64,000 nt of DNA from Ignavibacteria bacterium (lineage in GTDB: Bacteria > Bacteroidota > Ignavibacteria > Kapaibacteriales > Kapaibacteriaceae): contig CANMBE010000003.1 of assembly GCA_947495975.1 (NCBI GenBank), positions 1-64,000 of the forward strand. Direction: 5' to 3'. Position numbers and translations under genes: made by a program. Positions 1-64,000 of the stretch are shown here, in pieces. The notes below the pieces were generated by a model that was given only the letters and a program-made list of their open reading frames with translations, had not been told where the DNA came from and searched no databases. Position 1 is the stretch's first letter, and the number at the start of each line of letters is the position of its first letter.

Positions 1-2
1 CT

Positions 3-194
3 GTATCAAAGTCTTCCACTGTCCATAATTTCCTCGCGCCAAGCGTTATTCCGTCTTTTATGAGTGGCGGCTCTGCATACATCATAGCAACAGTCATCAC
101 ACCTGATCTCCTCTTTGAAGATCTTGAGGTACGACCACTAGATGGCGATATGCCAAAGCCACCGTCGCTAGCAAATCCGATTGCCGGAGAATAA
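3..194 (+). CDS. C-terminal end of an unrecognised protein (5' end outside the window)
   Basis: A frame open from the left edge runs to TAA at 192-194. It gives about 63 residues ending in PSLANPIAGE, with a hydrophobic stretch (SAYIIATVI) followed by an acidic, proline-rich tail. I recognise no domain. It would converge on the TonB receptor gene, leaving 22 bases between the two stops, which is normal spacing here. An internal ATG lies at 60, but the frame is open upstream of it, so a truncated longer gene is more likely. The support is only the open frame and its position. Confidence 0.35.
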   Translation, partial: VSKSSTVHNFLAPSVIPSFMSGGSAYIIATVITPDLLFEDLEVRPLDGDMPKPPSLANPIAGE

Positions 195-216
195 TTTTCC
201 ACACTCGTGATCACCA

Positions 217-2442
217 CTACTGAATGGTAAACCGCATTCCGGCATAGACCATTCGAGAGTCCAATGGACCCCACGCAAGGGATGCATCAAACGTATTGCC
301 GAATGGCATTTCCGCTCCAATGATTGGATTCTGCTGAATAAAGTTTGTTGCGTTCTCTATTCCAACATAGATGTCAAACGCTCCGAACCGTTTGGTGAGC
401 TGGCCACTCACGCGCCACCACGAAGGAAATGTTGTTGGACGCTTGTCTGCACCTGGATTGTCTACGGTAGTAGGAAATCGACCTTCACCATTCCACGCTA
501 TAGTGAGGTCTGCTTGCCATTCGCTTTCAATTGTTGAATAGGAGAACGTAGATAGCACTCTCGACCTGCTCACCATCGCTCGTTGCTGCATCATACCACC
601 ATAGGGGGCTTGCACATCAACCCAGCGATACGCAACAAGCACATCCAAACGAGGTACAGGAGAAAACAGGACCTGCGCCATCACATTTGTTGCGTAGCTC
701 GATCCATACAAATTGGTAACCCATACCTCGCGCACTGAGCGGTCGAGATCCACAACAATCTGATTTTGGAACGTAGTGGTGTAGGCTTCAACATCGAATG
801 TGAATGGACGATCTGCTATCTCAATCGTTGAGGTAAAAGAAGCTCCCACATTCCAAGAGTCTTCTGGTTGAAATGATTGATCGAAGTTGACCTGACGTGA
901 GTTGATGTAAGATGAGAGATTTTCAGTTACGACACTTGCAACACGCCATCCTCTACCTGCCGATGCGCGCAAGGTTGTATAGTCGCTCACACTCCATTTC
1001 ACATGCGCTCTTGGTACCAGGCGCGTGCCGTACATATTGTGCGCATCTGCGCGGAGTCCGGCAAGCACTGTAACACGCTCCACGGGCTGCAACGTAAACT
1101 CTGCGTACAAACCGGGCACGCGCTCAATGCGAGCAAACGAGTTTGACACGAGCGACTCCTGCACATCATCGTAGAGGAATGAAAAGCCCCCTACAAGTTT
1201 AACGGATTCAGAGAACGGTAGAGCAGCAACGCCTCTAACGTTTACAGTACGCTGTAGTCCCCGTGCCTGCCGTATGCCAAACGTGGAAGTTTGGTCGTGA
1301 TACACACCAGCAACAACGAGTGAAAGCCCGCTGCCTTCCATGTCATCTATGAAATTTAGCAGTCCAAATTTTACGAAGCCATCGGCTCGTCCAATATCTG
1401 TGAGGATGTCATACGTGGAAGGATTTGCTGAGTCTTCATGCGCATGTATCGCGCCGAGATGTGAGACTATTTTTTGTCCAGATTCATGGCGGTCTAAAAT
1501 CCCACGAAGAAATACTTGCCACTCAATTTCATCGTTGTTATACCACCAACGGTGCACGAGGTTGAACTGTCTAAATGTCGGGATATCAGCAAAGCCATCT
1601 TTGTTGTTATCCATTGCCATGTCATAGATCCTACCATGCGCAAGAGTCATCGTACTGAGCTCATCAGTGAGCTGCTGCGCGCCATAGATGTTTAGCTCAA
1701 AACGTGCCTGGGTACTTCCATAGACATTTACAAACAGGGAAGGGGCTGTCCGTGGATTATGCATACAGATATTGATCAATCCTGTCATCGACTCGTAGCC
1801 ATTTGTGACGGTGGAAGCCCCTTTAGAGATACTTACAGATTCCATGAACGGACCTGGCACGTGATCGAGGCCATACGGCATCTCGAGTGATCGCACAAGA
1901 GGAACAGCCTCGATGAGGAACTGCGTGTAGAGTCCACGTAGACCCAACAACTGAATTTGCTTTGCCCCCGTAACTGCGTCAGCAAATGAAACTTCTACCG
2001 AAGGATTTTTCTCAAAAGACTCCGCGAGTGAGCAACATGCTGCCTTTGTGAGATCCTTCTTTGAAATTATCTCAGTTTTTTGCGGAGCGCGAGAAATTGT
2101 AGGTTGATCTGCTTCTACAGTAATGGCATCATTTGTTGATGCCCTAAGAACAACTTCAACTGAATCTCCGGCAAAGACAACTAATTGAGTCTGATAGCCG
2201 GCGTATCGAATCTCTAGCGTGTCGGTCGCTGATGAGCGCCTTATCATAAACATGCCGTCTTTGTCGGTCAACACACCATCCTTGGTAGACCGCCATAGCA
2301 CCGTTGCGCTGCGCAATGGCTCTCGCTCATTGTTTGCCCCTTGCCCAAACACGCGACCATGGAGCATCCTCTGGGCGTGTGCAGTTGAAGCCCAGCCAAT
2401 GGCCAGACTGCACACTATTACTGTATTTCGGAGAAATCGCAT
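217..2442 (-). CDS. TonB-dependent outer membrane receptor (plug with AACC motif)
   Basis: This is a 741-residue outer membrane receptor that would import a ligand with TonB energy. Residues 1-24 are a signal peptide ending AHAQ. Residues 25-105 form a carboxypeptidase-regulatory-like beta-sandwich (LHGRVFGQG, TDKDGMFMI). The plug, about 120-225, carries KAACCSLAESF, GAKQIQLLGLRG and GASTVTNGYESMTG. The rest is a beta-barrel ending in an aromatic strand (YAGMRFTIQ). The Ala-Ala-Cys-Cys motif is typical of a Bacteroidota receptor group that I associate from memory with small HYC/CC/PP proteins, and such a gene lies immediately upstream (75 bases away), so the two probably form an operon. The substrate is unknown. 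The paired cysteines and the neighbour suggest a metal or metal complex, which is inference only. Confidence 0.93.
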   Translation of the reverse strand: MRFLRNTVIVCSLAIGWASTAHAQRMLHGRVFGQGANNEREPLRSATVLWRSTKDGVLTDKDGMFMIRRSSATDTLEIRYAGYQTQLVVFAGDSVEVVLRASTNDAITVEADQPTISRAPQKTEIISKKDLTKAACCSLAESFEKNPSVEVSFADAVTGAKQIQLLGLRGLYTQFLIEAVPLVRSLEMPYGLDHVPGPFMESVSISKGASTVTNGYESMTGLINICMHNPRTAPSLFVNVYGSTQARFELNIYGAQQLTDELSTMTLAHGRIYDMAMDNNKDGFADIPTFRQFNLVHRWWYNNDEIEWQVFLRGILDRHESGQKIVSHLGAIHAHEDSANPSTYDILTDIGRADGFVKFGLLNFIDDMEGSGLSLVVAGVYHDQTSTFGIRQARGLQRTVNVRGVAALPFSESVKLVGGFSFLYDDVQESLVSNSFARIERVPGLYAEFTLQPVERVTVLAGLRADAHNMYGTRLVPRAHVKWSVSDYTTLRASAGRGWRVASVVTENLSSYINSRQVNFDQSFQPEDSWNVGASFTSTIEIADRPFTFDVEAYTTTFQNQIVVDLDRSVREVWVTNLYGSSYATNVMAQVLFSPVPRLDVLVAYRWVDVQAPYGGMMQQRAMVSRSRVLSTFSYSTIESEWQADLTIAWNGEGRFPTTVDNPGADKRPTTFPSWWRVSGQLTKRFGAFDIYVGIENATNFIQQNPIIGAEMPFGNTFDASLAWGPLDSRMVYAGMRFTIQ

Positions 2443-2517
2443 ACTACCCTCATTTCGTTACGAAGAAGTGACAATTAGCGTAGTGCCAACCGTCAAAAAA
2501 ACGAGAGATGGGGCGCT

Positions 2518-2895
2518 CTAGACTCTTAAAATGCAGAGCTCGGACAGATCCGGAGGTGGGTATGGGTGTTCGGCATGTGGGCTTGATGCAACCGCATGGC
2601 CTAGGCCTTGTGTGGTGATGTGGAGCGCTTGAATAACACGAACCACCCACAACACAGGGCCGATCTGAGTTATCTGCGCAACAACAACTTGACTTTCTAT
2701 GGAGGCAACTGAAACCTCATCCGTACAGCAGGGCTCTTCTTGAGAGGCGTCATCTGGTACCTGCTCAGAGCAACATTCATCCGGCGGACACTTTGTGGCG
2801 ACTGCTTCGCCGCCGCAATAATGAATTGTGACAGGAAGCCCCACGATGGCTGTCACAAACATTACCACAGCAAAAAGGGCGATGAACGGTCTCAT
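2518..2895 (-). CDS. small cysteine-rich secreted protein, HYC/CC/PP type
   Basis: A 125-residue protein with an N-terminal hydrophobic segment (residues 5-23) followed by His-Tyr-Cys (25-27), Cys-Cys (41-42), a second Cys-Cys (56-57) and Pro-Pro-Pro (113-115) near the C-terminus. This order matches a Bacteroidota family I recall as HYC_CC_PP, found beside TonB receptors like the one just downstream. The frame is open much further upstream, but the divergent iron-sulfur gene occupies that DNA. I therefore start at the ATG at 2893-2895; an in-frame ATG at 2902-2904 is the alternative. The six clustered cysteines and histidines suggest metal or redox binding in the periplasm or membrane. No function is proven for the family as far as I know. 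Confidence 0.72.
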   Translation of the reverse strand: MRPFIALFAVVMFVTAIVGLPVTIHYCGGEAVATKCPPDECCSEQVPDDASQEEPCCTDEVSVASIESQVVVAQITQIGPVLWVVRVIQALHITTQGLGHAVASSPHAEHPYPPPDLSELCILRV

Positions 2896-3009
2896 GAGGA
2901 ACATTAGGACAAAATACGTCTCCAATGGGTTGTGAACAAGTTTTTTCTTGTAGGAATTGCCCACTTTCGTTACGTTACGGGTATTACGTCGACACATACG
3001 GAGGGGTCC

Positions 3010-3243
3010 ATGGCTGACGTCGTAAAACATTACACAAATGGCGAGATCACGGTAGTATGGCAGGCTGAAAAGTGCATCCATTCGGCTAACTGCTTCCGGA
3101 ACCTTCCAACTGTGTTCAACCCGAGAGTGAATCCTTGGATACAACCTGAAAACGCTTCTTCTGCGGAGACGATATCCGTAGTACTAGGTTGTCCTAGTGG
3201 AGCACTGTCCTTAGCCCCACGTAGTCAATCCACAACAGACTAG
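3010..3243 (+). CDS. divergent 4Fe-4S mono-cluster protein, YjdI family
   Basis: A 77-residue soluble protein of the YjdI/Fer4_19 type. The family motif is visible: EKCIHSANC (Cys22, Cys28), then NLPTVFN, NPWI and a C-terminal GCPSGAL (Cys61). The family is thought to hold one iron-sulfur cluster and its role is poorly defined. I place the start at the ATG at 3010 rather than the upstream 2932 because a GGAGG sits at 3000-3004 with correct spacing and conservation begins after 3010. It is transcribed away from the HYC/CC/PP gene, and the 114 bases between the two starts should hold two divergent promoters. A physiological link to that neighbour is possible but unproven. Confidence 0.85.
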   Translation: MADVVKHYTNGEITVVWQAEKCIHSANCFRNLPTVFNPRVNPWIQPENASSAETISVVLGCPSGALSLAPRSQSTTD

Positions 3244-3264
3244 CATTTCCCACATTCTCATTTG

Positions 3265-3272
3265 TATCTTTG
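3265..3272 (+). promoter_or_regulatory. candidate -7 promoter box, TATCTTTG
   Basis: The sequence TATCTTTG matches the Bacteroidota -7 consensus TAnnTTTG. It ends four bases before the ATG at 3277, so the transcript would be nearly leaderless if this box is used. Confidence 0.45.
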
Positions 3273-3276
3273 TTCA

Positions 3277-3702
3277 ATGCGAAAAATTGCAATCATAGCA
3301 TGTTTGCTTGCCGTTACAGTTGCCACAGGGTATGCTGTACAAGTAACGTTGCAGTATTTCCAAGCAAAGTCGAACGGCACATCCGTTTCAATTGAGTGGA
3401 AATCCGGCACGGAGCCTGAAGGCTTGCAATATGAAGTTGAGCGCGCAGGTGAGGACAATCAATTCCGCTACGTTGCCACGCTTCAGTCCAAGGGTAGCAA
3501 CCAGTCATATTCGTATCGTGATGACGAAGCATTTGGAAAACGCGATGGGAATGACGGTACCGTAGCTCGTAATTATTTTACGTATCGGCTTAGGTTGGTA
3601 GGATCGGATCAGAACGCAACATACTCCAACACCATTGGCGTTACACATAACGTTAGCAGCATCAAACGCACGTGGGGAATGATCAAGGAAATGTTCCGCT
3701 AA
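3277..3702 (+). CDS. secreted fibronectin type III-like protein
   Basis: A 141-residue protein with a short signal peptide (MRKIAIIACLLAVTVATGYA). It is followed by one beta-sandwich of fibronectin type III character: SVSIEWKSGTEPEGLQYEVER, then a YSYRDDEA strand and a YFTYRLRLVG strand. Such modules are common in exported Bacteroidota proteins. I start at the second ATG (3277) because the signal peptide begins there. It reads into the metalloprotease gene 23 bases downstream, so the two may be co-transcribed. No catalytic motif is seen. A surface binding or structural role is the natural inference. Confidence 0.7.
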   Translation: MRKIAIIACLLAVTVATGYAVQVTLQYFQAKSNGTSVSIEWKSGTEPEGLQYEVERAGEDNQFRYVATLQSKGSNQSYSYRDDEAFGKRDGNDGTVARNYFTYRLRLVGSDQNATYSNTIGVTHNVSSIKRTWGMIKEMFR

Positions 3703-3725
3703 ACTTGTTGGTGGAGCAACATCGA

Positions 3726-5339
3726 ATGTTATGTTCGCGAGCCGGATCTCTCCTGTTCGCGTTTTGCTTTTTGTGCCTAGCTGCAATTGCCCAGCCCCCT
3801 ACCACGGCTCGCTGTGGTTTTGCCGAGCGCGTAACACCCAATCTTATCAGCAAAATTCATGAAGGTGTACAGGCGGTTTTGCGTCCCACCCTGCCTGAGT
3901 TTGTGGAGTCTGGTGACGGTAGGTTTCGCATTCACTATGCTACGTCTGGCCCTGACGCCGTTCCAAATGTAGATTCCGATGGCAATGCTCTTCCCGACTA
4001 CATTGATGCATGCTTCAATGCGCTGGGTAGAACGTGGCGCGCCGAGGTTGACACGCTTGGTTATCTGCCACCCCCTGCAGATGGCAGTGAAGGTGGAAGC
4101 GCCGCACTCGATGTGTACGTGCGCGACCTTTCTAAAGCTGGACCATCAGGAACCAGCTACTACGGTGTTACGTCGATTGAGAAGCTCATTGGATCCGTTC
4201 CTATAGATCGATATACATCCTGGATTGAGCTTGATAATGATTATTCTGAAGACAACCGAGACGCAACCGGTGCTATGGCATATTCAACGTTTGGTATTGA
4301 CGCTCTGAATGTAACGTGCGCGCACGAGTTTCACCACACGATTCAGAATGGTTCATACGGACTAGCAAATACACATTTGATGTTCTATGAGCTTACATCC
4401 ACGTGGATGGAGCTTCGTGTATGGCCCGATGTGCAAGATTGGACTGTTTATGCAAACGCACTTTTTGAGAATCCCGAGCGGTGGCCATTTTCAAATGTCT
4501 CGCCTAGTACTGGTTACGTATGGGGTTGGTTTGGCAATATACTGGCAGAGGTAGATCCGTCTACTATGCGTCTTACATGGGAGAAGATTGCGCTAGGCTC
4601 GCTTCCATTCAAAGCACTTGTTGATGTGTGCTTGCAAAGGGGCTCATCATTTGCCGATGTCTTTTGCAGGCATTTACCAACAATGTATCGGACAGGTTCG
4701 CGAGGTGCCGCCAATACCATCATACCTGATGCGTCGGCGTTGAAAGAAATTCGTTTCTATAACAATGAAAGTGCCGTGCCACCATCTGCTATCTCTGGTG
4801 GAAATATTCATGCGTTTGAAACGCGCGCAATGCGCTTCCTTGTCCCGTCAATCAATAGTGCAGATCCTGTAAGTGTTGACGTACTGCTAACGTGGCCCAA
4901 CGAGATTGCACTTGTCAATGGCAATTCTACAACACTGCTTCCATATACAGTAACTGTAACAAGTAGCCCCTTGCCAACAGATGCAGTAATCGCTGGCACG
5001 TCATGGGGCTTGCGGGTATCCCCTGCTGAAATCTGCTCCTACTTTTCTGGGGCACAAACTCGCAAACCTGTTTCTCCCTATCCACAGCCGATTTCACTGA
5101 GCACAACACGCAGGCTGTATGTGCCTATCACAGACAACATGCCGGGCAATAATGTGACGCTCACACTTATGAGTTCAATGACAATCAGCATTACATCTGC
5201 AATTGCTACAGTTGAACTTGATGGCGACCTCATCGTTGCACCATTCGACTTGCCTACTGATCTTTCACCAGGAACGTATCTTGTGCGTGTAGAAAGCAAA
5301 ATGAGTTCTATGCTGATGAAGATTGCGGTGAAACGATGA
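3726..5339 (+). CDS. secreted zinc metalloprotease-like protein (HEFHH) with C-terminal sorting domain
   Basis: A 537-residue exported protein. After a signal peptide (hydrophobic run SLLFAFCFLCLAAIAQ) comes an aspartate-rich segment (NVDSDGNALPDY) that looks like a calcium loop. The zinc-binding helix HEFHHTIQ has its HExxH at residues 200-204, and the following ELTSTWMEL could supply the third ligand. This pattern resembles the MXAN_6640-type putative metalloproteases. The C-terminus (LSPGTYLVRVES then IAVKR) looks like a type IX secretion sorting domain, so it is probably placed outside the cell. The 3726 start avoids overlap with the previous gene and precedes the signal peptide. Its stop overlaps the next start by four bases (ATGA). 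Confidence 0.82.
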   Translation: MLCSRAGSLLFAFCFLCLAAIAQPPTTARCGFAERVTPNLISKIHEGVQAVLRPTLPEFVESGDGRFRIHYATSGPDAVPNVDSDGNALPDYIDACFNALGRTWRAEVDTLGYLPPPADGSEGGSAALDVYVRDLSKAGPSGTSYYGVTSIEKLIGSVPIDRYTSWIELDNDYSEDNRDATGAMAYSTFGIDALNVTCAHEFHHTIQNGSYGLANTHLMFYELTSTWMELRVWPDVQDWTVYANALFENPERWPFSNVSPSTGYVWGWFGNILAEVDPSTMRLTWEKIALGSLPFKALVDVCLQRGSSFADVFCRHLPTMYRTGSRGAANTIIPDASALKEIRFYNNESAVPPSAISGGNIHAFETRAMRFLVPSINSADPVSVDVLLTWPNEIALVNGNSTTLLPYTVTVTSSPLPTDAVIAGTSWGLRVSPAEICSYFSGAQTRKPVSPYPQPISLSTTRRLYVPITDNMPGNNVTLTLMSSMTISITSAIATVELDGDLIVAPFDLPTDLSPGTYLVRVESKMSSMLMKIAVKR

Positions 5340-5980
5340 CAACCATATCGATGACGAGCATCAAGAAGTCCTTTATGGGTCGCCTTGTTCTATATGATGT
5401 ATCGGCAGAGGCATCATCGGGTGATGTGTTAGGAATTTTTGGTGCAAACGGCAGTGGCAAATCCACGTTGATGCGCATCATCGCTGGTGAGTTACGTCCA
5501 GATAGTGGCAATGTTAGCATGACACTGAATGGAGTTCATGTTGCGGATAACAAGCGTCCATTTCTTTGCGGTTATGTTGCACCATATCTGCAGATCTATG
5601 ATGAGTTTACACCGAGAGAGCTTATCCTCATGCATGCAGAGCTTCACAATCAGCGCGTTTCTCATGCAGCAGTTTTGGCTGTACTTGGGCGAGTTGGAAT
5701 CGAACTACGCGCAGATGATATTGTTCGTACATTTTCGAGCGGTATGCGTCAGCGTGTTGCCATTGCGTTGGCAGTATGTTTGGAGCCTCCTATCCTTATG
5801 CTTGATGAGCCCACTGCTACTCTTGATGTGGATGGGCGTCAGATACTATCCCGCGAAGTAGAGGCGCACCAGCATCGAGGTGGGATTGTCCTTCTTGCAA
5901 CAAACGACGAACGAGAAAGAGAACTATGCACACACTCCATCAACGTATCGCATTCAGCTTCGCAAGCATCTGCGCTGTAG
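5336..5980 (+). CDS. ABC transporter ATP-binding protein, CcmA-like
   Basis: A 214-residue ATPase with Walker A GANGSGKST (about residue 36), a C-loop FSSGMRQR, and Walker B LMLDEPTATLD. It is short and resembles the CcmA-type heme exporter ATPases of this phylum. The switch histidine expected after Walker B is replaced: the segment reads VLLATNDERE, with Thr-Asn where His usually stands. No permease gene is adjacent, so its partner must be encoded elsewhere. It overlaps the metalloprotease stop by four bases, and its own 3' end overlaps the transglycosylase gene by 55 bases. That tight packing implies co-translation but not necessarily shared function. Confidence 0.85.
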   Translation: MTTISMTSIKKSFMGRLVLYDVSAEASSGDVLGIFGANGSGKSTLMRIIAGELRPDSGNVSMTLNGVHVADNKRPFLCGYVAPYLQIYDEFTPRELILMHAELHNQRVSHAAVLAVLGRVGIELRADDIVRTFSSGMRQRVAIALAVCLEPPILMLDEPTATLDVDGRQILSREVEAHQHRGGIVLLATNDERERELCTHSINVSHSASQASAL

Positions 5981-6837
5981 CATGTATTGTTTCGTGTACG
6001 GACGATGCACAGGGTCGCGCCGATGAAACGCGGCAACAGCATGATACCATGGCAATCAGCAAATGGAAACTTCCCAAAGAGCTTACATTTTGTGGTGAGC
6101 GCGTTCCGCTAGAGATCCCCGAAGTACGCGAGCGTGCTGAGCGCGAGTTCTATATAAACCTGCAAACTCCTGGACAGATCATACTCTACATCAAGAGGTC
6201 TGGGCGGTACTTCCCCACCTTTGAAAAACTCTTACGTGCTTCTGGCGCGCCGGATGATCTGAAGTACCTCAGTGTTGCAGAGAGTGCACTTTTCATGGCA
6301 CGCTCGCCAAAAGATGCTGTTGGTCTATGGCAGTTTATTCCTGGAACTGGACGTGCATATGGCCTCATGATCACAGATGAGGTAGATGAGCGTCGCAATG
6401 TTGTTAAGAGCACAAACGCAGCAATCGGATACTTGCGTGCAGGATTCGCATCAAACGGTTCGTGGGCAAACGCTGCAGCGGGCTACAACATGGGTCACGA
6501 AAATCTACAGGGGAATCTCGCTTTCCAACAGAAGCGTGCATACTACGATCTCTTCTTAAACGAAGAGACATCTCGTTATATACTGCGCATTGCCATGATC
6601 AAACACCTCATGGAACATGCACATGATTATGGCATCATTGTGCCTGCATCAGAGCGTTACGTGCAAGAGCCCACGCGAACAATACGTGAGACCGGTTCTA
6701 TATCGAATCTCACACAATGGGCCATTGCTAACGGTACAACGTATAAGGACGTAAAGCTGCTTAACCCATGGATTCTTGTTAGGGGACTCCCTGCTCCGCC
6801 ACACGGCAAGGCGTGGGAAGTGGAGATAATGCGATAA
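5926..6837 (+). CDS. membrane-bound lytic murein transglycosylase (SLT domain lipoprotein)
   Basis: A 303-residue lipoprotein. The lipobox IVSC follows a hydrophobic signal, so the protein should be lipid-anchored in the periplasm. The catalytic SLT domain shows the usual SVAESAL, AVGLWQFIPGTGR and AAAGYNMG motifs; the glutamate in VAES is the expected acid catalyst. It cleaves the glycan strands of peptidoglycan, as MltD-type enzymes do. The segment after about residue 240 (LTQWAIANGTTYKDVKLLNP) resembles a LysM-type repeat. The start at 5926 lies inside the preceding ABC gene but is needed for the signal and lipobox. Transcription ends at a hairpin just downstream. Confidence 0.9.
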   Translation: MHTLHQRIAFSFASICAVACIVSCTDDAQGRADETRQQHDTMAISKWKLPKELTFCGERVPLEIPEVRERAEREFYINLQTPGQIILYIKRSGRYFPTFEKLLRASGAPDDLKYLSVAESALFMARSPKDAVGLWQFIPGTGRAYGLMITDEVDERRNVVKSTNAAIGYLRAGFASNGSWANAAAGYNMGHENLQGNLAFQQKRAYYDLFLNEETSRYILRIAMIKHLMEHAHDYGIIVPASERYVQEPTRTIRETGSISNLTQWAIANGTTYKDVKLLNPWILVRGLPAPPHGKAWEVEIMR

Positions 6838-6842
6838 ACGAA

Positions 6843-6878
6843 AATTGGGGAATCGGTCTAAAAACCAATTCCCCAATT
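6843..6878. terminator. bidirectional hairpin terminator
   Basis: A perfect 11-base inverted repeat (AATTGGGGAAT at 6843-6853, ATTCCCCAATT at 6868-6878), with an inner GGT/ACC pair (6855-6857, 6864-6866). It lies between the convergent transglycosylase and DUF1573 genes and could end both transcripts. Confidence 0.75.
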
Positions 6879-6900
6879 CCCTCATGGACCAACTAACGAA

Positions 6901-7704
6901 CTATTGTTTCGGGGTTGCGGGATTCTGAAACACTGGGCTCTGAGATTCTTGAACAAAGCCGTATGCTTTGAGATCGATCTCTACGTGGTCTGGGTGTGAG
7001 GTCTTGGCCTTTACTCCGCCGGTATAGTTGCCCTTTGCCGAAGGAACAAGCTTAGCAATGATCTCGAGCTTCTGTCCTGGCTTAAGCGTTACACGTGTTG
7101 CTTGGTTGCACACAATGCCACCTTCCGTTGTCCAGTCAGAAAACACGATGTCTTGTTCTGTGTTGTTCGTCACTTCCGTCTTTGATGTTGATTCTTGTCC
7201 AACCTTCAGGTCATTAAACGAGAAATACAAGGACGGTGTGAACATGAGTGCACGCTGAACATCGGCCTTCAGCCAAATGTACCCTGAGCGGACAGCTGTA
7301 TCGGCGCCCATTGGAATCGGCGTTGCGTTTGCGCGGAAAGAGGTGAGTGCTTTGTTGCCCTCGAGATCTGCCCACGAAACTGTAATGTTCTTCATCACAG
7401 GACCCGACTGTGCAGGACTGATGTTCAGTTTTACCTTCATGGTGCTGATCTCGCCCGGTGCAAGTTCAAACTTATCAGGGTCAGTCTTTGTGCAACCACA
7501 ACCTGGCTTGACCTCAGTAAGCTTCAGCGCCCGGTCTCCAATGTTCTTCATCTTGATCTCTGCCTCAAGATGCCCTGCCGCCGGTGGCTTTACCTTACCC
7601 CAGTCATACGTTTCACCACCAACAATCTCAAGTTTTGGTTGGGCATAGACTGTACCGGCTGCAAGACCGATGAAGGCGAAGAGAACAAAAAGTCTTTTGA
7701 TCAT
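6901..7704 (-). CDS. DUF1573 domain secreted protein
   Basis: A 267-residue exported protein: signal peptide MIKRLFVLFAFIGLAAGTVYAQ, then an N-terminal DUF1573 Ig-like domain with its landmarks YDWGKVKPP, IKMKNIGD and the cysteine motif PGCGCTKTD. A second Ig-like domain with one cysteine (IVCNQATR) follows from about residue 155. DUF1573 proteins are abundant in Bacteroidota and have no assigned biochemical role. The C-terminus (QNPATPKQ) is not a sorting domain. An AGGAG lies a few bases upstream of the start at 7704 and a -7 box lies at 7760-7767, so it appears to be a single-gene unit. Confidence 0.88.
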   Translation of the reverse strand: MIKRLFVLFAFIGLAAGTVYAQPKLEIVGGETYDWGKVKPPAAGHLEAEIKMKNIGDRALKLTEVKPGCGCTKTDPDKFELAPGEISTMKVKLNISPAQSGPVMKNITVSWADLEGNKALTSFRANATPIPMGADTAVRSGYIWLKADVQRALMFTPSLYFSFNDLKVGQESTSKTEVTNNTEQDIVFSDWTTEGGIVCNQATRVTLKPGQKLEIIAKLVPSAKGNYTGGVKAKTSHPDHVEIDLKAYGFVQESQSPVFQNPATPKQ

Positions 7705-7759
7705 GCGAAGTCACTCCTGACAATATTTTTAATGTGAACGTCGATTGACGAAGTAGCTG

Positions 7760-7767
7760 CAAATATA
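7760..7767 (-). promoter_or_regulatory. candidate -7 promoter box, TATATTTG (minus strand)
   Basis: The plus-strand sequence CAAATATA reads TATATTTG on the minus strand. It lies 56 bases upstream of the DUF1573 start, in the short gap beside the barrel gene's stop at 7779. Confidence 0.55.
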
Positions 7768-7778
7768 GTATTGCGGAA

Positions 7779-8546
7779 CTAGAGACCCTTCATCAGGCGA
7801 ATTCTAGCTCCAAAATCAATCATTCTCCAACTGCCACTCCCGGTTGCCGTAAGCAGGGGAATTCCTATAGAAATGGACGGGCTGAGGTAGAATCCGCTTG
7901 CAACAGAGAGATTGTAGCCAATCTGTACATATGGTTCAATCTGAAGCCGAGTGGCATCATCCAAGAACGTATTCCCCAATACCTTCACTCTGGATCGGGG
8001 ATTTTCTGTGAACAGGAAATCTGCAGGTGTAAGCACCCGCTCTTCTTGATTGAGGCTGCCACCTGCATTGAGAAGCAATCTCAATCCCCCGCCAACTGTC
8101 AAATGGGTTCCAAAAAGTCGCGTCTGCACTCCCCCTGTCAGGGCGATGTAGGTAAGAGCCCCTTCTAAAACATATTCTGTTTGCAACAACTCGCCATTTG
8201 AAAGCACAACGGGTGCCGATAGAGTATTGAACATTGCATTGAAGCGCGTAATACCCAGCCCCACAACTACGGATGTGGTTGGCGTAATCCATTGTTCGCC
8301 CGTCACACCTATTGAAAGGGGGAAACCACTTCCGGATCCATAATCACAACAAACAATTCCAACCTCTTGCTCGATGTATTCTAGCGAGCCGTAATGATGC
8401 GTATACCCCGACCCTATCTCGAGCCCGATGTATCGCTTCGGAATCTGGTACGGGGCTCTAGGCGATGTTTGCCAATCAAAACCTTGCGCATATGTCATGA
8501 TCAAACAACAATGCATGCAGATAATGATAGCTACAAAGCGTTTCAT
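7779..8546 (-). CDS. outer membrane beta-barrel protein with CC motif (cassette copy A)
   Basis: A 255-residue protein with a signal peptide (ending MTYAQ) and alternating hydrophobic strands typical of an 8-10 stranded barrel. Conserved points are VCCDYGSGSGFPLSIGV in the first third, VGGGLRLLLNAGGSLNQEE in the middle and a basic C-terminal strand (DFGARIRLMKGL). It is clearly homologous to the barrel at 46637-47488: both have the CC, a GGLRL-GGS-Q-E string and a LxPxI strand. Its start overlaps the stop of the 756-residue cargo gene by four bases (ATGA), so it is translationally coupled. I infer an outer-membrane partner for that cargo, comparable to SprF for SprB, though it is not recognisably of the SprF family. 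Confidence 0.75.
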   Translation of the reverse strand: MKRFVAIIICMHCCLIMTYAQGFDWQTSPRAPYQIPKRYIGLEIGSGYTHHYGSLEYIEQEVGIVCCDYGSGSGFPLSIGVTGEQWITPTTSVVVGLGITRFNAMFNTLSAPVVLSNGELLQTEYVLEGALTYIALTGGVQTRLFGTHLTVGGGLRLLLNAGGSLNQEERVLTPADFLFTENPRSRVKVLGNTFLDDATRLQIEPYVQIGYNLSVASGFYLSPSISIGIPLLTATGSGSWRMIDFGARIRLMKGL

Positions 8547-10813
8547 CTTCCCACCATCAGTGGCAATGGAGTGTAGACATTTCCCGAGCGGACGATGACA
8601 GTATATGCCGACGGTGGAAGATGAGCTACTGAGAATGGGATGAGATGTACACCAGCCGAAAATGATAATGGAGCAATTGATACGAATTCTCTACCAAAGG
8701 CATCTACAAGTGTAATGGAGACGGTTCGCTCTGTTGGTACAACGAGGGCTACGTTTACGTTGTCGCTCGCAGGGTTTGGGAATAATCCCGACATCATACG
8801 CAAGCCCGAACCCACAGTCTTGTATGAAAGTCCGCATAGGGAATCAAGAAAGAACTGGCCAGACTCTACTCTTACGGATAACACAGAACTGCAGCCTGCA
8901 TTGCCAAATATGGTAGCACCGTTTGTAAACGACACATCACTCGATGCAGTCTCTCCAAGAAAACTGTCGAAGATAACAGTGACAAGTGTTGATCTAGACA
9001 AGAAGTTTGTTGGTGCCTGCAGCGCAAGGCGCAACGTTCCTCGCGGCAACTCAGTGGCATCGATTACTTGTGCCCCTTCACTTGCTGTCCCTAATTGTTG
9101 AACGCTGCGATACTGCAGTAGTGACGGATTAAAGTTCATTGACAACACACATCTATCCGTTGTAGTGAGCTTGTCCGCGGTTGCCATTACATCAACAGCA
9201 ACAGCGGAACCTGGGCGAACTTTAGTCTCAAGCGGCACGCTCACAACGATACTATCCGGATTTACAACTACAGCATCGAATCGCACATCATAAGCACGAA
9301 CGAGGCTGTTCGTAAACAAGGTTATAGCCCCTGTAGTGGCACCAATTGTTTCTGGTTCGTACGTTGCCTTTACGAGCTGAGACTGCCCCGCAGCGATGCG
9401 AAATGACGGCGGGTCAATAGTAATTCGCGATGTGCCCGGCGTGATGAGAATAGAGTCCACTCTCAACTCTGCGTTACCAACGTTACGCACTGCAAAGGTG
9501 CGCTCAACAAATGATGTACATGTCTTGAGTAAGACTACCGTTCCAAAGTTGAGTGCAGAGGGAGTGACTTGAATTTGAGGACGCTGACCGAATCCTTTGA
9601 AAAACCACTGCGTTGTTTGTGCTCCATCGGGAACACCGTCAATACCACGGTCTCGCAAGTCAGTGCCAACAACAAATCGAATGCGATGATCACCACCTTC
9701 AATAGGCACAAACGACACGTCCAACGTATCAAAAGAATTTGTGCGAATAGTTGGACCACCCGCGCTTAAGAAACGTCGCACAGAATATGCTGCAGTGTCT
9801 CGCGCAATACCAACTTTTGATTCAGAGACAATACCAATGTTATTGTTGCCTTCGTTGCGGACAATGATGCGCGCTACAATACCCGTACCATCTGACGGTG
9901 TTGCACCAAAATCTACTGTATCTCCTCGTACAACAACTGGTAGCGGAACTCCTGTTGCTCCAATAAGTGTCAGTTTTTGTTCAACACCAATACCAGATAT
10001 CGTGGTAAGTACAGTATCTGACTTTGTAGTTGAATCTGGCCGGTAGACAACCAGAAAGTGCGCACTGTCTAGCCCCCTGTTATAGGGCGAGTATCGAGTT
10101 GTCCAAACAACAGAGTCTTCCGGGCTAAATTCAACACCGGGGAAAGTATCAACGATAATTTCAGATGTCCCAACAACCGTGGTCTGCATTTCGAATAGTT
10201 GCTTATCAACCTTTACACGTTTCAACATTGCGTTGTCAATTGTATATGGGATTGATGGAGCAAGGGGCATCGGGTTTACATACACTGAATCATAGCTAAT
10301 CCACGGAGTGGTGGTTGCCAGGATACTTGTGGTCTTCAATGCACGAAGCCGAAAGGTCTTGTCAAATGATGCGGCGAGTGGTGCGGTGCTGTCAACCACG
10401 CGAATGGTTAAGAGTGCTTCAACAACTCGGTCTGGTGGGAATAATGGGCTGTTAACGAATGCTCTAAATACAACTGTGAATAAGCGTGTTTCACCAGCGC
10501 GAATGAAATACGAGAGACCCTCAACACGTTCAAACTCTTCCTTGCGCGGATCTTCAGGAGGCACGCCCGGAACATTCACGATGATGTAATAGGGATCGGC
10601 ATTGGGATTTGTAGCTAGGATTCCCACCGTCGCTGGTCCCTTGTTCACAACGGTAAATGTCCGCGTTGTTGGCGACCCTTCTAGCGTTACGCCAAAATCC
10701 ATCACGGTATCCGCGCGGTTGGCATTCGAATAATACACCTCTACATTTGGTTGCGCTAGCCCAAGAGCTACACCAAACAGTAAATAGCAGAAGATGATGA
10801 AGGGGCTTTTCAT
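8543..10813 (-). CDS. large secreted protein: anchor-D-like repeats, cohesin-like domain, T9SS sorting domain
   Basis: A 756-residue protein with a signal peptide (FIIFCYLLFGVALGLAQ). Several Ig-like repeats of the choice-of-anchor D/HYDIN type follow (MDFGVTLEGSPTTRTFTVVN; DFGATPSDG; NFGTVVLLKTC). From about residue 540 to 670 comes a region resembling a cohesin fold (VVSVPLETKVRPGSAVAVDV). Then come a cysteine linker (DSLCGLSY) and a C-terminal sorting domain (LFPNPASDNVNV ... SAYTVIVRSG ... PLMVGR). It should be exported by the type IX system and attached to the surface. The chosen ATG lies 17 bases after the nuoN stop, where the signal peptide begins. It follows nuoMN but is unlikely to act in respiration. 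Confidence 0.82.
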   Translation of the reverse strand: MKSPFIIFCYLLFGVALGLAQPNVEVYYSNANRADTVMDFGVTLEGSPTTRTFTVVNKGPATVGILATNPNADPYYIIVNVPGVPPEDPRKEEFERVEGLSYFIRAGETRLFTVVFRAFVNSPLFPPDRVVEALLTIRVVDSTAPLAASFDKTFRLRALKTTSILATTTPWISYDSVYVNPMPLAPSIPYTIDNAMLKRVKVDKQLFEMQTTVVGTSEIIVDTFPGVEFSPEDSVVWTTRYSPYNRGLDSAHFLVVYRPDSTTKSDTVLTTISGIGVEQKLTLIGATGVPLPVVVRGDTVDFGATPSDGTGIVARIIVRNEGNNNIGIVSESKVGIARDTAAYSVRRFLSAGGPTIRTNSFDTLDVSFVPIEGGDHRIRFVVGTDLRDRGIDGVPDGAQTTQWFFKGFGQRPQIQVTPSALNFGTVVLLKTCTSFVERTFAVRNVGNAELRVDSILITPGTSRITIDPPSFRIAAGQSQLVKATYEPETIGATTGAITLFTNSLVRAYDVRFDAVVVNPDSIVVSVPLETKVRPGSAVAVDVMATADKLTTTDRCVLSMNFNPSLLQYRSVQQLGTASEGAQVIDATELPRGTLRLALQAPTNFLSRSTLVTVIFDSFLGETASSDVSFTNGATIFGNAGCSSVLSVRVESGQFFLDSLCGLSYKTVGSGLRMMSGLFPNPASDNVNVALVVPTERTVSITLVDAFGREFVSIAPLSFSAGVHLIPFSVAHLPPSAYTVIVRSGNVYTPLPLMVGR

Positions 10814-10829
10814 GGTAAGGACCGTGGCC

Positions 10830-12263
10830 TTACCACCACGTACCAAATATCGAGAGAAGTTGCGATGTGAACAATCCCAACACAATACTGACGGCAACGG
10901 TGACGAATAGTGTAATGCCAGCAAGGCCGGGCGAAACATGTGAATGTTCCTTATGGGGCTCAGTGAAATACATCTTTACAACTAGCCCAAGATAGAAGTA
11001 CGCACTTACTACTGATGATACTACGGCAACAATCGTCAGCCACGTATATCCCGATTCAATGGCCGCAACGAATAACAGATATTTACCAAAAAAACCAGCG
11101 AATGGCGGAATGCCAGCGAGTGAGAACATAAAGACTGCCATGATGAACGCGAGCACTGGTTCTCGTTTAGCAAGTCCCGCATAGTCATCGATCTGCAGAT
11201 TTTCTTCGTTGCCACGTTCTAGAATTCCAACAACTACGAATGCGCCAAGCTGCATAAACGTATACGACGTAACGTAGAACGTAATTGCGCTATACCCAGC
11301 TTCTCCATTGGCCACAATACCCATGAGCAAATAGCCCGCATGTGCAATTGATGAGTATGCCAACATGCGCTTAACGTTGGTTTGCGCAACAGCAGTTACG
11401 TTACCAACAAGCATAGTGATAGCGGCAACGGCAGCTAACATGAGTTGCAATTGGGGAGTCATCAACGATGATGCCGGCATGAGCACTGCGAATACCGCAA
11501 TAAACGCGCTAAAGGCAGCAGCCTTACCGGCCGTGCTCATAAAGGCCGTCACAACCGTTGGCGAACCTTCATATACATCCGGCGCCCATTGATGGAATGG
11601 GAAAGCAGCAATCTTAAATGACAATGCAACTGCCAGGAACACAGCACCGATGGCAAGCAATGTTGGGAATTGGCTTCTATTTTCACCTATGACAGATGCA
11701 ATAACATCGTATTGCAGAGATCCAGTTGCTCCATAAATAAGCGACATGCCATAGACAAGAAATCCAGTAGCAAAAGCACCAAGCAAGAAATACTTCAGTG
11801 CTGCTTCAATACTGCGAATGTTTGTGCGCAAGAAGCCAGCCATGATATAAAACGAGATAGACATGAGCTCAATGCCAACAAACAATACCAGCAGGTTGTT
11901 TGCATGTGCCATGAGCATCATCCCTGATACTGCAGACACCAACATCGTATAGAACTCGTCGAGCTCCGAATTTTCGCGCTGCAAATAGGGTCGAGCAGCA
12001 AACATTGCCAACAAACCAGCTCCACAAAACAACACATCAAAGTAGTTTGCAAAGCCCCCTATCGAGATCATGCCTCCAAACGTGGTGCCTTTATGTGCCG
12101 ATGTAATGAGAGCCAGCAACGCAGTGATAACAAGCGTGCCGGAATAATATCCAAACACCAACCGTGTGTTGTTGCGAACAAATGCTTGGATGGCAATACC
12201 AATGGCGCCAAGAGCTAACCAGATGACGAGGAGTGGCAATGAACCGAAAAAATCAATGTGCAT
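10830..12263 (-). CDS. nuoN: NADH-quinone oxidoreductase subunit N
   Basis: A 477-residue polytopic membrane subunit of respiratory complex I with about 14 hydrophobic segments. Family landmarks are FHQWAPDVYEGSPTVVTAF with the nearby STAGKAAAF lysine, the helix containing LLVLFVGIELMSISFYIM with its conserved glutamate, and KRMLAYSSIAHAGYLLMG. It belongs to the antiporter-like proton-pumping arm. Its start overlaps the end of nuoM by 11 bases, so the two are co-translated. The other complex I subunits are not in this window. Confidence 0.97.
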   Translation of the reverse strand: MHIDFFGSLPLLVIWLALGAIGIAIQAFVRNNTRLVFGYYSGTLVITALLALITSAHKGTTFGGMISIGGFANYFDVLFCGAGLLAMFAARPYLQRENSELDEFYTMLVSAVSGMMLMAHANNLLVLFVGIELMSISFYIMAGFLRTNIRSIEAALKYFLLGAFATGFLVYGMSLIYGATGSLQYDVIASVIGENRSQFPTLLAIGAVFLAVALSFKIAAFPFHQWAPDVYEGSPTVVTAFMSTAGKAAAFSAFIAVFAVLMPASSLMTPQLQLMLAAVAAITMLVGNVTAVAQTNVKRMLAYSSIAHAGYLLMGIVANGEAGYSAITFYVTSYTFMQLGAFVVVGILERGNEENLQIDDYAGLAKREPVLAFIMAVFMFSLAGIPPFAGFFGKYLLFVAAIESGYTWLTIVAVVSSVVSAYFYLGLVVKMYFTEPHKEHSHVSPGLAGITLFVTVAVSIVLGLFTSQLLSIFGTWW

Positions 12264-13764
12264 GAAAGTGCTCCACTTTGCTTACCACTGCGCGAACACT
12301 CTGTTCCGAGAGATTCATTAGGGTACGAGGCGCCACTCCAATCCAAATGATCAAGATTGCAAGGGGCACCAACTGCCAATATTCATTCTTCGTTAGGTCA
12401 GGAAGATGCTTGTTCTTGGGATTATCATTTGTGCCGAACATCACACGCTGATACATCCACAAGAGATAGACAGCGGCAAAGATGACTCCTGTGGCGCTTA
12501 TCACGGCATACGTCCAGCTACCTAGGAAGGGGCTTCTAAATGCGCCAAGGAGCGTTAGAAACTCACCAACAAAGCCGTTCAGACCGGGCAGTCCAACTGA
12601 GGCAAACATTGCAATAGCAAACAGGACTGCAAAGCGAGGCATAACGTTGGTGATGCCGCCATATTCAGATATCTCGCGAGTGTGCCTGCGCTCGTACAAT
12701 ACACCCACGCAAAGAAAGAGCATTCCTGTAGAAATGCCATGGTTCACCATTTGGATCACAGCGCCTTGCACACCTTCTACCGTGAGCGAAAAGATGCCAA
12801 GAACTACAAAGCCAAGGTGACTCACAGAAGAGTATGCAACAAGCTTCTTAATATCGGTTTGTACCATGGCCACCAACGCGCCGTAGATAATTCCAATGAC
12901 TGCCAGCACGCTGATTGCCCCAGCAAATTCGATAGATGCTTGCGGAAATAGTTCGAGGTTAAATCGAATAAGACCGTAGGTACCAAGTTTGAGCAGCACA
13001 GCCGCTAGAATAACAGAACCCGCTGTTGGCGCCTGTACGTGTGCGTCCGGGAGCCATGTATGTAGCGGGAACAAGGGCACTTTAATAAAGAACGATAGCC
13101 CAAACGCCAGAAATAGCCACTTCTGTATATCCATTGGAATGGCTGGGCCAATCATCCTGAGTTTCATGAGGTCGGCAGTGAACCCAATACCAGCCGTCTT
13201 TGCTGCAAGTCCAAGCCAGATGATGGCAATAAGCATCAACAAGGAGCCGGCCAACGTGTAGAGGAAGAACTTCATCGCAGCATAGATACGATCCTTGCCA
13301 CCCCAAATGCCGATGATGAAATACATCGGAATGAGGATCAATTCCCAGAACACGTAGAACAAGAATGTATCAAGCGCCATGAAAACGCCTACCATGCCAA
13401 ACTGGAGGATAAGCATGAGGACGTAGTACTCTTTAATGCTCTTCTTTATCGGATTGAGCGACGTTAACATCGCAATCGGCATGATAAGGGTGGTGAGCAA
13501 CACCATAAGGAGCGAAGTGCCATCGAGGCCTACGCGGAAACCCGCATCAAGCGATGTAATCCACGGCATATCGATTACAAACTGCATAGAGGCCGTTGAG
13601 GCGTCAAAAGCAGGCAGGAGCAGTAGAGACGTCAGAAACGTTGCTACGGTTATGACCAGTGCTGTTACCTTGATCGCTTTTTCCTGGTTGCGATCAATAA
13701 ACAGGAGTATCATCGCACCAGCAAGGGGTACGAAAAGAGTAGCAAGCAAAGCGATAACGCCCAT
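12253..13764 (-). CDS. nuoM: NADH-quinone oxidoreductase subunit M
   Basis: A 503-residue antiporter-like membrane subunit of complex I. It shows the conserved FYVFWELILIPMYFIIG helix with its essential glutamate, FIKVPLFPLHTWLPDAHVQA, LKLGTYGLIRFNL, and VAYSSVSHLGFVVLGI with the ion-path residues. It pumps protons together with NuoN and NuoL in the inner membrane. It is the first gene of its minus-strand unit: upstream lie about 515 bases without a convincing gene, so nuoL is not next to it here. Complex I genes are therefore split, at least between M-N and the rest. Confidence 0.97.
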   Translation of the reverse strand: MGVIALLATLFVPLAGAMILLFIDRNQEKAIKVTALVITVATFLTSLLLLPAFDASTASMQFVIDMPWITSLDAGFRVGLDGTSLLMVLLTTLIMPIAMLTSLNPIKKSIKEYYVLMLILQFGMVGVFMALDTFLFYVFWELILIPMYFIIGIWGGKDRIYAAMKFFLYTLAGSLLMLIAIIWLGLAAKTAGIGFTADLMKLRMIGPAIPMDIQKWLFLAFGLSFFIKVPLFPLHTWLPDAHVQAPTAGSVILAAVLLKLGTYGLIRFNLELFPQASIEFAGAISVLAVIGIIYGALVAMVQTDIKKLVAYSSVSHLGFVVLGIFSLTVEGVQGAVIQMVNHGISTGMLFLCVGVLYERRHTREISEYGGITNVMPRFAVLFAIAMFASVGLPGLNGFVGEFLTLLGAFRSPFLGSWTYAVISATGVIFAAVYLLWMYQRVMFGTNDNPKNKHLPDLTKNEYWQLVPLAILIIWIGVAPRTLMNLSEQSVRAVVSKVEHFHAH

Positions 13765-14279
13765 ATGCGAGCAGTTCCGTTATTCGAGGTGGACGATACG
13801 TTGTGAAGCGGCGCAATATAGCAAAGCAGCCTGAGGATTGCTTACTTTCCTGGGCTATCGTCAATACGAACATGGCACCTAGCCAGGCACTCCACGAACG
13901 ACCCAGAAATGGGCGCCGCTGGGCATCTTCGCCGGAGGGGCTCTACGAGAGTAGAATTGTCAGGGTTGGAAGTCCCAATACCCACATTAAAGGAAACACA
14001 CAACAAGACTATCACTATACGTGTACCAATCAGAGCAGCGATGGTCATAGGCACCATTTCTTTTGCACAACTCTACACTTGGAACAATGTTCGAAAATCG
14101 CCGAACCGTTTGGCATACCTAGCTTCGTGGTACTCATTATACCCAGAGAGCTTGCTGATGCAAGGAATTGAAATTCACATATATTTTATTGAATATTTCT
14201 GGGTTCCCATCCTTAGCAATTATCACTACGTGCGTTTACGCATTTCGCACGATATCAAAAAAATCTCTACAGACACCCC
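13765..14279. other. 515-base gap between nuoM and pth without a convincing gene
   Basis: This gap must hold the divergent promoters of nuoM (minus) and pth (plus). A minus-strand frame of 71 codons (13842-14057, ATG start) begins with a hydrophobic stretch (IAALIGTRIVIVLLCVS) and ends with three spaced cysteines. It could be a small exported peptide, but it has no recognisable family, and two plus-strand frames of similar length overlap it, so I do not call it. An AT-rich patch (about 14167-14202) is promoter-like. I see no tRNA or other structured RNA signature. Confidence 0.4.
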
Positions 14280-14852
14280 ATGAAAACATCATTTCTCGTC
14301 GTTGGATTAGGTAACCCAGGAACCCGTTACTCTTCAACTCGTCACAACATTGGCTTTATGGTTGTTGATGCGCTAGCAGCAAAACATGGTGCACAATGGA
14401 AACGAGACACGCCAGATGTCGAGATTGCCTCTATACGCATCTTGGCTACGGAACTTCTTATCATAAAGCCACTTACGTTCATGAATCTATCTGGGATTGT
14501 GGTTGCCCAGGTAGCCCGGTCGCTAGGTATTGAACCTAGCAAGATTGTTGCAGTAGTGGATGAATACAATTTCGCTACAGGTCGGATTAATCTTAGGCTA
14601 GGGGGCAGCTCTGGCGGTCACAACGGCATTTCTTCTCTCATAGAAAATTTGGGCAGTGATGTGTTCTGGAGGCTCCGTTGTGGCATAGACCGCAACTTTG
14701 GATCAGGGGAACTCGTTGAATATGTGCTCGCTCCATTCCCCATACATGAGGCCGAGTTGCTAAAGAGTATGATCAGTATAGCTGTAGCTACAATAGAAGA
14801 GATAGCCAAGGGGGGACCTGAGTTAGCGCGACTGAAGCTTAATCGCGCTTGA
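14280..14852 (+). CDS. pth: peptidyl-tRNA hydrolase
   Basis: A 190-residue cytosolic enzyme that releases peptides from prematurely dissociated peptidyl-tRNA. The diagnostic N-terminus is intact: VVGLGNPGTRYSSTRHNIGF with the catalytic His in RHNIGF, KPLTFMNLSG, and LGGSSGGHNGISSL. The usual Asp-Asp pair of the catalytic loop reads VVDEYN here, still acidic. Length is standard. It stands alone on the plus strand between nuoM and the SUF operon tail. The start ATG has no clear Shine-Dalgarno site. Confidence 0.96.
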   Translation: MKTSFLVVGLGNPGTRYSSTRHNIGFMVVDALAAKHGAQWKRDTPDVEIASIRILATELLIIKPLTFMNLSGIVVAQVARSLGIEPSKIVAVVDEYNFATGRINLRLGGSSGGHNGISSLIENLGSDVFWRLRCGIDRNFGSGELVEYVLAPFPIHEAELLKSMISIAVATIEEIAKGGPELARLKLNRA

Positions 14853-15140
14853 TTACTACCAAGGTCTTGTCATCTGGGTATGAGGCTAGGACCGAATACT
14901 TCTGTCCATCGCAACGTATCGCCTCTGCGCAGCAGATCGCCTTCACCTGAACGTGCATACTCACGTCGGTCTGGGTCGCTTAAAGCCCCGTCATCAACCG
15001 AGACTAACGTAGGATGTAACGAACAGATCGCTACCTCCAACGTCGCCAACAAGAGCCGAGAGTAAGCCTAACTGATTCTTATAACGAATCGACAAGATCC
15101 TATCGATGATCTTGTAGGTGTGCGTGCTCTAGTGAGCTCT
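14853..15140. other. intergenic region between convergent pth and the Lon-substrate-domain gene
   Basis: No gene is called here. Short overlapping frames exist on both strands (about 60 codons each at 14870-15052 minus and 14880-15065 plus). The minus one has only a TTG start and a stop six codons upstream of it, so neither is convincing; a decayed gene remnant is possible. The right part carries a hairpin at 15092-15115. Confidence 0.4.
15092..15115. terminator. possible terminator hairpin
   Basis: A perfect 8-base inverted repeat, ACAAGATC (15092-15099) and GATCTTGT (15108-15115), with an 8-base loop, lies between two convergent genes. There is no strong T-run, so termination is plausible but not certain. 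Confidence 0.4.
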
Positions 15141-15764
15141 TCACGTTACCGCACGAATATATCCGTCGCTTTGCACAACACGCTGCACAGCCTCTGCCTT
15201 CTTGATCATTGGCAACAGATCTGCTAGATGATCATGAAGCAATTCAAGCCGAGCATTTTCAGACGGCACCTCCAGCAAGCCTTGTTTTTGGTCGATGGAC
15301 AGACCCGACTTCGGCGCCATATCAAAAGCTGGACAGCTTCCAAGATCATCATTCGTCAATCGTTGCGCAGACGTGCCATATACAAGTGATACGATGAGAT
15401 TATATTTCTCCAAGCAATTCTGCACCAGGAGTTGATCCACTGGGATCTCATCGTCTGTTAGCCCCTCAATTTCACCTGTTGCAAAGGGACGATCATTGTT
15501 TTTCAGTTCCAATAGTCTAAACCGTCGTGTTCCTTCTACGATCACGTCCATGCGTCCATCTGGATAAGACTGCGTTACCTCAACAACACGTGCTGCACAC
15601 CCCACAGGATGCATGTGTCCTTCAACAACCAGATTAATGCCGAATTCTGAACCGCGTTCTACACACTCGTTCATGAGTTCTTTATAACGAGGTTCAAAAA
15701 TATGAAGTGGTAATCGCACAGACGGAAACAATACCAAGTTCAGCGGAAAGAGGCTAATGGTCAT
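15141..15764 (-). CDS. LON peptidase substrate-binding domain protein
   Basis: A 207-residue protein made only of the N-terminal substrate-binding domain of Lon, without AAA or protease domains. The family start is clear: MTISLFPLNLVLFPSVRLPLHIFEPRYK, followed by ERGSEFGI, a GC-ARV strand and VIVEGTRRFRL. Stand-alone LON-domain proteins are widespread, and their role (possibly substrate selection) is uncertain. I start at the ATG at 15762-15764, which overlaps the stop of the superoxide dismutase gene (ATGA), rather than 13 codons upstream. The overlap makes it the last cistron of the SUF-SOD unit. Confidence 0.9.
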   Translation of the reverse strand: MTISLFPLNLVLFPSVRLPLHIFEPRYKELMNECVERGSEFGINLVVEGHMHPVGCAARVVEVTQSYPDGRMDVIVEGTRRFRLLELKNNDRPFATGEIEGLTDDEIPVDQLLVQNCLEKYNLIVSLVYGTSAQRLTNDDLGSCPAFDMAPKSGLSIDQKQGLLEVPSENARLELLHDHLADLLPMIKKAEAVQRVVQSDGYIRAVT

Positions 15765-16387
15765 TTTGCAAACTTTAAGTATCGATCGTTGATGCGCCCC
15801 CAATGAAGATTATTGAGAAATGCATCGATGTACATTACACGGCCTGGTCCATCCTTGTGATAATATGCGTGCTCAAACACGTCGCATGAGATCAGTGGAA
15901 TTCCGCCCCATACTGCACCATAATGATGCTCATCAACAAGTACATTGAGTAGTCTGCCTGAATACAAAACGTCAATACACAAGACTCCCCAGCCCGATAA
16001 TTTCGCTGCTGTTGCTGTTGCCTTGAAGTCTGCCTTCCAGGCATCGAACGAACCATATTCTTTCACAATCGCAGCAAGCACGTCTGGACCCTTCGTTGAA
16101 TCACCATCGCCCCCTAGCACTTCCCAATAGACATCATGCAGCACCGTACCGCCGTGGTTCCATGTCTGGCGACGTTTGAGCTCGCCAAATTCACTCCAAT
16201 TTCCATTGGCGGATGCCTTATCGGCGCCTTCGAGTGCAACCTCAATCTTGTTGAGGAACGTTACATACCCCTTGTGGTGGGTGTTGTAATGCCAGTCCGA
16301 AGTTTCAGGTGAAACAACATTCTTCAGTAGTTCCTTTGCCTCGTCATCAGAATAAGGACGAGCGTTGAATTTCCATTCGTATGCCAT
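15761..16387 (-). CDS. superoxide dismutase, Fe/Mn type
   Basis: A 208-residue enzyme converting superoxide to peroxide and oxygen. The four metal ligands can be placed: His33 (DWHYNTHHKGYV), His84 (NHGGTVLHDVYW), and Asp169 and His173 (CDVFEHAYY). The usual motif is Asp-Val-Trp-Glu-His; the tryptophan is phenylalanine (Phe171) here, which is uncommon. No signal peptide is present, so it is cytosolic. It follows the A-type Fe-S carrier gene after 84 bases that contain a GTTAC repeat, and its stop overlaps the LON-domain gene. Placement behind the SUF genes fits a shared response to oxidants or iron shortage. Confidence 0.93.
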   Translation of the reverse strand: MAYEWKFNARPYSDDEAKELLKNVVSPETSDWHYNTHHKGYVTFLNKIEVALEGADKASANGNWSEFGELKRRQTWNHGGTVLHDVYWEVLGGDGDSTKGPDVLAAIVKEYGSFDAWKADFKATATAAKLSGWGVLCIDVLYSGRLLNVLVDEHHYGAVWGGIPLISCDVFEHAYYHKDGPGRVMYIDAFLNNLHWGRINDRYLKFAK

Positions 16388-16402
16388 GATGAATCCTTTG
16401 AT

Positions 16403-16434
16403 ACAGTTACGGGGTTACAGGGTTACGAGGTTAC
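16403..16434. repeat. short tandem repeat, four 8-base units ending GTTAC
   Basis: Four consecutive 8-base units each end in GTTAC: at 16406, 16414, 16422 and 16430, separated by GGG, AGG and GAG. The array lies 16-47 bases upstream of the superoxide dismutase start, in the gap after the A-type carrier gene. Confidence 0.85.
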
Positions 16435-16471
16435 CTTCAAAGATTCCCTCAAAGAGGCGCGCAACGATCTC

Positions 16472-16870
16472 TTACACGCCGAAGCTGCTTCCGCAGCCGC
16501 AGGTCTTTGTTGCATTTGGGTTGTTGAACGTAAATCCTTTGCCCATGAGGCCATCACTAAAATCAAGCGTCATACCCATGAGGTAGAACATGCTCTTGGC
16601 ATCAATGAAGACTCGAACGCCCTCAGCGTCAAGAATAAGATCACTTTCGCGTGAAGATGCATCAAATCCCAATGTGTAGGACATGCCAGAGCAGCCTCCA
16701 CCCTTTACGCCAAGGCGAAGTCCAAAGTCATCGGCTATTGTATTAGAAGCCTTGATCTTCTTCACTTCTGTAATTGCCTTTGTTGTGATGATGATGTTGT
16801 CCGACTCATCGGCACCGGATACACCAGTTGGAACTGAGAGCACATCGGATCCAATAATTGCAACGCTCAT
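16472..16870 (-). CDS. sufA: A-type iron-sulfur carrier protein (SufA/IscA/ErpA-like)
   Basis: A 132-residue protein with the three invariant cysteines: Cys60 (GGGCSGMSY) and the C-terminal CGCG pair (Cys124, Cys126). It carries nascent Fe-S clusters to target enzymes. The N-terminus has about 25 residues beyond the usual family length (MSVAIIGSDVLSVPTG...), with no signal features. Its start overlaps the Rrf2 regulator stop by four bases (ATGA), so the two are co-translated within the SUF unit. Assignment among SufA, IscA and ErpA cannot be made from sequence alone; the operon favours SufA. Confidence 0.9.
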   Translation of the reverse strand: MSVAIIGSDVLSVPTGVSGADESDNIIITTKAITEVKKIKASNTIADDFGLRLGVKGGGCSGMSYTLGFDASSRESDLILDAEGVRVFIDAKSMFYLMGMTLDFSDGLMGKGFTFNNPNATKTCGCGSSFGV

Positions 16871-17301
16871 GATACCTCCAATTGAATAAGATTTTTTGGT
16901 AATGCAAGTTCCGCTACTGTCATTGAGCGGAATGTTTCTCTAATCCGTTCTTGTAAAACGGTAAGGGGCTCACGAATCGTACACGTGCTATGAGCGGAAC
17001 AATCGTGATCCACTGTGTCTTGACAATCAACCAGCCCATGCGTGTGGCCTTCAATGGCTTGTATGACTCGATGAATGCTAATGTGTGATGCATCTTGGGC
17101 CAATGCATAACCACCATGTGTGCCCGCATATGAACGCACAACTCCGTCTTTTACAAGCTGCTGCAGTACCTTGGCAACAAGGGACTGAGAAATCGAATAC
17201 CTATCGGCAACATCCTTTGCAGAGATGATACTCTCAGGATGCTGTGCCATGTCTTGCATAGCAAGAAGGGCATATTCGACGCGCTTGGAAAGTTTCAGCA
17301 T
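16867..17301 (-). CDS. Rrf2/IscR-family transcriptional regulator with three cysteines
   Basis: A 144-residue winged-helix regulator. Its N-terminus MLKLSKRVEYALLAMQDMA and the helix pair SISQSLVAKVLQQLVKDGVV are typical of Rrf2 proteins. Three cysteines, Cys93, Cys101 and Cys107, match the cluster-ligand region of IscR-type sensors, although the first gap is two residues longer than in E. coli IscR. It probably binds an Fe-S cluster and controls the SUF genes among which it sits. The start at 17299-17301 leaves one base after the flavoprotein stop; longer upstream frames overlap that gene and lack similarity. Confidence 0.92.
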   Translation of the reverse strand: MLKLSKRVEYALLAMQDMAQHPESIISAKDVADRYSISQSLVAKVLQQLVKDGVVRSYAGTHGGYALAQDASHISIHRVIQAIEGHTHGLVDCQDTVDHDCSAHSTCTIREPLTVLQERIRETFRSMTVAELALPKNLIQLEVS

Positions 17302-17302
17302 G

Positions 17303-18394
17303 TTATTGATCATAATCCGCAAAAACACCATCAGACGTTGGATGGGTTTGGCAGGTGAGTACATATCCATCGGCGATCTCATCATCAGAAAGGGCCTCGC
17401 GTTCATCCATGATGGCTGTTCCAGAAACAAGTTTCGCACGACACGTACAGCACGCACCTATCTGACATGCATACGGTGGATCAAGATCTGCCCTCTGTGC
17501 AGCAGACAGTATTGTCTCATCTGGCTCTACTGTGAATTCTGATTCTTTACCATACAAGCGGATACGCACTGTTCGAGTAACAAGTTTATCGCTTGTTGCA
17601 TCAGATCCAGCCGGCGCTTGAGTATTCGGTTCCATTGAGTCCTTCGACAAAGTAAAATATTCACGATGAATGTGTTTGTCGTCAAGCCCCCTCGCATGCA
17701 GATCTGCAATCACGCCGTCCATCATTCCTGGCGGACCGCATACAAATGCATCCACGGCCTCAATCGAAGGGGCGTACTCCTGCATAAGCTTTTCGAACAT
17801 CAGAGTGTCGAGCCGTCCTACGATGTGCTTTCGACTAGAACTCGCTGGCTCTTCAAGCACATGCACAACTCTACACCTGTCAGCATTCGCTGCCACAAGC
17901 GATGCAATTTCGCGATCGAAGATGATTGACCCTTCATTACGATTTGCATAAAATAGGGTCGCAACGCTCTTTGGTTCAATGCGCAGTATGCTCTTTACGA
18001 TGGAGAGCACAGGAGTAATGCCGCTGCCTCCGGCAAAAAGCAAATAGTGCCTCACGTTATCTTGATGTAGATCCTTTGTAAAGTTCCCCATCGGCGGATA
18101 CACTTCAAGTGTCAACCCAGGCTTTACGTGATCTTTAAGCCACGTAGAAACAACGCCAGAGCTTACTCGCTTAACAGCTATTGTAAGGGGCTCATCAAGA
18201 ACGGGACTTGAACACAGTGAATAATTTCTGCGATGACTTACGCCGTCAATCTCAGTCTTGACTGTGATGTATTGGCCATGCTTGTAGTGGAACACTGGCT
18301 TGAGTTCTTCGGGCACCTCAAGTGATATCGCAACTGTATCTGGCGTATCATGCCAAACATCGGATATTGTAAGCGTATAAAATTGTACGGCCAT
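17303..18394 (-). CDS. ferredoxin reductase-like flavoprotein with C-terminal 2Fe-2S domain (PaaE-type)
   Basis: A 363-residue electron-transfer protein. Domain order is FAD-binding (HRRNYSLCSSP, about 50-65), NAD(P)-binding (FAGGSGITPVLSIV, about 125-140; CGPPGMMDG) and a plant-type ferredoxin domain (YACQIGACCTCRAKL plus VLTCQ, four cysteines). This is the architecture of the phenylacetate-CoA epoxidase reductase PaaE and related hydroxylase reductases. No oxygenase genes are nearby. Instead it sits inside the SUF operon, so an electron supply for Fe-S assembly is a reasonable inference. I start at 18392-18394, four bases after the sufT stop. Confidence 0.9.
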   Translation of the reverse strand: MAVQFYTLTISDVWHDTPDTVAISLEVPEELKPVFHYKHGQYITVKTEIDGVSHRRNYSLCSSPVLDEPLTIAVKRVSSGVVSTWLKDHVKPGLTLEVYPPMGNFTKDLHQDNVRHYLLFAGGSGITPVLSIVKSILRIEPKSVATLFYANRNEGSIIFDREIASLVAANADRCRVVHVLEEPASSSRKHIVGRLDTLMFEKLMQEYAPSIEAVDAFVCGPPGMMDGVIADLHARGLDDKHIHREYFTLSKDSMEPNTQAPAGSDATSDKLVTRTVRIRLYGKESEFTVEPDETILSAAQRADLDPPYACQIGACCTCRAKLVSGTAIMDEREALSDDEIADGYVLTCQTHPTSDGVFADYDQ

Positions 18395-18398
18395 GTGT

Positions 18399-18740
18399 TT
18401 AGAACATTCCAATTGAGAATAATGCTGCCTCGGACATCATCGACTTATCCCAGGGCGGATCAAAGGTAATCTGCACTTCAACTTCTCCAACACCTTCTGT
18501 TTCCCTGGCTGCCTTCGTAACCTCAGCCGGAATAGCCTGCGCCGATGGACAATTGGGAGTAGTAAGAGTCATTACAACAACCACATTGTTTACATCTTCG
18601 ATACGTACTTCATAAATCAATCCGAGTTCATAGATGTCAATCGGTATCTCTGGGTCATAAATCGTATGCAACGATTCAATAACTCGGTCGCGCAAGGACG
18701 CAGTACCAGTGAGACTATGCTGTGTGCTACTCTCTGACAT
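18399..18740 (-). CDS. sufT: SUF-associated DUF59/MIP18 protein SufT
   Basis: A 113-residue protein of the MIP18 (DUF59) family. Signature elements are YDPEIPIDIYELGLIYEV and the cysteine in LTTPNCPSAQAIP. In other bacteria SufT assists Fe-S cluster maturation, probably as a carrier or targeting factor. It begins one base inside the sufE stop and is followed after four bases by the flavoprotein. Its place between sufE and the reductase within an unbroken SUF gene string supports the name. Confidence 0.93.
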   Translation of the reverse strand: MSESSTQHSLTGTASLRDRVIESLHTIYDPEIPIDIYELGLIYEVRIEDVNNVVVVMTLTTPNCPSAQAIPAEVTKAARETEGVGEVEVQITFDPPWDKSMMSEAALFSIGMF

Positions 18741-19162
18741 TATGCCCTCACCATGCTATATGCCAATGCATAGAGCTTTACCTGTTTAAGAACACTGGCC
18801 ACGCCATTTGCTCTACTTTGTGATAAGTGTTGTTCAAATCCCAGCCTCGCAACAAGATCAGATGGTGCTTCTAGAATTTCTTTGGGCGTGCGGTCATTAA
18901 AAAGGCGCAACAGAATTGTAATGAGCCCCTTAACAATGAGTGCATCACTCTCGGCCTCGAATCGCACACGGCCTCCAACAATGGCAGCATGTAGCCACAC
19001 TTGAGATTGACATCCCTTTACCTTGAATTCATCGGTAAGATGAACTTCATTGTAAGGGGCTAATCCTTTACCCAACGCAATGATGTGCATGTATCGATCT
19101 TCCCAGTCCGGGAAGGACTCAAACTCTTGGCGCACTACGTTGATGTTTTGATCGATGGTCAT
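18740..19162 (-). CDS. sufE: cysteine desulfurase activator SufE
   Basis: A 140-residue sulfur-acceptor protein. The active cysteine is Cys51 in KGCQSQVW, the same position as in E. coli SufE, and the preceding LAPYNEVH region is conserved. It takes persulfide sulfur from SufS and passes it to the SufBCD scaffold. It lies 14 bases after sufS and touches sufT by one base. Confidence 0.96.
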   Translation of the reverse strand: MTIDQNINVVRQEFESFPDWEDRYMHIIALGKGLAPYNEVHLTDEFKVKGCQSQVWLHAAIVGGRVRFEAESDALIVKGLITILLRLFNDRTPKEILEAPSDLVARLGFEQHLSQSRANGVASVLKQVKLYALAYSMVRA

Positions 19163-19176
19163 ATTTGTTTCATTTT

Positions 19177-20430
19177 CTATCGTAACAAGCGAACTGATCG
19201 CAACAAGGCCGCAGAGAGAACATCAAGATCGTCGTGCGTGGTATAGGCAGCGATCGAGGCTCTCGCAGTGGATGTTACACCAAATCGCTTCATCAGTGGC
19301 ATAGTACAGTGATGTCCGGTACGAATTGCAACGCCTTGCTCATCGAGTAATGTTCCAAGGTCGTGTGCATGCATTCCGTCAATGACGAATGAGGCGATGC
19401 CAGCGTGTAACGTTTGCGGACCAAACACTCGCATACCATCGATTGTATTGAGATCACGAAGGAGGCGTTCTGACAATTCTGCTTCGTGTACGCGAAGCGC
19501 CTCAAGATCGAGCGCGGTAAACCAACGAATGGCTGCAGCTAGTCCAACTGCACCTTCCATGTTTGGAGTTCCTGCTTCAAAGCGAACGGGCACATCATTA
19601 TATGTTGTTCGCTCAAATGTCACATCAAGAATCATAGAGCCCCCTCCCTGATATGGAGGCAAAGATTCGAGTACGTTGGCTCTACCAAACAACACGCCAA
19701 TTCCGGTTGGCGCATACAGCTTATGACCGGAGAACACGAAGAAGTCGCACCCGAGCGATGTTACATTAATTGCATGGTGGACAATCGACTGTGCTCCGTC
19801 TACCAGCGACAGTGCTCCAACAGACCGTGCGAGTGCACAAATCGTGCGAACATCATTTTCAACACCGAGAGTGTTCGAAACATGTACAACAGAAACAAAC
19901 GCAGTAGTATCGTTGATCAGTTCACGCGCATGCTCCATGTCAAGCGTACCATCATCATGAACACGAATCACTTTCAACACCGCCCCTGTTTTCTCACACG
20001 CCATTTGCCACGGAACAATGTTTGCGTGATGCTCCATTTCAGTTACAACTATTGTGCAACCTTTCAAGGTCTCGCCCATCATTGATGACCAGGATGCAGC
20101 AACAAGGTTGATGCTTTCAGTTGTTCCTCGCGTGAAGATGATTTCGTTTGGTTGCGCGCCAATGAAGCTCGCCACTATGCTACGAGCATCCTCATACAGC
20201 GCAGTTGCTTCTGCCCCAAGGGCATGGCCACCACGGTGAACATTTGCATTTGAACATTCGTAGTACTTCGTAATCGCATCAATCACGGCACGAGGCTTCT
20301 GAGACGTTGCTGCGTTATCGAGATAAACAAGAGGAACATTGCCATGCACAGTTCGTGCAAGGATCGGGAACTCCGCTTTGAGCTTCATTGCGTCAAAGGT
20401 GGGCTTCACGATGGCTCCTACGTCACTCAT
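19177..20430 (-). CDS. sufS: cysteine desulfurase SufS
   Basis: A 417-residue PLP enzyme of the SufS group that removes sulfur from cysteine as a persulfide. Landmarks are YLDNAATSQKP, TEMEHHANIVPW, the PLP lysine in FSGHKLYAPTGIGVL, and the catalytic cysteine in RTGHHCTMPLM, set in the short loop typical of group II desulfurases that need SufE. Its start overlaps the sufD stop by four bases. It works with SufE, encoded next. Confidence 0.97.
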   Translation of the reverse strand: MSDVGAIVKPTFDAMKLKAEFPILARTVHGNVPLVYLDNAATSQKPRAVIDAITKYYECSNANVHRGGHALGAEATALYEDARSIVASFIGAQPNEIIFTRGTTESINLVAASWSSMMGETLKGCTIVVTEMEHHANIVPWQMACEKTGAVLKVIRVHDDGTLDMEHARELINDTTAFVSVVHVSNTLGVENDVRTICALARSVGALSLVDGAQSIVHHAINVTSLGCDFFVFSGHKLYAPTGIGVLFGRANVLESLPPYQGGGSMILDVTFERTTYNDVPVRFEAGTPNMEGAVGLAAAIRWFTALDLEALRVHEAELSERLLRDLNTIDGMRVFGPQTLHAGIASFVIDGMHAHDLGTLLDEQGVAIRTGHHCTMPLMKRFGVTSTARASIAAYTTHDDLDVLSAALLRSVRLLR

Positions 20431-21770
20431 AGTGAGAGAGGCTCCGTTCCAAGCTTCGAAGCAACACGTTTCTCGCAGAACTCTCGTAGTCCCTCATGAT
20501 CGATATGCTCCAATACCTCGGCAACAAAGGCATAGGTCATAAGAGCACGCGCTTTGTCTGCATCGATGCCACGTGAACGTAGATAGAAGATGGCTTCATC
20601 ATTGAGCTGACCTAACGTTGCACCATGTGAACACTTCACATCATCGGCCCATATCTCCAACTGTGGCTTGGCATTGACCTGAGCTTTGTCACTTAACAGA
20701 ACCGAGTGATTTGATTGATATGCAGTTGTCTTTTGCGCTTGTGGGCGAACAAAGATCTTACCGTTAAAAACACCGATGGAAGAACCGTCGTATATGCCTT
20801 TGTAGAGCTCTTCACTGTGGCAGTTGTTCACGGCATGATCCACAACCGTATGGCTATCAGCGAACTGAACGCCGCCCAATACTGATGCGCCGTAGAGGTA
20901 TGCCTGACTTCCAACATCCGCAAGGTTGATGACAAGATCATTGCGGATAAAATTTCCGGCAATATTTATGCAGTGTGAAGTGAACCGTCCATCTCGAGCA
21001 ACAGTTGCCGCTGTATAGCCGATGTGCCGAGAATCATCTTGATCATCGGCCACTTTATGAAAGCGGACGTGAGCGTTGGATCCCACAGCAATCTCACTCA
21101 CACTCACATCAAGCGCTTGTTGATCACCAATTGTGCTGTGCGTTTCAACGATATCAATTTCACTACCCTCTTCGGCTACAATCAAAATGCGTGGTGTTGT
21201 CAACACATTCACCTGACGTGCATCACTGATAATGGCTATGTGCAGAGGTCGCTTCATTTCTGAACCCTTTGCCACTCGAATAACCACTCCATCACACGCC
21301 AGTGCTGTGTTCATTGCAACAAAGGGGTGTGCATCAGATTTTGCAACGGAACCGTAAGCAGCTCGCACCACTTCATCATTGGCGATGAGCTTATCCGAAA
21401 GCACATCTACGGAAACTCCCGTGACTGCTGCCGGCAAGTAAGAAAGATCACCTCTGAATTGACCATTGACAATTGTTACGCGCCACCCACTTTCGAGCAC
21501 AGAGACAAGTTCACCAAGCGCTTCATCGATATCTTTCTCGGTTACAGACTTCGCTATCTCTGATACGCGCGAGTATTCGAGTCCAATGAAAGGCAACACA
21601 TTTGCGTACTTCCATTCCTCATGACGTGTTGTTGGAACACCTTGCTCAATGAATGATTTAAGAGCAGCCTCGCGCATCTTGTGCAAAGGGCCAGAAGCAC
21701 TTCCATTCAATCTCTTCGAAAGATCGTCAAATGAGCGTTTGATAACATCGTTGAATGCGGCTTGTGGCAT
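20427..21770 (-). CDS. sufD: Fe-S cluster assembly protein SufD
   Basis: A 447-residue beta-helical scaffold subunit that pairs with SufB and SufC. The late region LGQLNDEAIFYLRSRGID and the DDVKCSHGATLG motif are diagnostic of SufD. I place the start at 21768-21770 (MPQAAFND), where the ATG shares its A with the sufC stop (TGATG). The frame extends further upstream, but only across sufC. Length is normal. Confidence 0.96.
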   Translation of the reverse strand: MPQAAFNDVIKRSFDDLSKRLNGSASGPLHKMREAALKSFIEQGVPTTRHEEWKYANVLPFIGLEYSRVSEIAKSVTEKDIDEALGELVSVLESGWRVTIVNGQFRGDLSYLPAAVTGVSVDVLSDKLIANDEVVRAAYGSVAKSDAHPFVAMNTALACDGVVIRVAKGSEMKRPLHIAIISDARQVNVLTTPRILIVAEEGSEIDIVETHSTIGDQQALDVSVSEIAVGSNAHVRFHKVADDQDDSRHIGYTAATVARDGRFTSHCINIAGNFIRNDLVINLADVGSQAYLYGASVLGGVQFADSHTVVDHAVNNCHSEELYKGIYDGSSIGVFNGKIFVRPQAQKTTAYQSNHSVLLSDKAQVNAKPQLEIWADDVKCSHGATLGQLNDEAIFYLRSRGIDADKARALMTYAFVAEVLEHIDHEGLREFCEKRVASKLGTEPLSL

Positions 21771-22537
21771 CAGGCAACTTCCGCGGCTTCTTGCTTGATC
21801 CAATCATAGCCGCGCTTTTCGAGTTCGAGTGCTAGTTCTTTGCCGCCAGAACGCACAATGCGGCCATCCCAAAGCACATGCACTACGTCAGGAATGATAT
21901 AGTCGAGCAACCTCTGATAATGCGTGATGATGATTGTTGCAGTTGTTGGTGTTCGCAGTGCATTCACACCACCGGCAACGATGCGCAAGGCATCAATGTC
22001 CAACCCTGAATCCGTTTCATCAAGCACAGCTAGAATTGGCTCTAGCATTGCCATCTGAAAAATCTCATTGCGCTTTTTTTCGCCCCCTGAAAAACCTTCG
22101 TTGAGTGATCGACTGAGAAAGGATTGATCCATCTCCACAAGTTTCATTCGTTCGCGCATAAGGGCAAGGAAAACTGCTGGGGCAAGGGGCTCCTGGCCTC
22201 TAAACTTGCGGAGTTCATTAACAGATGTCTTGAGAAAGTTTGCCGTTGATACACCAGGGATCTCAACTGGATACTGAAATGCAAGGAACATCCCCTGACG
22301 AGCACGATCTTCAGGAGATAACTCGAGGAGATCATTACCTCTAAAAACAACGGTTCCGCCGGTAATGGCATACTCTTCTCTACCCGCAAGAACAGATGCG
22401 AGTGTTGACTTACCAGAGCCATTAGGACCCATAATAGCGTGTACTTCGCCAGGATTTACTGTTAAAGAAACCCCCTTCAGTATTTCGCGATCTTCAATGC
22501 CCGCCGTTAAATCTGTGATCTGGAGTATAGGGGTCAT
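21770..22537 (-). CDS. sufC: Fe-S cluster assembly ATPase SufC
   Basis: A 255-residue ABC-type ATPase that drives the SufBCD complex in the cytosol. It shows Walker [10 protein letters not shown], signature [11 protein letters not shown], Walker [12 protein letters not shown] (the SufC-specific form) and the H-loop IITHYQRLL. It overlaps sufB by four bases at its start and sufD by one base at its end. Confidence 0.98.
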
Positions 22538-23979
22538 CCAACGCTTCCTTCGAGTGATATTGCTAGTAGTTTTTGTGCTTCAACGGCAAATTCCATTGGA
22601 AGCTGATTGAGCACTTCGCGTGCATAGCCGTTTACGATGAGAGCAACGGCCGATTCGGTATCTATCCCGCGTTGATTGCAGTAAAAGAGAATGTCTTCGC
22701 CGATTTTTGACGTTGTGGCTTCATGTTCAACGGTAGCAGTCTTATTTGCTACCTCTAGATACGGAAACGTATGTGCTCCACATGCATCGCCAATCAGAAG
22801 CGAATCACATTGCGAAAAGTTCCGTGCACCTTCTGCTACCTTCAGCACCTTCACAAGGCCACGGTAGCTGTTCTGTGAGTTTCCGGCTGAGATTCCCTTC
22901 GACACGATGCGGCTGCGTGTATTCTTTCCGATGTGCATCATCTTTGTGCCTGTGTCTGCTTGCTGCAGATGATTAGTAACGGCAACAGAATAGAATTCAC
23001 CAATGGAATGATCACCCTTAAGGATGACGCTTGGATACTTCCATGTTATCGCTGACCCTGTTTCTACCTGCGTCCAGGAAATTTTACTGCGATCGCCTTG
23101 GCAGATCCCGCGCTTGGTAACAAAATTGAAGATGCCGCCTTTGCCTTCTTTGTCTCCGGGATACCAGTTCTGCACTGTTGAATACTTGATCTCGGCGTCT
23201 GTATGGGCAACGAGTTCCACCACCGCAGCATGGAGTTGGTTTTCATCACGTTGTGGTGCAGTGCAGCCCTCGAGGTAGCTTACGTAACTGCCTTCATCTG
23301 CTACAATGAGTGTTCGTTCAAACTGTCCGGTGTTTCGTGCGTTGATACGGAAGTACGTGCTTAGTTCGATGGGACAACGCACACCCTTTGGAATGTAGAC
23401 AAATGATCCATCGCTAAAAACAGCGGAGTTTAGCGCCGAATAGAAATTGTCATTGGTTGGTACAACGGAGCCGATATATTGCTTAACCAGTTCTGGATGC
23501 TCGCGTATAGCTTCACTCATCGGACAAAAAATTATGCCCAGTTCTGCGAGCTTATCTTGAAATGTGGTTTTAATACTCACACTATCAAGAACAACGTCTA
23601 CTGCAACACCCGTGAGAAACTTCTGTTCTTCTAGTGGTATGCCAAGCTTGGCGAATGTAGCAAGGAGTTCGGGGTCAACTTCATCGAGCGAGTTTAAACT
23701 TTCCTTCTTCTTTGGTGATGCCCAATAGATGATTTCTTGGAAGTCAATCTTGGGATAGGTCACATTAGGCCACGCAGGCTCCTTCATCTTCAGCCATTGT
23801 TGATAGGCCTTTAGTCTCCAGGCAAGCATCCATTCAGGTTCTTGCTTTTTTTCGGATATAAATCGCACAACATCCTCGCTCAACCCCTTAGGAAGTAGGT
23901 CTTGTTCGATGTCTGTTGTGAATCCGTATTTGTAGTCGTTTTGGACTACTTCGTCAAGTATCGCAGAATCTTGTGCCAT
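22534..23979 (-). CDS. sufB: Fe-S cluster assembly scaffold SufB
   Basis: A 481-residue scaffold subunit on which the cluster is built. Recognisable blocks are [30 protein letters not shown], the [21 protein letters not shown] region, and [25 protein letters not shown] near the C-terminus, with the conserved cysteine in [18 protein letters not shown]. It is the first gene of the SUF operon. A TATATTTG box at 23984-23991 sits four bases upstream of the ATG, so its message may be leaderless. Regulation by the operon's own Rrf2 protein is likely, but I find no clear operator palindrome in the 37-base gap. Confidence 0.98.
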
Positions 23980-23983
23980 AGCA

Positions 23984-23991
23984 CAAATATA
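23984..23991 (-). promoter_or_regulatory. candidate -7 box of the SUF operon, TATATTTG (minus strand)
   Basis: CAAATATA on the plus strand reads as the Bacteroidota -7 consensus on the minus strand. It is only four bases from the sufB ATG, and the rest of the promoter would overlap the 3' end of the neighbouring gene. Confidence 0.55.
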
Positions 23992-24016
23992 CGACCTCTT
24001 TAGTCCTTGATTGGTA

Positions 24017-26545
24017 TTACCGTGTGATAACGAGTCGAGTACTACTCCACAGGCCGTTGGCGGAGGTCACAACCGCCTGATACACTCCCTGTTGGAGACT
24101 GGAGACGTCAATTGCAACAGAGCCAACTTCTTCCTTAGCAACAACCGCTGAAAAGAGGACCTGTTCCCCGCGAAGGTTGATAACTGAAATGGAAACTGGG
24201 GAAATCGCAAGGCTAAGATCAATGCGAGAATCTGCTGGATTTGGCCATAGAATGAGCCGCACGTTCTGCAGTGCACCTTCTGCTACCGAGACAGGTTGCA
24301 CTGTGAGGTAAACTGTGTCGGAATGAACAGTGTCGCATTGACTGCTTGCTAGGCAGAAATATCGTCCAGCATCTGACGCACGAACAGGATCAAACCGAAG
24401 CACAGCGCCAATACCCACAGAACCTTGTGTACCTACCTTGAACCATACAAATTGTGAAAGCGGCGATGTGGTGGCGCGCAGCTCGGCTGCCCCACCTTCA
24501 CGAACCATTATAGATACTGGTTTTTGTGTGAACGTTGGAACGGCTGGTATTGTGATTGTCACAACAGAAGAGGCCACAGTTTGGCCGCAACCTCCAGTGA
24601 CAAAGCATTCGTATCTACCCGGGGAAGCTAACGTGACGGTATCGAACACAAGACCGGGACCTTTTTGTGTAAGAGCTACTCCATTGCGGCGCCATGAATA
24701 CTGAATGTCAACGCCTGTTGCTCTGGTTTCCAAGACAAACCGCTTGCCCAAACATGCTGCTACCAAAGTTGGGAGAGGTTCGATAGAAACCCGAGGATCT
24801 ACTTTGACCCTATCGGGGATCGAAGAAATATGACCGCGTTCTGTAATGATTCTCATGAAGACGCCGTCGCTGCTTATCTCTTCAGGTTTTGGTCGCCATG
24901 TAAATGCCCTACCAGTTACTTGAGTGATAATCGGAGACCAGTTTATACCATCTTCAGAACGCTCAATGGTGAATGGCTCAAGTGGGCCCATTTCGATCGT
25001 GTTCCAATAAATATTGATTGATTGGCCAACACATAGACGTTCTCCACCACGGGGAGCCGTCAGATTAACTGATCCAAAAGCCCATTTTATAATGATTGCA
25101 TCATTTCTAGCGATGCCCGTCAGTTCTTCGCGATCGAGCGCAATTACTGGTGAGTTTGAGTTACCTGATACATAGAGGTCGCCGCTATCGTCAACAGTGA
25201 TTGCTGTAAGCTCATCGTCGTGAGACCAGCCAATTGTTGTGCTGAATGTGTTAACAGCTAGCCCCATTTTTACCACGAATCCATCTGTCCGGCCACGGAG
25301 CTGCGACGTTGATCCTGCGCCAATCGATGGGAGATCATCTGAGGATGTGGTGCCAACAACAATCCAGATATCATCGGTTTCGCGGAGCACTCGCGATACT
25401 CTTTCATCACCTGACCCACCAAAATATGTGGATCCCGAGAGTGACTGCCCCTTGTTCACAAAGAGACCAGCCATTACGTCAGATCCCCCACGCGTTGATG
25501 CTTGGAGTCCACCAATGATTGGCAAATCTGTGGAAGAACTTTCGCCTACGAGTATTAGCCCACCTCGAGAGTCGCTAAACACTGCTTTCCCTACATCTGT
25601 GCCGCTGCCACCGAAAAAAGTTGAGACTACAAGCTGAGCTCCATCTTGCGAAAAGACTGTTAAAACTGCATCTGTCAATCCACCGTTGTACGTCCAGTCA
25701 TACGGACGGTTCCTCTGAGTCCACCACTGTTGTGGATTCACCTTGGGATACGTTTCATAATTCGCCGATGATGTAGAACCTGCAAGAGCTACGCCACCAT
25801 CAGGCGTTAGATGTATGTCATAGAAAAAGTCATCGTTCTCACTACCGAAATATGTTGAGAACTGCACGATGGAAAGCGAGGCATCAATCTTAGAAACGAA
25901 ACCATCTGCGCCACCGTTGAAGCTACGGTCATATCCGTTATTGGTTGGGAAGCCATTACTTGACGTTGTGAATCCGCAGATATAGATGCTGCCATTACCG
26001 TCTACCGAAACATCAGTTGGGTGTTCATCATAGTTACCATTGATGTACGTTGCACGATGAAGCACGGTAAGCGATGCATCAAAAATCGCAATGAAGCCAT
26101 CAACCTCTGTGGAGTATGTTTGGCTTACTGATCCGGAACCCAACGCAAGGCCAGAAGACTGCGTTTCACCAACCAGTATAATCCTACCATTTGGATCAAC
26201 GGCAACACACGTTGCCTTGTCATCATGCTCGCCACCATAAAAAGTAAATGCCTTTAGGGTTTTGAGGTCTGGGGCTAATACTGCAACAAAGGCTTCTTGA
26301 CCGCCGGAAGTTGTGGCTTTAAAACTTGGTACAAGAACAGGTATGTCATCCGAATCCGTCCAGCCGCACACAACGATATCGCCGTTGGCCATCCTTGCAG
26401 AATTCGTTACATGCTCATTCTCTGAGCCACCAAACAACGTCCCGGCTACAAGTGGTCCGCCCCCTTCTCCAGCCTTCACTGTCGGAGCAATTGCCACGAG
26501 AAGAAGAGCCAGGAAAAGGGGGCGGATGATTGGTGTGTTTTTCAT
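24017..26545 (-). CDS. secreted SBBP-repeat/Ig-like protein with T9SS sorting domain (842 aa)
   Basis: An exported protein: signal peptide with [16 protein letters not shown], then about eight beta-propeller-like SBBP repeats with recurring strings such as [18 protein letters not shown] and [10 protein letters not shown]. From about residue 490 come Ig-like or PKD-type domains ([49 protein letters not shown]). The C-terminal sorting domain reads [16 protein letters not shown] and ends RLVITR. It is a paralogue of the next two genes but lacks their roughly 200-residue N-terminal domain. It should be displayed on the cell surface by the type IX system. Its stop is 37 bases from the sufB start. 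Confidence 0.85.
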
Positions 26546-26601
26546 TGTACGATGTAACGTTTAGCCACAAGGTCCAAACGTGACATTCATACTGAAACTT
26601 T

Positions 26602-29600
26602 TTATCGGCTAACAATCACTCGAACAAATCCAAAAACAAATCCAGCATTTACTTCAATTGAATAGACTCCTGAAGCCACGTTCGACAGTGAGATTTGTAC
26701 ATCCGTTTCATTGGAAGTAAGAGGGCCAAAGGTAAATGAACCAACAACGAGACCCCGCTCATCAAAAACTCGGGCAATGGCCCGCGAGGATTCTGCATTG
26801 AGGATTCGAATTGTCACTACGCCTGAAGTTGGCGATGGGCCACGCAACTGAATAAATTCAGATTCACATTCACCCTGATCATACACAGACGTTGATGGCG
26901 TAACAATTACTTGAGCCCAAGCTGAGATAACCTTTCCGCAGCCACCAGTGACTTCACATTTATATTCTCCAGCGTCCGCTATAGCTGAAGATGGGACTGT
27001 GTATTCAGAAGAGGTGGCGCCGGTTATGGGCGCACCATCTTTGTTCCACTGATACAATAAATCAGATCCTGAAGCACGCACGATTAGTGTGAGGGGCTTC
27101 CCTTGCTCTACCGTCTGGCTCACAGGCTCCATTGTAATAATTGTTGCCTGGGCAATTGCAAGCGTCACCGTTTGCGATGTAATGCTTGGAGTACACGCAC
27201 CAGCAACAACGCAGGAATATTGACCGACAGTTGAAGCGTCAACGGATGTAATTTCAATGGATTGAGATGTTGATCCGGCTACATCAACGCCTCCCTTTCG
27301 CCACTGGTACCGCAGTAATGATCCAGTTGCCACCACGCTCATAGTTGCCGGCTTGCCAGCACAGGCACTTGTAACTCTAGGTTGCGTTGTAATCGCAGGA
27401 GGTGCAGAAATTGTAAACGGTGTTGTGAGTTCACTGACATGCCCTCTACCCGAAGTGATACGAAGCACATACTTCCCGTTTGAAATCGCAGGTACTTTCC
27501 ATTGATACGTTCTGCCCGCTGCCGATTTGTTCACGTCAACCCAGACATTTGAACCCTCTAACGAGTACTGGATGTGAAATTTGGCGGTATCGGGAATCCC
27601 CGAGGCGGACCAAGAAATTGACTTATTAGATCCAGCACACCACGTTTCTCCACCCGCCGGTGCCGTGAGCTCTAAGAGTCCGAACGCGAATTTTGCTACA
27701 TACATGCTCCTACCAGCAGCATATTTCCGGTAAGAAGAGTCAACAGTTCTCATATCTGACGATGTGGTATGTGCACCGAAATACAGATCGCCAACTGGGT
27801 TTACAGCCACGCAACGGATGGTGTCAGTTGCATTTCCGGAGATGAGTGTTGAGAAAATATTCGTGGCCGTATTGATCAGAGAGATAAATCCGTCCGTTGC
27901 TCCAGCGCGGACTCCTGTTGCTCCTTCGCCCATGATTGGATAATCATTTGACGCTGTAGTTCCATAAATCACAGCGTTTGTTGGCGATAGAGATTGGCGA
28001 ACCCCAAACGCCTCGTCTCGCCCCGTTCCACCGAAATACGTTGCGCTATTGAGATCCCGCCCATCATCTGCAAGCACAGCCAAGAATATGTCTTGGCTTC
28101 CAAAATACTGGGTAAACAGTGAACCGATAGTTTCAAGATTTGGCGAGGTTGTATTGCCAACTACATGAGCGCGGCCCAAATCATCCACAAATATTCCTCT
28201 GCCTTCTTCTTCGCCACTACCACCAAGAAACGTTGAATATGTGCCGTCGTCCGATTTTGCAAGGGCTAACTCATTGTTGAGTTTTACAACGAAGGCATCA
28301 GTGATTCCACCGTTAAACGTGCGGTCATAAGGAACCCGACCAGTTGTAAATCGATCGGAAGTAGGAGCCGTTTCGAAGTTTGCCGAGGTAGTAGCACCTG
28401 TGAGGAAAACACTACTTGATGCATCAACCGCCATAGCGGTAAAAAATTCGATGCCTTCGCGCCCAAAGAATCGAGACTGTTGAATGGAGCCATTTGGTGA
28501 GAATGAGGCAATGAACCCGTCAGTTTGCCCCATGTTTGCCCCACCCCCTGGATCATCCCTGTAGGTAACAGGATCTTGTGGGCGTCTGCCAGGAATAGTA
28601 ATGCGAATCGTTATCGGAAAAGTAACGGGAAAATTTGTTGTGGAACTTGTACTGCCGGCTACATAGATAAGCCCATTTTTATCCACAGAGATTGCACGGG
28701 CTATATCTTCTTTATTTCCGCCATGGTAGAAACCCACGATGAGTTTCGTGAGCGTTGAATCAATCTTCGCAACAAAAGCATCAGCTCCTGCTTTATATAG
28801 CTTTCCTGTGGCCCCGGACGTTGTAGGGAAGTCATTTGCAAAGGTTTCTCCAGCTACATAAATGTTATTCGATGCATCCCTTGTTATGGATCGAATTCTA
28901 TCGTCACTTGAACCGCCAATAAAGGTATAGGTTCGTACAGTCTGGAGCTTGGAATCAAAGCGCACAACAAACCCATCGGATGTGCCCTTTATAGCTGTTG
29001 AATATCCGCCAGTGCTTCCTGGGTACTCCATGCTCGTAGTGGTGCCCGCCGCTACTACGTCGCCATTTGTTAAATAGACGAGGCCCGTCAGAACGTCCGA
29101 ATACGTACCGCCAAAGTATGAGCCATACACGGTAGATGTGATGGGAGATACGTCTAAAGATTTATGTCCACTACCACTTAGTATCTCGTAAGAGATTTTT
29201 GAAACGTCTGCTCCTTCTCGCACCAATACGGATCTGTTGACCCTTCCGTCCGAGCCACACGTGTATGTAAAGGTTACTCCAGGATAATAATTTACTAGTG
29301 CCACGGTTTTATACACGGGCGCGCTAAACCAGTTCTTAGGATCGGATCCTTTGATAAAAGAAACCTGAGAAACTGCTGTTCCCAAGGAGACGTGTAGTTG
29401 AGGATTTACGCCACTAAATGCTTCCTGGATAACATTTCCAGTTCTTTCCTGGCTCTCGGTTGAAGTCTGATACTCGTCAAGGACAACACCTGTCCTCGTG
29501 ATCCAGACATCAGCACCATTTTGGCGCACGAAAAAAAGCACTTCTGACGGCCATTGTCCTACATTGGAAATGAAGCCAACGAGGTTAGGGTGAACATCTG

Positions 29601-29688
29601 TGTTTGCATATCCCGACGAAGGCAATGCACAAATGAGTAGCGTGAATAGTGCAAATAGCCGAATGATGGATTCTGTCAAAACATTCAT
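26602..29688 (-). CDS. secreted DUF7948/SBBP-repeat/Ig-like protein with T9SS sorting domain (1028 aa)
   Basis: A surface protein built as: signal peptide; an N-terminal domain opening FISNVGQWPSEVLFFVRQ and ending before residue 200 (recalled as DUF7948); SBBP repeats (GTYSDVLTGLVYLTNGDVVA, FIGGSSDDRI, YHGGNKEDIA, FLGGSGEEEG, YFGGTGRDEA); an Ig-type module (APAGGETWCAGSNKSISW); two Ig-like domains with paired cysteines (VTSACAGKPATMSV; QTVEQGKPLTLIV); and a C-terminal sorting domain (FIQLRGPSPTSGVVTI ... GVYSIEVNAG ... IVSR). A strong Shine-Dalgarno, AGGAGGT, precedes the start. It is closely related to the next gene upstream, so tandem duplication is likely. Confidence 0.87.
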   Translation of the reverse strand: MNVLTESIIRLFALFTLLICALPSSGYANTDVHPNLVGFISNVGQWPSEVLFFVRQNGADVWITRTGVVLDEYQTSTESQERTGNVIQEAFSGVNPQLHVSLGTAVSQVSFIKGSDPKNWFSAPVYKTVALVNYYPGVTFTYTCGSDGRVNRSVLVREGADVSKISYEILSGSGHKSLDVSPITSTVYGSYFGGTYSDVLTGLVYLTNGDVVAAGTTTSMEYPGSTGGYSTAIKGTSDGFVVRFDSKLQTVRTYTFIGGSSDDRIRSITRDASNNIYVAGETFANDFPTTSGATGKLYKAGADAFVAKIDSTLTKLIVGFYHGGNKEDIARAISVDKNGLIYVAGSTSSTTNFPVTFPITIRITIPGRRPQDPVTYRDDPGGGANMGQTDGFIASFSPNGSIQQSRFFGREGIEFFTAMAVDASSSVFLTGATTSANFETAPTSDRFTTGRVPYDRTFNGGITDAFVVKLNNELALAKSDDGTYSTFLGGSGEEEGRGIFVDDLGRAHVVGNTTSPNLETIGSLFTQYFGSQDIFLAVLADDGRDLNSATYFGGTGRDEAFGVRQSLSPTNAVIYGTTASNDYPIMGEGATGVRAGATDGFISLINTATNIFSTLISGNATDTIRCVAVNPVGDLYFGAHTTSSDMRTVDSSYRKYAAGRSMYVAKFAFGLLELTAPAGGETWCAGSNKSISWSASGIPDTAKFHIQYSLEGSNVWVDVNKSAAGRTYQWKVPAISNGKYVLRITSGRGHVSELTTPFTISAPPAITTQPRVTSACAGKPATMSVVATGSLLRYQWRKGGVDVAGSTSQSIEITSVDASTVGQYSCVVAGACTPSITSQTVTLAIAQATIITMEPVSQTVEQGKPLTLIVRASGSDLLYQWNKDGAPITGATSSEYTVPSSAIADAGEYKCEVTGGCGKVISAWAQVIVTPSTSVYDQGECESEFIQLRGPSPTSGVVTIRILNAESSRAIARVFDERGLVVGSFTFGPLTSNETDVQISLSNVASGVYSIEVNAGFVFGFVRVIVSR

Positions 29689-29800
29689 AATACCTCCTGA
29701 TTTGCCTGATTTTTACCGAACAAGTGAAGTGCCTGCATTGTGCTGCTCCATTGCGATATACTCATTAGAAATTGCCCTTTCTGCGATAGGGCTCACTAGA

Positions 29801-32800
29801 TTACCGCTTTATAATAGCTGCAAAACTACCAACATGCGCTCCGGCTTCTAGCTCAATGCTATAGAGACCCGGGGGGCATTGCGCGAGTGAAATTCGAGTC
29901 AGGCTTTCTCCATTCGAAAGAACTCCCAATCGAATGACTGCCACTAGTCTGCCCTGCTCGTTATAGATATGCGCTGTTGCATTCGCCGGCTGGTCAAGCG
30001 TTGTCTGTACCATCACGTAGTCATCAGACGGGATTGGACCAACGAGGCGAGCCCATGAGTTTGATGCAAGATCATCAGCTACTATAGAGGTAGTAGGTGC
30101 AATTGTTACGGTTGCTTCAGCAGAAACAATCCTTCCGCATCCACCTGTAACGTCGCACGAATATTTGCCTGCATCAGTCAGGGCAGAATTCATCACTTTG
30201 TATTCCGCTCGTGTGGCACCAGTGATTGGCGTGCCGTCCTTGTTCCACTGGTACGCCAATGTAGATCCTGTTGCAGTCACATACAGTGTGAGTGTTTTGC
30301 CCTGTTCAACACTCTTAGACTCAGGTTGCACTGTGATTGCAGTAGCTTGTGCCACCGATACGGCAGTAGAGCGAGATGTTACACTTGGATTGCATGATCC
30401 ACTTACAACGCAGTCATATGAACCGGAGTTAGCTGTAGTAAGCGATGCGATAGAATATCTCGATGCTGTTGCACCAGCAATGTTGACACCATTACGACGC
30501 CACTGATACTTGAGTCCAGTACCGGATGCAGCCACAGCGAGCTCTATAGGTGAATCAATGCAAGCTGCCGCGTCTGCTGGCTGTGCACTGATTGAGGGGC
30601 CTTGATTAAGCGTGAATACGCCACTCGTTGACGCGTGTCCACGTGAGGTTGAGATTCTGATGCGATAACTTGGTCCAATGACTGCTCCGGCACCAGGCTT
30701 CCATGCATACGAGCGGGCCACAACATCCTTTGCTAGGATGGTCCACGTAGTTCCTGCATCCGTAGAAAGCTCCACCTGATACTTCTCGTTTACGAGCATT
30801 TCTTCTACACCCCATGTAATAGCATTGGTTGAACCAGCACACCATGTTTCGCCACCACTTGGCGACTGGATGGCTAAGGTTCCGAAGGCATATTTGCCAA
30901 CGTAACCGTTGGCGTTGCCGCTATTCGTCTTTGAGTACGCAGAGTCACTCACAAACAGATCTGGAGACTGAGAAGTGAGACTATAGAAAATATCAGCATT
31001 TGAGTTCAATGCTATCGCGTTCACTGTGTCTGTAGAAGATCCACCCACTAACGTTGAATGAATGAGCGACGCCGTATTGAGAACTGTAATAAATCCATCA
31101 CTTTGTCCATTACGATTTGTCTCTGCTCCTGCACCAAAGGTTGGGAAGTCGTTCGATGTTGTTGTGCCATACAATACACCGGTAGCTGTTGTATTAAGCG
31201 GGCGAACTCCAGCCACATTGTCATTTCCTGTTCCACCAAAGTATGTGCAGCCAACAAGTGCGCGGCCATCATCAGCGAGTATTGCCATGAAGATATCGCG
31301 TTGCCCTATAGCCTGTGTTACAAACGTGCCAAGGGCCGGCAAGTTTGTTGATGTTGTGGTTCCAACCACAACGGCTCTCCCACTAAGGTCTACAAACAAG
31401 CCCGTACCAGCGTCATCGCCGGCGCCACCAAAATATGTGGAGTACGTACCATCATCTCTCTTAGACAATGTGCCATCCGAGAACCATTTGATGACAAAGG
31501 CGTCTGTATTTCCACCGTTATACGTTCGGTCATAGGGAAGACGGCCAGAAGAAAATCGAGCTGGTGTGGGCGCTGTTTCAAAATTTGCTGACGTGGTAGA
31601 GCCCGTTACAAAAGGCTCACCACTTGAGTTCAGCGCAAGTGCGGTGAATGTTTCAATTCCTTCCTTGCCAAAGTATGTGCTAAAGCCATACGTAGAGCCG
31701 TTCGGAGAGAGTCGGCAAAGGAATCCATCAATTTGACCGCCCATGGTCTTCTGATGACCAAGAGTAGTTGGGAAATCTGCTGTTGAGTTTGTTCCGCCAG
31801 CAATAAAGATGTTTCCCGAATAATCAACCGCTATGGAAGTAGGCAGATCATCCTTATTACCTCCCACATACGTGCTCACTTCAAGCTTTGTAAGCACAGA
31901 ATCCAGCTTCACAATAAAGCAATCAAATTGCGCACGATAGATCTGCCCTGCAGCACCTATGGAAATTGGCAAATTGGGAGAGTTTGTTTCACCAACGAAG
32001 TATGCCGATCCTGCAGCATCGATGGTTAGTGCCTTCATTCGATCAACGCCAGAGCCACCATAATAGCTGTAGCGCAGAACATGACGTAAGTCCTTCGAAA
32101 GGAGAGCAACAAAGGCGTCAAGACCAGACTGTAGATTGGACTGATAGCCTCCTGTGCCTGTGGGGAAACTCATGCCCTCTGTTGAGCCCCCTACCACAAC
32201 ACCACCAGATACAGACTCCACACCAACAATCCTATCATAGGCGTCGCCGCCCACAAAGGTGCCATAGACAACGGGGTCAATGAGCAGCGACTTCTCTGAC
32301 GTATGATCAGGAACGTCAATGCCAAAACCATTAGGGCGAGTTACAAAACGTGCGGCCGTTTGAAGAGGCTTATCATTCAGGAAATAGGCGAACAAGTCCG
32401 TCATCACAATCGTACCTTTGTCCGTTGCAATGGAGATTTTCTCGGGGTCTATCGTAACACCATTGCCGCCTTCAACACTCATGCCAATGGCTGCGAGATC
32501 GGCGCCGGGGTGCACCTCTAGGTCATAACGTACGTGGCCATTGTCCATGTAATAGATTGCATCTACGCCACGATAGATACCATCAACTCGTACTTTGCTG
32601 TAGACTGGTACGTTTGTATACCAGGCCGACGGGTTGTTCCCGATAAAGAAGTTCATTTGGGCTGGCAGATAAACCTCACCTGTTGGCGAGCCCCCTTTTG
32701 AGCCAGTCCAGCCGAGTCGAACAACTTCTCCCTCTCGCTTATCAGCCGCTCGCGTAACTTCGAATTGATCAAACACAATGCCGTTTTGTGTAATCCAGAT

Positions 32801-32977
32801 GTCGAGATTGCCATCGCGGTGGGCAAACAAAACTTCAGACGGCCATTGGCCTACATTTGCAATGAAGCCTTTTACTGTTGTCTGAGGATTTTGAGCGCCT
32901 ACACCTGTGCAAACGAGTGTTAATAAAAGGACGGCAAGGCTGCCGAGTTTTGAAACGAAAGTATTGTGCGTGCTCAA
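29801..32977 (-). CDS. secreted DUF7948/SBBP-repeat/Ig-like protein with T9SS sorting domain (1058 aa)
   Basis: The longest of three tandem paralogues. It opens with a signal peptide (LGSLAVLLLTLVCTGVGAQ), then the complete N-terminal domain (KGFIANVGQWPSEVLFAHRD to KSLLIDPVVYG). SBBP repeats follow (FVGGDAYDRIVGVESV, YYGGSGVDRMKALTID, YVGGNKDDLPTSIAVD, YFGGAGDDAG, YFGGTGNDNVAG), then SPSGGETWCAGSTNAITW, two cysteine-paired Ig domains and a sorting domain ending SIELEAGAHVGSFAAIIKR. Its layout matches the 1028-residue protein domain by domain. Probably the first gene of the group, transcribed from the roughly 110-base gap shared with pdxJ. Function unknown; surface adhesion or structure is the likely class. 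Confidence 0.87.
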   Translation of the reverse strand: MSTHNTFVSKLGSLAVLLLTLVCTGVGAQNPQTTVKGFIANVGQWPSEVLFAHRDGNLDIWITQNGIVFDQFEVTRAADKREGEVVRLGWTGSKGGSPTGEVYLPAQMNFFIGNNPSAWYTNVPVYSKVRVDGIYRGVDAIYYMDNGHVRYDLEVHPGADLAAIGMSVEGGNGVTIDPEKISIATDKGTIVMTDLFAYFLNDKPLQTAARFVTRPNGFGIDVPDHTSEKSLLIDPVVYGTFVGGDAYDRIVGVESVSGGVVVGGSTEGMSFPTGTGGYQSNLQSGLDAFVALLSKDLRHVLRYSYYGGSGVDRMKALTIDAAGSAYFVGETNSPNLPISIGAAGQIYRAQFDCFIVKLDSVLTKLEVSTYVGGNKDDLPTSIAVDYSGNIFIAGGTNSTADFPTTLGHQKTMGGQIDGFLCRLSPNGSTYGFSTYFGKEGIETFTALALNSSGEPFVTGSTTSANFETAPTPARFSSGRLPYDRTYNGGNTDAFVIKWFSDGTLSKRDDGTYSTYFGGAGDDAGTGLFVDLSGRAVVVGTTTSTNLPALGTFVTQAIGQRDIFMAILADDGRALVGCTYFGGTGNDNVAGVRPLNTTATGVLYGTTTSNDFPTFGAGAETNRNGQSDGFITVLNTASLIHSTLVGGSSTDTVNAIALNSNADIFYSLTSQSPDLFVSDSAYSKTNSGNANGYVGKYAFGTLAIQSPSGGETWCAGSTNAITWGVEEMLVNEKYQVELSTDAGTTWTILAKDVVARSYAWKPGAGAVIGPSYRIRISTSRGHASTSGVFTLNQGPSISAQPADAAACIDSPIELAVAASGTGLKYQWRRNGVNIAGATASRYSIASLTTANSGSYDCVVSGSCNPSVTSRSTAVSVAQATAITVQPESKSVEQGKTLTLYVTATGSTLAYQWNKDGTPITGATRAEYKVMNSALTDAGKYSCDVTGGCGRIVSAEATVTIAPTTSIVADDLASNSWARLVGPIPSDDYVMVQTTLDQPANATAHIYNEQGRLVAVIRLGVLSNGESLTRISLAQCPPGLYSIELEAGAHVGSFAAIIKR

Positions 32978-33086
32978 GAATATGACCCGGATTACGATAA
33001 AAAGCTGTTTTGCTCCAACTCATTATAACAATACACGCGTTGAATAGTTACGATAATTTTACAACATACTTTTTTGAGGCTCCTTG

Positions 33087-33797
33087 ATGAATCTCGCTGT
33101 AAATGTAGATCATGTAGCTACCCTTCGGGAGGCTCGTGGCGGAATGGAGCCTGACCCCGTCCATGCAGCTGTTTTGGCAGAACTGGGCGGTGCGGTGGGC
33201 ATTGTCTGCCACCTACGGGAGGACCGGAGGCACATAAACGACCGCGATGTTCGTGTACTTCGAGACGTCATTACTACAAAACTGGACCTCGAAATGGCAG
33301 CAACCCCAGAAATCATCGCGTTTGCGCTAGAAATAGTGCCAGACCTGATAACGCTCGTACCTGAAAAGCGCGAAGAACTTACTACGGAAGGGGGCTTGGC
33401 AGTTGCCGGAAATGAGGAATATCTAGCAGACGTTACACGGATGTTTCACGAACGTGGCATCCTGGTGAGCCTCTTCATAGAGCCCGAAGCTCTTCAGATT
33501 GACGCGGCAGTGCGATGTGGTGTGGACATTATCGAACTCCATACCGGCACGTACGCCAATGCTAGGAGCGGAGCTGGACGTAGAATACAGCTCGAGCGCC
33601 TACGCTCGGCTTCACGGTATGCAGCCGAAGCTGAACTCATTGTAACGGCGGGACACGGGCTAGACCTCCGAAACTTGGAGGCGATTTGCTCCATACCGGA
33701 AATCGAGGAGGTCTCAATCGGTCATGCCCTTGTTGGACGTGCTCTCTTTGTGGGCTTTGAACAAGCTGTTCGAGAGTTCGTTGCAGCTGTCACCTAG
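33087..33797 (+). CDS. pdxJ: pyridoxine 5'-phosphate synthase
   Basis: A 236-residue TIM-barrel enzyme that joins aminoacetone phosphate and deoxyxylulose phosphate to form pyridoxine phosphate (DXP-dependent vitamin B6 pathway). Clear family blocks are [62 protein letters not shown] and [11 protein letters not shown]. The ATG at 33087 is used, one codon inside the longest frame, which opens with TTG; GAGG lies about 8 bases upstream. Its stop codon overlaps that of the convergent sdhB by three to four bases. Confidence 0.97.
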
Positions 33798-34543
33798 TCT
33801 TTTCCACCAAGTGCACTGGCAATGTAGTCTCGGTTCATCTGTGCAATGAACTCAACGCTGATGCCTTTTGGACAGGCGGCCTCACACTCTAGATGGTTTG
33901 AGCAGGCGCCAAAACCTTCTGCATCCATCTGCATCACCATGTGCATTGCACGTGTTGAGCGTTCTGCCTGACCTTGTGGCAACGCACCGAGGTGTCCAAT
34001 CTTTGCTGCGGTAAAGAGCATAGCCGATGAATTTGGACAGGCCGCAACACATGCACCACATCCAATACAAGCTGCTGCGTCCATCGCATGATCTGCATGC
34101 TTCTTTGAGATCGGGATTGCATTGCCATCCTGCGCATTGCCGGTGTTGACACTAACAAAACCACCAGTCTGAATAATACGATCAAACGAACTGCGATCTA
34201 CAATGAGGTCTCTCATCACAGGGAATGCCCGCGCACGCCACGGCTCAATGTAAATCTCGTCTCCGTCCTTATACGTTCGCATGTGTAATTGGCACACGGT
34301 AGTCTTTGCAACGGGACCGTGCGGACGTCCGTTGATAACCATGCCGCATGTACCACAAATTCCCTCGCGGCAGTCATGATCAAACGCAATGGGAATCTCG
34401 TTTTTCGAGATGAGATCTTCATTGAGCACATCGAGCATTTCAAGAAAGCTCATGTGCTCGCTTACGTTTGCCACGTCATACGTCTTTAACATACCAGCGG
34501 CATCTGGTCCGGCTTGACGCCAGATATGGAGGCGCAAATTCAT
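33794..34543 (-). CDS. sdhB: succinate dehydrogenase/fumarate reductase iron-sulfur subunit
   Basis: A 249-residue subunit carrying the three clusters of complex II. The 2Fe-2S site is [16 protein letters not shown]; the 4Fe-4S site is [13 protein letters not shown]; the 3Fe-4S site is [14 protein letters not shown]. It passes electrons from the flavoprotein to quinone. It is the last of three genes sdhC-A-B and its start shares one base with the sdhA stop. The C-terminus overlaps pdxJ tail to tail. Confidence 0.96.
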
Positions 34544-36456
34544 TACTTGTAGCTCCGTGTAGCCAATTGCACATTCTCAAATTCAAGCTTCTCTTTGTGG
34601 AGTGTTGGCTTAGAACCAACGCCTGTGTATTCCCACGCTGCTGCATAGCAGAAGTCATCATCGTTCCTCAACGCTTCACCATCTTCCGTCTGATACTCTT
34701 CACGGAAATGACCGCCGCACGATTCGTTGCGATGAAGCGCATCAAAGCACATTAGCTCTCCGAACTCAAGGAAGTCCGCCACGCGCAGTCCAAGTTCCAA
34801 AGACTGATTAAGCTCTGCGCCCGCGCCTGGAATCTTAACGTTTTCCCAGAACTCTTCTCGTAACTCCGGTATACGCTGCAACGCTTCGGTAAGCCCCTTT
34901 TCACTGCGTGCCATTCCACATTTATCCCACATGATAGAACCAAGCTCGCGGTGGAATGATGTTGGCGAGCGTTTTCCATCGATTGAGAGAAGTAGCTTTA
35001 CTTTTTCTTCTGCTTCTTTTACTGCTGTGCGTGCTTCTGGTGATTCGCTTGATACGGGGCTCAATGATCCGCTGGCAAAGTATCCACCTAGTGTATATGG
35101 AATCACAAAATATCCGTCTGCCAATCCCTGCATAAGAGCAGAAGCACCAAGCCGGTTTGCCCCGTGATCAGAAAAATTAGCTTCGCCAAGAACAAACAAA
35201 CCGGGCACGTTCGACATTAAATCGTAGTCAACCCATAGTCCACCCATTGTGTAATGCACGGCAGGATAGATACGCATTGGCACTTTGTAGGGGTCTTCTC
35301 CCGTAATGCGTTCATACATTTCAAAGAGGTTGCCATAACGATCGGCAACAACGTCTCGGCCAAGCCGCGCGATTGCATCGGAGAAATCGAGGTAGACGCC
35401 TAGCCCAGAAGGACCTACGCCTAGGCCATTATCACATGCTTCTTTGGCCGCACGCGACGCGATGTCGCGCGGAGACAGATTACCAAACGATGGATATTTA
35501 CGCTCGAGATAATAGTCGCGATCAGATTCAGGAATCTGATCTGGCGATCTCATGTCGCCCTTTTGTTTTGGCACCCAGATTCTACCATCATTACGCAAAG
35601 ACTCAGACATAAGAGTAAGCTTTGACTGATAATCGCCACTCTGTGGAATGCATGTTGGGTGTATTTGCGTGTAACAAGGATTTGCAAACAATGCGCCTCT
35701 TTTGTGCGCACGATATGTTGCCGTGACGTTGCATTTTTTTGCGTTGGTGCTGAGATAGAACACATTACCATAGCCACCTGTTGCAAGTACAACGGCATCG
35801 GCCATGAACGACTCAATCTTTCCTGTGACCATGTCTCGCGATACAATTCCACGCGCATGACCATCAACAACGATGAGGTCCATCATCTCTTGCTTATTGT
35901 GGAGCTTCACGTTGCCAAGACCTACTTGGCGCATAAGCGCTTGATACGCTCCAATGAGCAGCTGTTGGCCTGTTTGCCCCCGTGCGTAGAATGTTCTTGA
36001 GACCTGAGCGCCGCCAAACGAACGGTTGCTCAAATAACCACCATATTCGCGCGCAAATGGCACACCTTGCGCAACACATTGATCGATGATGCTTGTTGAG
36101 ACTTGAGCAAGGCGATACACGTTTGACTCGCGCGCACGAAAGTCACCGCCCTTTATCGTGTCGTAGAATAATCGCCACGTTGAATCACCATCGTTCTGAT
36201 AATTCTTTGCTGCATTAATTCCGCCTTGGGCTGCAATGGAGTGTGCACGCCGTGCTGAGTCGTGGTAGGTAAAAGCCGAAACATTATAACCGAGTTCGGC
36301 CAACGTTGCTGCAGCGGAGGCGCCTGCTAAACCAGTGCCTACAACGATGACGTTGTACTTGCGCTTATTCGCCGGGTTCACCAGCTTTAAATGCGCACGA
36401 TATTCATCCCACTTCTGTTGCAACTGTCCGTCAGGGATATTACTGTTGAGTTCCAT
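34543..36456 (-). CDS. sdhA: succinate dehydrogenase/fumarate reductase flavoprotein subunit
   Basis: A 637-residue flavoprotein that oxidises succinate to fumarate. It shows the FAD fold [20 protein letters not shown], the FAD-attachment region [16 protein letters not shown], the substrate loop [16 protein letters not shown] and the late [18 protein letters not shown]. Length and wording fit the Bacteroidota/epsilon type, which pairs with a single large cytochrome subunit. I start at the ATG at 36454-36456 ([10 protein letters not shown]), 22 bases after sdhC, rather than the longer frame reading into sdhC. Confidence 0.96.
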
Positions 36457-36478
36457 AGGGTGCTGAGTTCTTTCGTTC

Positions 36479-37186
36479 TTAATGCACAAGTCCAACAATG
36501 ATCGAAATCGGTACGGAGCAAAAACCAAGGGCAAGTCCGATACCGAGCAATGGGCCGGCAATTTTGATGACTGGAGTGATGCGCTTGTTCGTTACGCCCA
36601 ACGTTTGAAAGACACTTGCCACTGCATGACTTAGGTGCATTCCGAGCAGTACCATCGAAATCAAATACAGTACGGTGATAAGGGGCTCTCGGAAACTCAG
36701 AAGCACCATTTTGTAAACATCTGGAACAACCGTTCCGTCAGCCAACACATACTCCCACCCTGTTTGTCCCGCATAAAACTGAGCGTGGACACCGCCAAAT
36801 GTGAAGTGTGCTAAATGGTACAACACATACACTAGCATAAGCAGGCCAGACAAGGCCATTGAACGCGAGGCAAGCGTTGAGGTCAGGGTAGAGGTCTTTA
36901 CGTATTTATCAGGTCGGGCCATGCGGTTACGCCGCGTTAAGACAATCGCAGACCATATGTGGAGAATAAACGAGAGTAACAGCCCACCGCGGACCACCCA
37001 TATGGCAGATCCATGCAGCATTTCACGAAGACTGTGGCCGTATTCATTCATATGCATAGGGCCGAGGAACATTAACAAGTTGCCAGAGAGGTGTCCAACG
37101 AGGAACAGCACTAGCAGAAGCCCCGTGGTAGCCATCACCCATTTTTGGAATATGTTCGAACGCCAAACATCGCCGAACGCTCTCAT
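36479..37186 (-). CDS. sdhC: succinate dehydrogenase cytochrome b subunit
   Basis: A 235-residue inner-membrane subunit with five predicted helices, the single-subunit anchor type used with this SdhAB form. Landmarks are [31 protein letters not shown], a histidine-rich helix ([15 protein letters not shown]) and [18 protein letters not shown], whose histidines would hold two hemes b. I choose the ATG at 37184-37186 because GAGGA lies eight bases upstream; the frame extends nine codons further to a TTG. It begins the sdhCAB operon, back to back with the plus-strand ABC gene. Confidence 0.93.
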
Positions 37187-37294
37187 GAATTTCCTCGTAA
37201 CATTCACCGTCAATCAAAAAGTTTGGTCAAAGTTACGAACGAGCTCCTTACCAATTGGTGCAACCATCTCACCCTCTCGCCGTACCTTCGCCCC

Positions 37295-38206
37295 ATGCTA
37301 ACCATCAAGAACATCACAAAGCGCTTCGGAGTTCAGCTCGCAAACAATAATGTTTCACTTGAAGTAAAAAGTGGGGCCATCTATGGATTGCTTGGGCCCA
37401 ACGGCGCTGGCAAGACAACTCTCATTCGCATGATCACCAACATTATCATGCCAGACGAGGGCGAAATTCTCCTGGATGGACTTCCTGTGTCTGCCATCCA
37501 ACAAAACACAATCGGCTACTTACCAGAAGAGCGCGGGCTGTATAAAAAACTCACGATCGCTGAGCAGCTCACATATTTTGGTCAACTCAAGGGGCTTGAT
37601 GGACGCGAAGCGCTCAAGCGCGGCTCGTGGTGGCTCAACCGCATGGACGCCTCTGGCTGGGAGTCAAAGAAAGTTCAGGAGCTCTCAAAGGGAATGCAGC
37701 AAAAAATTCAATTCATTTCTACCGTACTTCATGAACCAAAGCTTGTGATTTTAGATGAGCCCTTCAGTGGACTAGACCCATTAAATTCCGACCTACTTAT
37801 CTCAGTCATCAAAGAGCTTCAAGAGCGTGGTACCACAATCATTCTCTCTACACATCAAATGGATCAAGTAGAACGCCTTTGTGATGACATTGCTCTCATT
37901 AACCGAGGCCGTGTTGTTTTGCAGGGGAGTGTACGTGAGGTACGAGCTGGATTTCGCAGCGACCGTGTGTATGTAGACTACCATGGTGATGACGCTGCCA
38001 TGAGGAACGTGCCGGGCACATCTGTTGTGGATTCTGCGGCTGGACGGGTAGAACTCAGAATTGACAATACGGATGTTCAGACCACAGATATTCTTCGATA
38101 TGTGCTCAACATTGTGGAGATCACACGTTTTGAAGTTGCCGAGCCGTCGCTTCACGACATTTTTGTTCAGACCGTAACAGGTAATGTTACGATGTCATTG
38201 GTGTGA
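37295..38206 (+). CDS. ABC-2 type transporter ATP-binding protein (NatA-like)
   Basis: A 303-residue ATPase: Walker A GPNGAGKTT (about 36-44), signature LSKGMQQKIQF, Walker B LVILDEPFSGLDP and H-loop ILSTHQMDQ. The extra C-terminal domain (from about residue 215) is of the DUF4162 kind found in NatA-type exporters. It normally works with an ABC-2 permease, but none follows: only a short gap separates it from mltG. A TACCTTCG box at 37283-37290 (one mismatch to the -7 consensus) lies just upstream of the ATG at 37295. This is the second ABC ATPase in the window without a partner gene. Confidence 0.92.
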   Translation: MLTIKNITKRFGVQLANNNVSLEVKSGAIYGLLGPNGAGKTTLIRMITNIIMPDEGEILLDGLPVSAIQQNTIGYLPEERGLYKKLTIAEQLTYFGQLKGLDGREALKRGSWWLNRMDASGWESKKVQELSKGMQQKIQFISTVLHEPKLVILDEPFSGLDPLNSDLLISVIKELQERGTTIILSTHQMDQVERLCDDIALINRGRVVLQGSVREVRAGFRSDRVYVDYHGDDAAMRNVPGTSVVDSAAGRVELRIDNTDVQTTDILRYVLNIVEITRFEVAEPSLHDIFVQTVTGNVTMSLV

Positions 38207-38325
38207 ATCTGTTCGCCTATCACTTCACTGTACCGAAGTTTACGTGCATCTCGATCAGATACTCCACACCGCAATGAGTAAAGAAGACCAACACGAGGAA
38301 AGTTTTTCTCAACACAGAATTCTTC

Positions 38326-39315
38326 ATGAAACGTTCACTATTTCGGCTCATCCTCTTTGTTAGCCTCATTGCAGGTGTGTGTGGTGTTGGTGTTGCATGG
38401 GCAATGCTTCGCCCCTTACCTCTTCATGGCGATCGCGTTGTCCATATTGCTAGGCGCACAACGATGTCTAGGGCCATTGATAGTGTGGACGCACAATGTG
38501 GCTTGCCAACTCCGATGATCGTAAAAATGGTATCGCGGATTGTTGTGCGCGTTACGCAGAAGCCTGTGCAATACGGTTGGTATGTTTTCTCATCCAAGGA
38601 TACGCAATGGGACGTAGTGATTGCTCTTGTCACTGGTAGACATAGACCTGCCACTCGCGTAACCATTCCAGAGGGTTTTACCTATCGCGAAATTGCCAGC
38701 GTGTTGCATAGAAAGTTAGAGATAGACTCCGCAGCATTTATCGAATGGTGCGAAAACGATTCGGTGGTGCAAACACGTGCAAAAGGTGCGCCTTCGATGG
38801 AGGGCTATCTTATGCCCGAAACGTATGACATGCTATGGCGCGATGATGCATCCGCAGCCGGCGATAAGTTAGCAGAACAAGCAAAGAAGATTTGGAGCAC
38901 TGCAACCTCAACACGCTCTCGAAATGAAATTCTTACGTTAGCATCAATTGTGCAAGCAGAAGCAGCAGTTGTAAGCGAAATGCCACGAATCGCTGGAGTA
39001 TATGTTAATCGATTGAGAACTGGGATGCACCTCGATGCGGATCCCACGGTTCAATACGGGCAGGGTCAAAAAAAGCGTGTGTTGTATCGCGACCTTGCAG
39101 AGGCACATGCTTACAATACGTACATGCATGAAGGCTTGCCACCTGGGCCAATTTGCAACCCTGGAGTAGACGCTATTCGTGCAGCTATCCAGCCTGAGAA
39201 GCACACCTTTTTCTTCTTTGTTGCACGTGGCGATGGCACGGGGCTCCACAGATTCGCTCATACTGGTGCTGAGCATATGGAGAACGTGCGGCTTTACAGA
39301 AATGCCCGTCGTTAG
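38326..39315 (+). CDS. mltG: endolytic murein transglycosylase
   Basis: A 329-residue inner-membrane protein with one N-terminal helix (LFRLILFVSLIAGVCGVGVAWA) and a periplasmic YceG-type catalytic domain. Motifs are TIPEGFTYREIASVL, LASIVQAEAAVVSEMPRIAGVYVNRL with the catalytic glutamate in QAEA, and DADPTVQYGQG. It cuts nascent glycan strands and sets their length. The gene ends in a four-base overlap with the stop of the convergent gldM-like gene. Confidence 0.95.
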   Translation: MKRSLFRLILFVSLIAGVCGVGVAWAMLRPLPLHGDRVVHIARRTTMSRAIDSVDAQCGLPTPMIVKMVSRIVVRVTQKPVQYGWYVFSSKDTQWDVVIALVTGRHRPATRVTIPEGFTYREIASVLHRKLEIDSAAFIEWCENDSVVQTRAKGAPSMEGYLMPETYDMLWRDDASAAGDKLAEQAKKIWSTATSTRSRNEILTLASIVQAEAAVVSEMPRIAGVYVNRLRTGMHLDADPTVQYGQGQKKRVLYRDLAEAHAYNTYMHEGLPPGPICNPGVDAIRAAIQPEKHTFFFFVARGDGTGLHRFAHTGAEHMENVRLYRNARR

Positions 39316-40793
39316 TCTTCAACCCAAATCGCGCTTGCGCGTCCGCGATCATCTTGGGCTTGAATACGGAACGTAAAAGGTCGGTTCTGATCGCCCTGTG
39401 TAATCTCAAAAATTTCAAGCCACGACGTTGTAGGGCGTTGGCTATCTGCAGCCCGCAAATAGCCAGATAGTTTTTTGGGCTCAAGAGCATTTCCATCGAG
39501 AACACGCAGTGACGGTCTATTCACACTTCTATCATTTGAGAAAAACTGCACAACAACAGTCTTCTTTCGTGAGTCAGCATCGCGCTTTACATCTCGGATG
39601 ACGGGGAATGAATAACTGCGAACAAGAATTTGTTGTGCTGCGCCTTCTCTGTTTCCATCGATGACACGCTCAAATGTTAACGTGTGCCCAGTGTCTCGCA
39701 TCATAGGCTTGATGCGCAACAAGCCTTCATTCGTAGAAGCCACTTCCCTCTCGCCGTCTCGCACAATGGCCCGAGAATTTTCTACCAATGGCAGGTGTGG
39801 GTCAACAACGTATTCCACGTTCGGATACATCACATCTGGAACGTCAACCACTGCAAGGGGCTGAGCAGTTACAGTAAATATTGCCGTTCGCGATTGCCCA
39901 TCTCGGCGTTGAGCAGTTACCTCCACCGTAATCGTTCCACTGCGCGGTGCGCGCCCCTTTAACAGAATTGTGCGCTGATCGGTGTAGCGTTGCACGTCGC
40001 CGATATTCTCGCCTATGATTCGCACACGAGGAAGACCCGTGAGATCGCGAGCGGGATCTGCGCCACCAACACTTATTCGATTGGTCCATTCCCGAGAGGA
40101 TACCGTTGTGATTTTATCGCGCGCAGGATCTATCCAAAACTCACCGAGAGATGCAAGCATGTTACCACCTACGGTATCACGCACGATAACTGTATCTCTG
40201 CCGCCTGGCAGCGTGATTATCGTTGATGGATTTTCATTTTCAACGACTGTTGCAAGCACAAACTGCGTAGAGCCGGTCATACGCAGTCCAGTTGGCAGGC
40301 CATCTGCGCTAGAGCCATCTCCAGACAGATGTGCCAAGGGTGAGCCACTGCCTAACACTGTTACTCGAAATGTGCGCGTTAATGCATTTGCAAGATCAGG
40401 ATGCCAGTGAAACACAACGGCATTGCGCTGTGGTTGGTGCTCCAAAGAAAACATTGGTGTTGATGACTCGCCGGGCTCAATTGTTAAGACCTGACCAGTT
40501 TCAACTTCTTCAATTCGAGCGCTCACGCGCACATCGCTAACGGTAGCCGAATAGCGGATTACATTGAACGAGTCTAGTGCCATTACTCGTGCGCCCCCTG
40601 CACTGTCTCGTGTGAGCTTACAGAGAAGTCTCATACGGTCCGGAGTAAACTCCAGACGAGCATTGGCAAGGGTAGACGTGTCATTTTTCGCTTCTACAAG
40701 GTCAACTCGGTCCGGCATTAAGAGGACGAGAGCCACGAGGTAGAGAACGAAATAGATCTCAACCCGTCTGCGTCGACGATGACGATCGTTCAT
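39312..40793 (-). CDS. gldM: GldM-like periplasmic motor protein (putative T9SS/gliding motor)
   Basis: A 493-residue protein with an arginine-rich cytoplasmic tip (NDRHRRRRR), a single transmembrane helix (about 11-27, VEIYFVLYLVALVLLMP) and about 460 periplasmic residues rich in beta-strands, probably several Ig-like domains. Size (GldM is about 510), topology and above all its neighbour support GldM: it starts 35 bases inside the end of a GldL-like gene, as gldL-gldM are ordered in Flavobacterium. I do not recognise a strict GldM sequence motif, so homology is inferred from context and architecture. GldM spans the periplasm and transmits motion from GldL to the secretion ring. gldK and gldN are not beside it. 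Confidence 0.68.
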   Translation of the reverse strand: MNDRHRRRRRVEIYFVLYLVALVLLMPDRVDLVEAKNDTSTLANARLEFTPDRMRLLCKLTRDSAGGARVMALDSFNVIRYSATVSDVRVSARIEEVETGQVLTIEPGESSTPMFSLEHQPQRNAVVFHWHPDLANALTRTFRVTVLGSGSPLAHLSGDGSSADGLPTGLRMTGSTQFVLATVVENENPSTIITLPGGRDTVIVRDTVGGNMLASLGEFWIDPARDKITTVSSREWTNRISVGGADPARDLTGLPRVRIIGENIGDVQRYTDQRTILLKGRAPRSGTITVEVTAQRRDGQSRTAIFTVTAQPLAVVDVPDVMYPNVEYVVDPHLPLVENSRAIVRDGEREVASTNEGLLRIKPMMRDTGHTLTFERVIDGNREGAAQQILVRSYSFPVIRDVKRDADSRKKTVVVQFFSNDRSVNRPSLRVLDGNALEPKKLSGYLRAADSQRPTTSWLEIFEITQGDQNRPFTFRIQAQDDRGRASAIWVED

Positions 40794-41583
40794 CGCGGTC
40801 CAGAATGTGGCGAGAGAGAATTCGTTCTAGTTCGGTCCGTACCAGGCGCTCTACTTCTTGACGTTCAACAGCTTTTAGGCGTTCGCCAAGAGTATCAATA
40901 CTATCTGTAAATCTTTCGAGGGAAGAGGTTGTAGCCCGCATGGCGTTCATGAGATTTGGGTTAGGAGCCACGGCACTAATAGCAGCTTCAACACCATCGC
41001 GCATTTGCACAATCATGGTGTCCTGGCGATCAACAAGGTCATTCAGCGTGCCGGCGATGGTCTCGAGCTGCACGGCCATGGCGGCGTAGTCGCGCCCAAT
41101 CTCGCCCAACTCGCGCAGAAGTTCTTCAGCGGCCCCAGACTGCGGGCTTGTAGATGATGAAGCCTCTACGTCCTCAGGGGGCGTAAAGAACATCACAACA
41201 AACAGCATAAGAAGGAGGAGCGCCTCCAGAATAACGCCAGCCACTACGATAGCCGGAGTATCTATGACGCGTGTTCTATTGAGCCCCACGGCAACGAGCA
41301 GGACAGACGCCCCGAAATACACAAAGGCGTTTACGGCCGAATAGAAAAAGCGGTTGACCACTTCTTGCATCCACAAGGCAGTTCCCGCCCATATACCAAG
41401 GGGGTGCAGGACAACTACGTCTCGCTTTGTAGTGCGAATAAGCTCCCGCTCAGTGGTGCAAATGCGCCACAGAGTGGTGAGGGTCACCAAAGCGCTTACT
41501 TGACGCTCAAAGCGAAGCTCGCGATAGATGTCTCGCAGGAGTGTACGTCCGTGTACACTCGCCAATGTTTCGATGGTGGTCAT
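40759..41583 (-). CDS. gldL: GldL-like proton-channel motor protein (putative T9SS/gliding motor)
   Basis: A 274-residue inner-membrane protein. After an unusual N-terminal extension of about 80 residues come two close helices (about 83-101 and 109-134), then a long coiled coil (about 152-265, EELLRELGEIGRDYAAMAVQ). The second helix holds one buried glutamate, Glu120 in VILEALLLL, followed by FFTPPED. This matches the GldL layout TEALIF-FEP, where that glutamate (E49 in F. johnsoniae, from memory) is essential for proton flow. FVYFGAS in helix one resembles the GldL AYGMGA segment. I start at 41581-41583; a longer frame would run to 41688 into the divergent promoter. With the GldM-like partner it would form the proton-driven T9SS motor. 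Confidence 0.7.
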   Translation of the reverse strand: MTTIETLASVHGRTLLRDIYRELRFERQVSALVTLTTLWRICTTERELIRTTKRDVVVLHPLGIWAGTALWMQEVVNRFFYSAVNAFVYFGASVLLVAVGLNRTRVIDTPAIVVAGVILEALLLLMLFVVMFFTPPEDVEASSSTSPQSGAAEELLRELGEIGRDYAAMAVQLETIAGTLNDLVDRQDTMIVQMRDGVEAAISAVAPNPNLMNAMRATTSSLERFTDSIDTLGERLKAVERQEVERLVRTELERILSRHILDRDERSSSSTQTG

Positions 41584-41699
41584 GCTAAGGGAAAGATCAT
41601 GGCGTTTAATCTTCAATGATACGGAATCTGAGCGGTTGTCCTTTGTGGTCACCTGCTTCTGTCGTATCCTCGCATACCGTTTTGCCACATGGAGTATCC

Positions 41700-44600
41700 A
41701 TGAATCTCTTTCGACTGCCCTTCCTCATATGCTTGTTCATTGCCATAGCGCTTGCAACGTCTGCCGCCGGCACATCACCCTCAACAAAGAAGGGGCACAA
41801 CACACCTCCGGCGTTTGAGACCAATGTTGGCCAAGCGCGCTTCAGCAATGATGTTGACGGCTCCTATGTTGATGCCGTCATTCGTGTGAATGGGGTGATG
41901 GCCTACGTGCACAAGGGAGGCCTCCACATGCTCCAAACTCGAATCTCCAAGGATCCTACCTCACCAAAACATGAACCCGAGTATGAAGTGGATGCATTCC
42001 GAGTGGACATGCAATTACTTGCGAGCAACCCTTCGCCCCGTCTTGAATGGGTGCGCAAAGAATTGGGAATTGTCCGCTATCTCCTGCCAGGAACGGATGC
42101 AAATGGCTTGGTTGCAGAAAGGTACAACGCAATGGTCTACCACGATGTGTGGCCAGGGATCGATTTGCGTATGAACGTCAACACACAGGGAGTGAAGTAC
42201 GACTTCCTGGTGCATCCTGGAGCCAACCCGGAACAAATTGCATTTCAATATGTAGGGGGCTCAGCACCAATAGTTACATCTACTGGTGACCTTGAAATCA
42301 CAACTCCCCTAGGTTCAATTGGTGAACAAGCCCCATATGTTTTTGAGTCTTTAAAAAGTGGTGCACCTGGCAAGGTAATCCCTACTTCATTCGCTGTACG
42401 TGGGCACTCTGTAAGATTCAATGTTGGTGATTATGATAGAGCGTCAACATTAGTTGTAGACCCCCAACGGGTATGGGGCACGTATTACGGCTTTAATCAA
42501 AACATTGAAGCCCCGCGCATTGCAGCAGATCTCATTGGAAATATTTACACCAGTGGCTCAACAACAGCAACAAACATGCCCAGCATTCCTGGTGTTTTGC
42601 AACGCATCAATAGTGGAAGCTTTGATGGCTTTGTTGCAAAATTTAGTGCCACTGGCGACTTCTTGTGGCACACCTATTATGGTGGTTCGAATAACGACCG
42701 AATTCGTGATGTCACAACGGATGCACAGGGGAACGTTTGGACCTGCGGGCAAACAAATTCAGCAGATCTGCCTCTCCTTGCTGTTGGTAGCGGACCATAT
42801 GGCGATTGGGATTCAGTTCAAGGTGCCGAGGCTTTTGTCTTAAAGCTTACACCCAAAGGTGCCTGGTCAGATTCGTGGCAGGTATATGGCTCTCAAAGTG
42901 ACGTTGCTACCGGGATTGCTGTGAGTGCAACAGCCATCGCCATTGTAGGGTATACACGCAGTCCAAAACTTGGCGGTCTCTTTGGTGACCAGCCATATCG
43001 CAAGGACCCAACGAGTTTTAGCAACAACACGGACATGTTTGTTAGCGTAGTAAAACCAAAGACAAACGACACTACACGATGGATGAATAGTTATGTGATT
43101 TATTACGGCGGAGGGGGCGAAGACTTTGGCTACCGAATCGCTTTTGATTCTGTTGGCAATGTGATTTTTGGTGGCATCACCTATTCATCGAATTTTCCGG
43201 TGACAGACGGGACTGCTTACAAAGGCCTTGAGGATATTGCCGTTGTCAAGTTTGGGCCAACACCAGTCCGCCAATGGGCTACGATGTTCGGGTCAGATTC
43301 TTTCGAAACGTTTGGCGATCTCTCAGTTGATGTAACTGGAGCCACGGTTGTAGTTGGGACTACTGTGGGTACAAATTTTCCAACACTTACTCCACTACAA
43401 GCGAATAAGGCAACCGGACCTCGTGCAAGCGGATTTATTCGGAAACTGGGCGCAAACGGAATTGCACAATGGTCAACCTATTATGGAAGCGATTCCATTT
43501 GTGGACTGAATGGCGTAGCAACTGATAAATCAAACAATGTTTGGATTGCAGGTTACACGAATCGTGCGCCAAACATTCCAATTACAAGTGATGCGTTTCA
43601 ACCTCTACCAAATGGCTCAATCAATTTTGACGGATACTTCGCAAAAATTAATCCGACGGGAAGCACTGTTCTCTATGGATCATTTCATGGATCGCCCCCT
43701 CAAGACCCTCCACCGGGATTTCCGAGCCCACCAGCGAATTCCGATTTTGGAGGAGACGAGCTGAGTGATATCGTCTGCGAAGGCAATGCCTACGTTACTG
43801 TTGTTGGACTCGTTACTTCACTTCGGATGGATACCACTGCAGGTGCATACCAAGATTCATCCGATCTATTCAAAGACCCAATTCGGGCGAATGATTTTAT
43901 CTCGTATTTCAGCAACTGCAAAGATTCAGTCATTACGATTATTCCTAATGGATCATCTACGCTTTGTGGCGTTGACTCTCGACAGCTTTTAGCAACCGCC
44001 GGCTTTGATAGGTATCTCTGGTCTACTGGCGCAACAACTCGTTCCATTGTTGTTGTAGACTCGGGCAGTTATTCCGTACTAGCCACAACTCTTGATGGAT
44101 GCCGTTACAGAGATACGATCTTCATTAGTCGCAATGCAAAGCCGATTGTTTCGGCGGGTCCCGATACATCGGCGTGTTTGAATGTACCAATTCAGATAAC
44201 GGCTACACCGGGCAGTGGGAAAGCCCCTTTCAAATACAAATGGAATCGTATTGAAGCCGGTCCGGACTTTATAGATAATGACACGTTGCAATCGCCAAAC
44301 GTAAACCCAAGTGCTACGTCGCGGTATGAAGTGATAGTCACCGATTCATCTGGCTGCATTGCTAAGGACACACTTCTTGTAACACTGATCACGCCAAAAC
44401 CAACATTCGCTCCCGTGATGGTGGATTTTGCTGCTCTTGATGCTTGCGCATCATCTGCTGAACAAGAGATTACGATTACGAATCCAATGCCGTATGAAGT
44501 TCGCATCAGCGGCTTTACCCCAGATAATCCACGGTTGAGTTTAGTGACATCCCTAATACCGCCAATCAGTGTTGCACCAAACTCAAGTGTTAAACTTCGA

Positions 44601-46637
44601 GTGCGAATCACGCCAACTGTTTCTGGAGTAACGGTAGGAACTTTTGTTGTGTCTGGCACTCCATGTGCGTGGATTGGGAACTTCTCCTATCAGGTAGACA
44701 AACAACAACTTTCTGCTACGGTCACACCTGGCAATGTTGGATTTGGTGCAGGGGTGATCTGCGAGCAAGGGGCAAAGACTGATTCAGCTATCATTAGAAA
44801 TGGTGGAACATCGGTACTTGTGTTGCAGCCAGGGGTTGTTCTCGCCCCCTTCACAATCGTTTCGCCAACGAGCGCAGTTAGCCTTGATCCCGGCAAGGGG
44901 CAGGTTGTATACTTCCGTTATACGCCTACTGGTGCAGGTGCGTTTTCTGATGTAGCCAAGTTTCCATTTACCGTTGGAGCATGTTCAGATACGCTCCGTG
45001 TAAATCTCAATGCATTTACTTCTGTCGTAACTGTTACGGCATCGCCAACAACGATTGATGTAGGAACACTTTCTGGATGTGAAAGCGAACGAGACACTCT
45101 GATTACCATTAACAATACATCTTCAGTAGCTGTTGTTGTAACGCTCCCAGGAACGGCCGAAGTGGTCTTCACACCTCCAGGTCCGATTTCTATTCCGTCG
45201 CGCTCCTCGGTTGGCGTGCGTGTTGCAATTCGTCCATCCGTATCCGGTGCGTTTACACAAACAACAACACTTGTTGCAGAACCATGTAGCGTGAGCATCC
45301 CAGTCTCATTCTTAGCTCAGAAGAATGGCATTGCTTTTACGACGCCACCTTCAATTGACTTTGGTGAATTTTCTACGTGCACAGCAGCATCAACGTCTTC
45401 GCGTTCTGCGTCGCTCTCATTTGATGGCACGGGCACGGCAGCCATTGCAAGTGTTGTATCGGGCTCATCGATTACGTCATCACTTGTATCGGGGCAAACG
45501 CTAACGCCCGGCCAAGCTGTAAACTTTGCCGTGGTCTGGACGCCAACAGCAGAAGGTCCACTCGTTGACAGTGTCGTTGTCGTCTTTGAGCCTTGCAGCG
45601 TAAGACGAGTTATTCGCCTCAGTGGGACGCGTACACGCCCTTCCTTGCGTGCAGACAACCCCTCCATTGCACTTGGCACTGTTCCCGGCACTGCTACAGG
45701 AACGGTTCGTTTTACCAACGATGGCTCTGACACACTTAGCATTGCAATAACATCGCGATCGGTCAACACCATCTTTACTGCAACACGTCCGGTAGCACTC
45801 GGTGCTATCCTTCCTGGTGAACAAATCGAAGTTGACTATCAAGTCAACTGCGCGGGTCGATCTTCTTTTGTCGATTCCATTGAGGCCGCAATTGCAGCAC
45901 CATGCGGAGCAAGTGCGTTTAGCTCATTCACTGGTACGTGCACTACATCAGGTAAAGCACAGAGCAATATTGTCATTGACACTGCAGCCGTAAAGGTTGG
46001 AGACACGTTTACCGTGCCAATGCGCATTGTTTCATCGAGTGGGCTGAACAGCAACAACCTGCGGGCCTGGACAGCAGATGTAACCTATAATCCGATGGTG
46101 GTTGTGGGTGTTGGTACAACACCAGATTGTTTTGTGGCCGGACAGTTCACACCATGCACAATCTCTATCAACGGCGCCCGAGGCAATGACACAGTTGGGA
46201 CTCTCTATTCTCTCAACTTCACAGCGGTGCTTGGAACCACGGACGTAACCATGCTTACGCTCACAAATTTTGTGTGGACAGCGATGCCTTCCGCACAGGT
46301 CACCACTCGTGATGGCAAGGTTGTAATCACAGACATCTGCCGCGAGGGCGATGACCGCTTTCTTACGCCAAAGGCAAGTGGATTTTCTATAAGCGTATTC
46401 CCAACACCTGCTTCAGTCAACATGACGATTGATGTGAAGGGGGCAGGCACAAGCCCCATACCGTGGAGATTGTCAAGCTTTGTTGGGTCTGATGTAGTGA
46501 GCGGCACAATTGCTCCTGATGCCGATGGCACTGACGTAGCAATCGTTGATGTGCGCTCGTTGAGCGCTGGACTGTATCTCCTCACTATGGATGCACGAGG
46601 TACGACGTATCGTAGCACCGTGCTCATTCAACGCTGA
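41700..46637 (+). CDS. giant secreted protein: DUF7948/SBBP, anchor-D repeats, cohesin-like domain, T9SS sorting domain
   Basis: A 1645-residue surface protein. A signal peptide (FLICLFIAIALATSAAG) precedes a DUF7948-type domain (FETNVGQARF to TLVVDPQRVWG) and SBBP repeats (YYGGSNNDRIRDVT, YYGGGGEDFGY). A PKD-like stretch (GSSTLCGVDSRQLLATAG) is followed by five or more anchor-D-like repeats, each with a cysteine (DALDACASSAEQEI-type strings; IDVGTLSGCESERDTLI; IDFGEFSTCTAAS). A cohesin-like region (VIDTAAVKVGDTFTVPMRI) and ITDICREGD lead to a sorting domain (ISVFPTPASVNMTID ... GLYLLTMDARG ... VLIQR). It starts where the signal peptide begins (41700) and is coupled by TGATG to a small barrel gene. 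It lies divergent from gldL. Confidence 0.86.
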   Translation: MNLFRLPFLICLFIAIALATSAAGTSPSTKKGHNTPPAFETNVGQARFSNDVDGSYVDAVIRVNGVMAYVHKGGLHMLQTRISKDPTSPKHEPEYEVDAFRVDMQLLASNPSPRLEWVRKELGIVRYLLPGTDANGLVAERYNAMVYHDVWPGIDLRMNVNTQGVKYDFLVHPGANPEQIAFQYVGGSAPIVTSTGDLEITTPLGSIGEQAPYVFESLKSGAPGKVIPTSFAVRGHSVRFNVGDYDRASTLVVDPQRVWGTYYGFNQNIEAPRIAADLIGNIYTSGSTTATNMPSIPGVLQRINSGSFDGFVAKFSATGDFLWHTYYGGSNNDRIRDVTTDAQGNVWTCGQTNSADLPLLAVGSGPYGDWDSVQGAEAFVLKLTPKGAWSDSWQVYGSQSDVATGIAVSATAIAIVGYTRSPKLGGLFGDQPYRKDPTSFSNNTDMFVSVVKPKTNDTTRWMNSYVIYYGGGGEDFGYRIAFDSVGNVIFGGITYSSNFPVTDGTAYKGLEDIAVVKFGPTPVRQWATMFGSDSFETFGDLSVDVTGATVVVGTTVGTNFPTLTPLQANKATGPRASGFIRKLGANGIAQWSTYYGSDSICGLNGVATDKSNNVWIAGYTNRAPNIPITSDAFQPLPNGSINFDGYFAKINPTGSTVLYGSFHGSPPQDPPPGFPSPPANSDFGGDELSDIVCEGNAYVTVVGLVTSLRMDTTAGAYQDSSDLFKDPIRANDFISYFSNCKDSVITIIPNGSSTLCGVDSRQLLATAGFDRYLWSTGATTRSIVVVDSGSYSVLATTLDGCRYRDTIFISRNAKPIVSAGPDTSACLNVPIQITATPGSGKAPFKYKWNRIEAGPDFIDNDTLQSPNVNPSATSRYEVIVTDSSGCIAKDTLLVTLITPKPTFAPVMVDFAALDACASSAEQEITITNPMPYEVRISGFTPDNPRLSLVTSLIPPISVAPNSSVKLRVRITPTVSGVTVGTFVVSGTPCAWIGNFSYQVDKQQLSATVTPGNVGFGAGVICEQGAKTDSAIIRNGGTSVLVLQPGVVLAPFTIVSPTSAVSLDPGKGQVVYFRYTPTGAGAFSDVAKFPFTVGACSDTLRVNLNAFTSVVTVTASPTTIDVGTLSGCESERDTLITINNTSSVAVVVTLPGTAEVVFTPPGPISIPSRSSVGVRVAIRPSVSGAFTQTTTLVAEPCSVSIPVSFLAQKNGIAFTTPPSIDFGEFSTCTAASTSSRSASLSFDGTGTAAIASVVSGSSITSSLVSGQTLTPGQAVNFAVVWTPTAEGPLVDSVVVVFEPCSVRRVIRLSGTRTRPSLRADNPSIALGTVPGTATGTVRFTNDGSDTLSIAITSRSVNTIFTATRPVALGAILPGEQIEVDYQVNCAGRSSFVDSIEAAIAAPCGASAFSSFTGTCTTSGKAQSNIVIDTAAVKVGDTFTVPMRIVSSSGLNSNNLRAWTADVTYNPMVVVGVGTTPDCFVAGQFTPCTISINGARGNDTVGTLYSLNFTAVLGTTDVTMLTLTNFVWTAMPSAQVTTRDGKVVITDICREGDDRFLTPKASGFSISVFPTPASVNMTIDVKGAGTSPIPWRLSSFVGSDVVSGTIAPDADGTDVAIVDVRSLSAGLYLLTMDARGTTYRSTVLIQR

Positions 46638-47488
46638 TGAAAGACCTACCTATGAACCTTCGCAATGCTTTGACTGTATCGGCAATCCTCGTGTTTTCTG
46701 CCTTTGCAGCAGTTGCGCAAGAAACCATTTCGCAAGAGGCTCCTATAAAGCCAGAAGCACCCGTTACAATCGTGCGTCAAGCTATGCGTGCTTTTTCAAT
46801 CGGTCTCACCGGTGCTTATGGGATTATGCTCAATAGTGCCGACCAATTTTCATTGCCAACCGTGCCAACGTGTTGTCCGGGGTATTCTTCTACAAGTGGA
46901 GGCGGCTTTATTGGTGGCGTAGAGCTTAACCTTCCGTTGTCTGACAAGTTAGACCTCGTTGCCAGACTCGTTTTCCAATCATCATCATCAACGTTTGTGA
47001 CTGACGAGCCCACAACGCTGCGTGTGGGAAATCAAGCAATCGAAACGGCTTTCCGGCATACCCTTGAGACGCAGGCTTCCTTCCTGATGTTGGAGCCGAT
47101 GCTTGACTACCAAATTACTGGTGGTCTTTCTCTCATTGGCGGATTAAGACTTGGGACCTCGGTAGGGGGCTCATATGACCAGAGGGAAACGTTCGCAGAC
47201 CCAACACTTCCCTATGACTTTACGGGAGGCGCGTCTGTGCGCAATGCGAGCTCTGGCGACCTACCAAACCAAAGCAGTTTCCAAATGGGCCTCGTCCTTG
47301 GCGCTCGGTATCAACTGCCGTTGAACGTAGCGGGGACAATGTCTCTTGTTCCTGAGATAACCTTCTCACCAATGTTCACCAATGTAGTATCAGACGCCAC
47401 ATGGAAGATTTCCCCAATCCGCCTCGGATTGTCGGTTTTGTTCGATGTAATGCGCTTTGAGCAACAAGCGTCGCCCTTGAGTCCGTAA
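46637..47488 (+). CDS. outer membrane beta-barrel protein with CC motif (cassette copy B)
   Basis: A 283-residue exported protein homologous to the barrel at 7779-8546. Shared features are the double cysteine (PTCCPGYSSTSGGGFIGGV), the segment GGLSLIGGLRLGTSVGGSYDQRE, the GLVLGARY and LVPEITFSP strands and a final aromatic strand (LSVLFDVMRF). The signal peptide (ALTVSAILVFSAFAAVAQ) follows a few residues. The ATG at 46637 shares its A with the stop of the 1645-residue cargo gene (TGATG); an in-frame ATG at 46652 is an alternative. I infer an outer-membrane partner of that cargo. Confidence 0.76.
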   Translation: MKDLPMNLRNALTVSAILVFSAFAAVAQETISQEAPIKPEAPVTIVRQAMRAFSIGLTGAYGIMLNSADQFSLPTVPTCCPGYSSTSGGGFIGGVELNLPLSDKLDLVARLVFQSSSSTFVTDEPTTLRVGNQAIETAFRHTLETQASFLMLEPMLDYQITGGLSLIGGLRLGTSVGGSYDQRETFADPTLPYDFTGGASVRNASSGDLPNQSSFQMGLVLGARYQLPLNVAGTMSLVPEITFSPMFTNVVSDATWKISPIRLGLSVLFDVMRFEQQASPLSP

Positions 47489-47499
47489 CTTGGTTGGCT

Positions 47500-49068
47500 A
47501 TGGCCGACCTTGCTACTGAGATTGGGCGACGACGAACCGTTGCCATCATAAGTCACCCCGATGCGGGAAAGACCACACTTACGGAAAAATTGCTCCTGTA
47601 TTCAGGAGCAATTCACCGTGCTGGTGCCGTTACTGGCGGAAAACACACCTCCACCACATCGGATTGGATGGAGATTGAGCAACAGAGGGGTATCTCTGTT
47701 TCCTCAAGCGCCATGCGTGTGGAATATGATGGTCTGCTGCTAAATATCCTCGACACACCAGGTCACCAAGACTTTTCCGAAGACACGTACCGCACGCTGA
47801 TGGCAGTAGACTCAGCAATCATGTTGCTCGACGCCGGCCGTGGTATACAGGAGCAGACCATCAAGCTCTTCAAGGTGTGTAGAGACCGTGGTATTCCAAT
47901 CGTAACCTTCATGAACAAGATGGATCGCCCGGCACGGGCACCACTTGAGTTGTTAGATGAAGTTGAGCAAGTGTTAGGCATTACTGCAATACCGCAGACC
48001 TGGCCAATTGGCGACGGTCCAGATTTTAAAGGAATCTTTGATCGCACCGACAAAGAGTTTCACAAGTTTGAGCGTACAGTTGGTAACCGTTACAAAGCAC
48101 CCGTGAGCATTGGCGACATTCGTGGTGCTGAACTTCGGTCCAGCATCGGCGAAATGGCCCACGATAAACTTCTTGAAGATTTAGAATTTGTGGACCACGT
48201 TATTCCTGCCTTTGACCGCGAGGCATACCTCAACGAACGGTGCACTCCGGTGTATTGGGGATCTGCAATCACCAATTTTGGTCTCGAGCACTTTCTTCGC
48301 TCTATCCTTACTCTTACCCCTTCTCCTCAGTCTTTTGAAATGTCAACGGGTACTATTGAACCCAACAGCAAAGAGTTCGTGGGCTTCGTCTACAAAGTAC
48401 AAGCCAACATGAACAAGTCGCACCGCGATCGCATTTCATTTCTACGAGTAGTGAGCGGAAAGTTTGAACGTGGCATGACTGCTTTCCATCCGCGCTCTGG
48501 ACGTGAGACTAAACTCACGTATCCATTTGAAATCTTCGGACGAGATCGCAAGATCATAGATGAAGCATATCCAGGCGATGTGATCGGACTCACCAATCCC
48601 GGACTTTTTCAAGTTGGTGATACAATAACGGAGAAGACAAACGCCACCATCCCGTCTTTCCCGCGTTTTGCTCCAGAAATATTCTCGAAGGTATGGCCAG
48701 CAACAGGATCGTTCTCAAAGTCATTTCGCAAGGGAATTGATCAGCTCAAAGAAGAAGGGGTTATTCAGATTTTTACCGAGGCTGACGGAAGCCCCGTCCC
48801 ACTTGTTGGTGTAGTTGGAGAACTTCAGCTTGAGCTTTTTGCCTGGCGCATGGAGAACGAATACAACGAGAAGGTGAAGCTTGAACGTTTACCCTACACG
48901 CGTACCCGCTGGCTCCTTTCCGATGTACGTCCAGCAACCGCCGCACCGATCGTGAGAGACGAAAATGACCGATTGGTTGTTCTCTTTAAGAATGACTGGG
49001 AGATTGATTACGTTATGCAGCGATCCGAGGGGCTGGAACTTTCAGAAGTGCCTCCTGTTGTTACCTAG
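47500..49068 (+). CDS. prfC: peptide chain release factor 3
   Basis: A 522-residue translational GTPase that recycles RF1/RF2 from the ribosome. GTPase motifs are SHPDAGKTT (G1), EIEQQRGISVSSS (switch/G2), DTPGHQDF (G3) and NKMDRPARAP (G4), the last being RF3-specific, followed by domains II and III (LQLELFAWRMENEYN). I start at the ATG at 47500 because the slightly longer frame opens with TTG. It stands 11 bases after the barrel gene and is probably read from the same transcript, with no functional tie evident. Confidence 0.97.
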   Translation: MADLATEIGRRRTVAIISHPDAGKTTLTEKLLLYSGAIHRAGAVTGGKHTSTTSDWMEIEQQRGISVSSSAMRVEYDGLLLNILDTPGHQDFSEDTYRTLMAVDSAIMLLDAGRGIQEQTIKLFKVCRDRGIPIVTFMNKMDRPARAPLELLDEVEQVLGITAIPQTWPIGDGPDFKGIFDRTDKEFHKFERTVGNRYKAPVSIGDIRGAELRSSIGEMAHDKLLEDLEFVDHVIPAFDREAYLNERCTPVYWGSAITNFGLEHFLRSILTLTPSPQSFEMSTGTIEPNSKEFVGFVYKVQANMNKSHRDRISFLRVVSGKFERGMTAFHPRSGRETKLTYPFEIFGRDRKIIDEAYPGDVIGLTNPGLFQVGDTITEKTNATIPSFPRFAPEIFSKVWPATGSFSKSFRKGIDQLKEEGVIQIFTEADGSPVPLVGVVGELQLELFAWRMENEYNEKVKLERLPYTRTRWLLSDVRPATAAPIVRDENDRLVVLFKNDWEIDYVMQRSEGLELSEVPPVVT

Positions 49069-49110
49069 AGGTTCCGTATCGTTGAGAACAATCATGGAGT
49101 TTACCGCAGG

Positions 49111-52100
49111 ATGACTGTGAGATTGCGTTACATCGTTACGTTCATCGTTATTGCTCTAACAGCACTAACCGTGCGCTCGCAAACATCCATCGGCGATATC
49201 GTCAATGCCTACGCCCCGGTCACAAGCATCATGGAGGCAAACTGCGCTTCCCATGTAACGGTGCCGTCTGCGGCTGAATTCAATCCAAAAGATCTTGTCC
49301 TCGTCATTCAAATGAAGGGGGCTTTCCAGAGCGGACAATACAATACGCAGGGCGTAGGGCTCTATGAGTTTGCCGTTATTACCTCGATAACCGGTAACAC
49401 AATCGATCTTTCCTATCCGCTATTGAACCAGTATGATGTTAGTGGTCGAGTGCAAATTGTGCGTGTTCCGATCTATGCGGATGCAGACGTAACCGTGCCA
49501 CTGCGTGGTGGTCCATGGGATGGTTCTTCAGGAGGCGTCATTGCTATAGATGTGCGCGGTACACTTCGGCTCAATGCGAACATCGTTGCTGATGGCATTG
49601 GCTTTCGTGGAGGTAGCACGTGGCGTGGCGGCGGAACGTGTTCCACAATGACTGCGAATGATGGGATCAATAGCCAAACAGCTGCAATGAAGGGCGAAAC
49701 ATTCGTTGAACCACAAGCGATGAATGTATCCGGGAGGCAGGAACTTTTCTCTGGTGGCGGTGGTGGCGTTGCACACAATTCCGGTGGCGGTGGCGGTGGC
49801 AATGGCGGTGCAGGCGGACGTGGTGGCGCTCAATGGGAAGGTTGTACGAGTTTCTTTGACAATGGTGGCCTCGGTGGTGTAAGCGCTCCGGCTATCGTTG
49901 GAGCCACTCCACGCATGCGTTGTGGTGGCGCTGGTGGTGCCGGACAAGTAAATAACGACGTTGGTACTGGCGGTGCAAATGGCGGTGGAATAATCGTCAT
50001 TCGCTGCATCACACTTGGTGGTAGTGGTCGGCTAATTTCTGCAAATGGTGATAGCCCCCTTGCAGATGCACAAAATGATGCCGCAGGTGGAGGGGGCGCT
50101 GGCGGATCTGTCATGCTTATGACGCAGTTTGTTGCAGGTGGCGTTTTTGTTGATGTACATGGTGGACGTGGTGGAAACGTTCGCACGGGGTCAATGCACG
50201 GGCCCGGTGGTGGCGGTGGAGGTGGGTCCTTCTTTTTCTCTGCGCCAAACCCTATTGCTGGGTTAACATTTTCTGTTGCTGCTGGTACGAATGGTCGCAA
50301 CGTAAACAAGACAAGCGCAGTAGACCAATCGTATCTAGCTAGTCCAGGCAATGACGGGCAAAGCTCTTTCGGGATCGCCATTCTCCAGAACAAGGGTCAA
50401 TTCCCTGCCCTCAGTGTAAAGGCACCTGCAGATACTGTTGTTTGTTCTGGCATGCCGATGAATTTGATTGCAACAACCACCGGCACTTTTCAAAGTGTTG
50501 TATGGACGTTGATCAACGGAACAGTAGTTGGAACCACTACTGATCTTCGATTCAAAGCAACGTCAACGCAGAGATACATTGTCTCAATCACAGACGACTA
50601 TGGATGCGTGGTTCGAGATACCGTGCAAGTGAGCGTACACAACCAATGGGTTATGGACTTCCCAAATGTCAATCTTACGGCCGCAAGCTGTACGTCAAAA
50701 ATCGACACTGCGCTGTGGCTGTTCAACAACTCTCTCACGAATGCAACGATCACTAGCGTTACGTCACCGTCTGCCGGCGCTATCATTATATTTACAGCGC
50801 CCATTCTTTTGAAGCCCGGCGAACGATATCGCATACCAGTTGAGCTAACACTCCCTACGAATGGTACACTCATAACTACACGTATTGATGCTACAATCAC
50901 TCCATGTGATACAATGGTTTCAGCAGACATTGTTGTTCGGCGCAATGATCGTGTATTTGGAGTAACCCCAACACAGATTGCTATGGAGTCCATTGTTGTG
51001 TGCACGGCTACAATGCGAGACACCACCGTCAACTTTCTTTTCGCGGGGGCAAGTGTAGAAATAATTGACATTATTGAATCTGGCACCAGTCGGGTAACGT
51101 CAACCAAGCGGTTCACCACTGCTGCTGGTGTTGCAGTACCAGTAGATCTTGAGTGGCTACCAACCGTTGGCGTTACTGCAGGACAAATCGGCTTTGTTGT
51201 GCGTGACGGGGCATGTCTCGATACACTCTGGGTAGACATGAACGGCCCCGTAACTCAACCACACATCAACGTTACCTCTGCAGTTGATGTAAGCACACTT
51301 ATTCTCTGTGAGAATTCTCGCGCAGAGGTTGACGTTGAGTTTACGTCAGCAGATACAACCACATGGGAAGTTGTTGACGTTACTATTGTTGGAAGTGCAA
51401 CATCCGATCTTGTTCAAGGTGCACGATTTGTTAGCCGAAAGATAGTTCGTGTAGATGTTGTGCCATCGCAGGTGGGACCGTATGAGATTGTGATGACAGT
51501 CCGTTTGCAACCGTGTGACACAACCGTAACCGTGCGTATACGCGGCAATGCTCTGAACGTGAATTCGAGTGGCACTCCGCTCTTAACGTTCACCGAGCGT
51601 ATTGTTGGTAGACGTAAAACGTTGCGGGCAATCTATAGTAATACTGGCACTGCAGATCTGCACGTTGAAAACGTTCGCCCACCGCAAGCCCCTTTTTCAG
51701 TGATTGGTACCACGCCGGCGGTACCGTGTACACTTGTACCAGGACAACAGCTTTCTGTTGATGTTGAGATCCTGCAGCAAGTTGGCATTCATAGGGACAG
51801 CGTTGTTGTAACTATTGACACACCATGTCTGGGTACGCTTACAACACAACTTGAGTCAGAAGCAACAGCCCGAACCGTAATAGCTATGCCAGATATCATT
51901 TCTGGAATTGGCGTGCGAGACACAGTACCCGTAATACTCTTGCGACTCCCAGAGATTGACAGCACTCTTCTTGGAGAGTTCCGGGTTAGCGTTGAATGGA
52001 ACGCAAGAGAGCTTAGTGTTACGTCAGGTTCCGATGCACGATCCACGTGGACTTCACAACGAGTGGGATCGAAATTTGTGACAGACATTGTAGGCACATG

Positions 52101-52539
52101 GACTGGCTCAGATACACTGGCGCTGATTCCAGTAGCAACTCTACTATCTACATCGGCTGTCACGGATTTGTTGTTTGTTCGAGACCCTGCCTTCGTGTGG
52201 ACTGGGCAAGTGTCTGAAGTTGAATATGATGATGGCACGCTCATCATTGCAGACCCATGCTCAGGACGTAACATCCGATCTGTTCTCTTCAACGGAATTG
52301 GCGTACTGAGAGCAGAGCCCCTTCCCACACGAGAAGCCTTAACAATTCGCCTTGATGATGAGCGTATTCACACCATCCATCTCGAGATTGTAGATGTACT
52401 TGGTCATGTTGTACTATCGCAAACTGCAACTCTTCAGCGCGAGCTAGCGCTTGATGTTGCGCAATTATCCGCAGGCACCTATATGCTGCGAGCTACCATC
52501 GCTGGCGAGATACGCGTAGTTGCAATTATTGTGCAATAA
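49111..52539 (+). CDS. secreted glycine-rich/anchor-D protein with cohesin-like and T9SS sorting domains
   Basis: A 1142-residue surface protein. After a signal peptide (FIVIALTALTVRSQ) the first 400 residues hold a glycine-rich domain with runs such as SGGGGGVAHNSGGGGGG, packed between beta-strands (GVIAIDVRGTLRLNANI). A PKD-like region (ADTVVCSGMPMNLIA) follows. Then come anchor-D-like repeats with single cysteines, a cohesin-like region (GVRDTVPVILLRLPEID), a cysteine linker (ADPCSGRN) and a C-terminal sorting domain (AEPLPTREALTIRL ... GTYMLRATIAG ... IIVQ). The middle-to-end order matches the 756- and 1645-residue cargos. No barrel gene follows; the pirin gene converges on it. Confidence 0.84.
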   Translation: MTVRLRYIVTFIVIALTALTVRSQTSIGDIVNAYAPVTSIMEANCASHVTVPSAAEFNPKDLVLVIQMKGAFQSGQYNTQGVGLYEFAVITSITGNTIDLSYPLLNQYDVSGRVQIVRVPIYADADVTVPLRGGPWDGSSGGVIAIDVRGTLRLNANIVADGIGFRGGSTWRGGGTCSTMTANDGINSQTAAMKGETFVEPQAMNVSGRQELFSGGGGGVAHNSGGGGGGNGGAGGRGGAQWEGCTSFFDNGGLGGVSAPAIVGATPRMRCGGAGGAGQVNNDVGTGGANGGGIIVIRCITLGGSGRLISANGDSPLADAQNDAAGGGGAGGSVMLMTQFVAGGVFVDVHGGRGGNVRTGSMHGPGGGGGGGSFFFSAPNPIAGLTFSVAAGTNGRNVNKTSAVDQSYLASPGNDGQSSFGIAILQNKGQFPALSVKAPADTVVCSGMPMNLIATTTGTFQSVVWTLINGTVVGTTTDLRFKATSTQRYIVSITDDYGCVVRDTVQVSVHNQWVMDFPNVNLTAASCTSKIDTALWLFNNSLTNATITSVTSPSAGAIIIFTAPILLKPGERYRIPVELTLPTNGTLITTRIDATITPCDTMVSADIVVRRNDRVFGVTPTQIAMESIVVCTATMRDTTVNFLFAGASVEIIDIIESGTSRVTSTKRFTTAAGVAVPVDLEWLPTVGVTAGQIGFVVRDGACLDTLWVDMNGPVTQPHINVTSAVDVSTLILCENSRAEVDVEFTSADTTTWEVVDVTIVGSATSDLVQGARFVSRKIVRVDVVPSQVGPYEIVMTVRLQPCDTTVTVRIRGNALNVNSSGTPLLTFTERIVGRRKTLRAIYSNTGTADLHVENVRPPQAPFSVIGTTPAVPCTLVPGQQLSVDVEILQQVGIHRDSVVVTIDTPCLGTLTTQLESEATARTVIAMPDIISGIGVRDTVPVILLRLPEIDSTLLGEFRVSVEWNARELSVTSGSDARSTWTSQRVGSKFVTDIVGTWTGSDTLALIPVATLLSTSAVTDLLFVRDPAFVWTGQVSEVEYDDGTLIIADPCSGRNIRSVLFNGIGVLRAEPLPTREALTIRLDDERIHTIHLEIVDVLGHVVLSQTATLQRELALDVAQLSAGTYMLRATIAGEIRVVAIIVQ

Positions 52540-52553
52540 CACCTGAGCAAAAC

Positions 52554-53414
52554 TTACTCAGCAAGTGTTCCCATTTTTCCACCTGCATAGTCTCTGAATG
52601 CAACGCGAAGTTCGTCATCAGTATTCATAACAAAGGGGCCATGCATTGCAATCGGTTCGCGCAGTGGTTCACCTGCAAGCAGAAGCAGAGATCCACTCGT
52701 TAGTGTTTCAATGTTGATTGTGTCGCCTTCTGATTCAAAGACAACCAGTCTATGACCTTCAACAACGTTTTCACCATTCACACGAATGGAACCGTTGAGT
52801 ACGTACATGAGCACTTGCTCATGCGCAGGTGATTCAATCGAGCCAATAGCCCCTTCCGTAAAATGCCCCATTGCTGCCATAAGGGGGCTATGTGTGGATG
52901 CTGGGCCGGTTTCATTGCTATATGATCCTGCGATGAGCTCCAACGTAAGAGCACCATCAAGTTTTGTTATGCGTGGTATGTCTGCCTTGTGAAGTTCTTG
53001 ATATGATGGGGTGGTCATCTTCTTTGCTGCTGGAAGATTGATCCAGAGTTGGATGAGTTCAATCTCTCCGCCTGACTCTTGTACCTCAGGCGTTGGACCT
53101 TCACTGTGCACAATTCCACTGCCGCTGGTAATCCATTGTACCTCACCAGCACCAATTTGCCCTTCGTTGCCGAGAGAGTCGCGGTGCAGAACGCTCCCTC
53201 GGTACACGAACGTTACAGGTTCAAACCCGCGATGCGGGTGTGGCTCGATGCGATGCGCCGGCGTGCCCACTTCAAATTTCTGAGGGCCTGCATGATGCAA
53301 CAACAGAAACGGATCGGCGTTGTGTAGAGCAGGAACTGGAAGCGATTGAGCCACTGTAAATGGGCCAACGCTTGTCATCAAAGAGTTTGTAATGAGGCGA
53401 ACAGGGCGAATCAT
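52554..53414 (-). CDS. pirin family protein
   Basis: A 286-residue bicupin. The metal-binding motifs of pirins are visible: HPHRGFEPVTFVYRG, GEVQWITSGSGIVHSE and a C-terminal cupin (QVLMYVLNGSIRVNG). Related proteins are quercetin dioxygenases or redox-responsive regulators; a specific substrate cannot be assigned. It follows yceI after 24 bases on the same strand, so both would be driven by the promoter overlapped by the palindrome at 54000-54025. Confidence 0.93.
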   Translation of the reverse strand: MIRPVRLITNSLMTSVGPFTVAQSLPVPALHNADPFLLLHHAGPQKFEVGTPAHRIEPHPHRGFEPVTFVYRGSVLHRDSLGNEGQIGAGEVQWITSGSGIVHSEGPTPEVQESGGEIELIQLWINLPAAKKMTTPSYQELHKADIPRITKLDGALTLELIAGSYSNETGPASTHSPLMAAMGHFTEGAIGSIESPAHEQVLMYVLNGSIRVNGENVVEGHRLVVFESEGDTINIETLTSGSLLLLAGEPLREPIAMHGPFVMNTDDELRVAFRDYAGGKMGTLAE

Positions 53415-53438
53415 TGTGGTGTTTGCTTGTTCATGTAT

Positions 53439-53978
53439 TTACGCTTGTTTTTGAAGTTGAACGTTAAGCTGAAGTTTCACAATATCGGAAACCACGATGC
53501 CACCAGTTTCCGTTACACCATTCCAAAGTAGACCAAAATCTTTGCGGCTGATGCTACCTGAAATCTCGAATCCTGCCTTTGTATTACCATAGAAGTCTGT
53601 CATCAGACCACCATTCTCAACGTCTAATGATACTTCTTTCGTTACGTCGCGAATCGTAAGATCGCCAACAAGCACGTATTCATTTCCTTTAACCTTGGTG
53701 ATGCCCTTACCATGAAAGCTTATAACCGGAAATTTCTCAGCATTAAAGAAGTCGTCGCTCTTGAGGTGATTGTCGCGCATTTCGTTTTTTGTTGAGATGC
53801 TAGCAATGTCAGCCTCAAAATTGATTTGTGCGCTTGCAAAGTTGTCAGATTCAGTCTCAACGTTTACACGAAACGATGTAAACTCACCCGTAACATTATT
53901 AATCATAAGGTGTTTAACCTTAAATTGCGCATCTGAGTGCGCCGGATCGACTGTCCATGTTGTCACTATGATTCTCAT
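53439..53978 (-). CDS. YceI family lipid-binding-like protein
   Basis: A 179-residue YceI-fold protein: TWTVDPAHSDAQFKVKHLMI at the start, KSDDFFNAEKFPVISF in the middle, and RKDFGLLWNGVTETGG near the end are all family signatures. The fold is a lipocalin-like barrel that binds isoprenoid lipids. I start at 53976-53978; no signal peptide remains with this start, so a cytosolic form is likely, as in many Bacteroidota YceI proteins. The longer frame would run through the palindromic operator. It heads a two-gene unit with pirin. Confidence 0.93.
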   Translation of the reverse strand: MRIIVTTWTVDPAHSDAQFKVKHLMINNVTGEFTSFRVNVETESDNFASAQINFEADIASISTKNEMRDNHLKSDDFFNAEKFPVISFHGKGITKVKGNEYVLVGDLTIRDVTKEVSLDVENGGLMTDFYGNTKAGFEISGSISRKDFGLLWNGVTETGGIVVSDIVKLQLNVQLQKQA

Positions 53979-53999
53979 CTCGAATATGATAAAAGCGCA

Positions 54000-54025
54000 T
54001 TGCAACACAAATATATGTGTTGCAA
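54000..54025. promoter_or_regulatory. perfect palindromic operator over the yceI-pirin promoter
   Basis: A perfect 9-base inverted repeat, TTGCAACAC (54000-54008) and GTGTTGCAA (54017-54025), with an 8-base AT spacer. The minus-strand box TATATTTG (54008-54015) fills the spacer, and a TTG 20 bases upstream (54036-54038) fits the -33 element. A repressor bound here would block polymerase directly. The arms resemble MarR-type sites. Confidence 0.78.
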
Positions 54026-54058
54026 CACGCTTTGTCAAGAGATTTACTTTCGTGCTTC

Positions 54059-54703
54059 TTACGAAACGATCTTCACGCCGCTGGATGTACCCAATCTCGC
54101 TGCTCCGGCTTCCACCATTTCGATGGCTGTTTGCCTGTCTCGTATGCCTCCGCTGGCCTTCACCATAACGTGCGGGCCAACATTTTGTCTCAACAAAACA
54201 ACGTCAGCCACGGTTGCGCCACTATGAGAAAATCCTGTTGACGTTTTAATGAAGTCGGCACCAGATTGAGTAACAATCGAGCACATACGCTTCTTTTCTG
54301 CTTCCGTTAAAAGACACGTTTCGATGATGACTTTCACGATTGCGCCGTATTCGTGCGCTGCGATAGAAACCGCTCGCAGATCTTCGAGTACATCATTAAA
54401 CATTCCACTTTTGAGGGCCGTGATAGAAGCAACAACATCAATCTCGCGTGCACCACGAGTGACGGCGTCCAGAGTCTCTGCGACCTTACTTTTTGTACTC
54501 GTTGCACCAAGTGGAAATCCCACAACGGTGCAAACGGCAACATCGCTTCCGCTAAGTATGGCATGCGCACGCGCAACGTGCCAGGGCAGAATGCACACAC
54601 TTGCAAATTCATGATGAATTGCCTCGGCACAAAGAACATCTACTTCTTGTGCAGTGCTATCGGGTTTTAGCAACGTATGATCTATAAAGCGCGCAAGATC
54701 CAT
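54059..54703 (-). CDS. deoC: deoxyribose-phosphate aldolase
   Basis: A 214-residue TIM-barrel aldolase that splits 2-deoxyribose 5-phosphate into acetaldehyde and glyceraldehyde 3-phosphate. The Schiff-base lysine is in FIKTSTGFS, the second active lysine in VKASGGIRD, and the acidic residue in REIDVVASI. IDHTLLKPDST at the N-terminus is diagnostic. It is the last gene of a unit starting at tsaC, 14 bases after the outer-membrane protein gene. Nucleoside salvage is its usual role. Confidence 0.96.
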   Translation of the reverse strand: MDLARFIDHTLLKPDSTAQEVDVLCAEAIHHEFASVCILPWHVARAHAILSGSDVAVCTVVGFPLGATSTKSKVAETLDAVTRGAREIDVVASITALKSGMFNDVLEDLRAVSIAAHEYGAIVKVIIETCLLTEAEKKRMCSIVTQSGADFIKTSTGFSHSGATVADVVLLRQNVGPHVMVKASGGIRDRQTAIEMVEAGAARLGTSSGVKIVS

Positions 54704-54717
54704 AGCGATACTCCAGG

Positions 54718-56343
54718 TTATTGCAAGTCGAGGTCACTACCTAAGACATCAGGTGGTTGATATTGGTGCGAGCCAAAAGCAGAGAAGAGTTGACTCACTG
54801 TAAATATCACGCCCGAAAAACTTCGTGTGTCCATGTTATACGCAAAATCAAATCGAAAGACTGCATCAGGCCCGGAAGCCTTTAGGTTATGGAAGCGAAG
54901 ACCTAAACCAACCGCATTGTGGAAACGCGCACTCTGCACTCCGATTCCCTGATTCCACACCGCACCTACGTCATAGAAGGCAACAGCGCTAAAGCCTCCT
55001 ACCCATGCCTTCCATCCAGGAAACCATCGCAACTCTGCGTTGGTGACGATACGGTTGTCACCGCTGAGGCCATTAGCGGTGTAACCGCGAAGGCCTGATT
55101 CAAAATCAAGCACCAGCTGGCGAAATGCTGTCCAGTTCCATGCAGTCTGCGAATTGATTCTGGCGGCAACAAGGAGGTTGTCTGTCATGCGCCAATGCCC
55201 AAGTCCAGACACTTCTAGGTAGGTGTATAACGCACGGTTGGTTGCAAATCCGGTACCCGCGCCAACGTGACCAAACAAATAGACATCTGATGTAACGTAG
55301 CGAGATTGTTCTGCCTGTGCACCCAAATACCACATTGTTTGACCGCCTCTACCTAAAGAGAATACACGGCCAATAATGGCTGAGCCCCAAGCCCCCTCCT
55401 GAACGTCTTCTGTTTCATATCCGTTGAGGAACTGACTTCGCCTAAATGTTTGCGATATGGATGAGAACGCAACAAGAAAGTGGCCAGTGTTATCAAAGGC
55501 CTGTCTCGATGCGGGAACTGCTCTATCAACATCAGAGAGGCGCACACTTGCGCTTGTAAACAAGCGATCTCTCACGCCCGATGCCTGAGAAATCCATCCT
55601 ACAATCTCACGGTCGTGGAAAGGAAGAATCGCTGGTTGAATGGCGAGTCCGTCGTAAAAAAAGTCACCACCAAAACCATTGGATGCACTTATACCACACG
55701 CCCATGGCGTTGCCATGGTTCGGTATGGCTTCACAAGTTCAAGTGTTTGGTCAGTGCGAAACCGATTGGCCTTCAGCGTTGCTCTGAGATTTACTTCAGT
55801 GCGGAACAATCGACGCTGAGTGATCTGCGCCATGCCCTCCCAACCAATATCGTTTTCTGTACGGTGCAGACCATACACCATTGCTTGTGTAGCAGTGCCG
55901 AAGAGGTTTACATCCTCGAGTTTGGCACCAAGGTTTGTTATGCCCCCACCTGTCCCAAATAGTATTGCGGGGCGCAGTGACAGACGGTCTTGCGTAGACA
56001 CAAAAACATCAGCACTATCAGGGTGTACCTGCGTATAGCGGACACTCACGTTTGCAAAAATTCCGATACGTCTGAGAATACGTTCCGTTTCTAAAAGAAG
56101 CGTAACATCAATATCATCACCCTCTTCAAACAAGAATTCATCCTCAAGAACATGCTGCTTCGTAGTAGTATGAAGTGCATTAAAAATTGAAGCAGCAAAG
56201 AACCAATCGCTTGAATCAGCATCAAAGATGTCGCGACGATCAATGGTGATCGACCGTACAATCAACGGCACTGAGTCTGCTTCTAGCGCAGAACACACCA
56301 TCGAAGAAAAGAAAATCACCAAAACGCCAACGATCCGCATCAT
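54718..56343 (-). CDS. outer membrane beta-barrel protein with POTRA-like N-terminus (BamA/TamA-like)
   Basis: A 541-residue exported protein. The signal peptide (MMRIVGVLVIFFSSMVCSA) is followed by a region resembling POTRA domains (VRSITIDRRDIFDADSSDWF; LLLETERILRRIGIFANVSV) and then a long barrel. LDFESGLRGYTANGLSGDN resembles the GLRGY loop of Omp85 proteins, and the final stretch DFAYNMDTRSFSGVIFTVSQ resembles their last strands. It is much shorter than BamA, with at most two POTRAs, so a TamA-like or lineage-specific Omp85 protein is more likely. The start ATG at 56341-56343 overlaps the ptsI stop (ATGA). Confidence 0.78.
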   Translation of the reverse strand: MMRIVGVLVIFFSSMVCSALEADSVPLIVRSITIDRRDIFDADSSDWFFAASIFNALHTTTKQHVLEDEFLFEEGDDIDVTLLLETERILRRIGIFANVSVRYTQVHPDSADVFVSTQDRLSLRPAILFGTGGGITNLGAKLEDVNLFGTATQAMVYGLHRTENDIGWEGMAQITQRRLFRTEVNLRATLKANRFRTDQTLELVKPYRTMATPWACGISASNGFGGDFFYDGLAIQPAILPFHDREIVGWISQASGVRDRLFTSASVRLSDVDRAVPASRQAFDNTGHFLVAFSSISQTFRRSQFLNGYETEDVQEGAWGSAIIGRVFSLGRGGQTMWYLGAQAEQSRYVTSDVYLFGHVGAGTGFATNRALYTYLEVSGLGHWRMTDNLLVAARINSQTAWNWTAFRQLVLDFESGLRGYTANGLSGDNRIVTNAELRWFPGWKAWVGGFSAVAFYDVGAVWNQGIGVQSARFHNAVGLGLRFHNLKASGPDAVFRFDFAYNMDTRSFSGVIFTVSQLFSAFGSHQYQPPDVLGSDLDLQ

Positions 56344-58094
56344 ACCGAGGACTCGCCCCCGTCGCGCCACGACTGCAGCGATCCAAGTACGGCATATACT
56401 TCTGTGGTGGTGTTACACTGCGAGATTTGTTTAACAAGCTCAACACAATCTGCGTGTGAGACGGAGCGGATGCGGTGTTTCAATTCTAATAGAAGAGGGG
56501 GCGAAACACTCAGCTCATGAATTCCAATTCCTACCAACATTTCTGTTGCAGCGGCGTGGCCTGCCATCTCACCACAAACGCTTACAGGTATGCCTGCCGT
56601 GCGAGCAGCCTCAACGGTCATGGCAATGAGTCTCACTACGGCGGGATGCATCGCATCAAAGATGTTGGCCACGAGTTCATTCGTGCGGTCAGTGGCAAGT
56701 GTGTACTGCGCAAGATCATTTGTTCCAATTGAGAGGAAGTCCACGCGCGATGCATAGATCGGAGCCATGAGTGCAGCAGCCGGCGTTTCAACCATCACAC
56801 CAAGGGGCATTTCAGGATCAAAATCAACACCCTCAAATGCAAGTCTGGCCTTACACTTCTCTACCATATGTTTTGCAATCTCTAACTCTTCAAGTGTAGA
56901 GATCATTGGAAGCATCAAGCGCACATTTCTATTCGCTGAGGTTCTCAAGATGGCGCAGATCTGATTCTCAAAAATGTCTGGACGGTACAGAAGAAAACGT
57001 ATTCCTCGTAGTCCAAGTGCGGGGTTTTCTTCGTGATGGGGAATTCCGTCTCTGAACTTATCACTCCCTACGTCAAAAGCCCGGAAGGTTACAGGCAGAG
57101 GGTATGCTCGCTCAGCAATGTCTCTGTACCATGCCGTCTGTTCGTCAACTGTTGGATATCGTCCGATTTGCACGAGCAACATCTCTGTTCTTACAAGACC
57201 TATGCCCTGACATCCAGCCATGATGGCAGCATCTACCTGTGTTGGCGAGTCTACATTTGCTTTGAGTGTTAGCGCAATTCCGTCCTTCGTTGTTGTGGGT
57301 TCACCCACAAGCGCGCCTAGCCTGCCTCGATACTCAACAACTTCGCGATGTTTTGTAATGTATTCGTTCAGGGTGTCCGTTTCGGGATTCACAATCACGA
57401 TGCCTGCAAAGCCATCCACGATGACGATGGAATCTGACTCGATGATATCTGTTGCGTTTCTAATACCTATCACAGCAGGGATACCAAAATCGCGCGCAAG
57501 AATACATGAATGGGAATTTATTCCGCCAATCTCTGTTACGTATCCAAGCGTATGAAGCTGTTTAAAAAACAGCATGTCTTGCGGTGTGATAGACCCTGAG
57601 ACTACAATGGAGTTGCCTGCTTGTTCATGAGACAATGTGCGATTCCGCAGGGCAGCAATTATGCGCTCCATTACGTGTTCAAAGTCCTGCACTCGCTCAC
57701 GGAGTAATGAATCTCGAGCACCATACAGAATTGTCTTATGCACATCAAACTCACTAAGCACTGCCGTTTCTGCAGGCACGCCTTTTTTGATACGACCAAC
57801 AATCGCACTCGTCATGACGGGGTCACTTGCGATCAGCACATACGATTCAATTATCGAAATCACAGTGCTCGATTCTTTACGAGCTAGTTCGATTGCATTG
57901 AGAAGTTCAGTTGTTGTTGCATCAAGAGCTGTTGCAAACCGCGCTAGTTCAACGGGAATTTCGTGCTCATTTAGAACGTCCGGTTGTACACTAGGACTGT
58001 CCGTGCTTAAGACGAATGCTCTGCCAATAGCAATTCCCGGCGAGGCGGGAATTCCCTTCATTATGCGAGTACCATGTGATGTCAGCGTGGTCAC
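56340..58094 (-). CDS. ptsI: phosphoenolpyruvate-protein phosphotransferase (PTS enzyme I)
   Basis: A 584-residue enzyme that transfers phosphate from phosphoenolpyruvate to HPr. The phosphorylated histidine is His195 in GGINSHSCILARDFG. The C-terminal PEP-binding barrel shows GIGLVRTEMLL, FRAFDVGSDKF, NPALGLRGIRF, LPMISTLEEL and the active cysteine in SVCGEMAGH. It overlaps ptsH by four bases at its start and the outer-membrane gene at its end. No sugar-specific enzyme II gene is present in the window. Confidence 0.97.
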   Translation of the reverse strand: MTTLTSHGTRIMKGIPASPGIAIGRAFVLSTDSPSVQPDVLNEHEIPVELARFATALDATTTELLNAIELARKESSTVISIIESYVLIASDPVMTSAIVGRIKKGVPAETAVLSEFDVHKTILYGARDSLLRERVQDFEHVMERIIAALRNRTLSHEQAGNSIVVSGSITPQDMLFFKQLHTLGYVTEIGGINSHSCILARDFGIPAVIGIRNATDIIESDSIVIVDGFAGIVIVNPETDTLNEYITKHREVVEYRGRLGALVGEPTTTKDGIALTLKANVDSPTQVDAAIMAGCQGIGLVRTEMLLVQIGRYPTVDEQTAWYRDIAERAYPLPVTFRAFDVGSDKFRDGIPHHEENPALGLRGIRFLLYRPDIFENQICAILRTSANRNVRLMLPMISTLEELEIAKHMVEKCKARLAFEGVDFDPEMPLGVMVETPAAALMAPIYASRVDFLSIGTNDLAQYTLATDRTNELVANIFDAMHPAVVRLIAMTVEAARTAGIPVSVCGEMAGHAAATEMLVGIGIHELSVSPPLLLELKHRIRSVSHADCVELVKQISQCNTTTEVYAVLGSLQSWRDGGESSV

Positions 58095-58360
58095 ATCTGC
58101 TCTCCAAACCCGCTATTGAACAATTTTGCAATTGCAGAAGCAGCATCAGTTTCATCTGGACCTTCAACGATAAGCTCAAGCTCACAGCCTTGTTCAGCAG
58201 CAAGCGTCATAACTCCAATAATGCTCTTTGCATTGATATTGAACCCATCACGAACGAGATAAATCTCGCTTTTGTACTGAGCCGCCAATTTTACCAACAT
58301 CGCAGCCGGTCTTGTATGAACCCCGGCCCTATTATGAACCCGCACAATCGTTGTGATCAT
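58091..58360 (-). CDS. ptsH: PTS phosphocarrier protein HPr
   Basis: An 89-residue phosphocarrier with the active His15 in NRAGVHTRPAAM and a serine at position 46 (NAKSIIGVM), the site that HPr kinase modifies in regulatory systems. Length is standard. It overlaps tsaC at its start and ptsI at its end, each by four bases. With no visible permease nearby, a regulatory use of the HPr-EI pair is as likely as sugar uptake. Confidence 0.96.
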   Translation of the reverse strand: MITTIVRVHNRAGVHTRPAAMLVKLAAQYKSEIYLVRDGFNINAKSIIGVMTLAAEQGCELELIVEGPDETDAASAIAKLFNSGFGEQM

Positions 58361-59331
58361 GTCCCAGCTTCCTCGTCATTATCCTCGCCTGCTGCCTTGC
58401 GAAGCCTGTTCATTAATGCCAACTGCCCCTTCAAAACCCCGTCACAAAGTACCACAATGCACGCAACATGCAAATCATCTGCCCTTCGTAGTTCGGCATA
58501 AAGGTCATGCTCGGTTAGCGACCCCATGAGCAGCCCAGGAAATTCTGGCCACACATCAGTTCTAGCAAGAACCATGACCTTTTGCTCTACCATTGCTAGA
58601 GCAGACCGCACCTCACCTGCAGTCTCTACCAGTTTCATCGGCGTTCGCGGAGCGTAATGTCGGTATCTGGTTCCTGGCGAGGCAATGCGCTGGTCTGCAT
58701 TGGCGTTGCTACTCACAGGAAGTCCCGTGATCTGCGCCAATGTCTCTGCGGTTACGACTCCTGGACGTAGGATAGTGAGGCCATCGGCAGTGACGAGCGC
58801 CACGGTGCTTTCAATTCCAATAAGGCATGATCCACCATCAAGAATGAACACGTCCTTGCCCAAATCCTCTATGACATGCTCTGCCGTGGTGGGACTTGGT
58901 GTTCCTGAGGTATTGGCGCTTGGAGCTGCTACAGGGCTCCCACATTCCTCAATCAGTCTGAGTGCAACTGGGTGATTTGGCATCCGAACGGCCACGGTAG
59001 GCAGTCCTGCCGAAACGAGGTCTGATACATGATCCGCTTTGTCCAGGACCATTGTGAACGGTCCGGGCCACAAATGAGCGGCCAGTAACTCCATAAGCAT
59101 GTGGAGCTCGGCCTTCACCATCGTTTTTGCTTGCTCAACCGACGCTACGTGCACGATGAGGGGGTTATCGGCAGGGCGCCCCTTAGCCTCAAAAATCTTC
59201 CGTACTGCGCCGTCATCATCATACCGTGCCGCCAAGCCATAGACAGTTTCAGTAGGCATTCCTACGATTCCGCCAGAGCGCAGAATAGCACCTGCGCTAA
59301 CAACATTCTCTTGAGTGGGAGCCATGATCAT
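58357..59331 (-). CDS. tsaC: L-threonylcarbamoyladenylate synthase
   Basis: A 324-residue enzyme of the Sua5 (long) form, making threonylcarbamoyl-AMP for the t6A modification of tRNA. The N-terminal YrdC domain shows GGIVGMPTETVYGLAA, FEAKGRPADNPLIVH, LWPGPFTMVL, VAVRMPNHP and APSANTSGTPSPT. The C-terminal Sua5 domain begins near SPGTRYRHYAPRTP. I start at 59329-59331; an ATG two codons later or nine codons earlier is possible. It heads the unit tsaC-ptsH-ptsI-omp-deoC, an unusual mix of functions. Confidence 0.93.
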   Translation of the reverse strand: MIMAPTQENVVSAGAILRSGGIVGMPTETVYGLAARYDDDGAVRKIFEAKGRPADNPLIVHVASVEQAKTMVKAELHMLMELLAAHLWPGPFTMVLDKADHVSDLVSAGLPTVAVRMPNHPVALRLIEECGSPVAAPSANTSGTPSPTTAEHVIEDLGKDVFILDGGSCLIGIESTVALVTADGLTILRPGVVTAETLAQITGLPVSSNANADQRIASPGTRYRHYAPRTPMKLVETAGEVRSALAMVEQKVMVLARTDVWPEFPGLLMGSLTEHDLYAELRRADDLHVACIVVLCDGVLKGQLALMNRLRKAAGEDNDEEAGT

Positions 59332-59333
59332 GA

Positions 59334-59341
59334 GGCAAGTA
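59334..59341 (-). promoter_or_regulatory. candidate -7 box of the tsaC operon, TATACTTG (minus strand)
   Basis: CAAGTATA on the plus strand reads TATACTTG on the minus strand, one base off the TAnnTTTG consensus. It ends two bases before the chosen tsaC start, implying an almost leaderless message. Confidence 0.35.
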
Positions 59342-59362
59342 TAGTGTACGGAAGCCATACCC

Positions 59363-59370
59363 TACCTTTG
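59363..59370 (+). promoter_or_regulatory. candidate -7 promoter box of the glucan phosphorylase gene, TACCTTTG
   Basis: TACCTTTG is an exact match to the Bacteroidota -7 consensus and lies 34 bases upstream of the ATG at 59405, back to back with the tsaC promoter. Confidence 0.6.
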
Positions 59371-59404
59371 CATCGAAACCATCACCACGATACCGATCGA
59401 TTTT

Positions 59405-61960
59405 ATGCGTCCCATTTCAACATTTGTTGTCTCACCATCTATCCCCCCAGAGCTTGCGCCCCTACGAGAGCTTGCCAACAACTATTGGTGGTGCTGGGAT
59501 TCTGAGGCAGTTGAAGTTTTTCGCCGGCTAGACCCTCAGTTGTGGGAAGACGTGCGGCACAACCCTGTGGCCATGCTTGGCAAACTTTCACAGGAACGAC
59601 TCCAACATTTGTCGCGCAGGCCGGAATACGTCAACGCTGCTACAAGCGTGTTGGCCCGTTTCCGTTCGTACATGGAATCGCCGGGGTGGTACTCATCCTT
59701 AGAAGCCAAGCCCGCCTCTTACATCGCATATTTCTGTGCTGAGTTTGGCATACACGAGAGTTTCTCAATGTATTCAGGAGGTCTTGGTGTGTTGGCAGGC
59801 GATCACCTAAAGAGTGCGAGCGACCTCGGGCTTCCTTTAGTTGGCGTTGGCCTGTTGTATCAGGAGGGTTATTTCCACCAATATCTCACAGAGAATGGGT
59901 GGCAGAATGAGCAGTACAAAGAGGTTGACTTCTTTGCGCTTGCGCTAACACGCGTAACGAATACAGAAGGTGCGCCCCATCTTATCAGCGTTGACATGCC
60001 GACCGGAAAATGTTACGCTCAGATTTGGAAAGTTCAAGTTGGTCGCATTCCGCTGTACCTTCTCGATACAAACGTACCGCAGAATACAGACCCCGACTTG
60101 CGAGACGTAACGGACAGGCTCTATGGCGGAAACGTTAAAACGCGAATCATGCAAGAGATGATGTTGGGCATTGGTGGGATGCGTGCGTTGCGTGCTGTTG
60201 GGATAGATCCTAGCACGTGCCATGCAAATGAGGGACATGCCGCATTTTTTATGCTTGAGCGCACACACCGCTTCATGGAGCAGTTTGGCGTCAACTTCCG
60301 CGAAGCATGGCGTATGACGCAGGCAAGCAGTGTGTTCACTACTCACACGCCTGTGCCAGCAGGCAACGAAGTTTTTGAGATCGATACGCTTGAGCCGTAT
60401 TTCAAAAAGTATGTTGAACGTATGGGGCTCACCTGGGCAGATTTCGTTGCACTTGGTCAAAAGGGAGAAGCGAAAAATTCAGACGGATTCTCCATGACGG
60501 TTTTTGGCTTGCGCGGCTCATCGTTTCGAAACGGTGTAAGCGAGCTTCATGGAGAGGTTGCACGATCAATGTGGCATGAAGTCTGGGATAAGTTCTCGTT
60601 GGAAGAGGTGCCGATCGAAGGTCTCGTCAACGGAGTTCACACACCTACGTGGGTTGCTCCGGAACTTGCTGAGCTTTATGACCGCTATCTTGGAAGTGAG
60701 TGGCGGACCGAACCTTGGAAGAAAGAATCCTGGGCTGATGTAGATGCAATTCCAAGCATTGAGCTTTGGCGCATTCATCAGCGAAGGAGAGACAGACTTG
60801 TGCTTGGTGCGCGCGAGCACATCCTAAGCAAGCACCACGCTTCGCTAACGCAAGAACAGACGTCCACAATCAATGAATGCCTTGATCCCGACGTATTGAC
60901 TATTGGTTTTGCACGCAGATTTGCTTCCTACAAACGCGCAGATATGGTAATGCGAGATATGGAGCGTCTCAGCCGGATAGTCCTCGATGCAGAACGTCCG
61001 GTGCAAATTATCCTCGCAGGCAAGGCTCACCCCAAAGACACCCAGGGCAAAGAGCTTATTCAAGCCGTTCATCAAAAAATCAAAGATCATCACCTTCAAA
61101 AACGAATTGTGTTCTTGGAAGACTATGATATGGACACAGCGCGGCTCATGGTTAGAGGATGCGATGTGTGGCTCAATACCCCGCGTCGTCCGCACGAGGC
61201 CTCAGGTACGTCTGGAATGAAGGCTGCAGTGAACGGCGTGCTGCATTGTTCTATTCTTGACGGTTGGTGGGCAGAAGGTTATGATGGCAAGAATGGTTGG
61301 GCCATCGGTAGAGGAGAAGTCTTTGACCCAGAAGAACAAGATCAGGCCGACAGCATCACTTTGTATGATGTGCTAGAGCACGGCATCGTTCCCCTCTTTT
61401 ATGACGTTGCCAGCAGCCGAGTGCCTGAACGCTGGGTGGCGATGATGAAGCATAGTATCCGCACAAACGCATGGCGTTTCGCAGCGCACCGGATGGTCCG
61501 GGATTACACCCTCAAGGCTTACGTACCAGCAATGGAGCGATTTTCGGTAATTACAGCAAATAATGGACAACAAGCCCGCGAAATGGTCACCTTTTTTGAC
61601 GGAATCGAGGCTCATTGGCCATCCGTTCATGTCTCAAATGTAGAGGTCCATGGAGCCCCACATGCCAATGTGGGCACGCGGATCGCCGTTACAGCGCGGG
61701 TTACGCTAGGTGCAATACCGCCTGAAGCCGTGATAATGCAGATTGTCTACGGAACGATAGACTCAAAAGGCGAAATCCGGCCAGCGCGAACAACTCCAAT
61801 GACCTTTGTTCGAAATGAAGATCATGGTTCCATATTTGAAGGCGAATATGAATGTGATCATAGCGGGATGAATGGCTGCACTGTGCGCGTTGTTCCGGTT
61901 CATCCGGCTCTGCCTTCACTTGCAGATGCGCACAGAGTTGCCTATCCTTATGGAGATTAA
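59405..61960 (+). CDS. glgP: alpha-glucan (glycogen) phosphorylase
   Basis: An 851-residue GT35 phosphorylase of the short bacterial type with an N-terminal DUF3417 domain (PLRELANNYWWCWDSEAVEVF). It releases glucose 1-phosphate from glycogen or maltodextrin. Landmarks are AYFCAEFGIHESFSMYSGGLGVLAGDHLKSASDLG, HANEGHAAFFMLER, FARRFASYKRADM and the pyridoxal-phosphate lysine in EASGTSGMKAAVNG. The last 90 residues (SNVEVHGAPHANVGTRIAV) form a beta-sandwich seen in this subfamily. The gene has its own promoter and is followed after 70 bases by a DUF4397 gene. Confidence 0.97.
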   Translation: MRPISTFVVSPSIPPELAPLRELANNYWWCWDSEAVEVFRRLDPQLWEDVRHNPVAMLGKLSQERLQHLSRRPEYVNAATSVLARFRSYMESPGWYSSLEAKPASYIAYFCAEFGIHESFSMYSGGLGVLAGDHLKSASDLGLPLVGVGLLYQEGYFHQYLTENGWQNEQYKEVDFFALALTRVTNTEGAPHLISVDMPTGKCYAQIWKVQVGRIPLYLLDTNVPQNTDPDLRDVTDRLYGGNVKTRIMQEMMLGIGGMRALRAVGIDPSTCHANEGHAAFFMLERTHRFMEQFGVNFREAWRMTQASSVFTTHTPVPAGNEVFEIDTLEPYFKKYVERMGLTWADFVALGQKGEAKNSDGFSMTVFGLRGSSFRNGVSELHGEVARSMWHEVWDKFSLEEVPIEGLVNGVHTPTWVAPELAELYDRYLGSEWRTEPWKKESWADVDAIPSIELWRIHQRRRDRLVLGAREHILSKHHASLTQEQTSTINECLDPDVLTIGFARRFASYKRADMVMRDMERLSRIVLDAERPVQIILAGKAHPKDTQGKELIQAVHQKIKDHHLQKRIVFLEDYDMDTARLMVRGCDVWLNTPRRPHEASGTSGMKAAVNGVLHCSILDGWWAEGYDGKNGWAIGRGEVFDPEEQDQADSITLYDVLEHGIVPLFYDVASSRVPERWVAMMKHSIRTNAWRFAAHRMVRDYTLKAYVPAMERFSVITANNGQQAREMVTFFDGIEAHWPSVHVSNVEVHGAPHANVGTRIAVTARVTLGAIPPEAVIMQIVYGTIDSKGEIRPARTTPMTFVRNEDHGSIFEGEYECDHSGMNGCTVRVVPVHPALPSLADAHRVAYPYGD

Positions 61961-62030
61961 TGAAACTTCTAAAGCCGCATCGGCTCTATGTATGATAGAA
62001 ACGTCTCACCGTCGTAAACCTGGAGTTTTC

Positions 62031-63803
62031 ATGTTCGTCCGCATCGCTGTAGCGATTTGCCTTGTCTTTATGGCATCGGTCCCCGGTATTGCTCAGCTTT
62101 CACTCATTACTTTCCTTCATAATAGTGCGGAACCAGAACTTCGTACAGCAGACTTGTATGTAACTCAAGTTGGTTCAACAACAAAGATTGAAGACATCAA
62201 TTTTCAGAGTGCAGACAACTTGAACTCTGCTTTTATCTTCGGCGACATCGAGGTGACATTTGCTATAGCACCTAGCTCTAGTATTAACGCTGGTGAGGCA
62301 ATCGTTGAATACACTTTTATGCCTGCTCCCGATAAGGGATACGTGGTGGTTCTCAATGGTGTAAAAACTCCAGCGTCGTACGTTGTGAATCCTAACGGAA
62401 AAGATATCGGCCTATCACTCATTTCGTTCTTGGTAGACGCCGACGTTGCAGATCCGAATAAGTCAGGATTGTATTTCGTACATGGCTCAACTGATCTTGA
62501 AGGGGGCGATATCTGGATTCGCGGAGCAACGAAAGCAGCTGTTGCTGGCATCCCTTATGGCGATCGTAGTCTTACTGCAACAATTGCAGATCGCAAGCAA
62601 ACAACGATTGACTTTACAAAAACTGGCGACAAAACGAAGGTGATTGCATCCTTCGGTGTAGACTTTGCATCGCTTGGTAGTTCAATTGTGGTATGTGTAA
62701 TTAGTGGATTTAAAACTCCAGAAGCAAATGCAGCAAGTACCGACACACTTGCTCTCTTAGCCATCCTCGAGGATGGCAGAGTTGTGAAGTCGCCATTAAT
62801 TGCTGGCTCTCAAACAAGCCGCGTGCAGTTTGTGCACAACGCCGCAGATCCCGCGCTCACAACAATTGATGTGTGGGTAAACGGCGTAAAGACATACGAC
62901 AACATTGGTTTCCGCAAGTCATTTGCGTTCTCGAGTATACCTGCGAACACGCCCGTTGTGATAGGCTTTGCACCTGCAACATCGTCTGCATATCGCGACA
63001 CCTTGGGAACGATTACACTCGATCCCTTGCGTCCGGGCCGTACATATTCCCTTATCGCTTCGGGCGTGCGAGACTCCTCAAAGTTTCGTCGCAATCCCAC
63101 TGGCGCACCAATCAATTTGAACATTGCCGTTCTCGAAGGCGCTCTTGAACAATCTTCTGAGACCGGAAAAACCGCTGTTCGTGTTGGACACTATTCCACT
63201 GACACACGAAATTTTACACTGTCGAGCAGAACGGCCATTTACGGCACGCAGCTTTCGTACGGAGTGGCGTCTGCGAGCTATAATTTTGTGGCGCCTGCAT
63301 TGGATACCGTCTGGGTTTTAGACTCAGGGTCCATAAGAACGAAAGGCTACGTCTGCGACTTTCGTGGAATGAACAAGGCATTCTTACTCCTCGCTTCCGG
63401 ATTTGATAGCCCCGATTCTAACATGACAGGGCCCGCGTTCAAGCTCATCCTGGTTGATGCAAGCGGCGCTGTAAATTCTAATCTGCAAGAAATCCTCCCC
63501 GGACCTGTTTCTGTTCAGGATGAATTTGGCATCGCAGCTACATGGTCGATTGGCCCAAATCCTCTGCGTGATGTCCTCAATGTTTCCATTCCAGCAGACA
63601 TTTTCCCAAACCAAGGGCTGATGAAAGCCGAATTGATCTCCATGACTGGCTTGGTTGTGGGAAGTGCAGATTTGACAAGCACCGGCTCCTCATATACAGC
63701 AGCTATTGCAGCTACAAGCCTTGCTAGTGGCACCTACCGCCTTCGTGTGGTGGCAAATAATGGTTCAATTCTTGGCTCTCAGGGGCTTGTGGTGACAAGA
63801 TGA
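62031..63803 (+). CDS. secreted DUF4397-domain protein with T9SS sorting domain
   Basis: A 590-residue exported protein. A signal peptide (IAVAICLVFMASVPGIAQ) precedes at least two DUF4397-type units (LITFLHNSAEPELRTADLYV; RVQFVHNAADPALTTIDVWV), each opening with the hydrophobic-HN-Ala pattern of that family. A C-terminal sorting domain follows (TWSIGPNPLRDVLNVSIP ... SGTYRLRVVANNG ... GLVVTR). TGGAG lies upstream of the ATG at 62031; the longer frame only overlaps glgP. Function unknown; surface-exposed by the type IX route is the inference. Confidence 0.84.
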   Translation: MFVRIAVAICLVFMASVPGIAQLSLITFLHNSAEPELRTADLYVTQVGSTTKIEDINFQSADNLNSAFIFGDIEVTFAIAPSSSINAGEAIVEYTFMPAPDKGYVVVLNGVKTPASYVVNPNGKDIGLSLISFLVDADVADPNKSGLYFVHGSTDLEGGDIWIRGATKAAVAGIPYGDRSLTATIADRKQTTIDFTKTGDKTKVIASFGVDFASLGSSIVVCVISGFKTPEANAASTDTLALLAILEDGRVVKSPLIAGSQTSRVQFVHNAADPALTTIDVWVNGVKTYDNIGFRKSFAFSSIPANTPVVIGFAPATSSAYRDTLGTITLDPLRPGRTYSLIASGVRDSSKFRRNPTGAPINLNIAVLEGALEQSSETGKTAVRVGHYSTDTRNFTLSSRTAIYGTQLSYGVASASYNFVAPALDTVWVLDSGSIRTKGYVCDFRGMNKAFLLLASGFDSPDSNMTGPAFKLILVDASGAVNSNLQEILPGPVSVQDEFGIAATWSIGPNPLRDVLNVSIPADIFPNQGLMKAELISMTGLVVGSADLTSTGSSYTAAIAATSLASGTYRLRVVANNGSILGSQGLVVTR

Positions 63804-63807
63804 TTCG

Positions 63808-63815
63808 TATATTTG
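63808..63815 (+). promoter_or_regulatory. candidate -7 promoter box of ffh, TATATTTG
   Basis: TATATTTG, an exact consensus match, lies 19 bases upstream of the ffh ATG. A TTG at 63787-63789, 18 bases further up, could be the -33 element. Confidence 0.6.
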
Positions 63816-63834
63816 CGGTTCTCCGGAAACTGCA

Positions 63835-64000
63835 ATGTTTGAATCACTCAGCGATAAACTAGACTACGCCCTCAAGGCCATTCGCGGTCAGAACAAACTG
63901 ACAGACGACAACGTGAATGAAGCCTTGGCCGAGGTGCGTCGTGCATTGCTTGATGCTGATGTGAACTTCAACGTCACAAAGAAGTTCATAGACGATGTAA
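63835..64000 (+). CDS. ffh: signal recognition particle protein Ffh, N-terminal part (runs off the window)
   Basis: The first 55 codons of SRP54/Ffh are present. MFESLSDKLDYALKAIRGQ, LTDDNVNEALAEVRRALLDADVN and FNVTKKFIDDV are the N-domain helices that precede the GTPase domain. Ffh binds signal sequences as they leave the ribosome. The gene is cut by the right edge; nothing suggests it is damaged. Confidence 0.94.
   Translation, partial: MFESLSDKLDYALKAIRGQNKLTDDNVNEALAEVRRALLDADVNFNVTKKFIDDV

Follow-up and report, generated by a model that had tools for sequence, protein, structure and literature searches.

The window analysed here, a stretch of 64,000 nucleotides from an Ignavibacteria bacterium, contains two cassettes in which the gene for a large T9SS cargo runs directly into the gene for an outer-membrane barrel. 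This arrangement raises the question of what the barrel does for its neighbour: does it export the cargo, hold it at the cell surface, or merely share its regulation? The features of the two cassettes are as follows (coordinates within the window).

7779..8546, − strand: barrel P0001, 255 aa, stand-alone, 8-stranded by prediction, with a signal peptide and without OmpA domain (family profile E 5e-78)
8346..8351, − strand: twin cysteine Cys66-Cys67 of P0001 (family alignment columns 67-68), placed in extracellular loop 1 by homology, with topology from the P0002 model
8543..10813, − strand: T9SS cargo P0003, 756 aa, with signal peptide, anchor-D/ASH domains, linker motif and type A sorting domain
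8834..8836, − strand: linker cysteine Cys660 of P0003 (SGQFFLDSLCGLSY)
8546..8800, − strand: type A C-terminal sorting domain of P0003 (PF18962 E 4e-4 and TIGR04183 E 2e-3, both below cut-off; lineage profile E 3e-21)
41700..46637, + strand: T9SS cargo P0004, 1645 aa, with DUF7948, SBBP beta-propeller, ASH domains, cohesin, linker motif and type A sorting domain
45960..46328, + strand: predicted cohesin-fold domain of P0004 (tail model pLDDT 91.6; VIA Z 11.5, rmsd 2.5 over 117 aa to cohesin 4uyp)
46338..46340, + strand: solitary linker cysteine Cys1547 of P0004 (GKVVITDICREGDDRF), between cohesin and sorting domain
46380..46634, + strand: type A C-terminal sorting domain of P0004 (TIGR04183 E 5e-4 on the tail; lineage profile)
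46637..47488, + strand: barrel P0002, 283 aa, stand-alone, 8-stranded by prediction (model pLDDT 90.4, OmpA Z 17.8)
46871..46876, + strand: twin cysteine Cys79-Cys80 of P0002, in loop 69-85, predicted extracellular loop 1
49111..52539, + strand: CTD cargo of 1142 aa, the second gene downstream of P0002, with a variant of the linker motif (DDGTLIIADPCSGRNIRSVL) and without a barrel of its own

Both cassettes were found as the initial annotation had described them, with matching open reading frames, lengths and overlaps; the span 41700-47488 given there covers cargo P0004 and barrel P0002 together. The stop codon of P0003 and the start of P0001 share four bases (ATGA), and the final base of the P0004 stop codon is also the first base of P0002 (TGATG). 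The proposed homology of the two barrels also holds: BLASTP gave 23% identity at E 4e-4, and the family profile is decisive. The shared CC pair, Q-x-E pair and L-x-P-x-I strand were recovered, with GGLRL and GGS being less general across the family. The likeness of the cargos extends to their anchor-D/ASH domains and type A sorting domains, and the cohesin domain ascribed to both was found in P0004. End-to-end homology of P0003 and P0004 was ruled out (E 0.1); DUF7948 and the SBBP propeller, which occupy the N-terminal part of P0004, have no counterpart in P0003.

The 1142-aa cargo is possibly a further client, which would share barrel P0002 in trans. In this region (window 47494-52539, + strand), the gene between P0002 and the cargo encodes what we take by eye to resemble peptide chain release factor 3. 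Loci L116 and L138 have a gene of 520-530 aa at the same place between barrel and motif-bearing cargo. Elsewhere in the window (24017-32977, − strand), three successive large T9SS cargos of 842, 1028 and 1058 aa have neither adjoining barrels nor the linker motif; the last two have similar ends, which are Ig-like.

P0001 and P0002 belong to a single profile family that includes nine other proteins of the source genome, and a profile search of this genome (2.18 Mb, 24 contigs) returned 16 family members. Each of the 40 genomes of the order, from 21 genera, contained the family, with 10-37 copies. Across 296 sampled genomes of the phylum, 40 had matches to the barrel profile at E<=1e-10; outside the order, families f16 and f18 of the same class had 7-8 scored barrel copies, and the other positives were single weaker matches. 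The barrels had been called small, which does not apply to the majority: most members form the N-terminal part of proteins of 630-730 aa with OmpA domains in the C-terminal half, which is an OmpA-type architecture. PF00691 scored over cut-off in five of the six fused members scanned, four of them with two stretches, and below it in the sixth (L018, E 0.002). Stand-alone barrels, including P0001 and P0002, contain no PF00691 OmpA domain. Positions Q182, E184, P189, P239, W256 and C79/C80 (P0002 numbering) are near-invariant across the family. Clear membership in a known unrelated porin family was not observed: the match to PF13568 (OMP_b-brl_2; 48 of 81 members at E<=0.01) is weak and generic, P0002 scoring 23.8 bits against a cut-off of 27 and one member, L022, exceeding it with 29.3 bits.

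The structure of P0002 was predicted from 81 aligned sequences. The model is an 8-stranded barrel (pLDDT 90.4) whose nearest solved folds are OmpA, OmpW and NspA, with OmpA as the closest (VIA Z 17.8, rmsd 2.6 over 166 residues). FadL chains ranked far down among the Foldseek matches, at TM values of about 0.2, and were not counted as evidence. A sequence search against the PDB returned no match over cut-off, and no relation to solved OmpA barrels was detectable. By OmpA topology, residues 69-85, 131-132, 187-214 and 244-255 are predicted to form the extracellular loops. The C-terminus would be periplasmic in this model, consistent with the OmpA domains that follow in fused members. Loop 69-85, which holds the twin cysteine, is on average the most conserved segment of P0002. 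The model of the P0004 tail displays the cohesin domain, a lower-confidence linker starting at tail Cys147 and a separate C-terminal beta domain, which in this prediction corresponds to the type A sorting domain.

Gene order was assayed for 174 non-redundant barrels from 40 neighbourhoods and additional shorter loci. A detected CTD cargo lay directly upstream on the same strand for 118 of them, and four more direct neighbours (L117, L207, L216 and L254) were recognized by eye through their motif, giving 122/174; another 11/174 had a CTD cargo only downstream. The majority of the homologues therefore adjoin sorting-domain genes, and the initial view of the barrels as dedicated partners of T9SS cargos is borne out at the level of gene order. 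The association peaks at the neighbouring position: a CTD gene was found at −1 in 42/62 barrel loci, against approximately 3-4 of 50 (about 7%) at −2 to −5. In the source genome, 11 of the 16 barrels have a CTD gene at −1 (binomial P ~1e-10, on a background of about 115 CTD genes among approximately 1900 genes, the latter number being assumed from genome size). These approximately 115 type A sorting-domain genes would represent roughly 6% of the 2.18-Mb genome's genes if there are about 1900; the barrel-paired cargos are therefore a minority of them. The commonest exception to the order is an operon consisting of nth, a barrel/OmpA gene, a cargo of 1440-1466 aa, a second barrel/OmpA gene and a glycosyltransferase, the identities of nth and of the glycosyltransferase being our assignment by eye. 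It occurs in L016 (5609-17215), L105, L108, L110, L112, L114 and L118. Behind the L016 operon lies a further 669-aa protein with a motif-like end and a truncated sorting domain.

Could these barrels be members of the known carrier families? Among the 40 genomes of the order, SprA was over cut-off in 39, PorV in 40 and the sortase PorU in 38, with PorU profile matches in all 40. PorP/SprF (TIGR03519) was over cut-off in none of these 40 genomes, and neither was the type B CTD (TIGR04131). The TIGR03519 profile served as its own positive control, scoring over cut-off in 69 of the 296 phylum genomes. Thus, the known dedicated carrier system appears to be missing from the order, with the barrel family in its place. 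The barrels themselves gave no match over cut-off to PorP/SprF or to PorT/SprT (NF052311): one of 81 reached E 0.002 with TIGR03519 and one of 81 reached E 0.001 with NF052311. The cargos appear to be of type A, not of the type B class that a system like SprB-SprF implies: 42 of 57 cargo tails matched TIGR04183 at E<=0.01, and the window cargos gave E 4e-4 to 0.03 with TIGR04183/PF18962, below the curated cut-off, and strong matches with the lineage profile. The proposal of a SprB-SprF-like system with a different barrel family is thus partly retained: a family other than PorP/SprF does occupy the place where PorP/SprF was expected, but the cargos appear to be type A and PorV is present.

The twin cysteine of the barrels falls in model columns 67-68, occupied by cysteine in 141/162 and 151/172 barrels. 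All 16 stand-alone barrels with the CC pair lack any other cysteine in the mature chain. On the cargo side, a linker motif, G-x-L-x-L-x-x-x-C-x-x-G-G-x-R-L (dGxLxLxxiCxxGGxRL), lies between cohesin and type A sorting domain, and 107 of the 115 paired-cargo tails that were aligned carry its cysteine. The motif was detected in 111/125 paired and 16/75 unpaired cargos (Fisher 2e-4 in the source genome, 2e-11 in its relatives); the unpaired sample is not random, because paired cargos had been used to seed the CTD profile and the unpaired set comprises the top-scoring CTD matches. Several of the 16 motif-bearing cargos counted as unpaired sit in barrel loci. An internal partner for the motif cysteine was considered and rejected: the commonest upstream cysteine ("PC") is part of the preceding ASH domain, within which it probably pairs, and cohesin has no conserved cysteine.

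The cysteine numbers of the two partners are reciprocal. Barrel/cargo pairs with 2/1 cysteines predominate (79), followed by 1/2 (18), 2/2 (10), 2/0 (4), 1/1 (3) and 0/0 (3). With a kinship correction that is coarse only, the Fisher value of 6e-11 for the raw numbers becomes 1e-4, 0.06 and 0.045 after clustering by barrel identity at 50%, 40% and 35%, respectively; at 40%, significance is lost, which counts against the disulfide. A rule of always three thiols is weakened by the 2+2, 2+0 and 1+1 pairs. Cysteines are also lost together: the four directly adjacent barrels without cysteine (L020, L124, L253 and L254) all have cargos without the motif cysteine (Fisher ~1e-5). After the same coarse clustering, and leaving out L254, co-loss gave p ~0.01 at 35%, 8e-4 at 40% and 6e-4 at 50%. 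In the L254 pair, the barrel reads PNSSPGF (CC to SS) and the cargo GLFTLAGVSTAGSVRLI (C to S); the L253 cargo has changed C to N, reading GLFRLTGLNQVGGPWRFF. There are counter-examples. The orthologous group L018, L192, L198, L205 and L211 combines a CC barrel with a cargo reading ..RI..PDPxRR without motif cysteine, and in L245 a barrel without cysteine has a cysteine-bearing cargo one gene away. Altogether, the matched cysteines in barrel and cargo sequences suggest that the partners are bolted together by a disulfide.

These results were weighed against three other explanations. In the one favoured by the initial annotation, the barrel is a SprF-like export carrier, which would replace PorV at SprA, extract its own cargo and remain bound to it, the cysteines serving as a lock. 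One barrel per cargo, encoded directly downstream with overlapping genes, is an arrangement that recalls type B pairs such as sprB-sprF (PMC12618676), and PorP/SprF is nowhere over cut-off in the order. However, PorV, PorP and SprF are reported to be 14-stranded barrels of FadL type (PMC9143113), whereas the barrels studied here are predicted to be 8-stranded and of OmpA type, and their cargos carry the type A sorting domains that use PorV, which is present in 40/40 genomes. Docking to SprA as an export carrier, in the manner of SprF or PorV, is thus hypothetical and, given the predicted barrel type, structurally less likely than anchoring after export. We regard the export carrier as unlikely.

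The linker motif might instead be mainly a processing site, with a PorU-type or other Arg-specific protease cutting C-x-x-GG-x-RL and the new cysteine-bearing C-terminus becoming joined to the barrel or some other group at the surface. PorU, a gingipain-like enzyme of family C25, has profile matches in every genome of the order, and the motif, with its GG and Arg, stands just ahead of the sorting domain. Yet all type A cargos would need processing, while the motif is largely limited to barrel-paired ones, and cleavage alone does not predict the co-loss of cysteines in barrel and cargo. We therefore consider this improbable as the main role, although processing at the motif as an added step is compatible with anchoring. 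Finally, the cysteines could make homotypic links, in oligomers of barrels or of cargos, with the pairing of the genes reflecting no more than shared regulation of envelope proteins. In P. gingivalis and T. forsythia, OmpA proteins do make disulfide-linked oligomers (PMC12635249), but co-loss and reciprocal cysteine numbers run across the two partners, most unpaired cargos lack the motif, and barrel and cargo are adjacent throughout the order; homotypic linkage seems to us just as improbable as the processing site.

The explanation we prefer, and hold to be the probable one, is that each barrel is a dedicated outer-membrane partner that anchors the neighbouring T9SS cargo through a disulfide between the twin cysteine of loop 1 and the cargo cysteine, with the OmpA tails resting on peptidoglycan. 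From what was observed or predicted (the family, gene pairing, motif association, cysteine co-variation, fold and topology, and the absence of PorP/SprF) we infer the physical binding, the disulfide, the peptidoglycan binding, that anchoring follows export, and whatever part the barrel may have in export. The cargo would cross the outer membrane by the SprA/PorV type A route, using its type A sorting domain. Its linker, with the solitary-cysteine motif C-x-x-GG-x-RL, would then meet extracellular loop 1 of the barrel, where the twin cysteines would form the disulfide with the linker cysteine. In fused members, the barrel would continue into two periplasmic OmpA domains holding peptidoglycan. 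The usual handlers of type A cargos (PorV, which takes them, and PorU, which processes them) are both present in the order; this counts against anchoring by the barrel, as do the approximately 40 barrels without adjacent cargo. Moreover, the vicinal cysteines of the barrel could ring-close into a disulfide of their own. We put forward more tentatively, and at somewhat less than even chances, the wider proposal of an undescribed mode of attachment, in which a disulfide bolts each type A cargo to loop 1 of its own OmpA-type barrel while OmpA tails grip the cell wall, and which replaces LPS attachment and the PorP/SprF carriers across the order.

By analogy, the barrel-cargo pair probably works like a PorP/SprF pair. 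It is not one, as judged by profile, predicted strand number and cargo class. The closest parallel is PorP-PorE with the type B CTD protein PG1035 of Porphyromonas gingivalis, where the PorP barrel anchors the T9SS-exported surface protein (PMC9143113) and PorE binds peptidoglycan through a periplasmic OmpA-type domain, characterized with a peptidoglycan fragment (PMC7192894). In contrast, barrel and OmpA domains form here one polypeptide, so that a single protein would do the work of PorP plus PorE; the stand-alone members P0001 and P0002 would then be the counterpart of SprF without PorE. The present system differs further from PorP-PorE-PG1035 in its predicted 8-stranded OmpA-type barrel, its type A cargo with cohesin, its conserved cysteine pairing and the lack of any PorP homologue over cut-off. 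The SprF-SprB and other PorP/SprF-type B pairs of Flavobacterium johnsoniae likewise have a large cargo gene followed by a dedicated barrel gene, with several pairs per genome and some cargos without adjacent barrel (PMC12618676), but their barrels are of another family and size and their sorting domains are type B. Mobile adhesins have been proposed for SprF-type carriers (PMC9143113).

Disulfides between barrels and their partners are known on the periplasmic side. SprF carries a twin cysteine (CXC) in its periplasmic C-tail and exchanges a disulfide with GldK, and PorG does likewise (PMC12635249), whereas the CC pair studied here is predicted to lie in extracellular loop 1. PorG is also an 8-stranded outer-membrane T9SS protein with cysteine for an intermolecular disulfide (PMC12635249), as inferred for the present barrels; its cysteine is in the periplasmic C-tail, and it differs from these multicopy, cargo-paired proteins. 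OmpA shares with the fused members the N-terminal 8-stranded barrel (predicted here) and C-terminal OmpA domain(s), but the present family has no detectable sequence relation to solved OmpA barrels, and has a twin-cysteine loop, two OmpA domains and pairing with T9SS cargo genes.

Most of what is known about T9SS carriers and anchors comes from Flavobacteriia and Porphyromonas, in which PorP/SprF serve the type B cargos. In the order of the phylum studied here, PorP/SprF is nowhere over cut-off and a different barrel family has expanded, mostly beside type A cargos. In the open-access literature, searched by lineage and by architecture, we found no description of the barrel-cargo architecture or of disulfide anchoring of secreted proteins to barrels. 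If the disulfide link is right, a simple sequence rule would predict which cargos stay surface-bound and which barrel holds them, and the barrel-partner disulfides recently reported for T9SS and gliding would extend from the periplasm to the cell exterior.

A search for related loci with a fused member gave one true relative (MAG SZAS-90, L071), the other matches being to the C-terminal OmpA-domain part. In L225 (2204-5168), one cargo is followed by tandem barrels, a stand-alone one and then a fused one without cysteine. In L102 (7475-9832, − strand), a 785-aa protein encoded directly downstream of a 260-aa CTD protein combines an IgGFc_binding domain (PF17517, E 1e-74) with a weak match to the barrel family at its C-terminus, and is possibly a natural fusion of adhesion domain and barrel.
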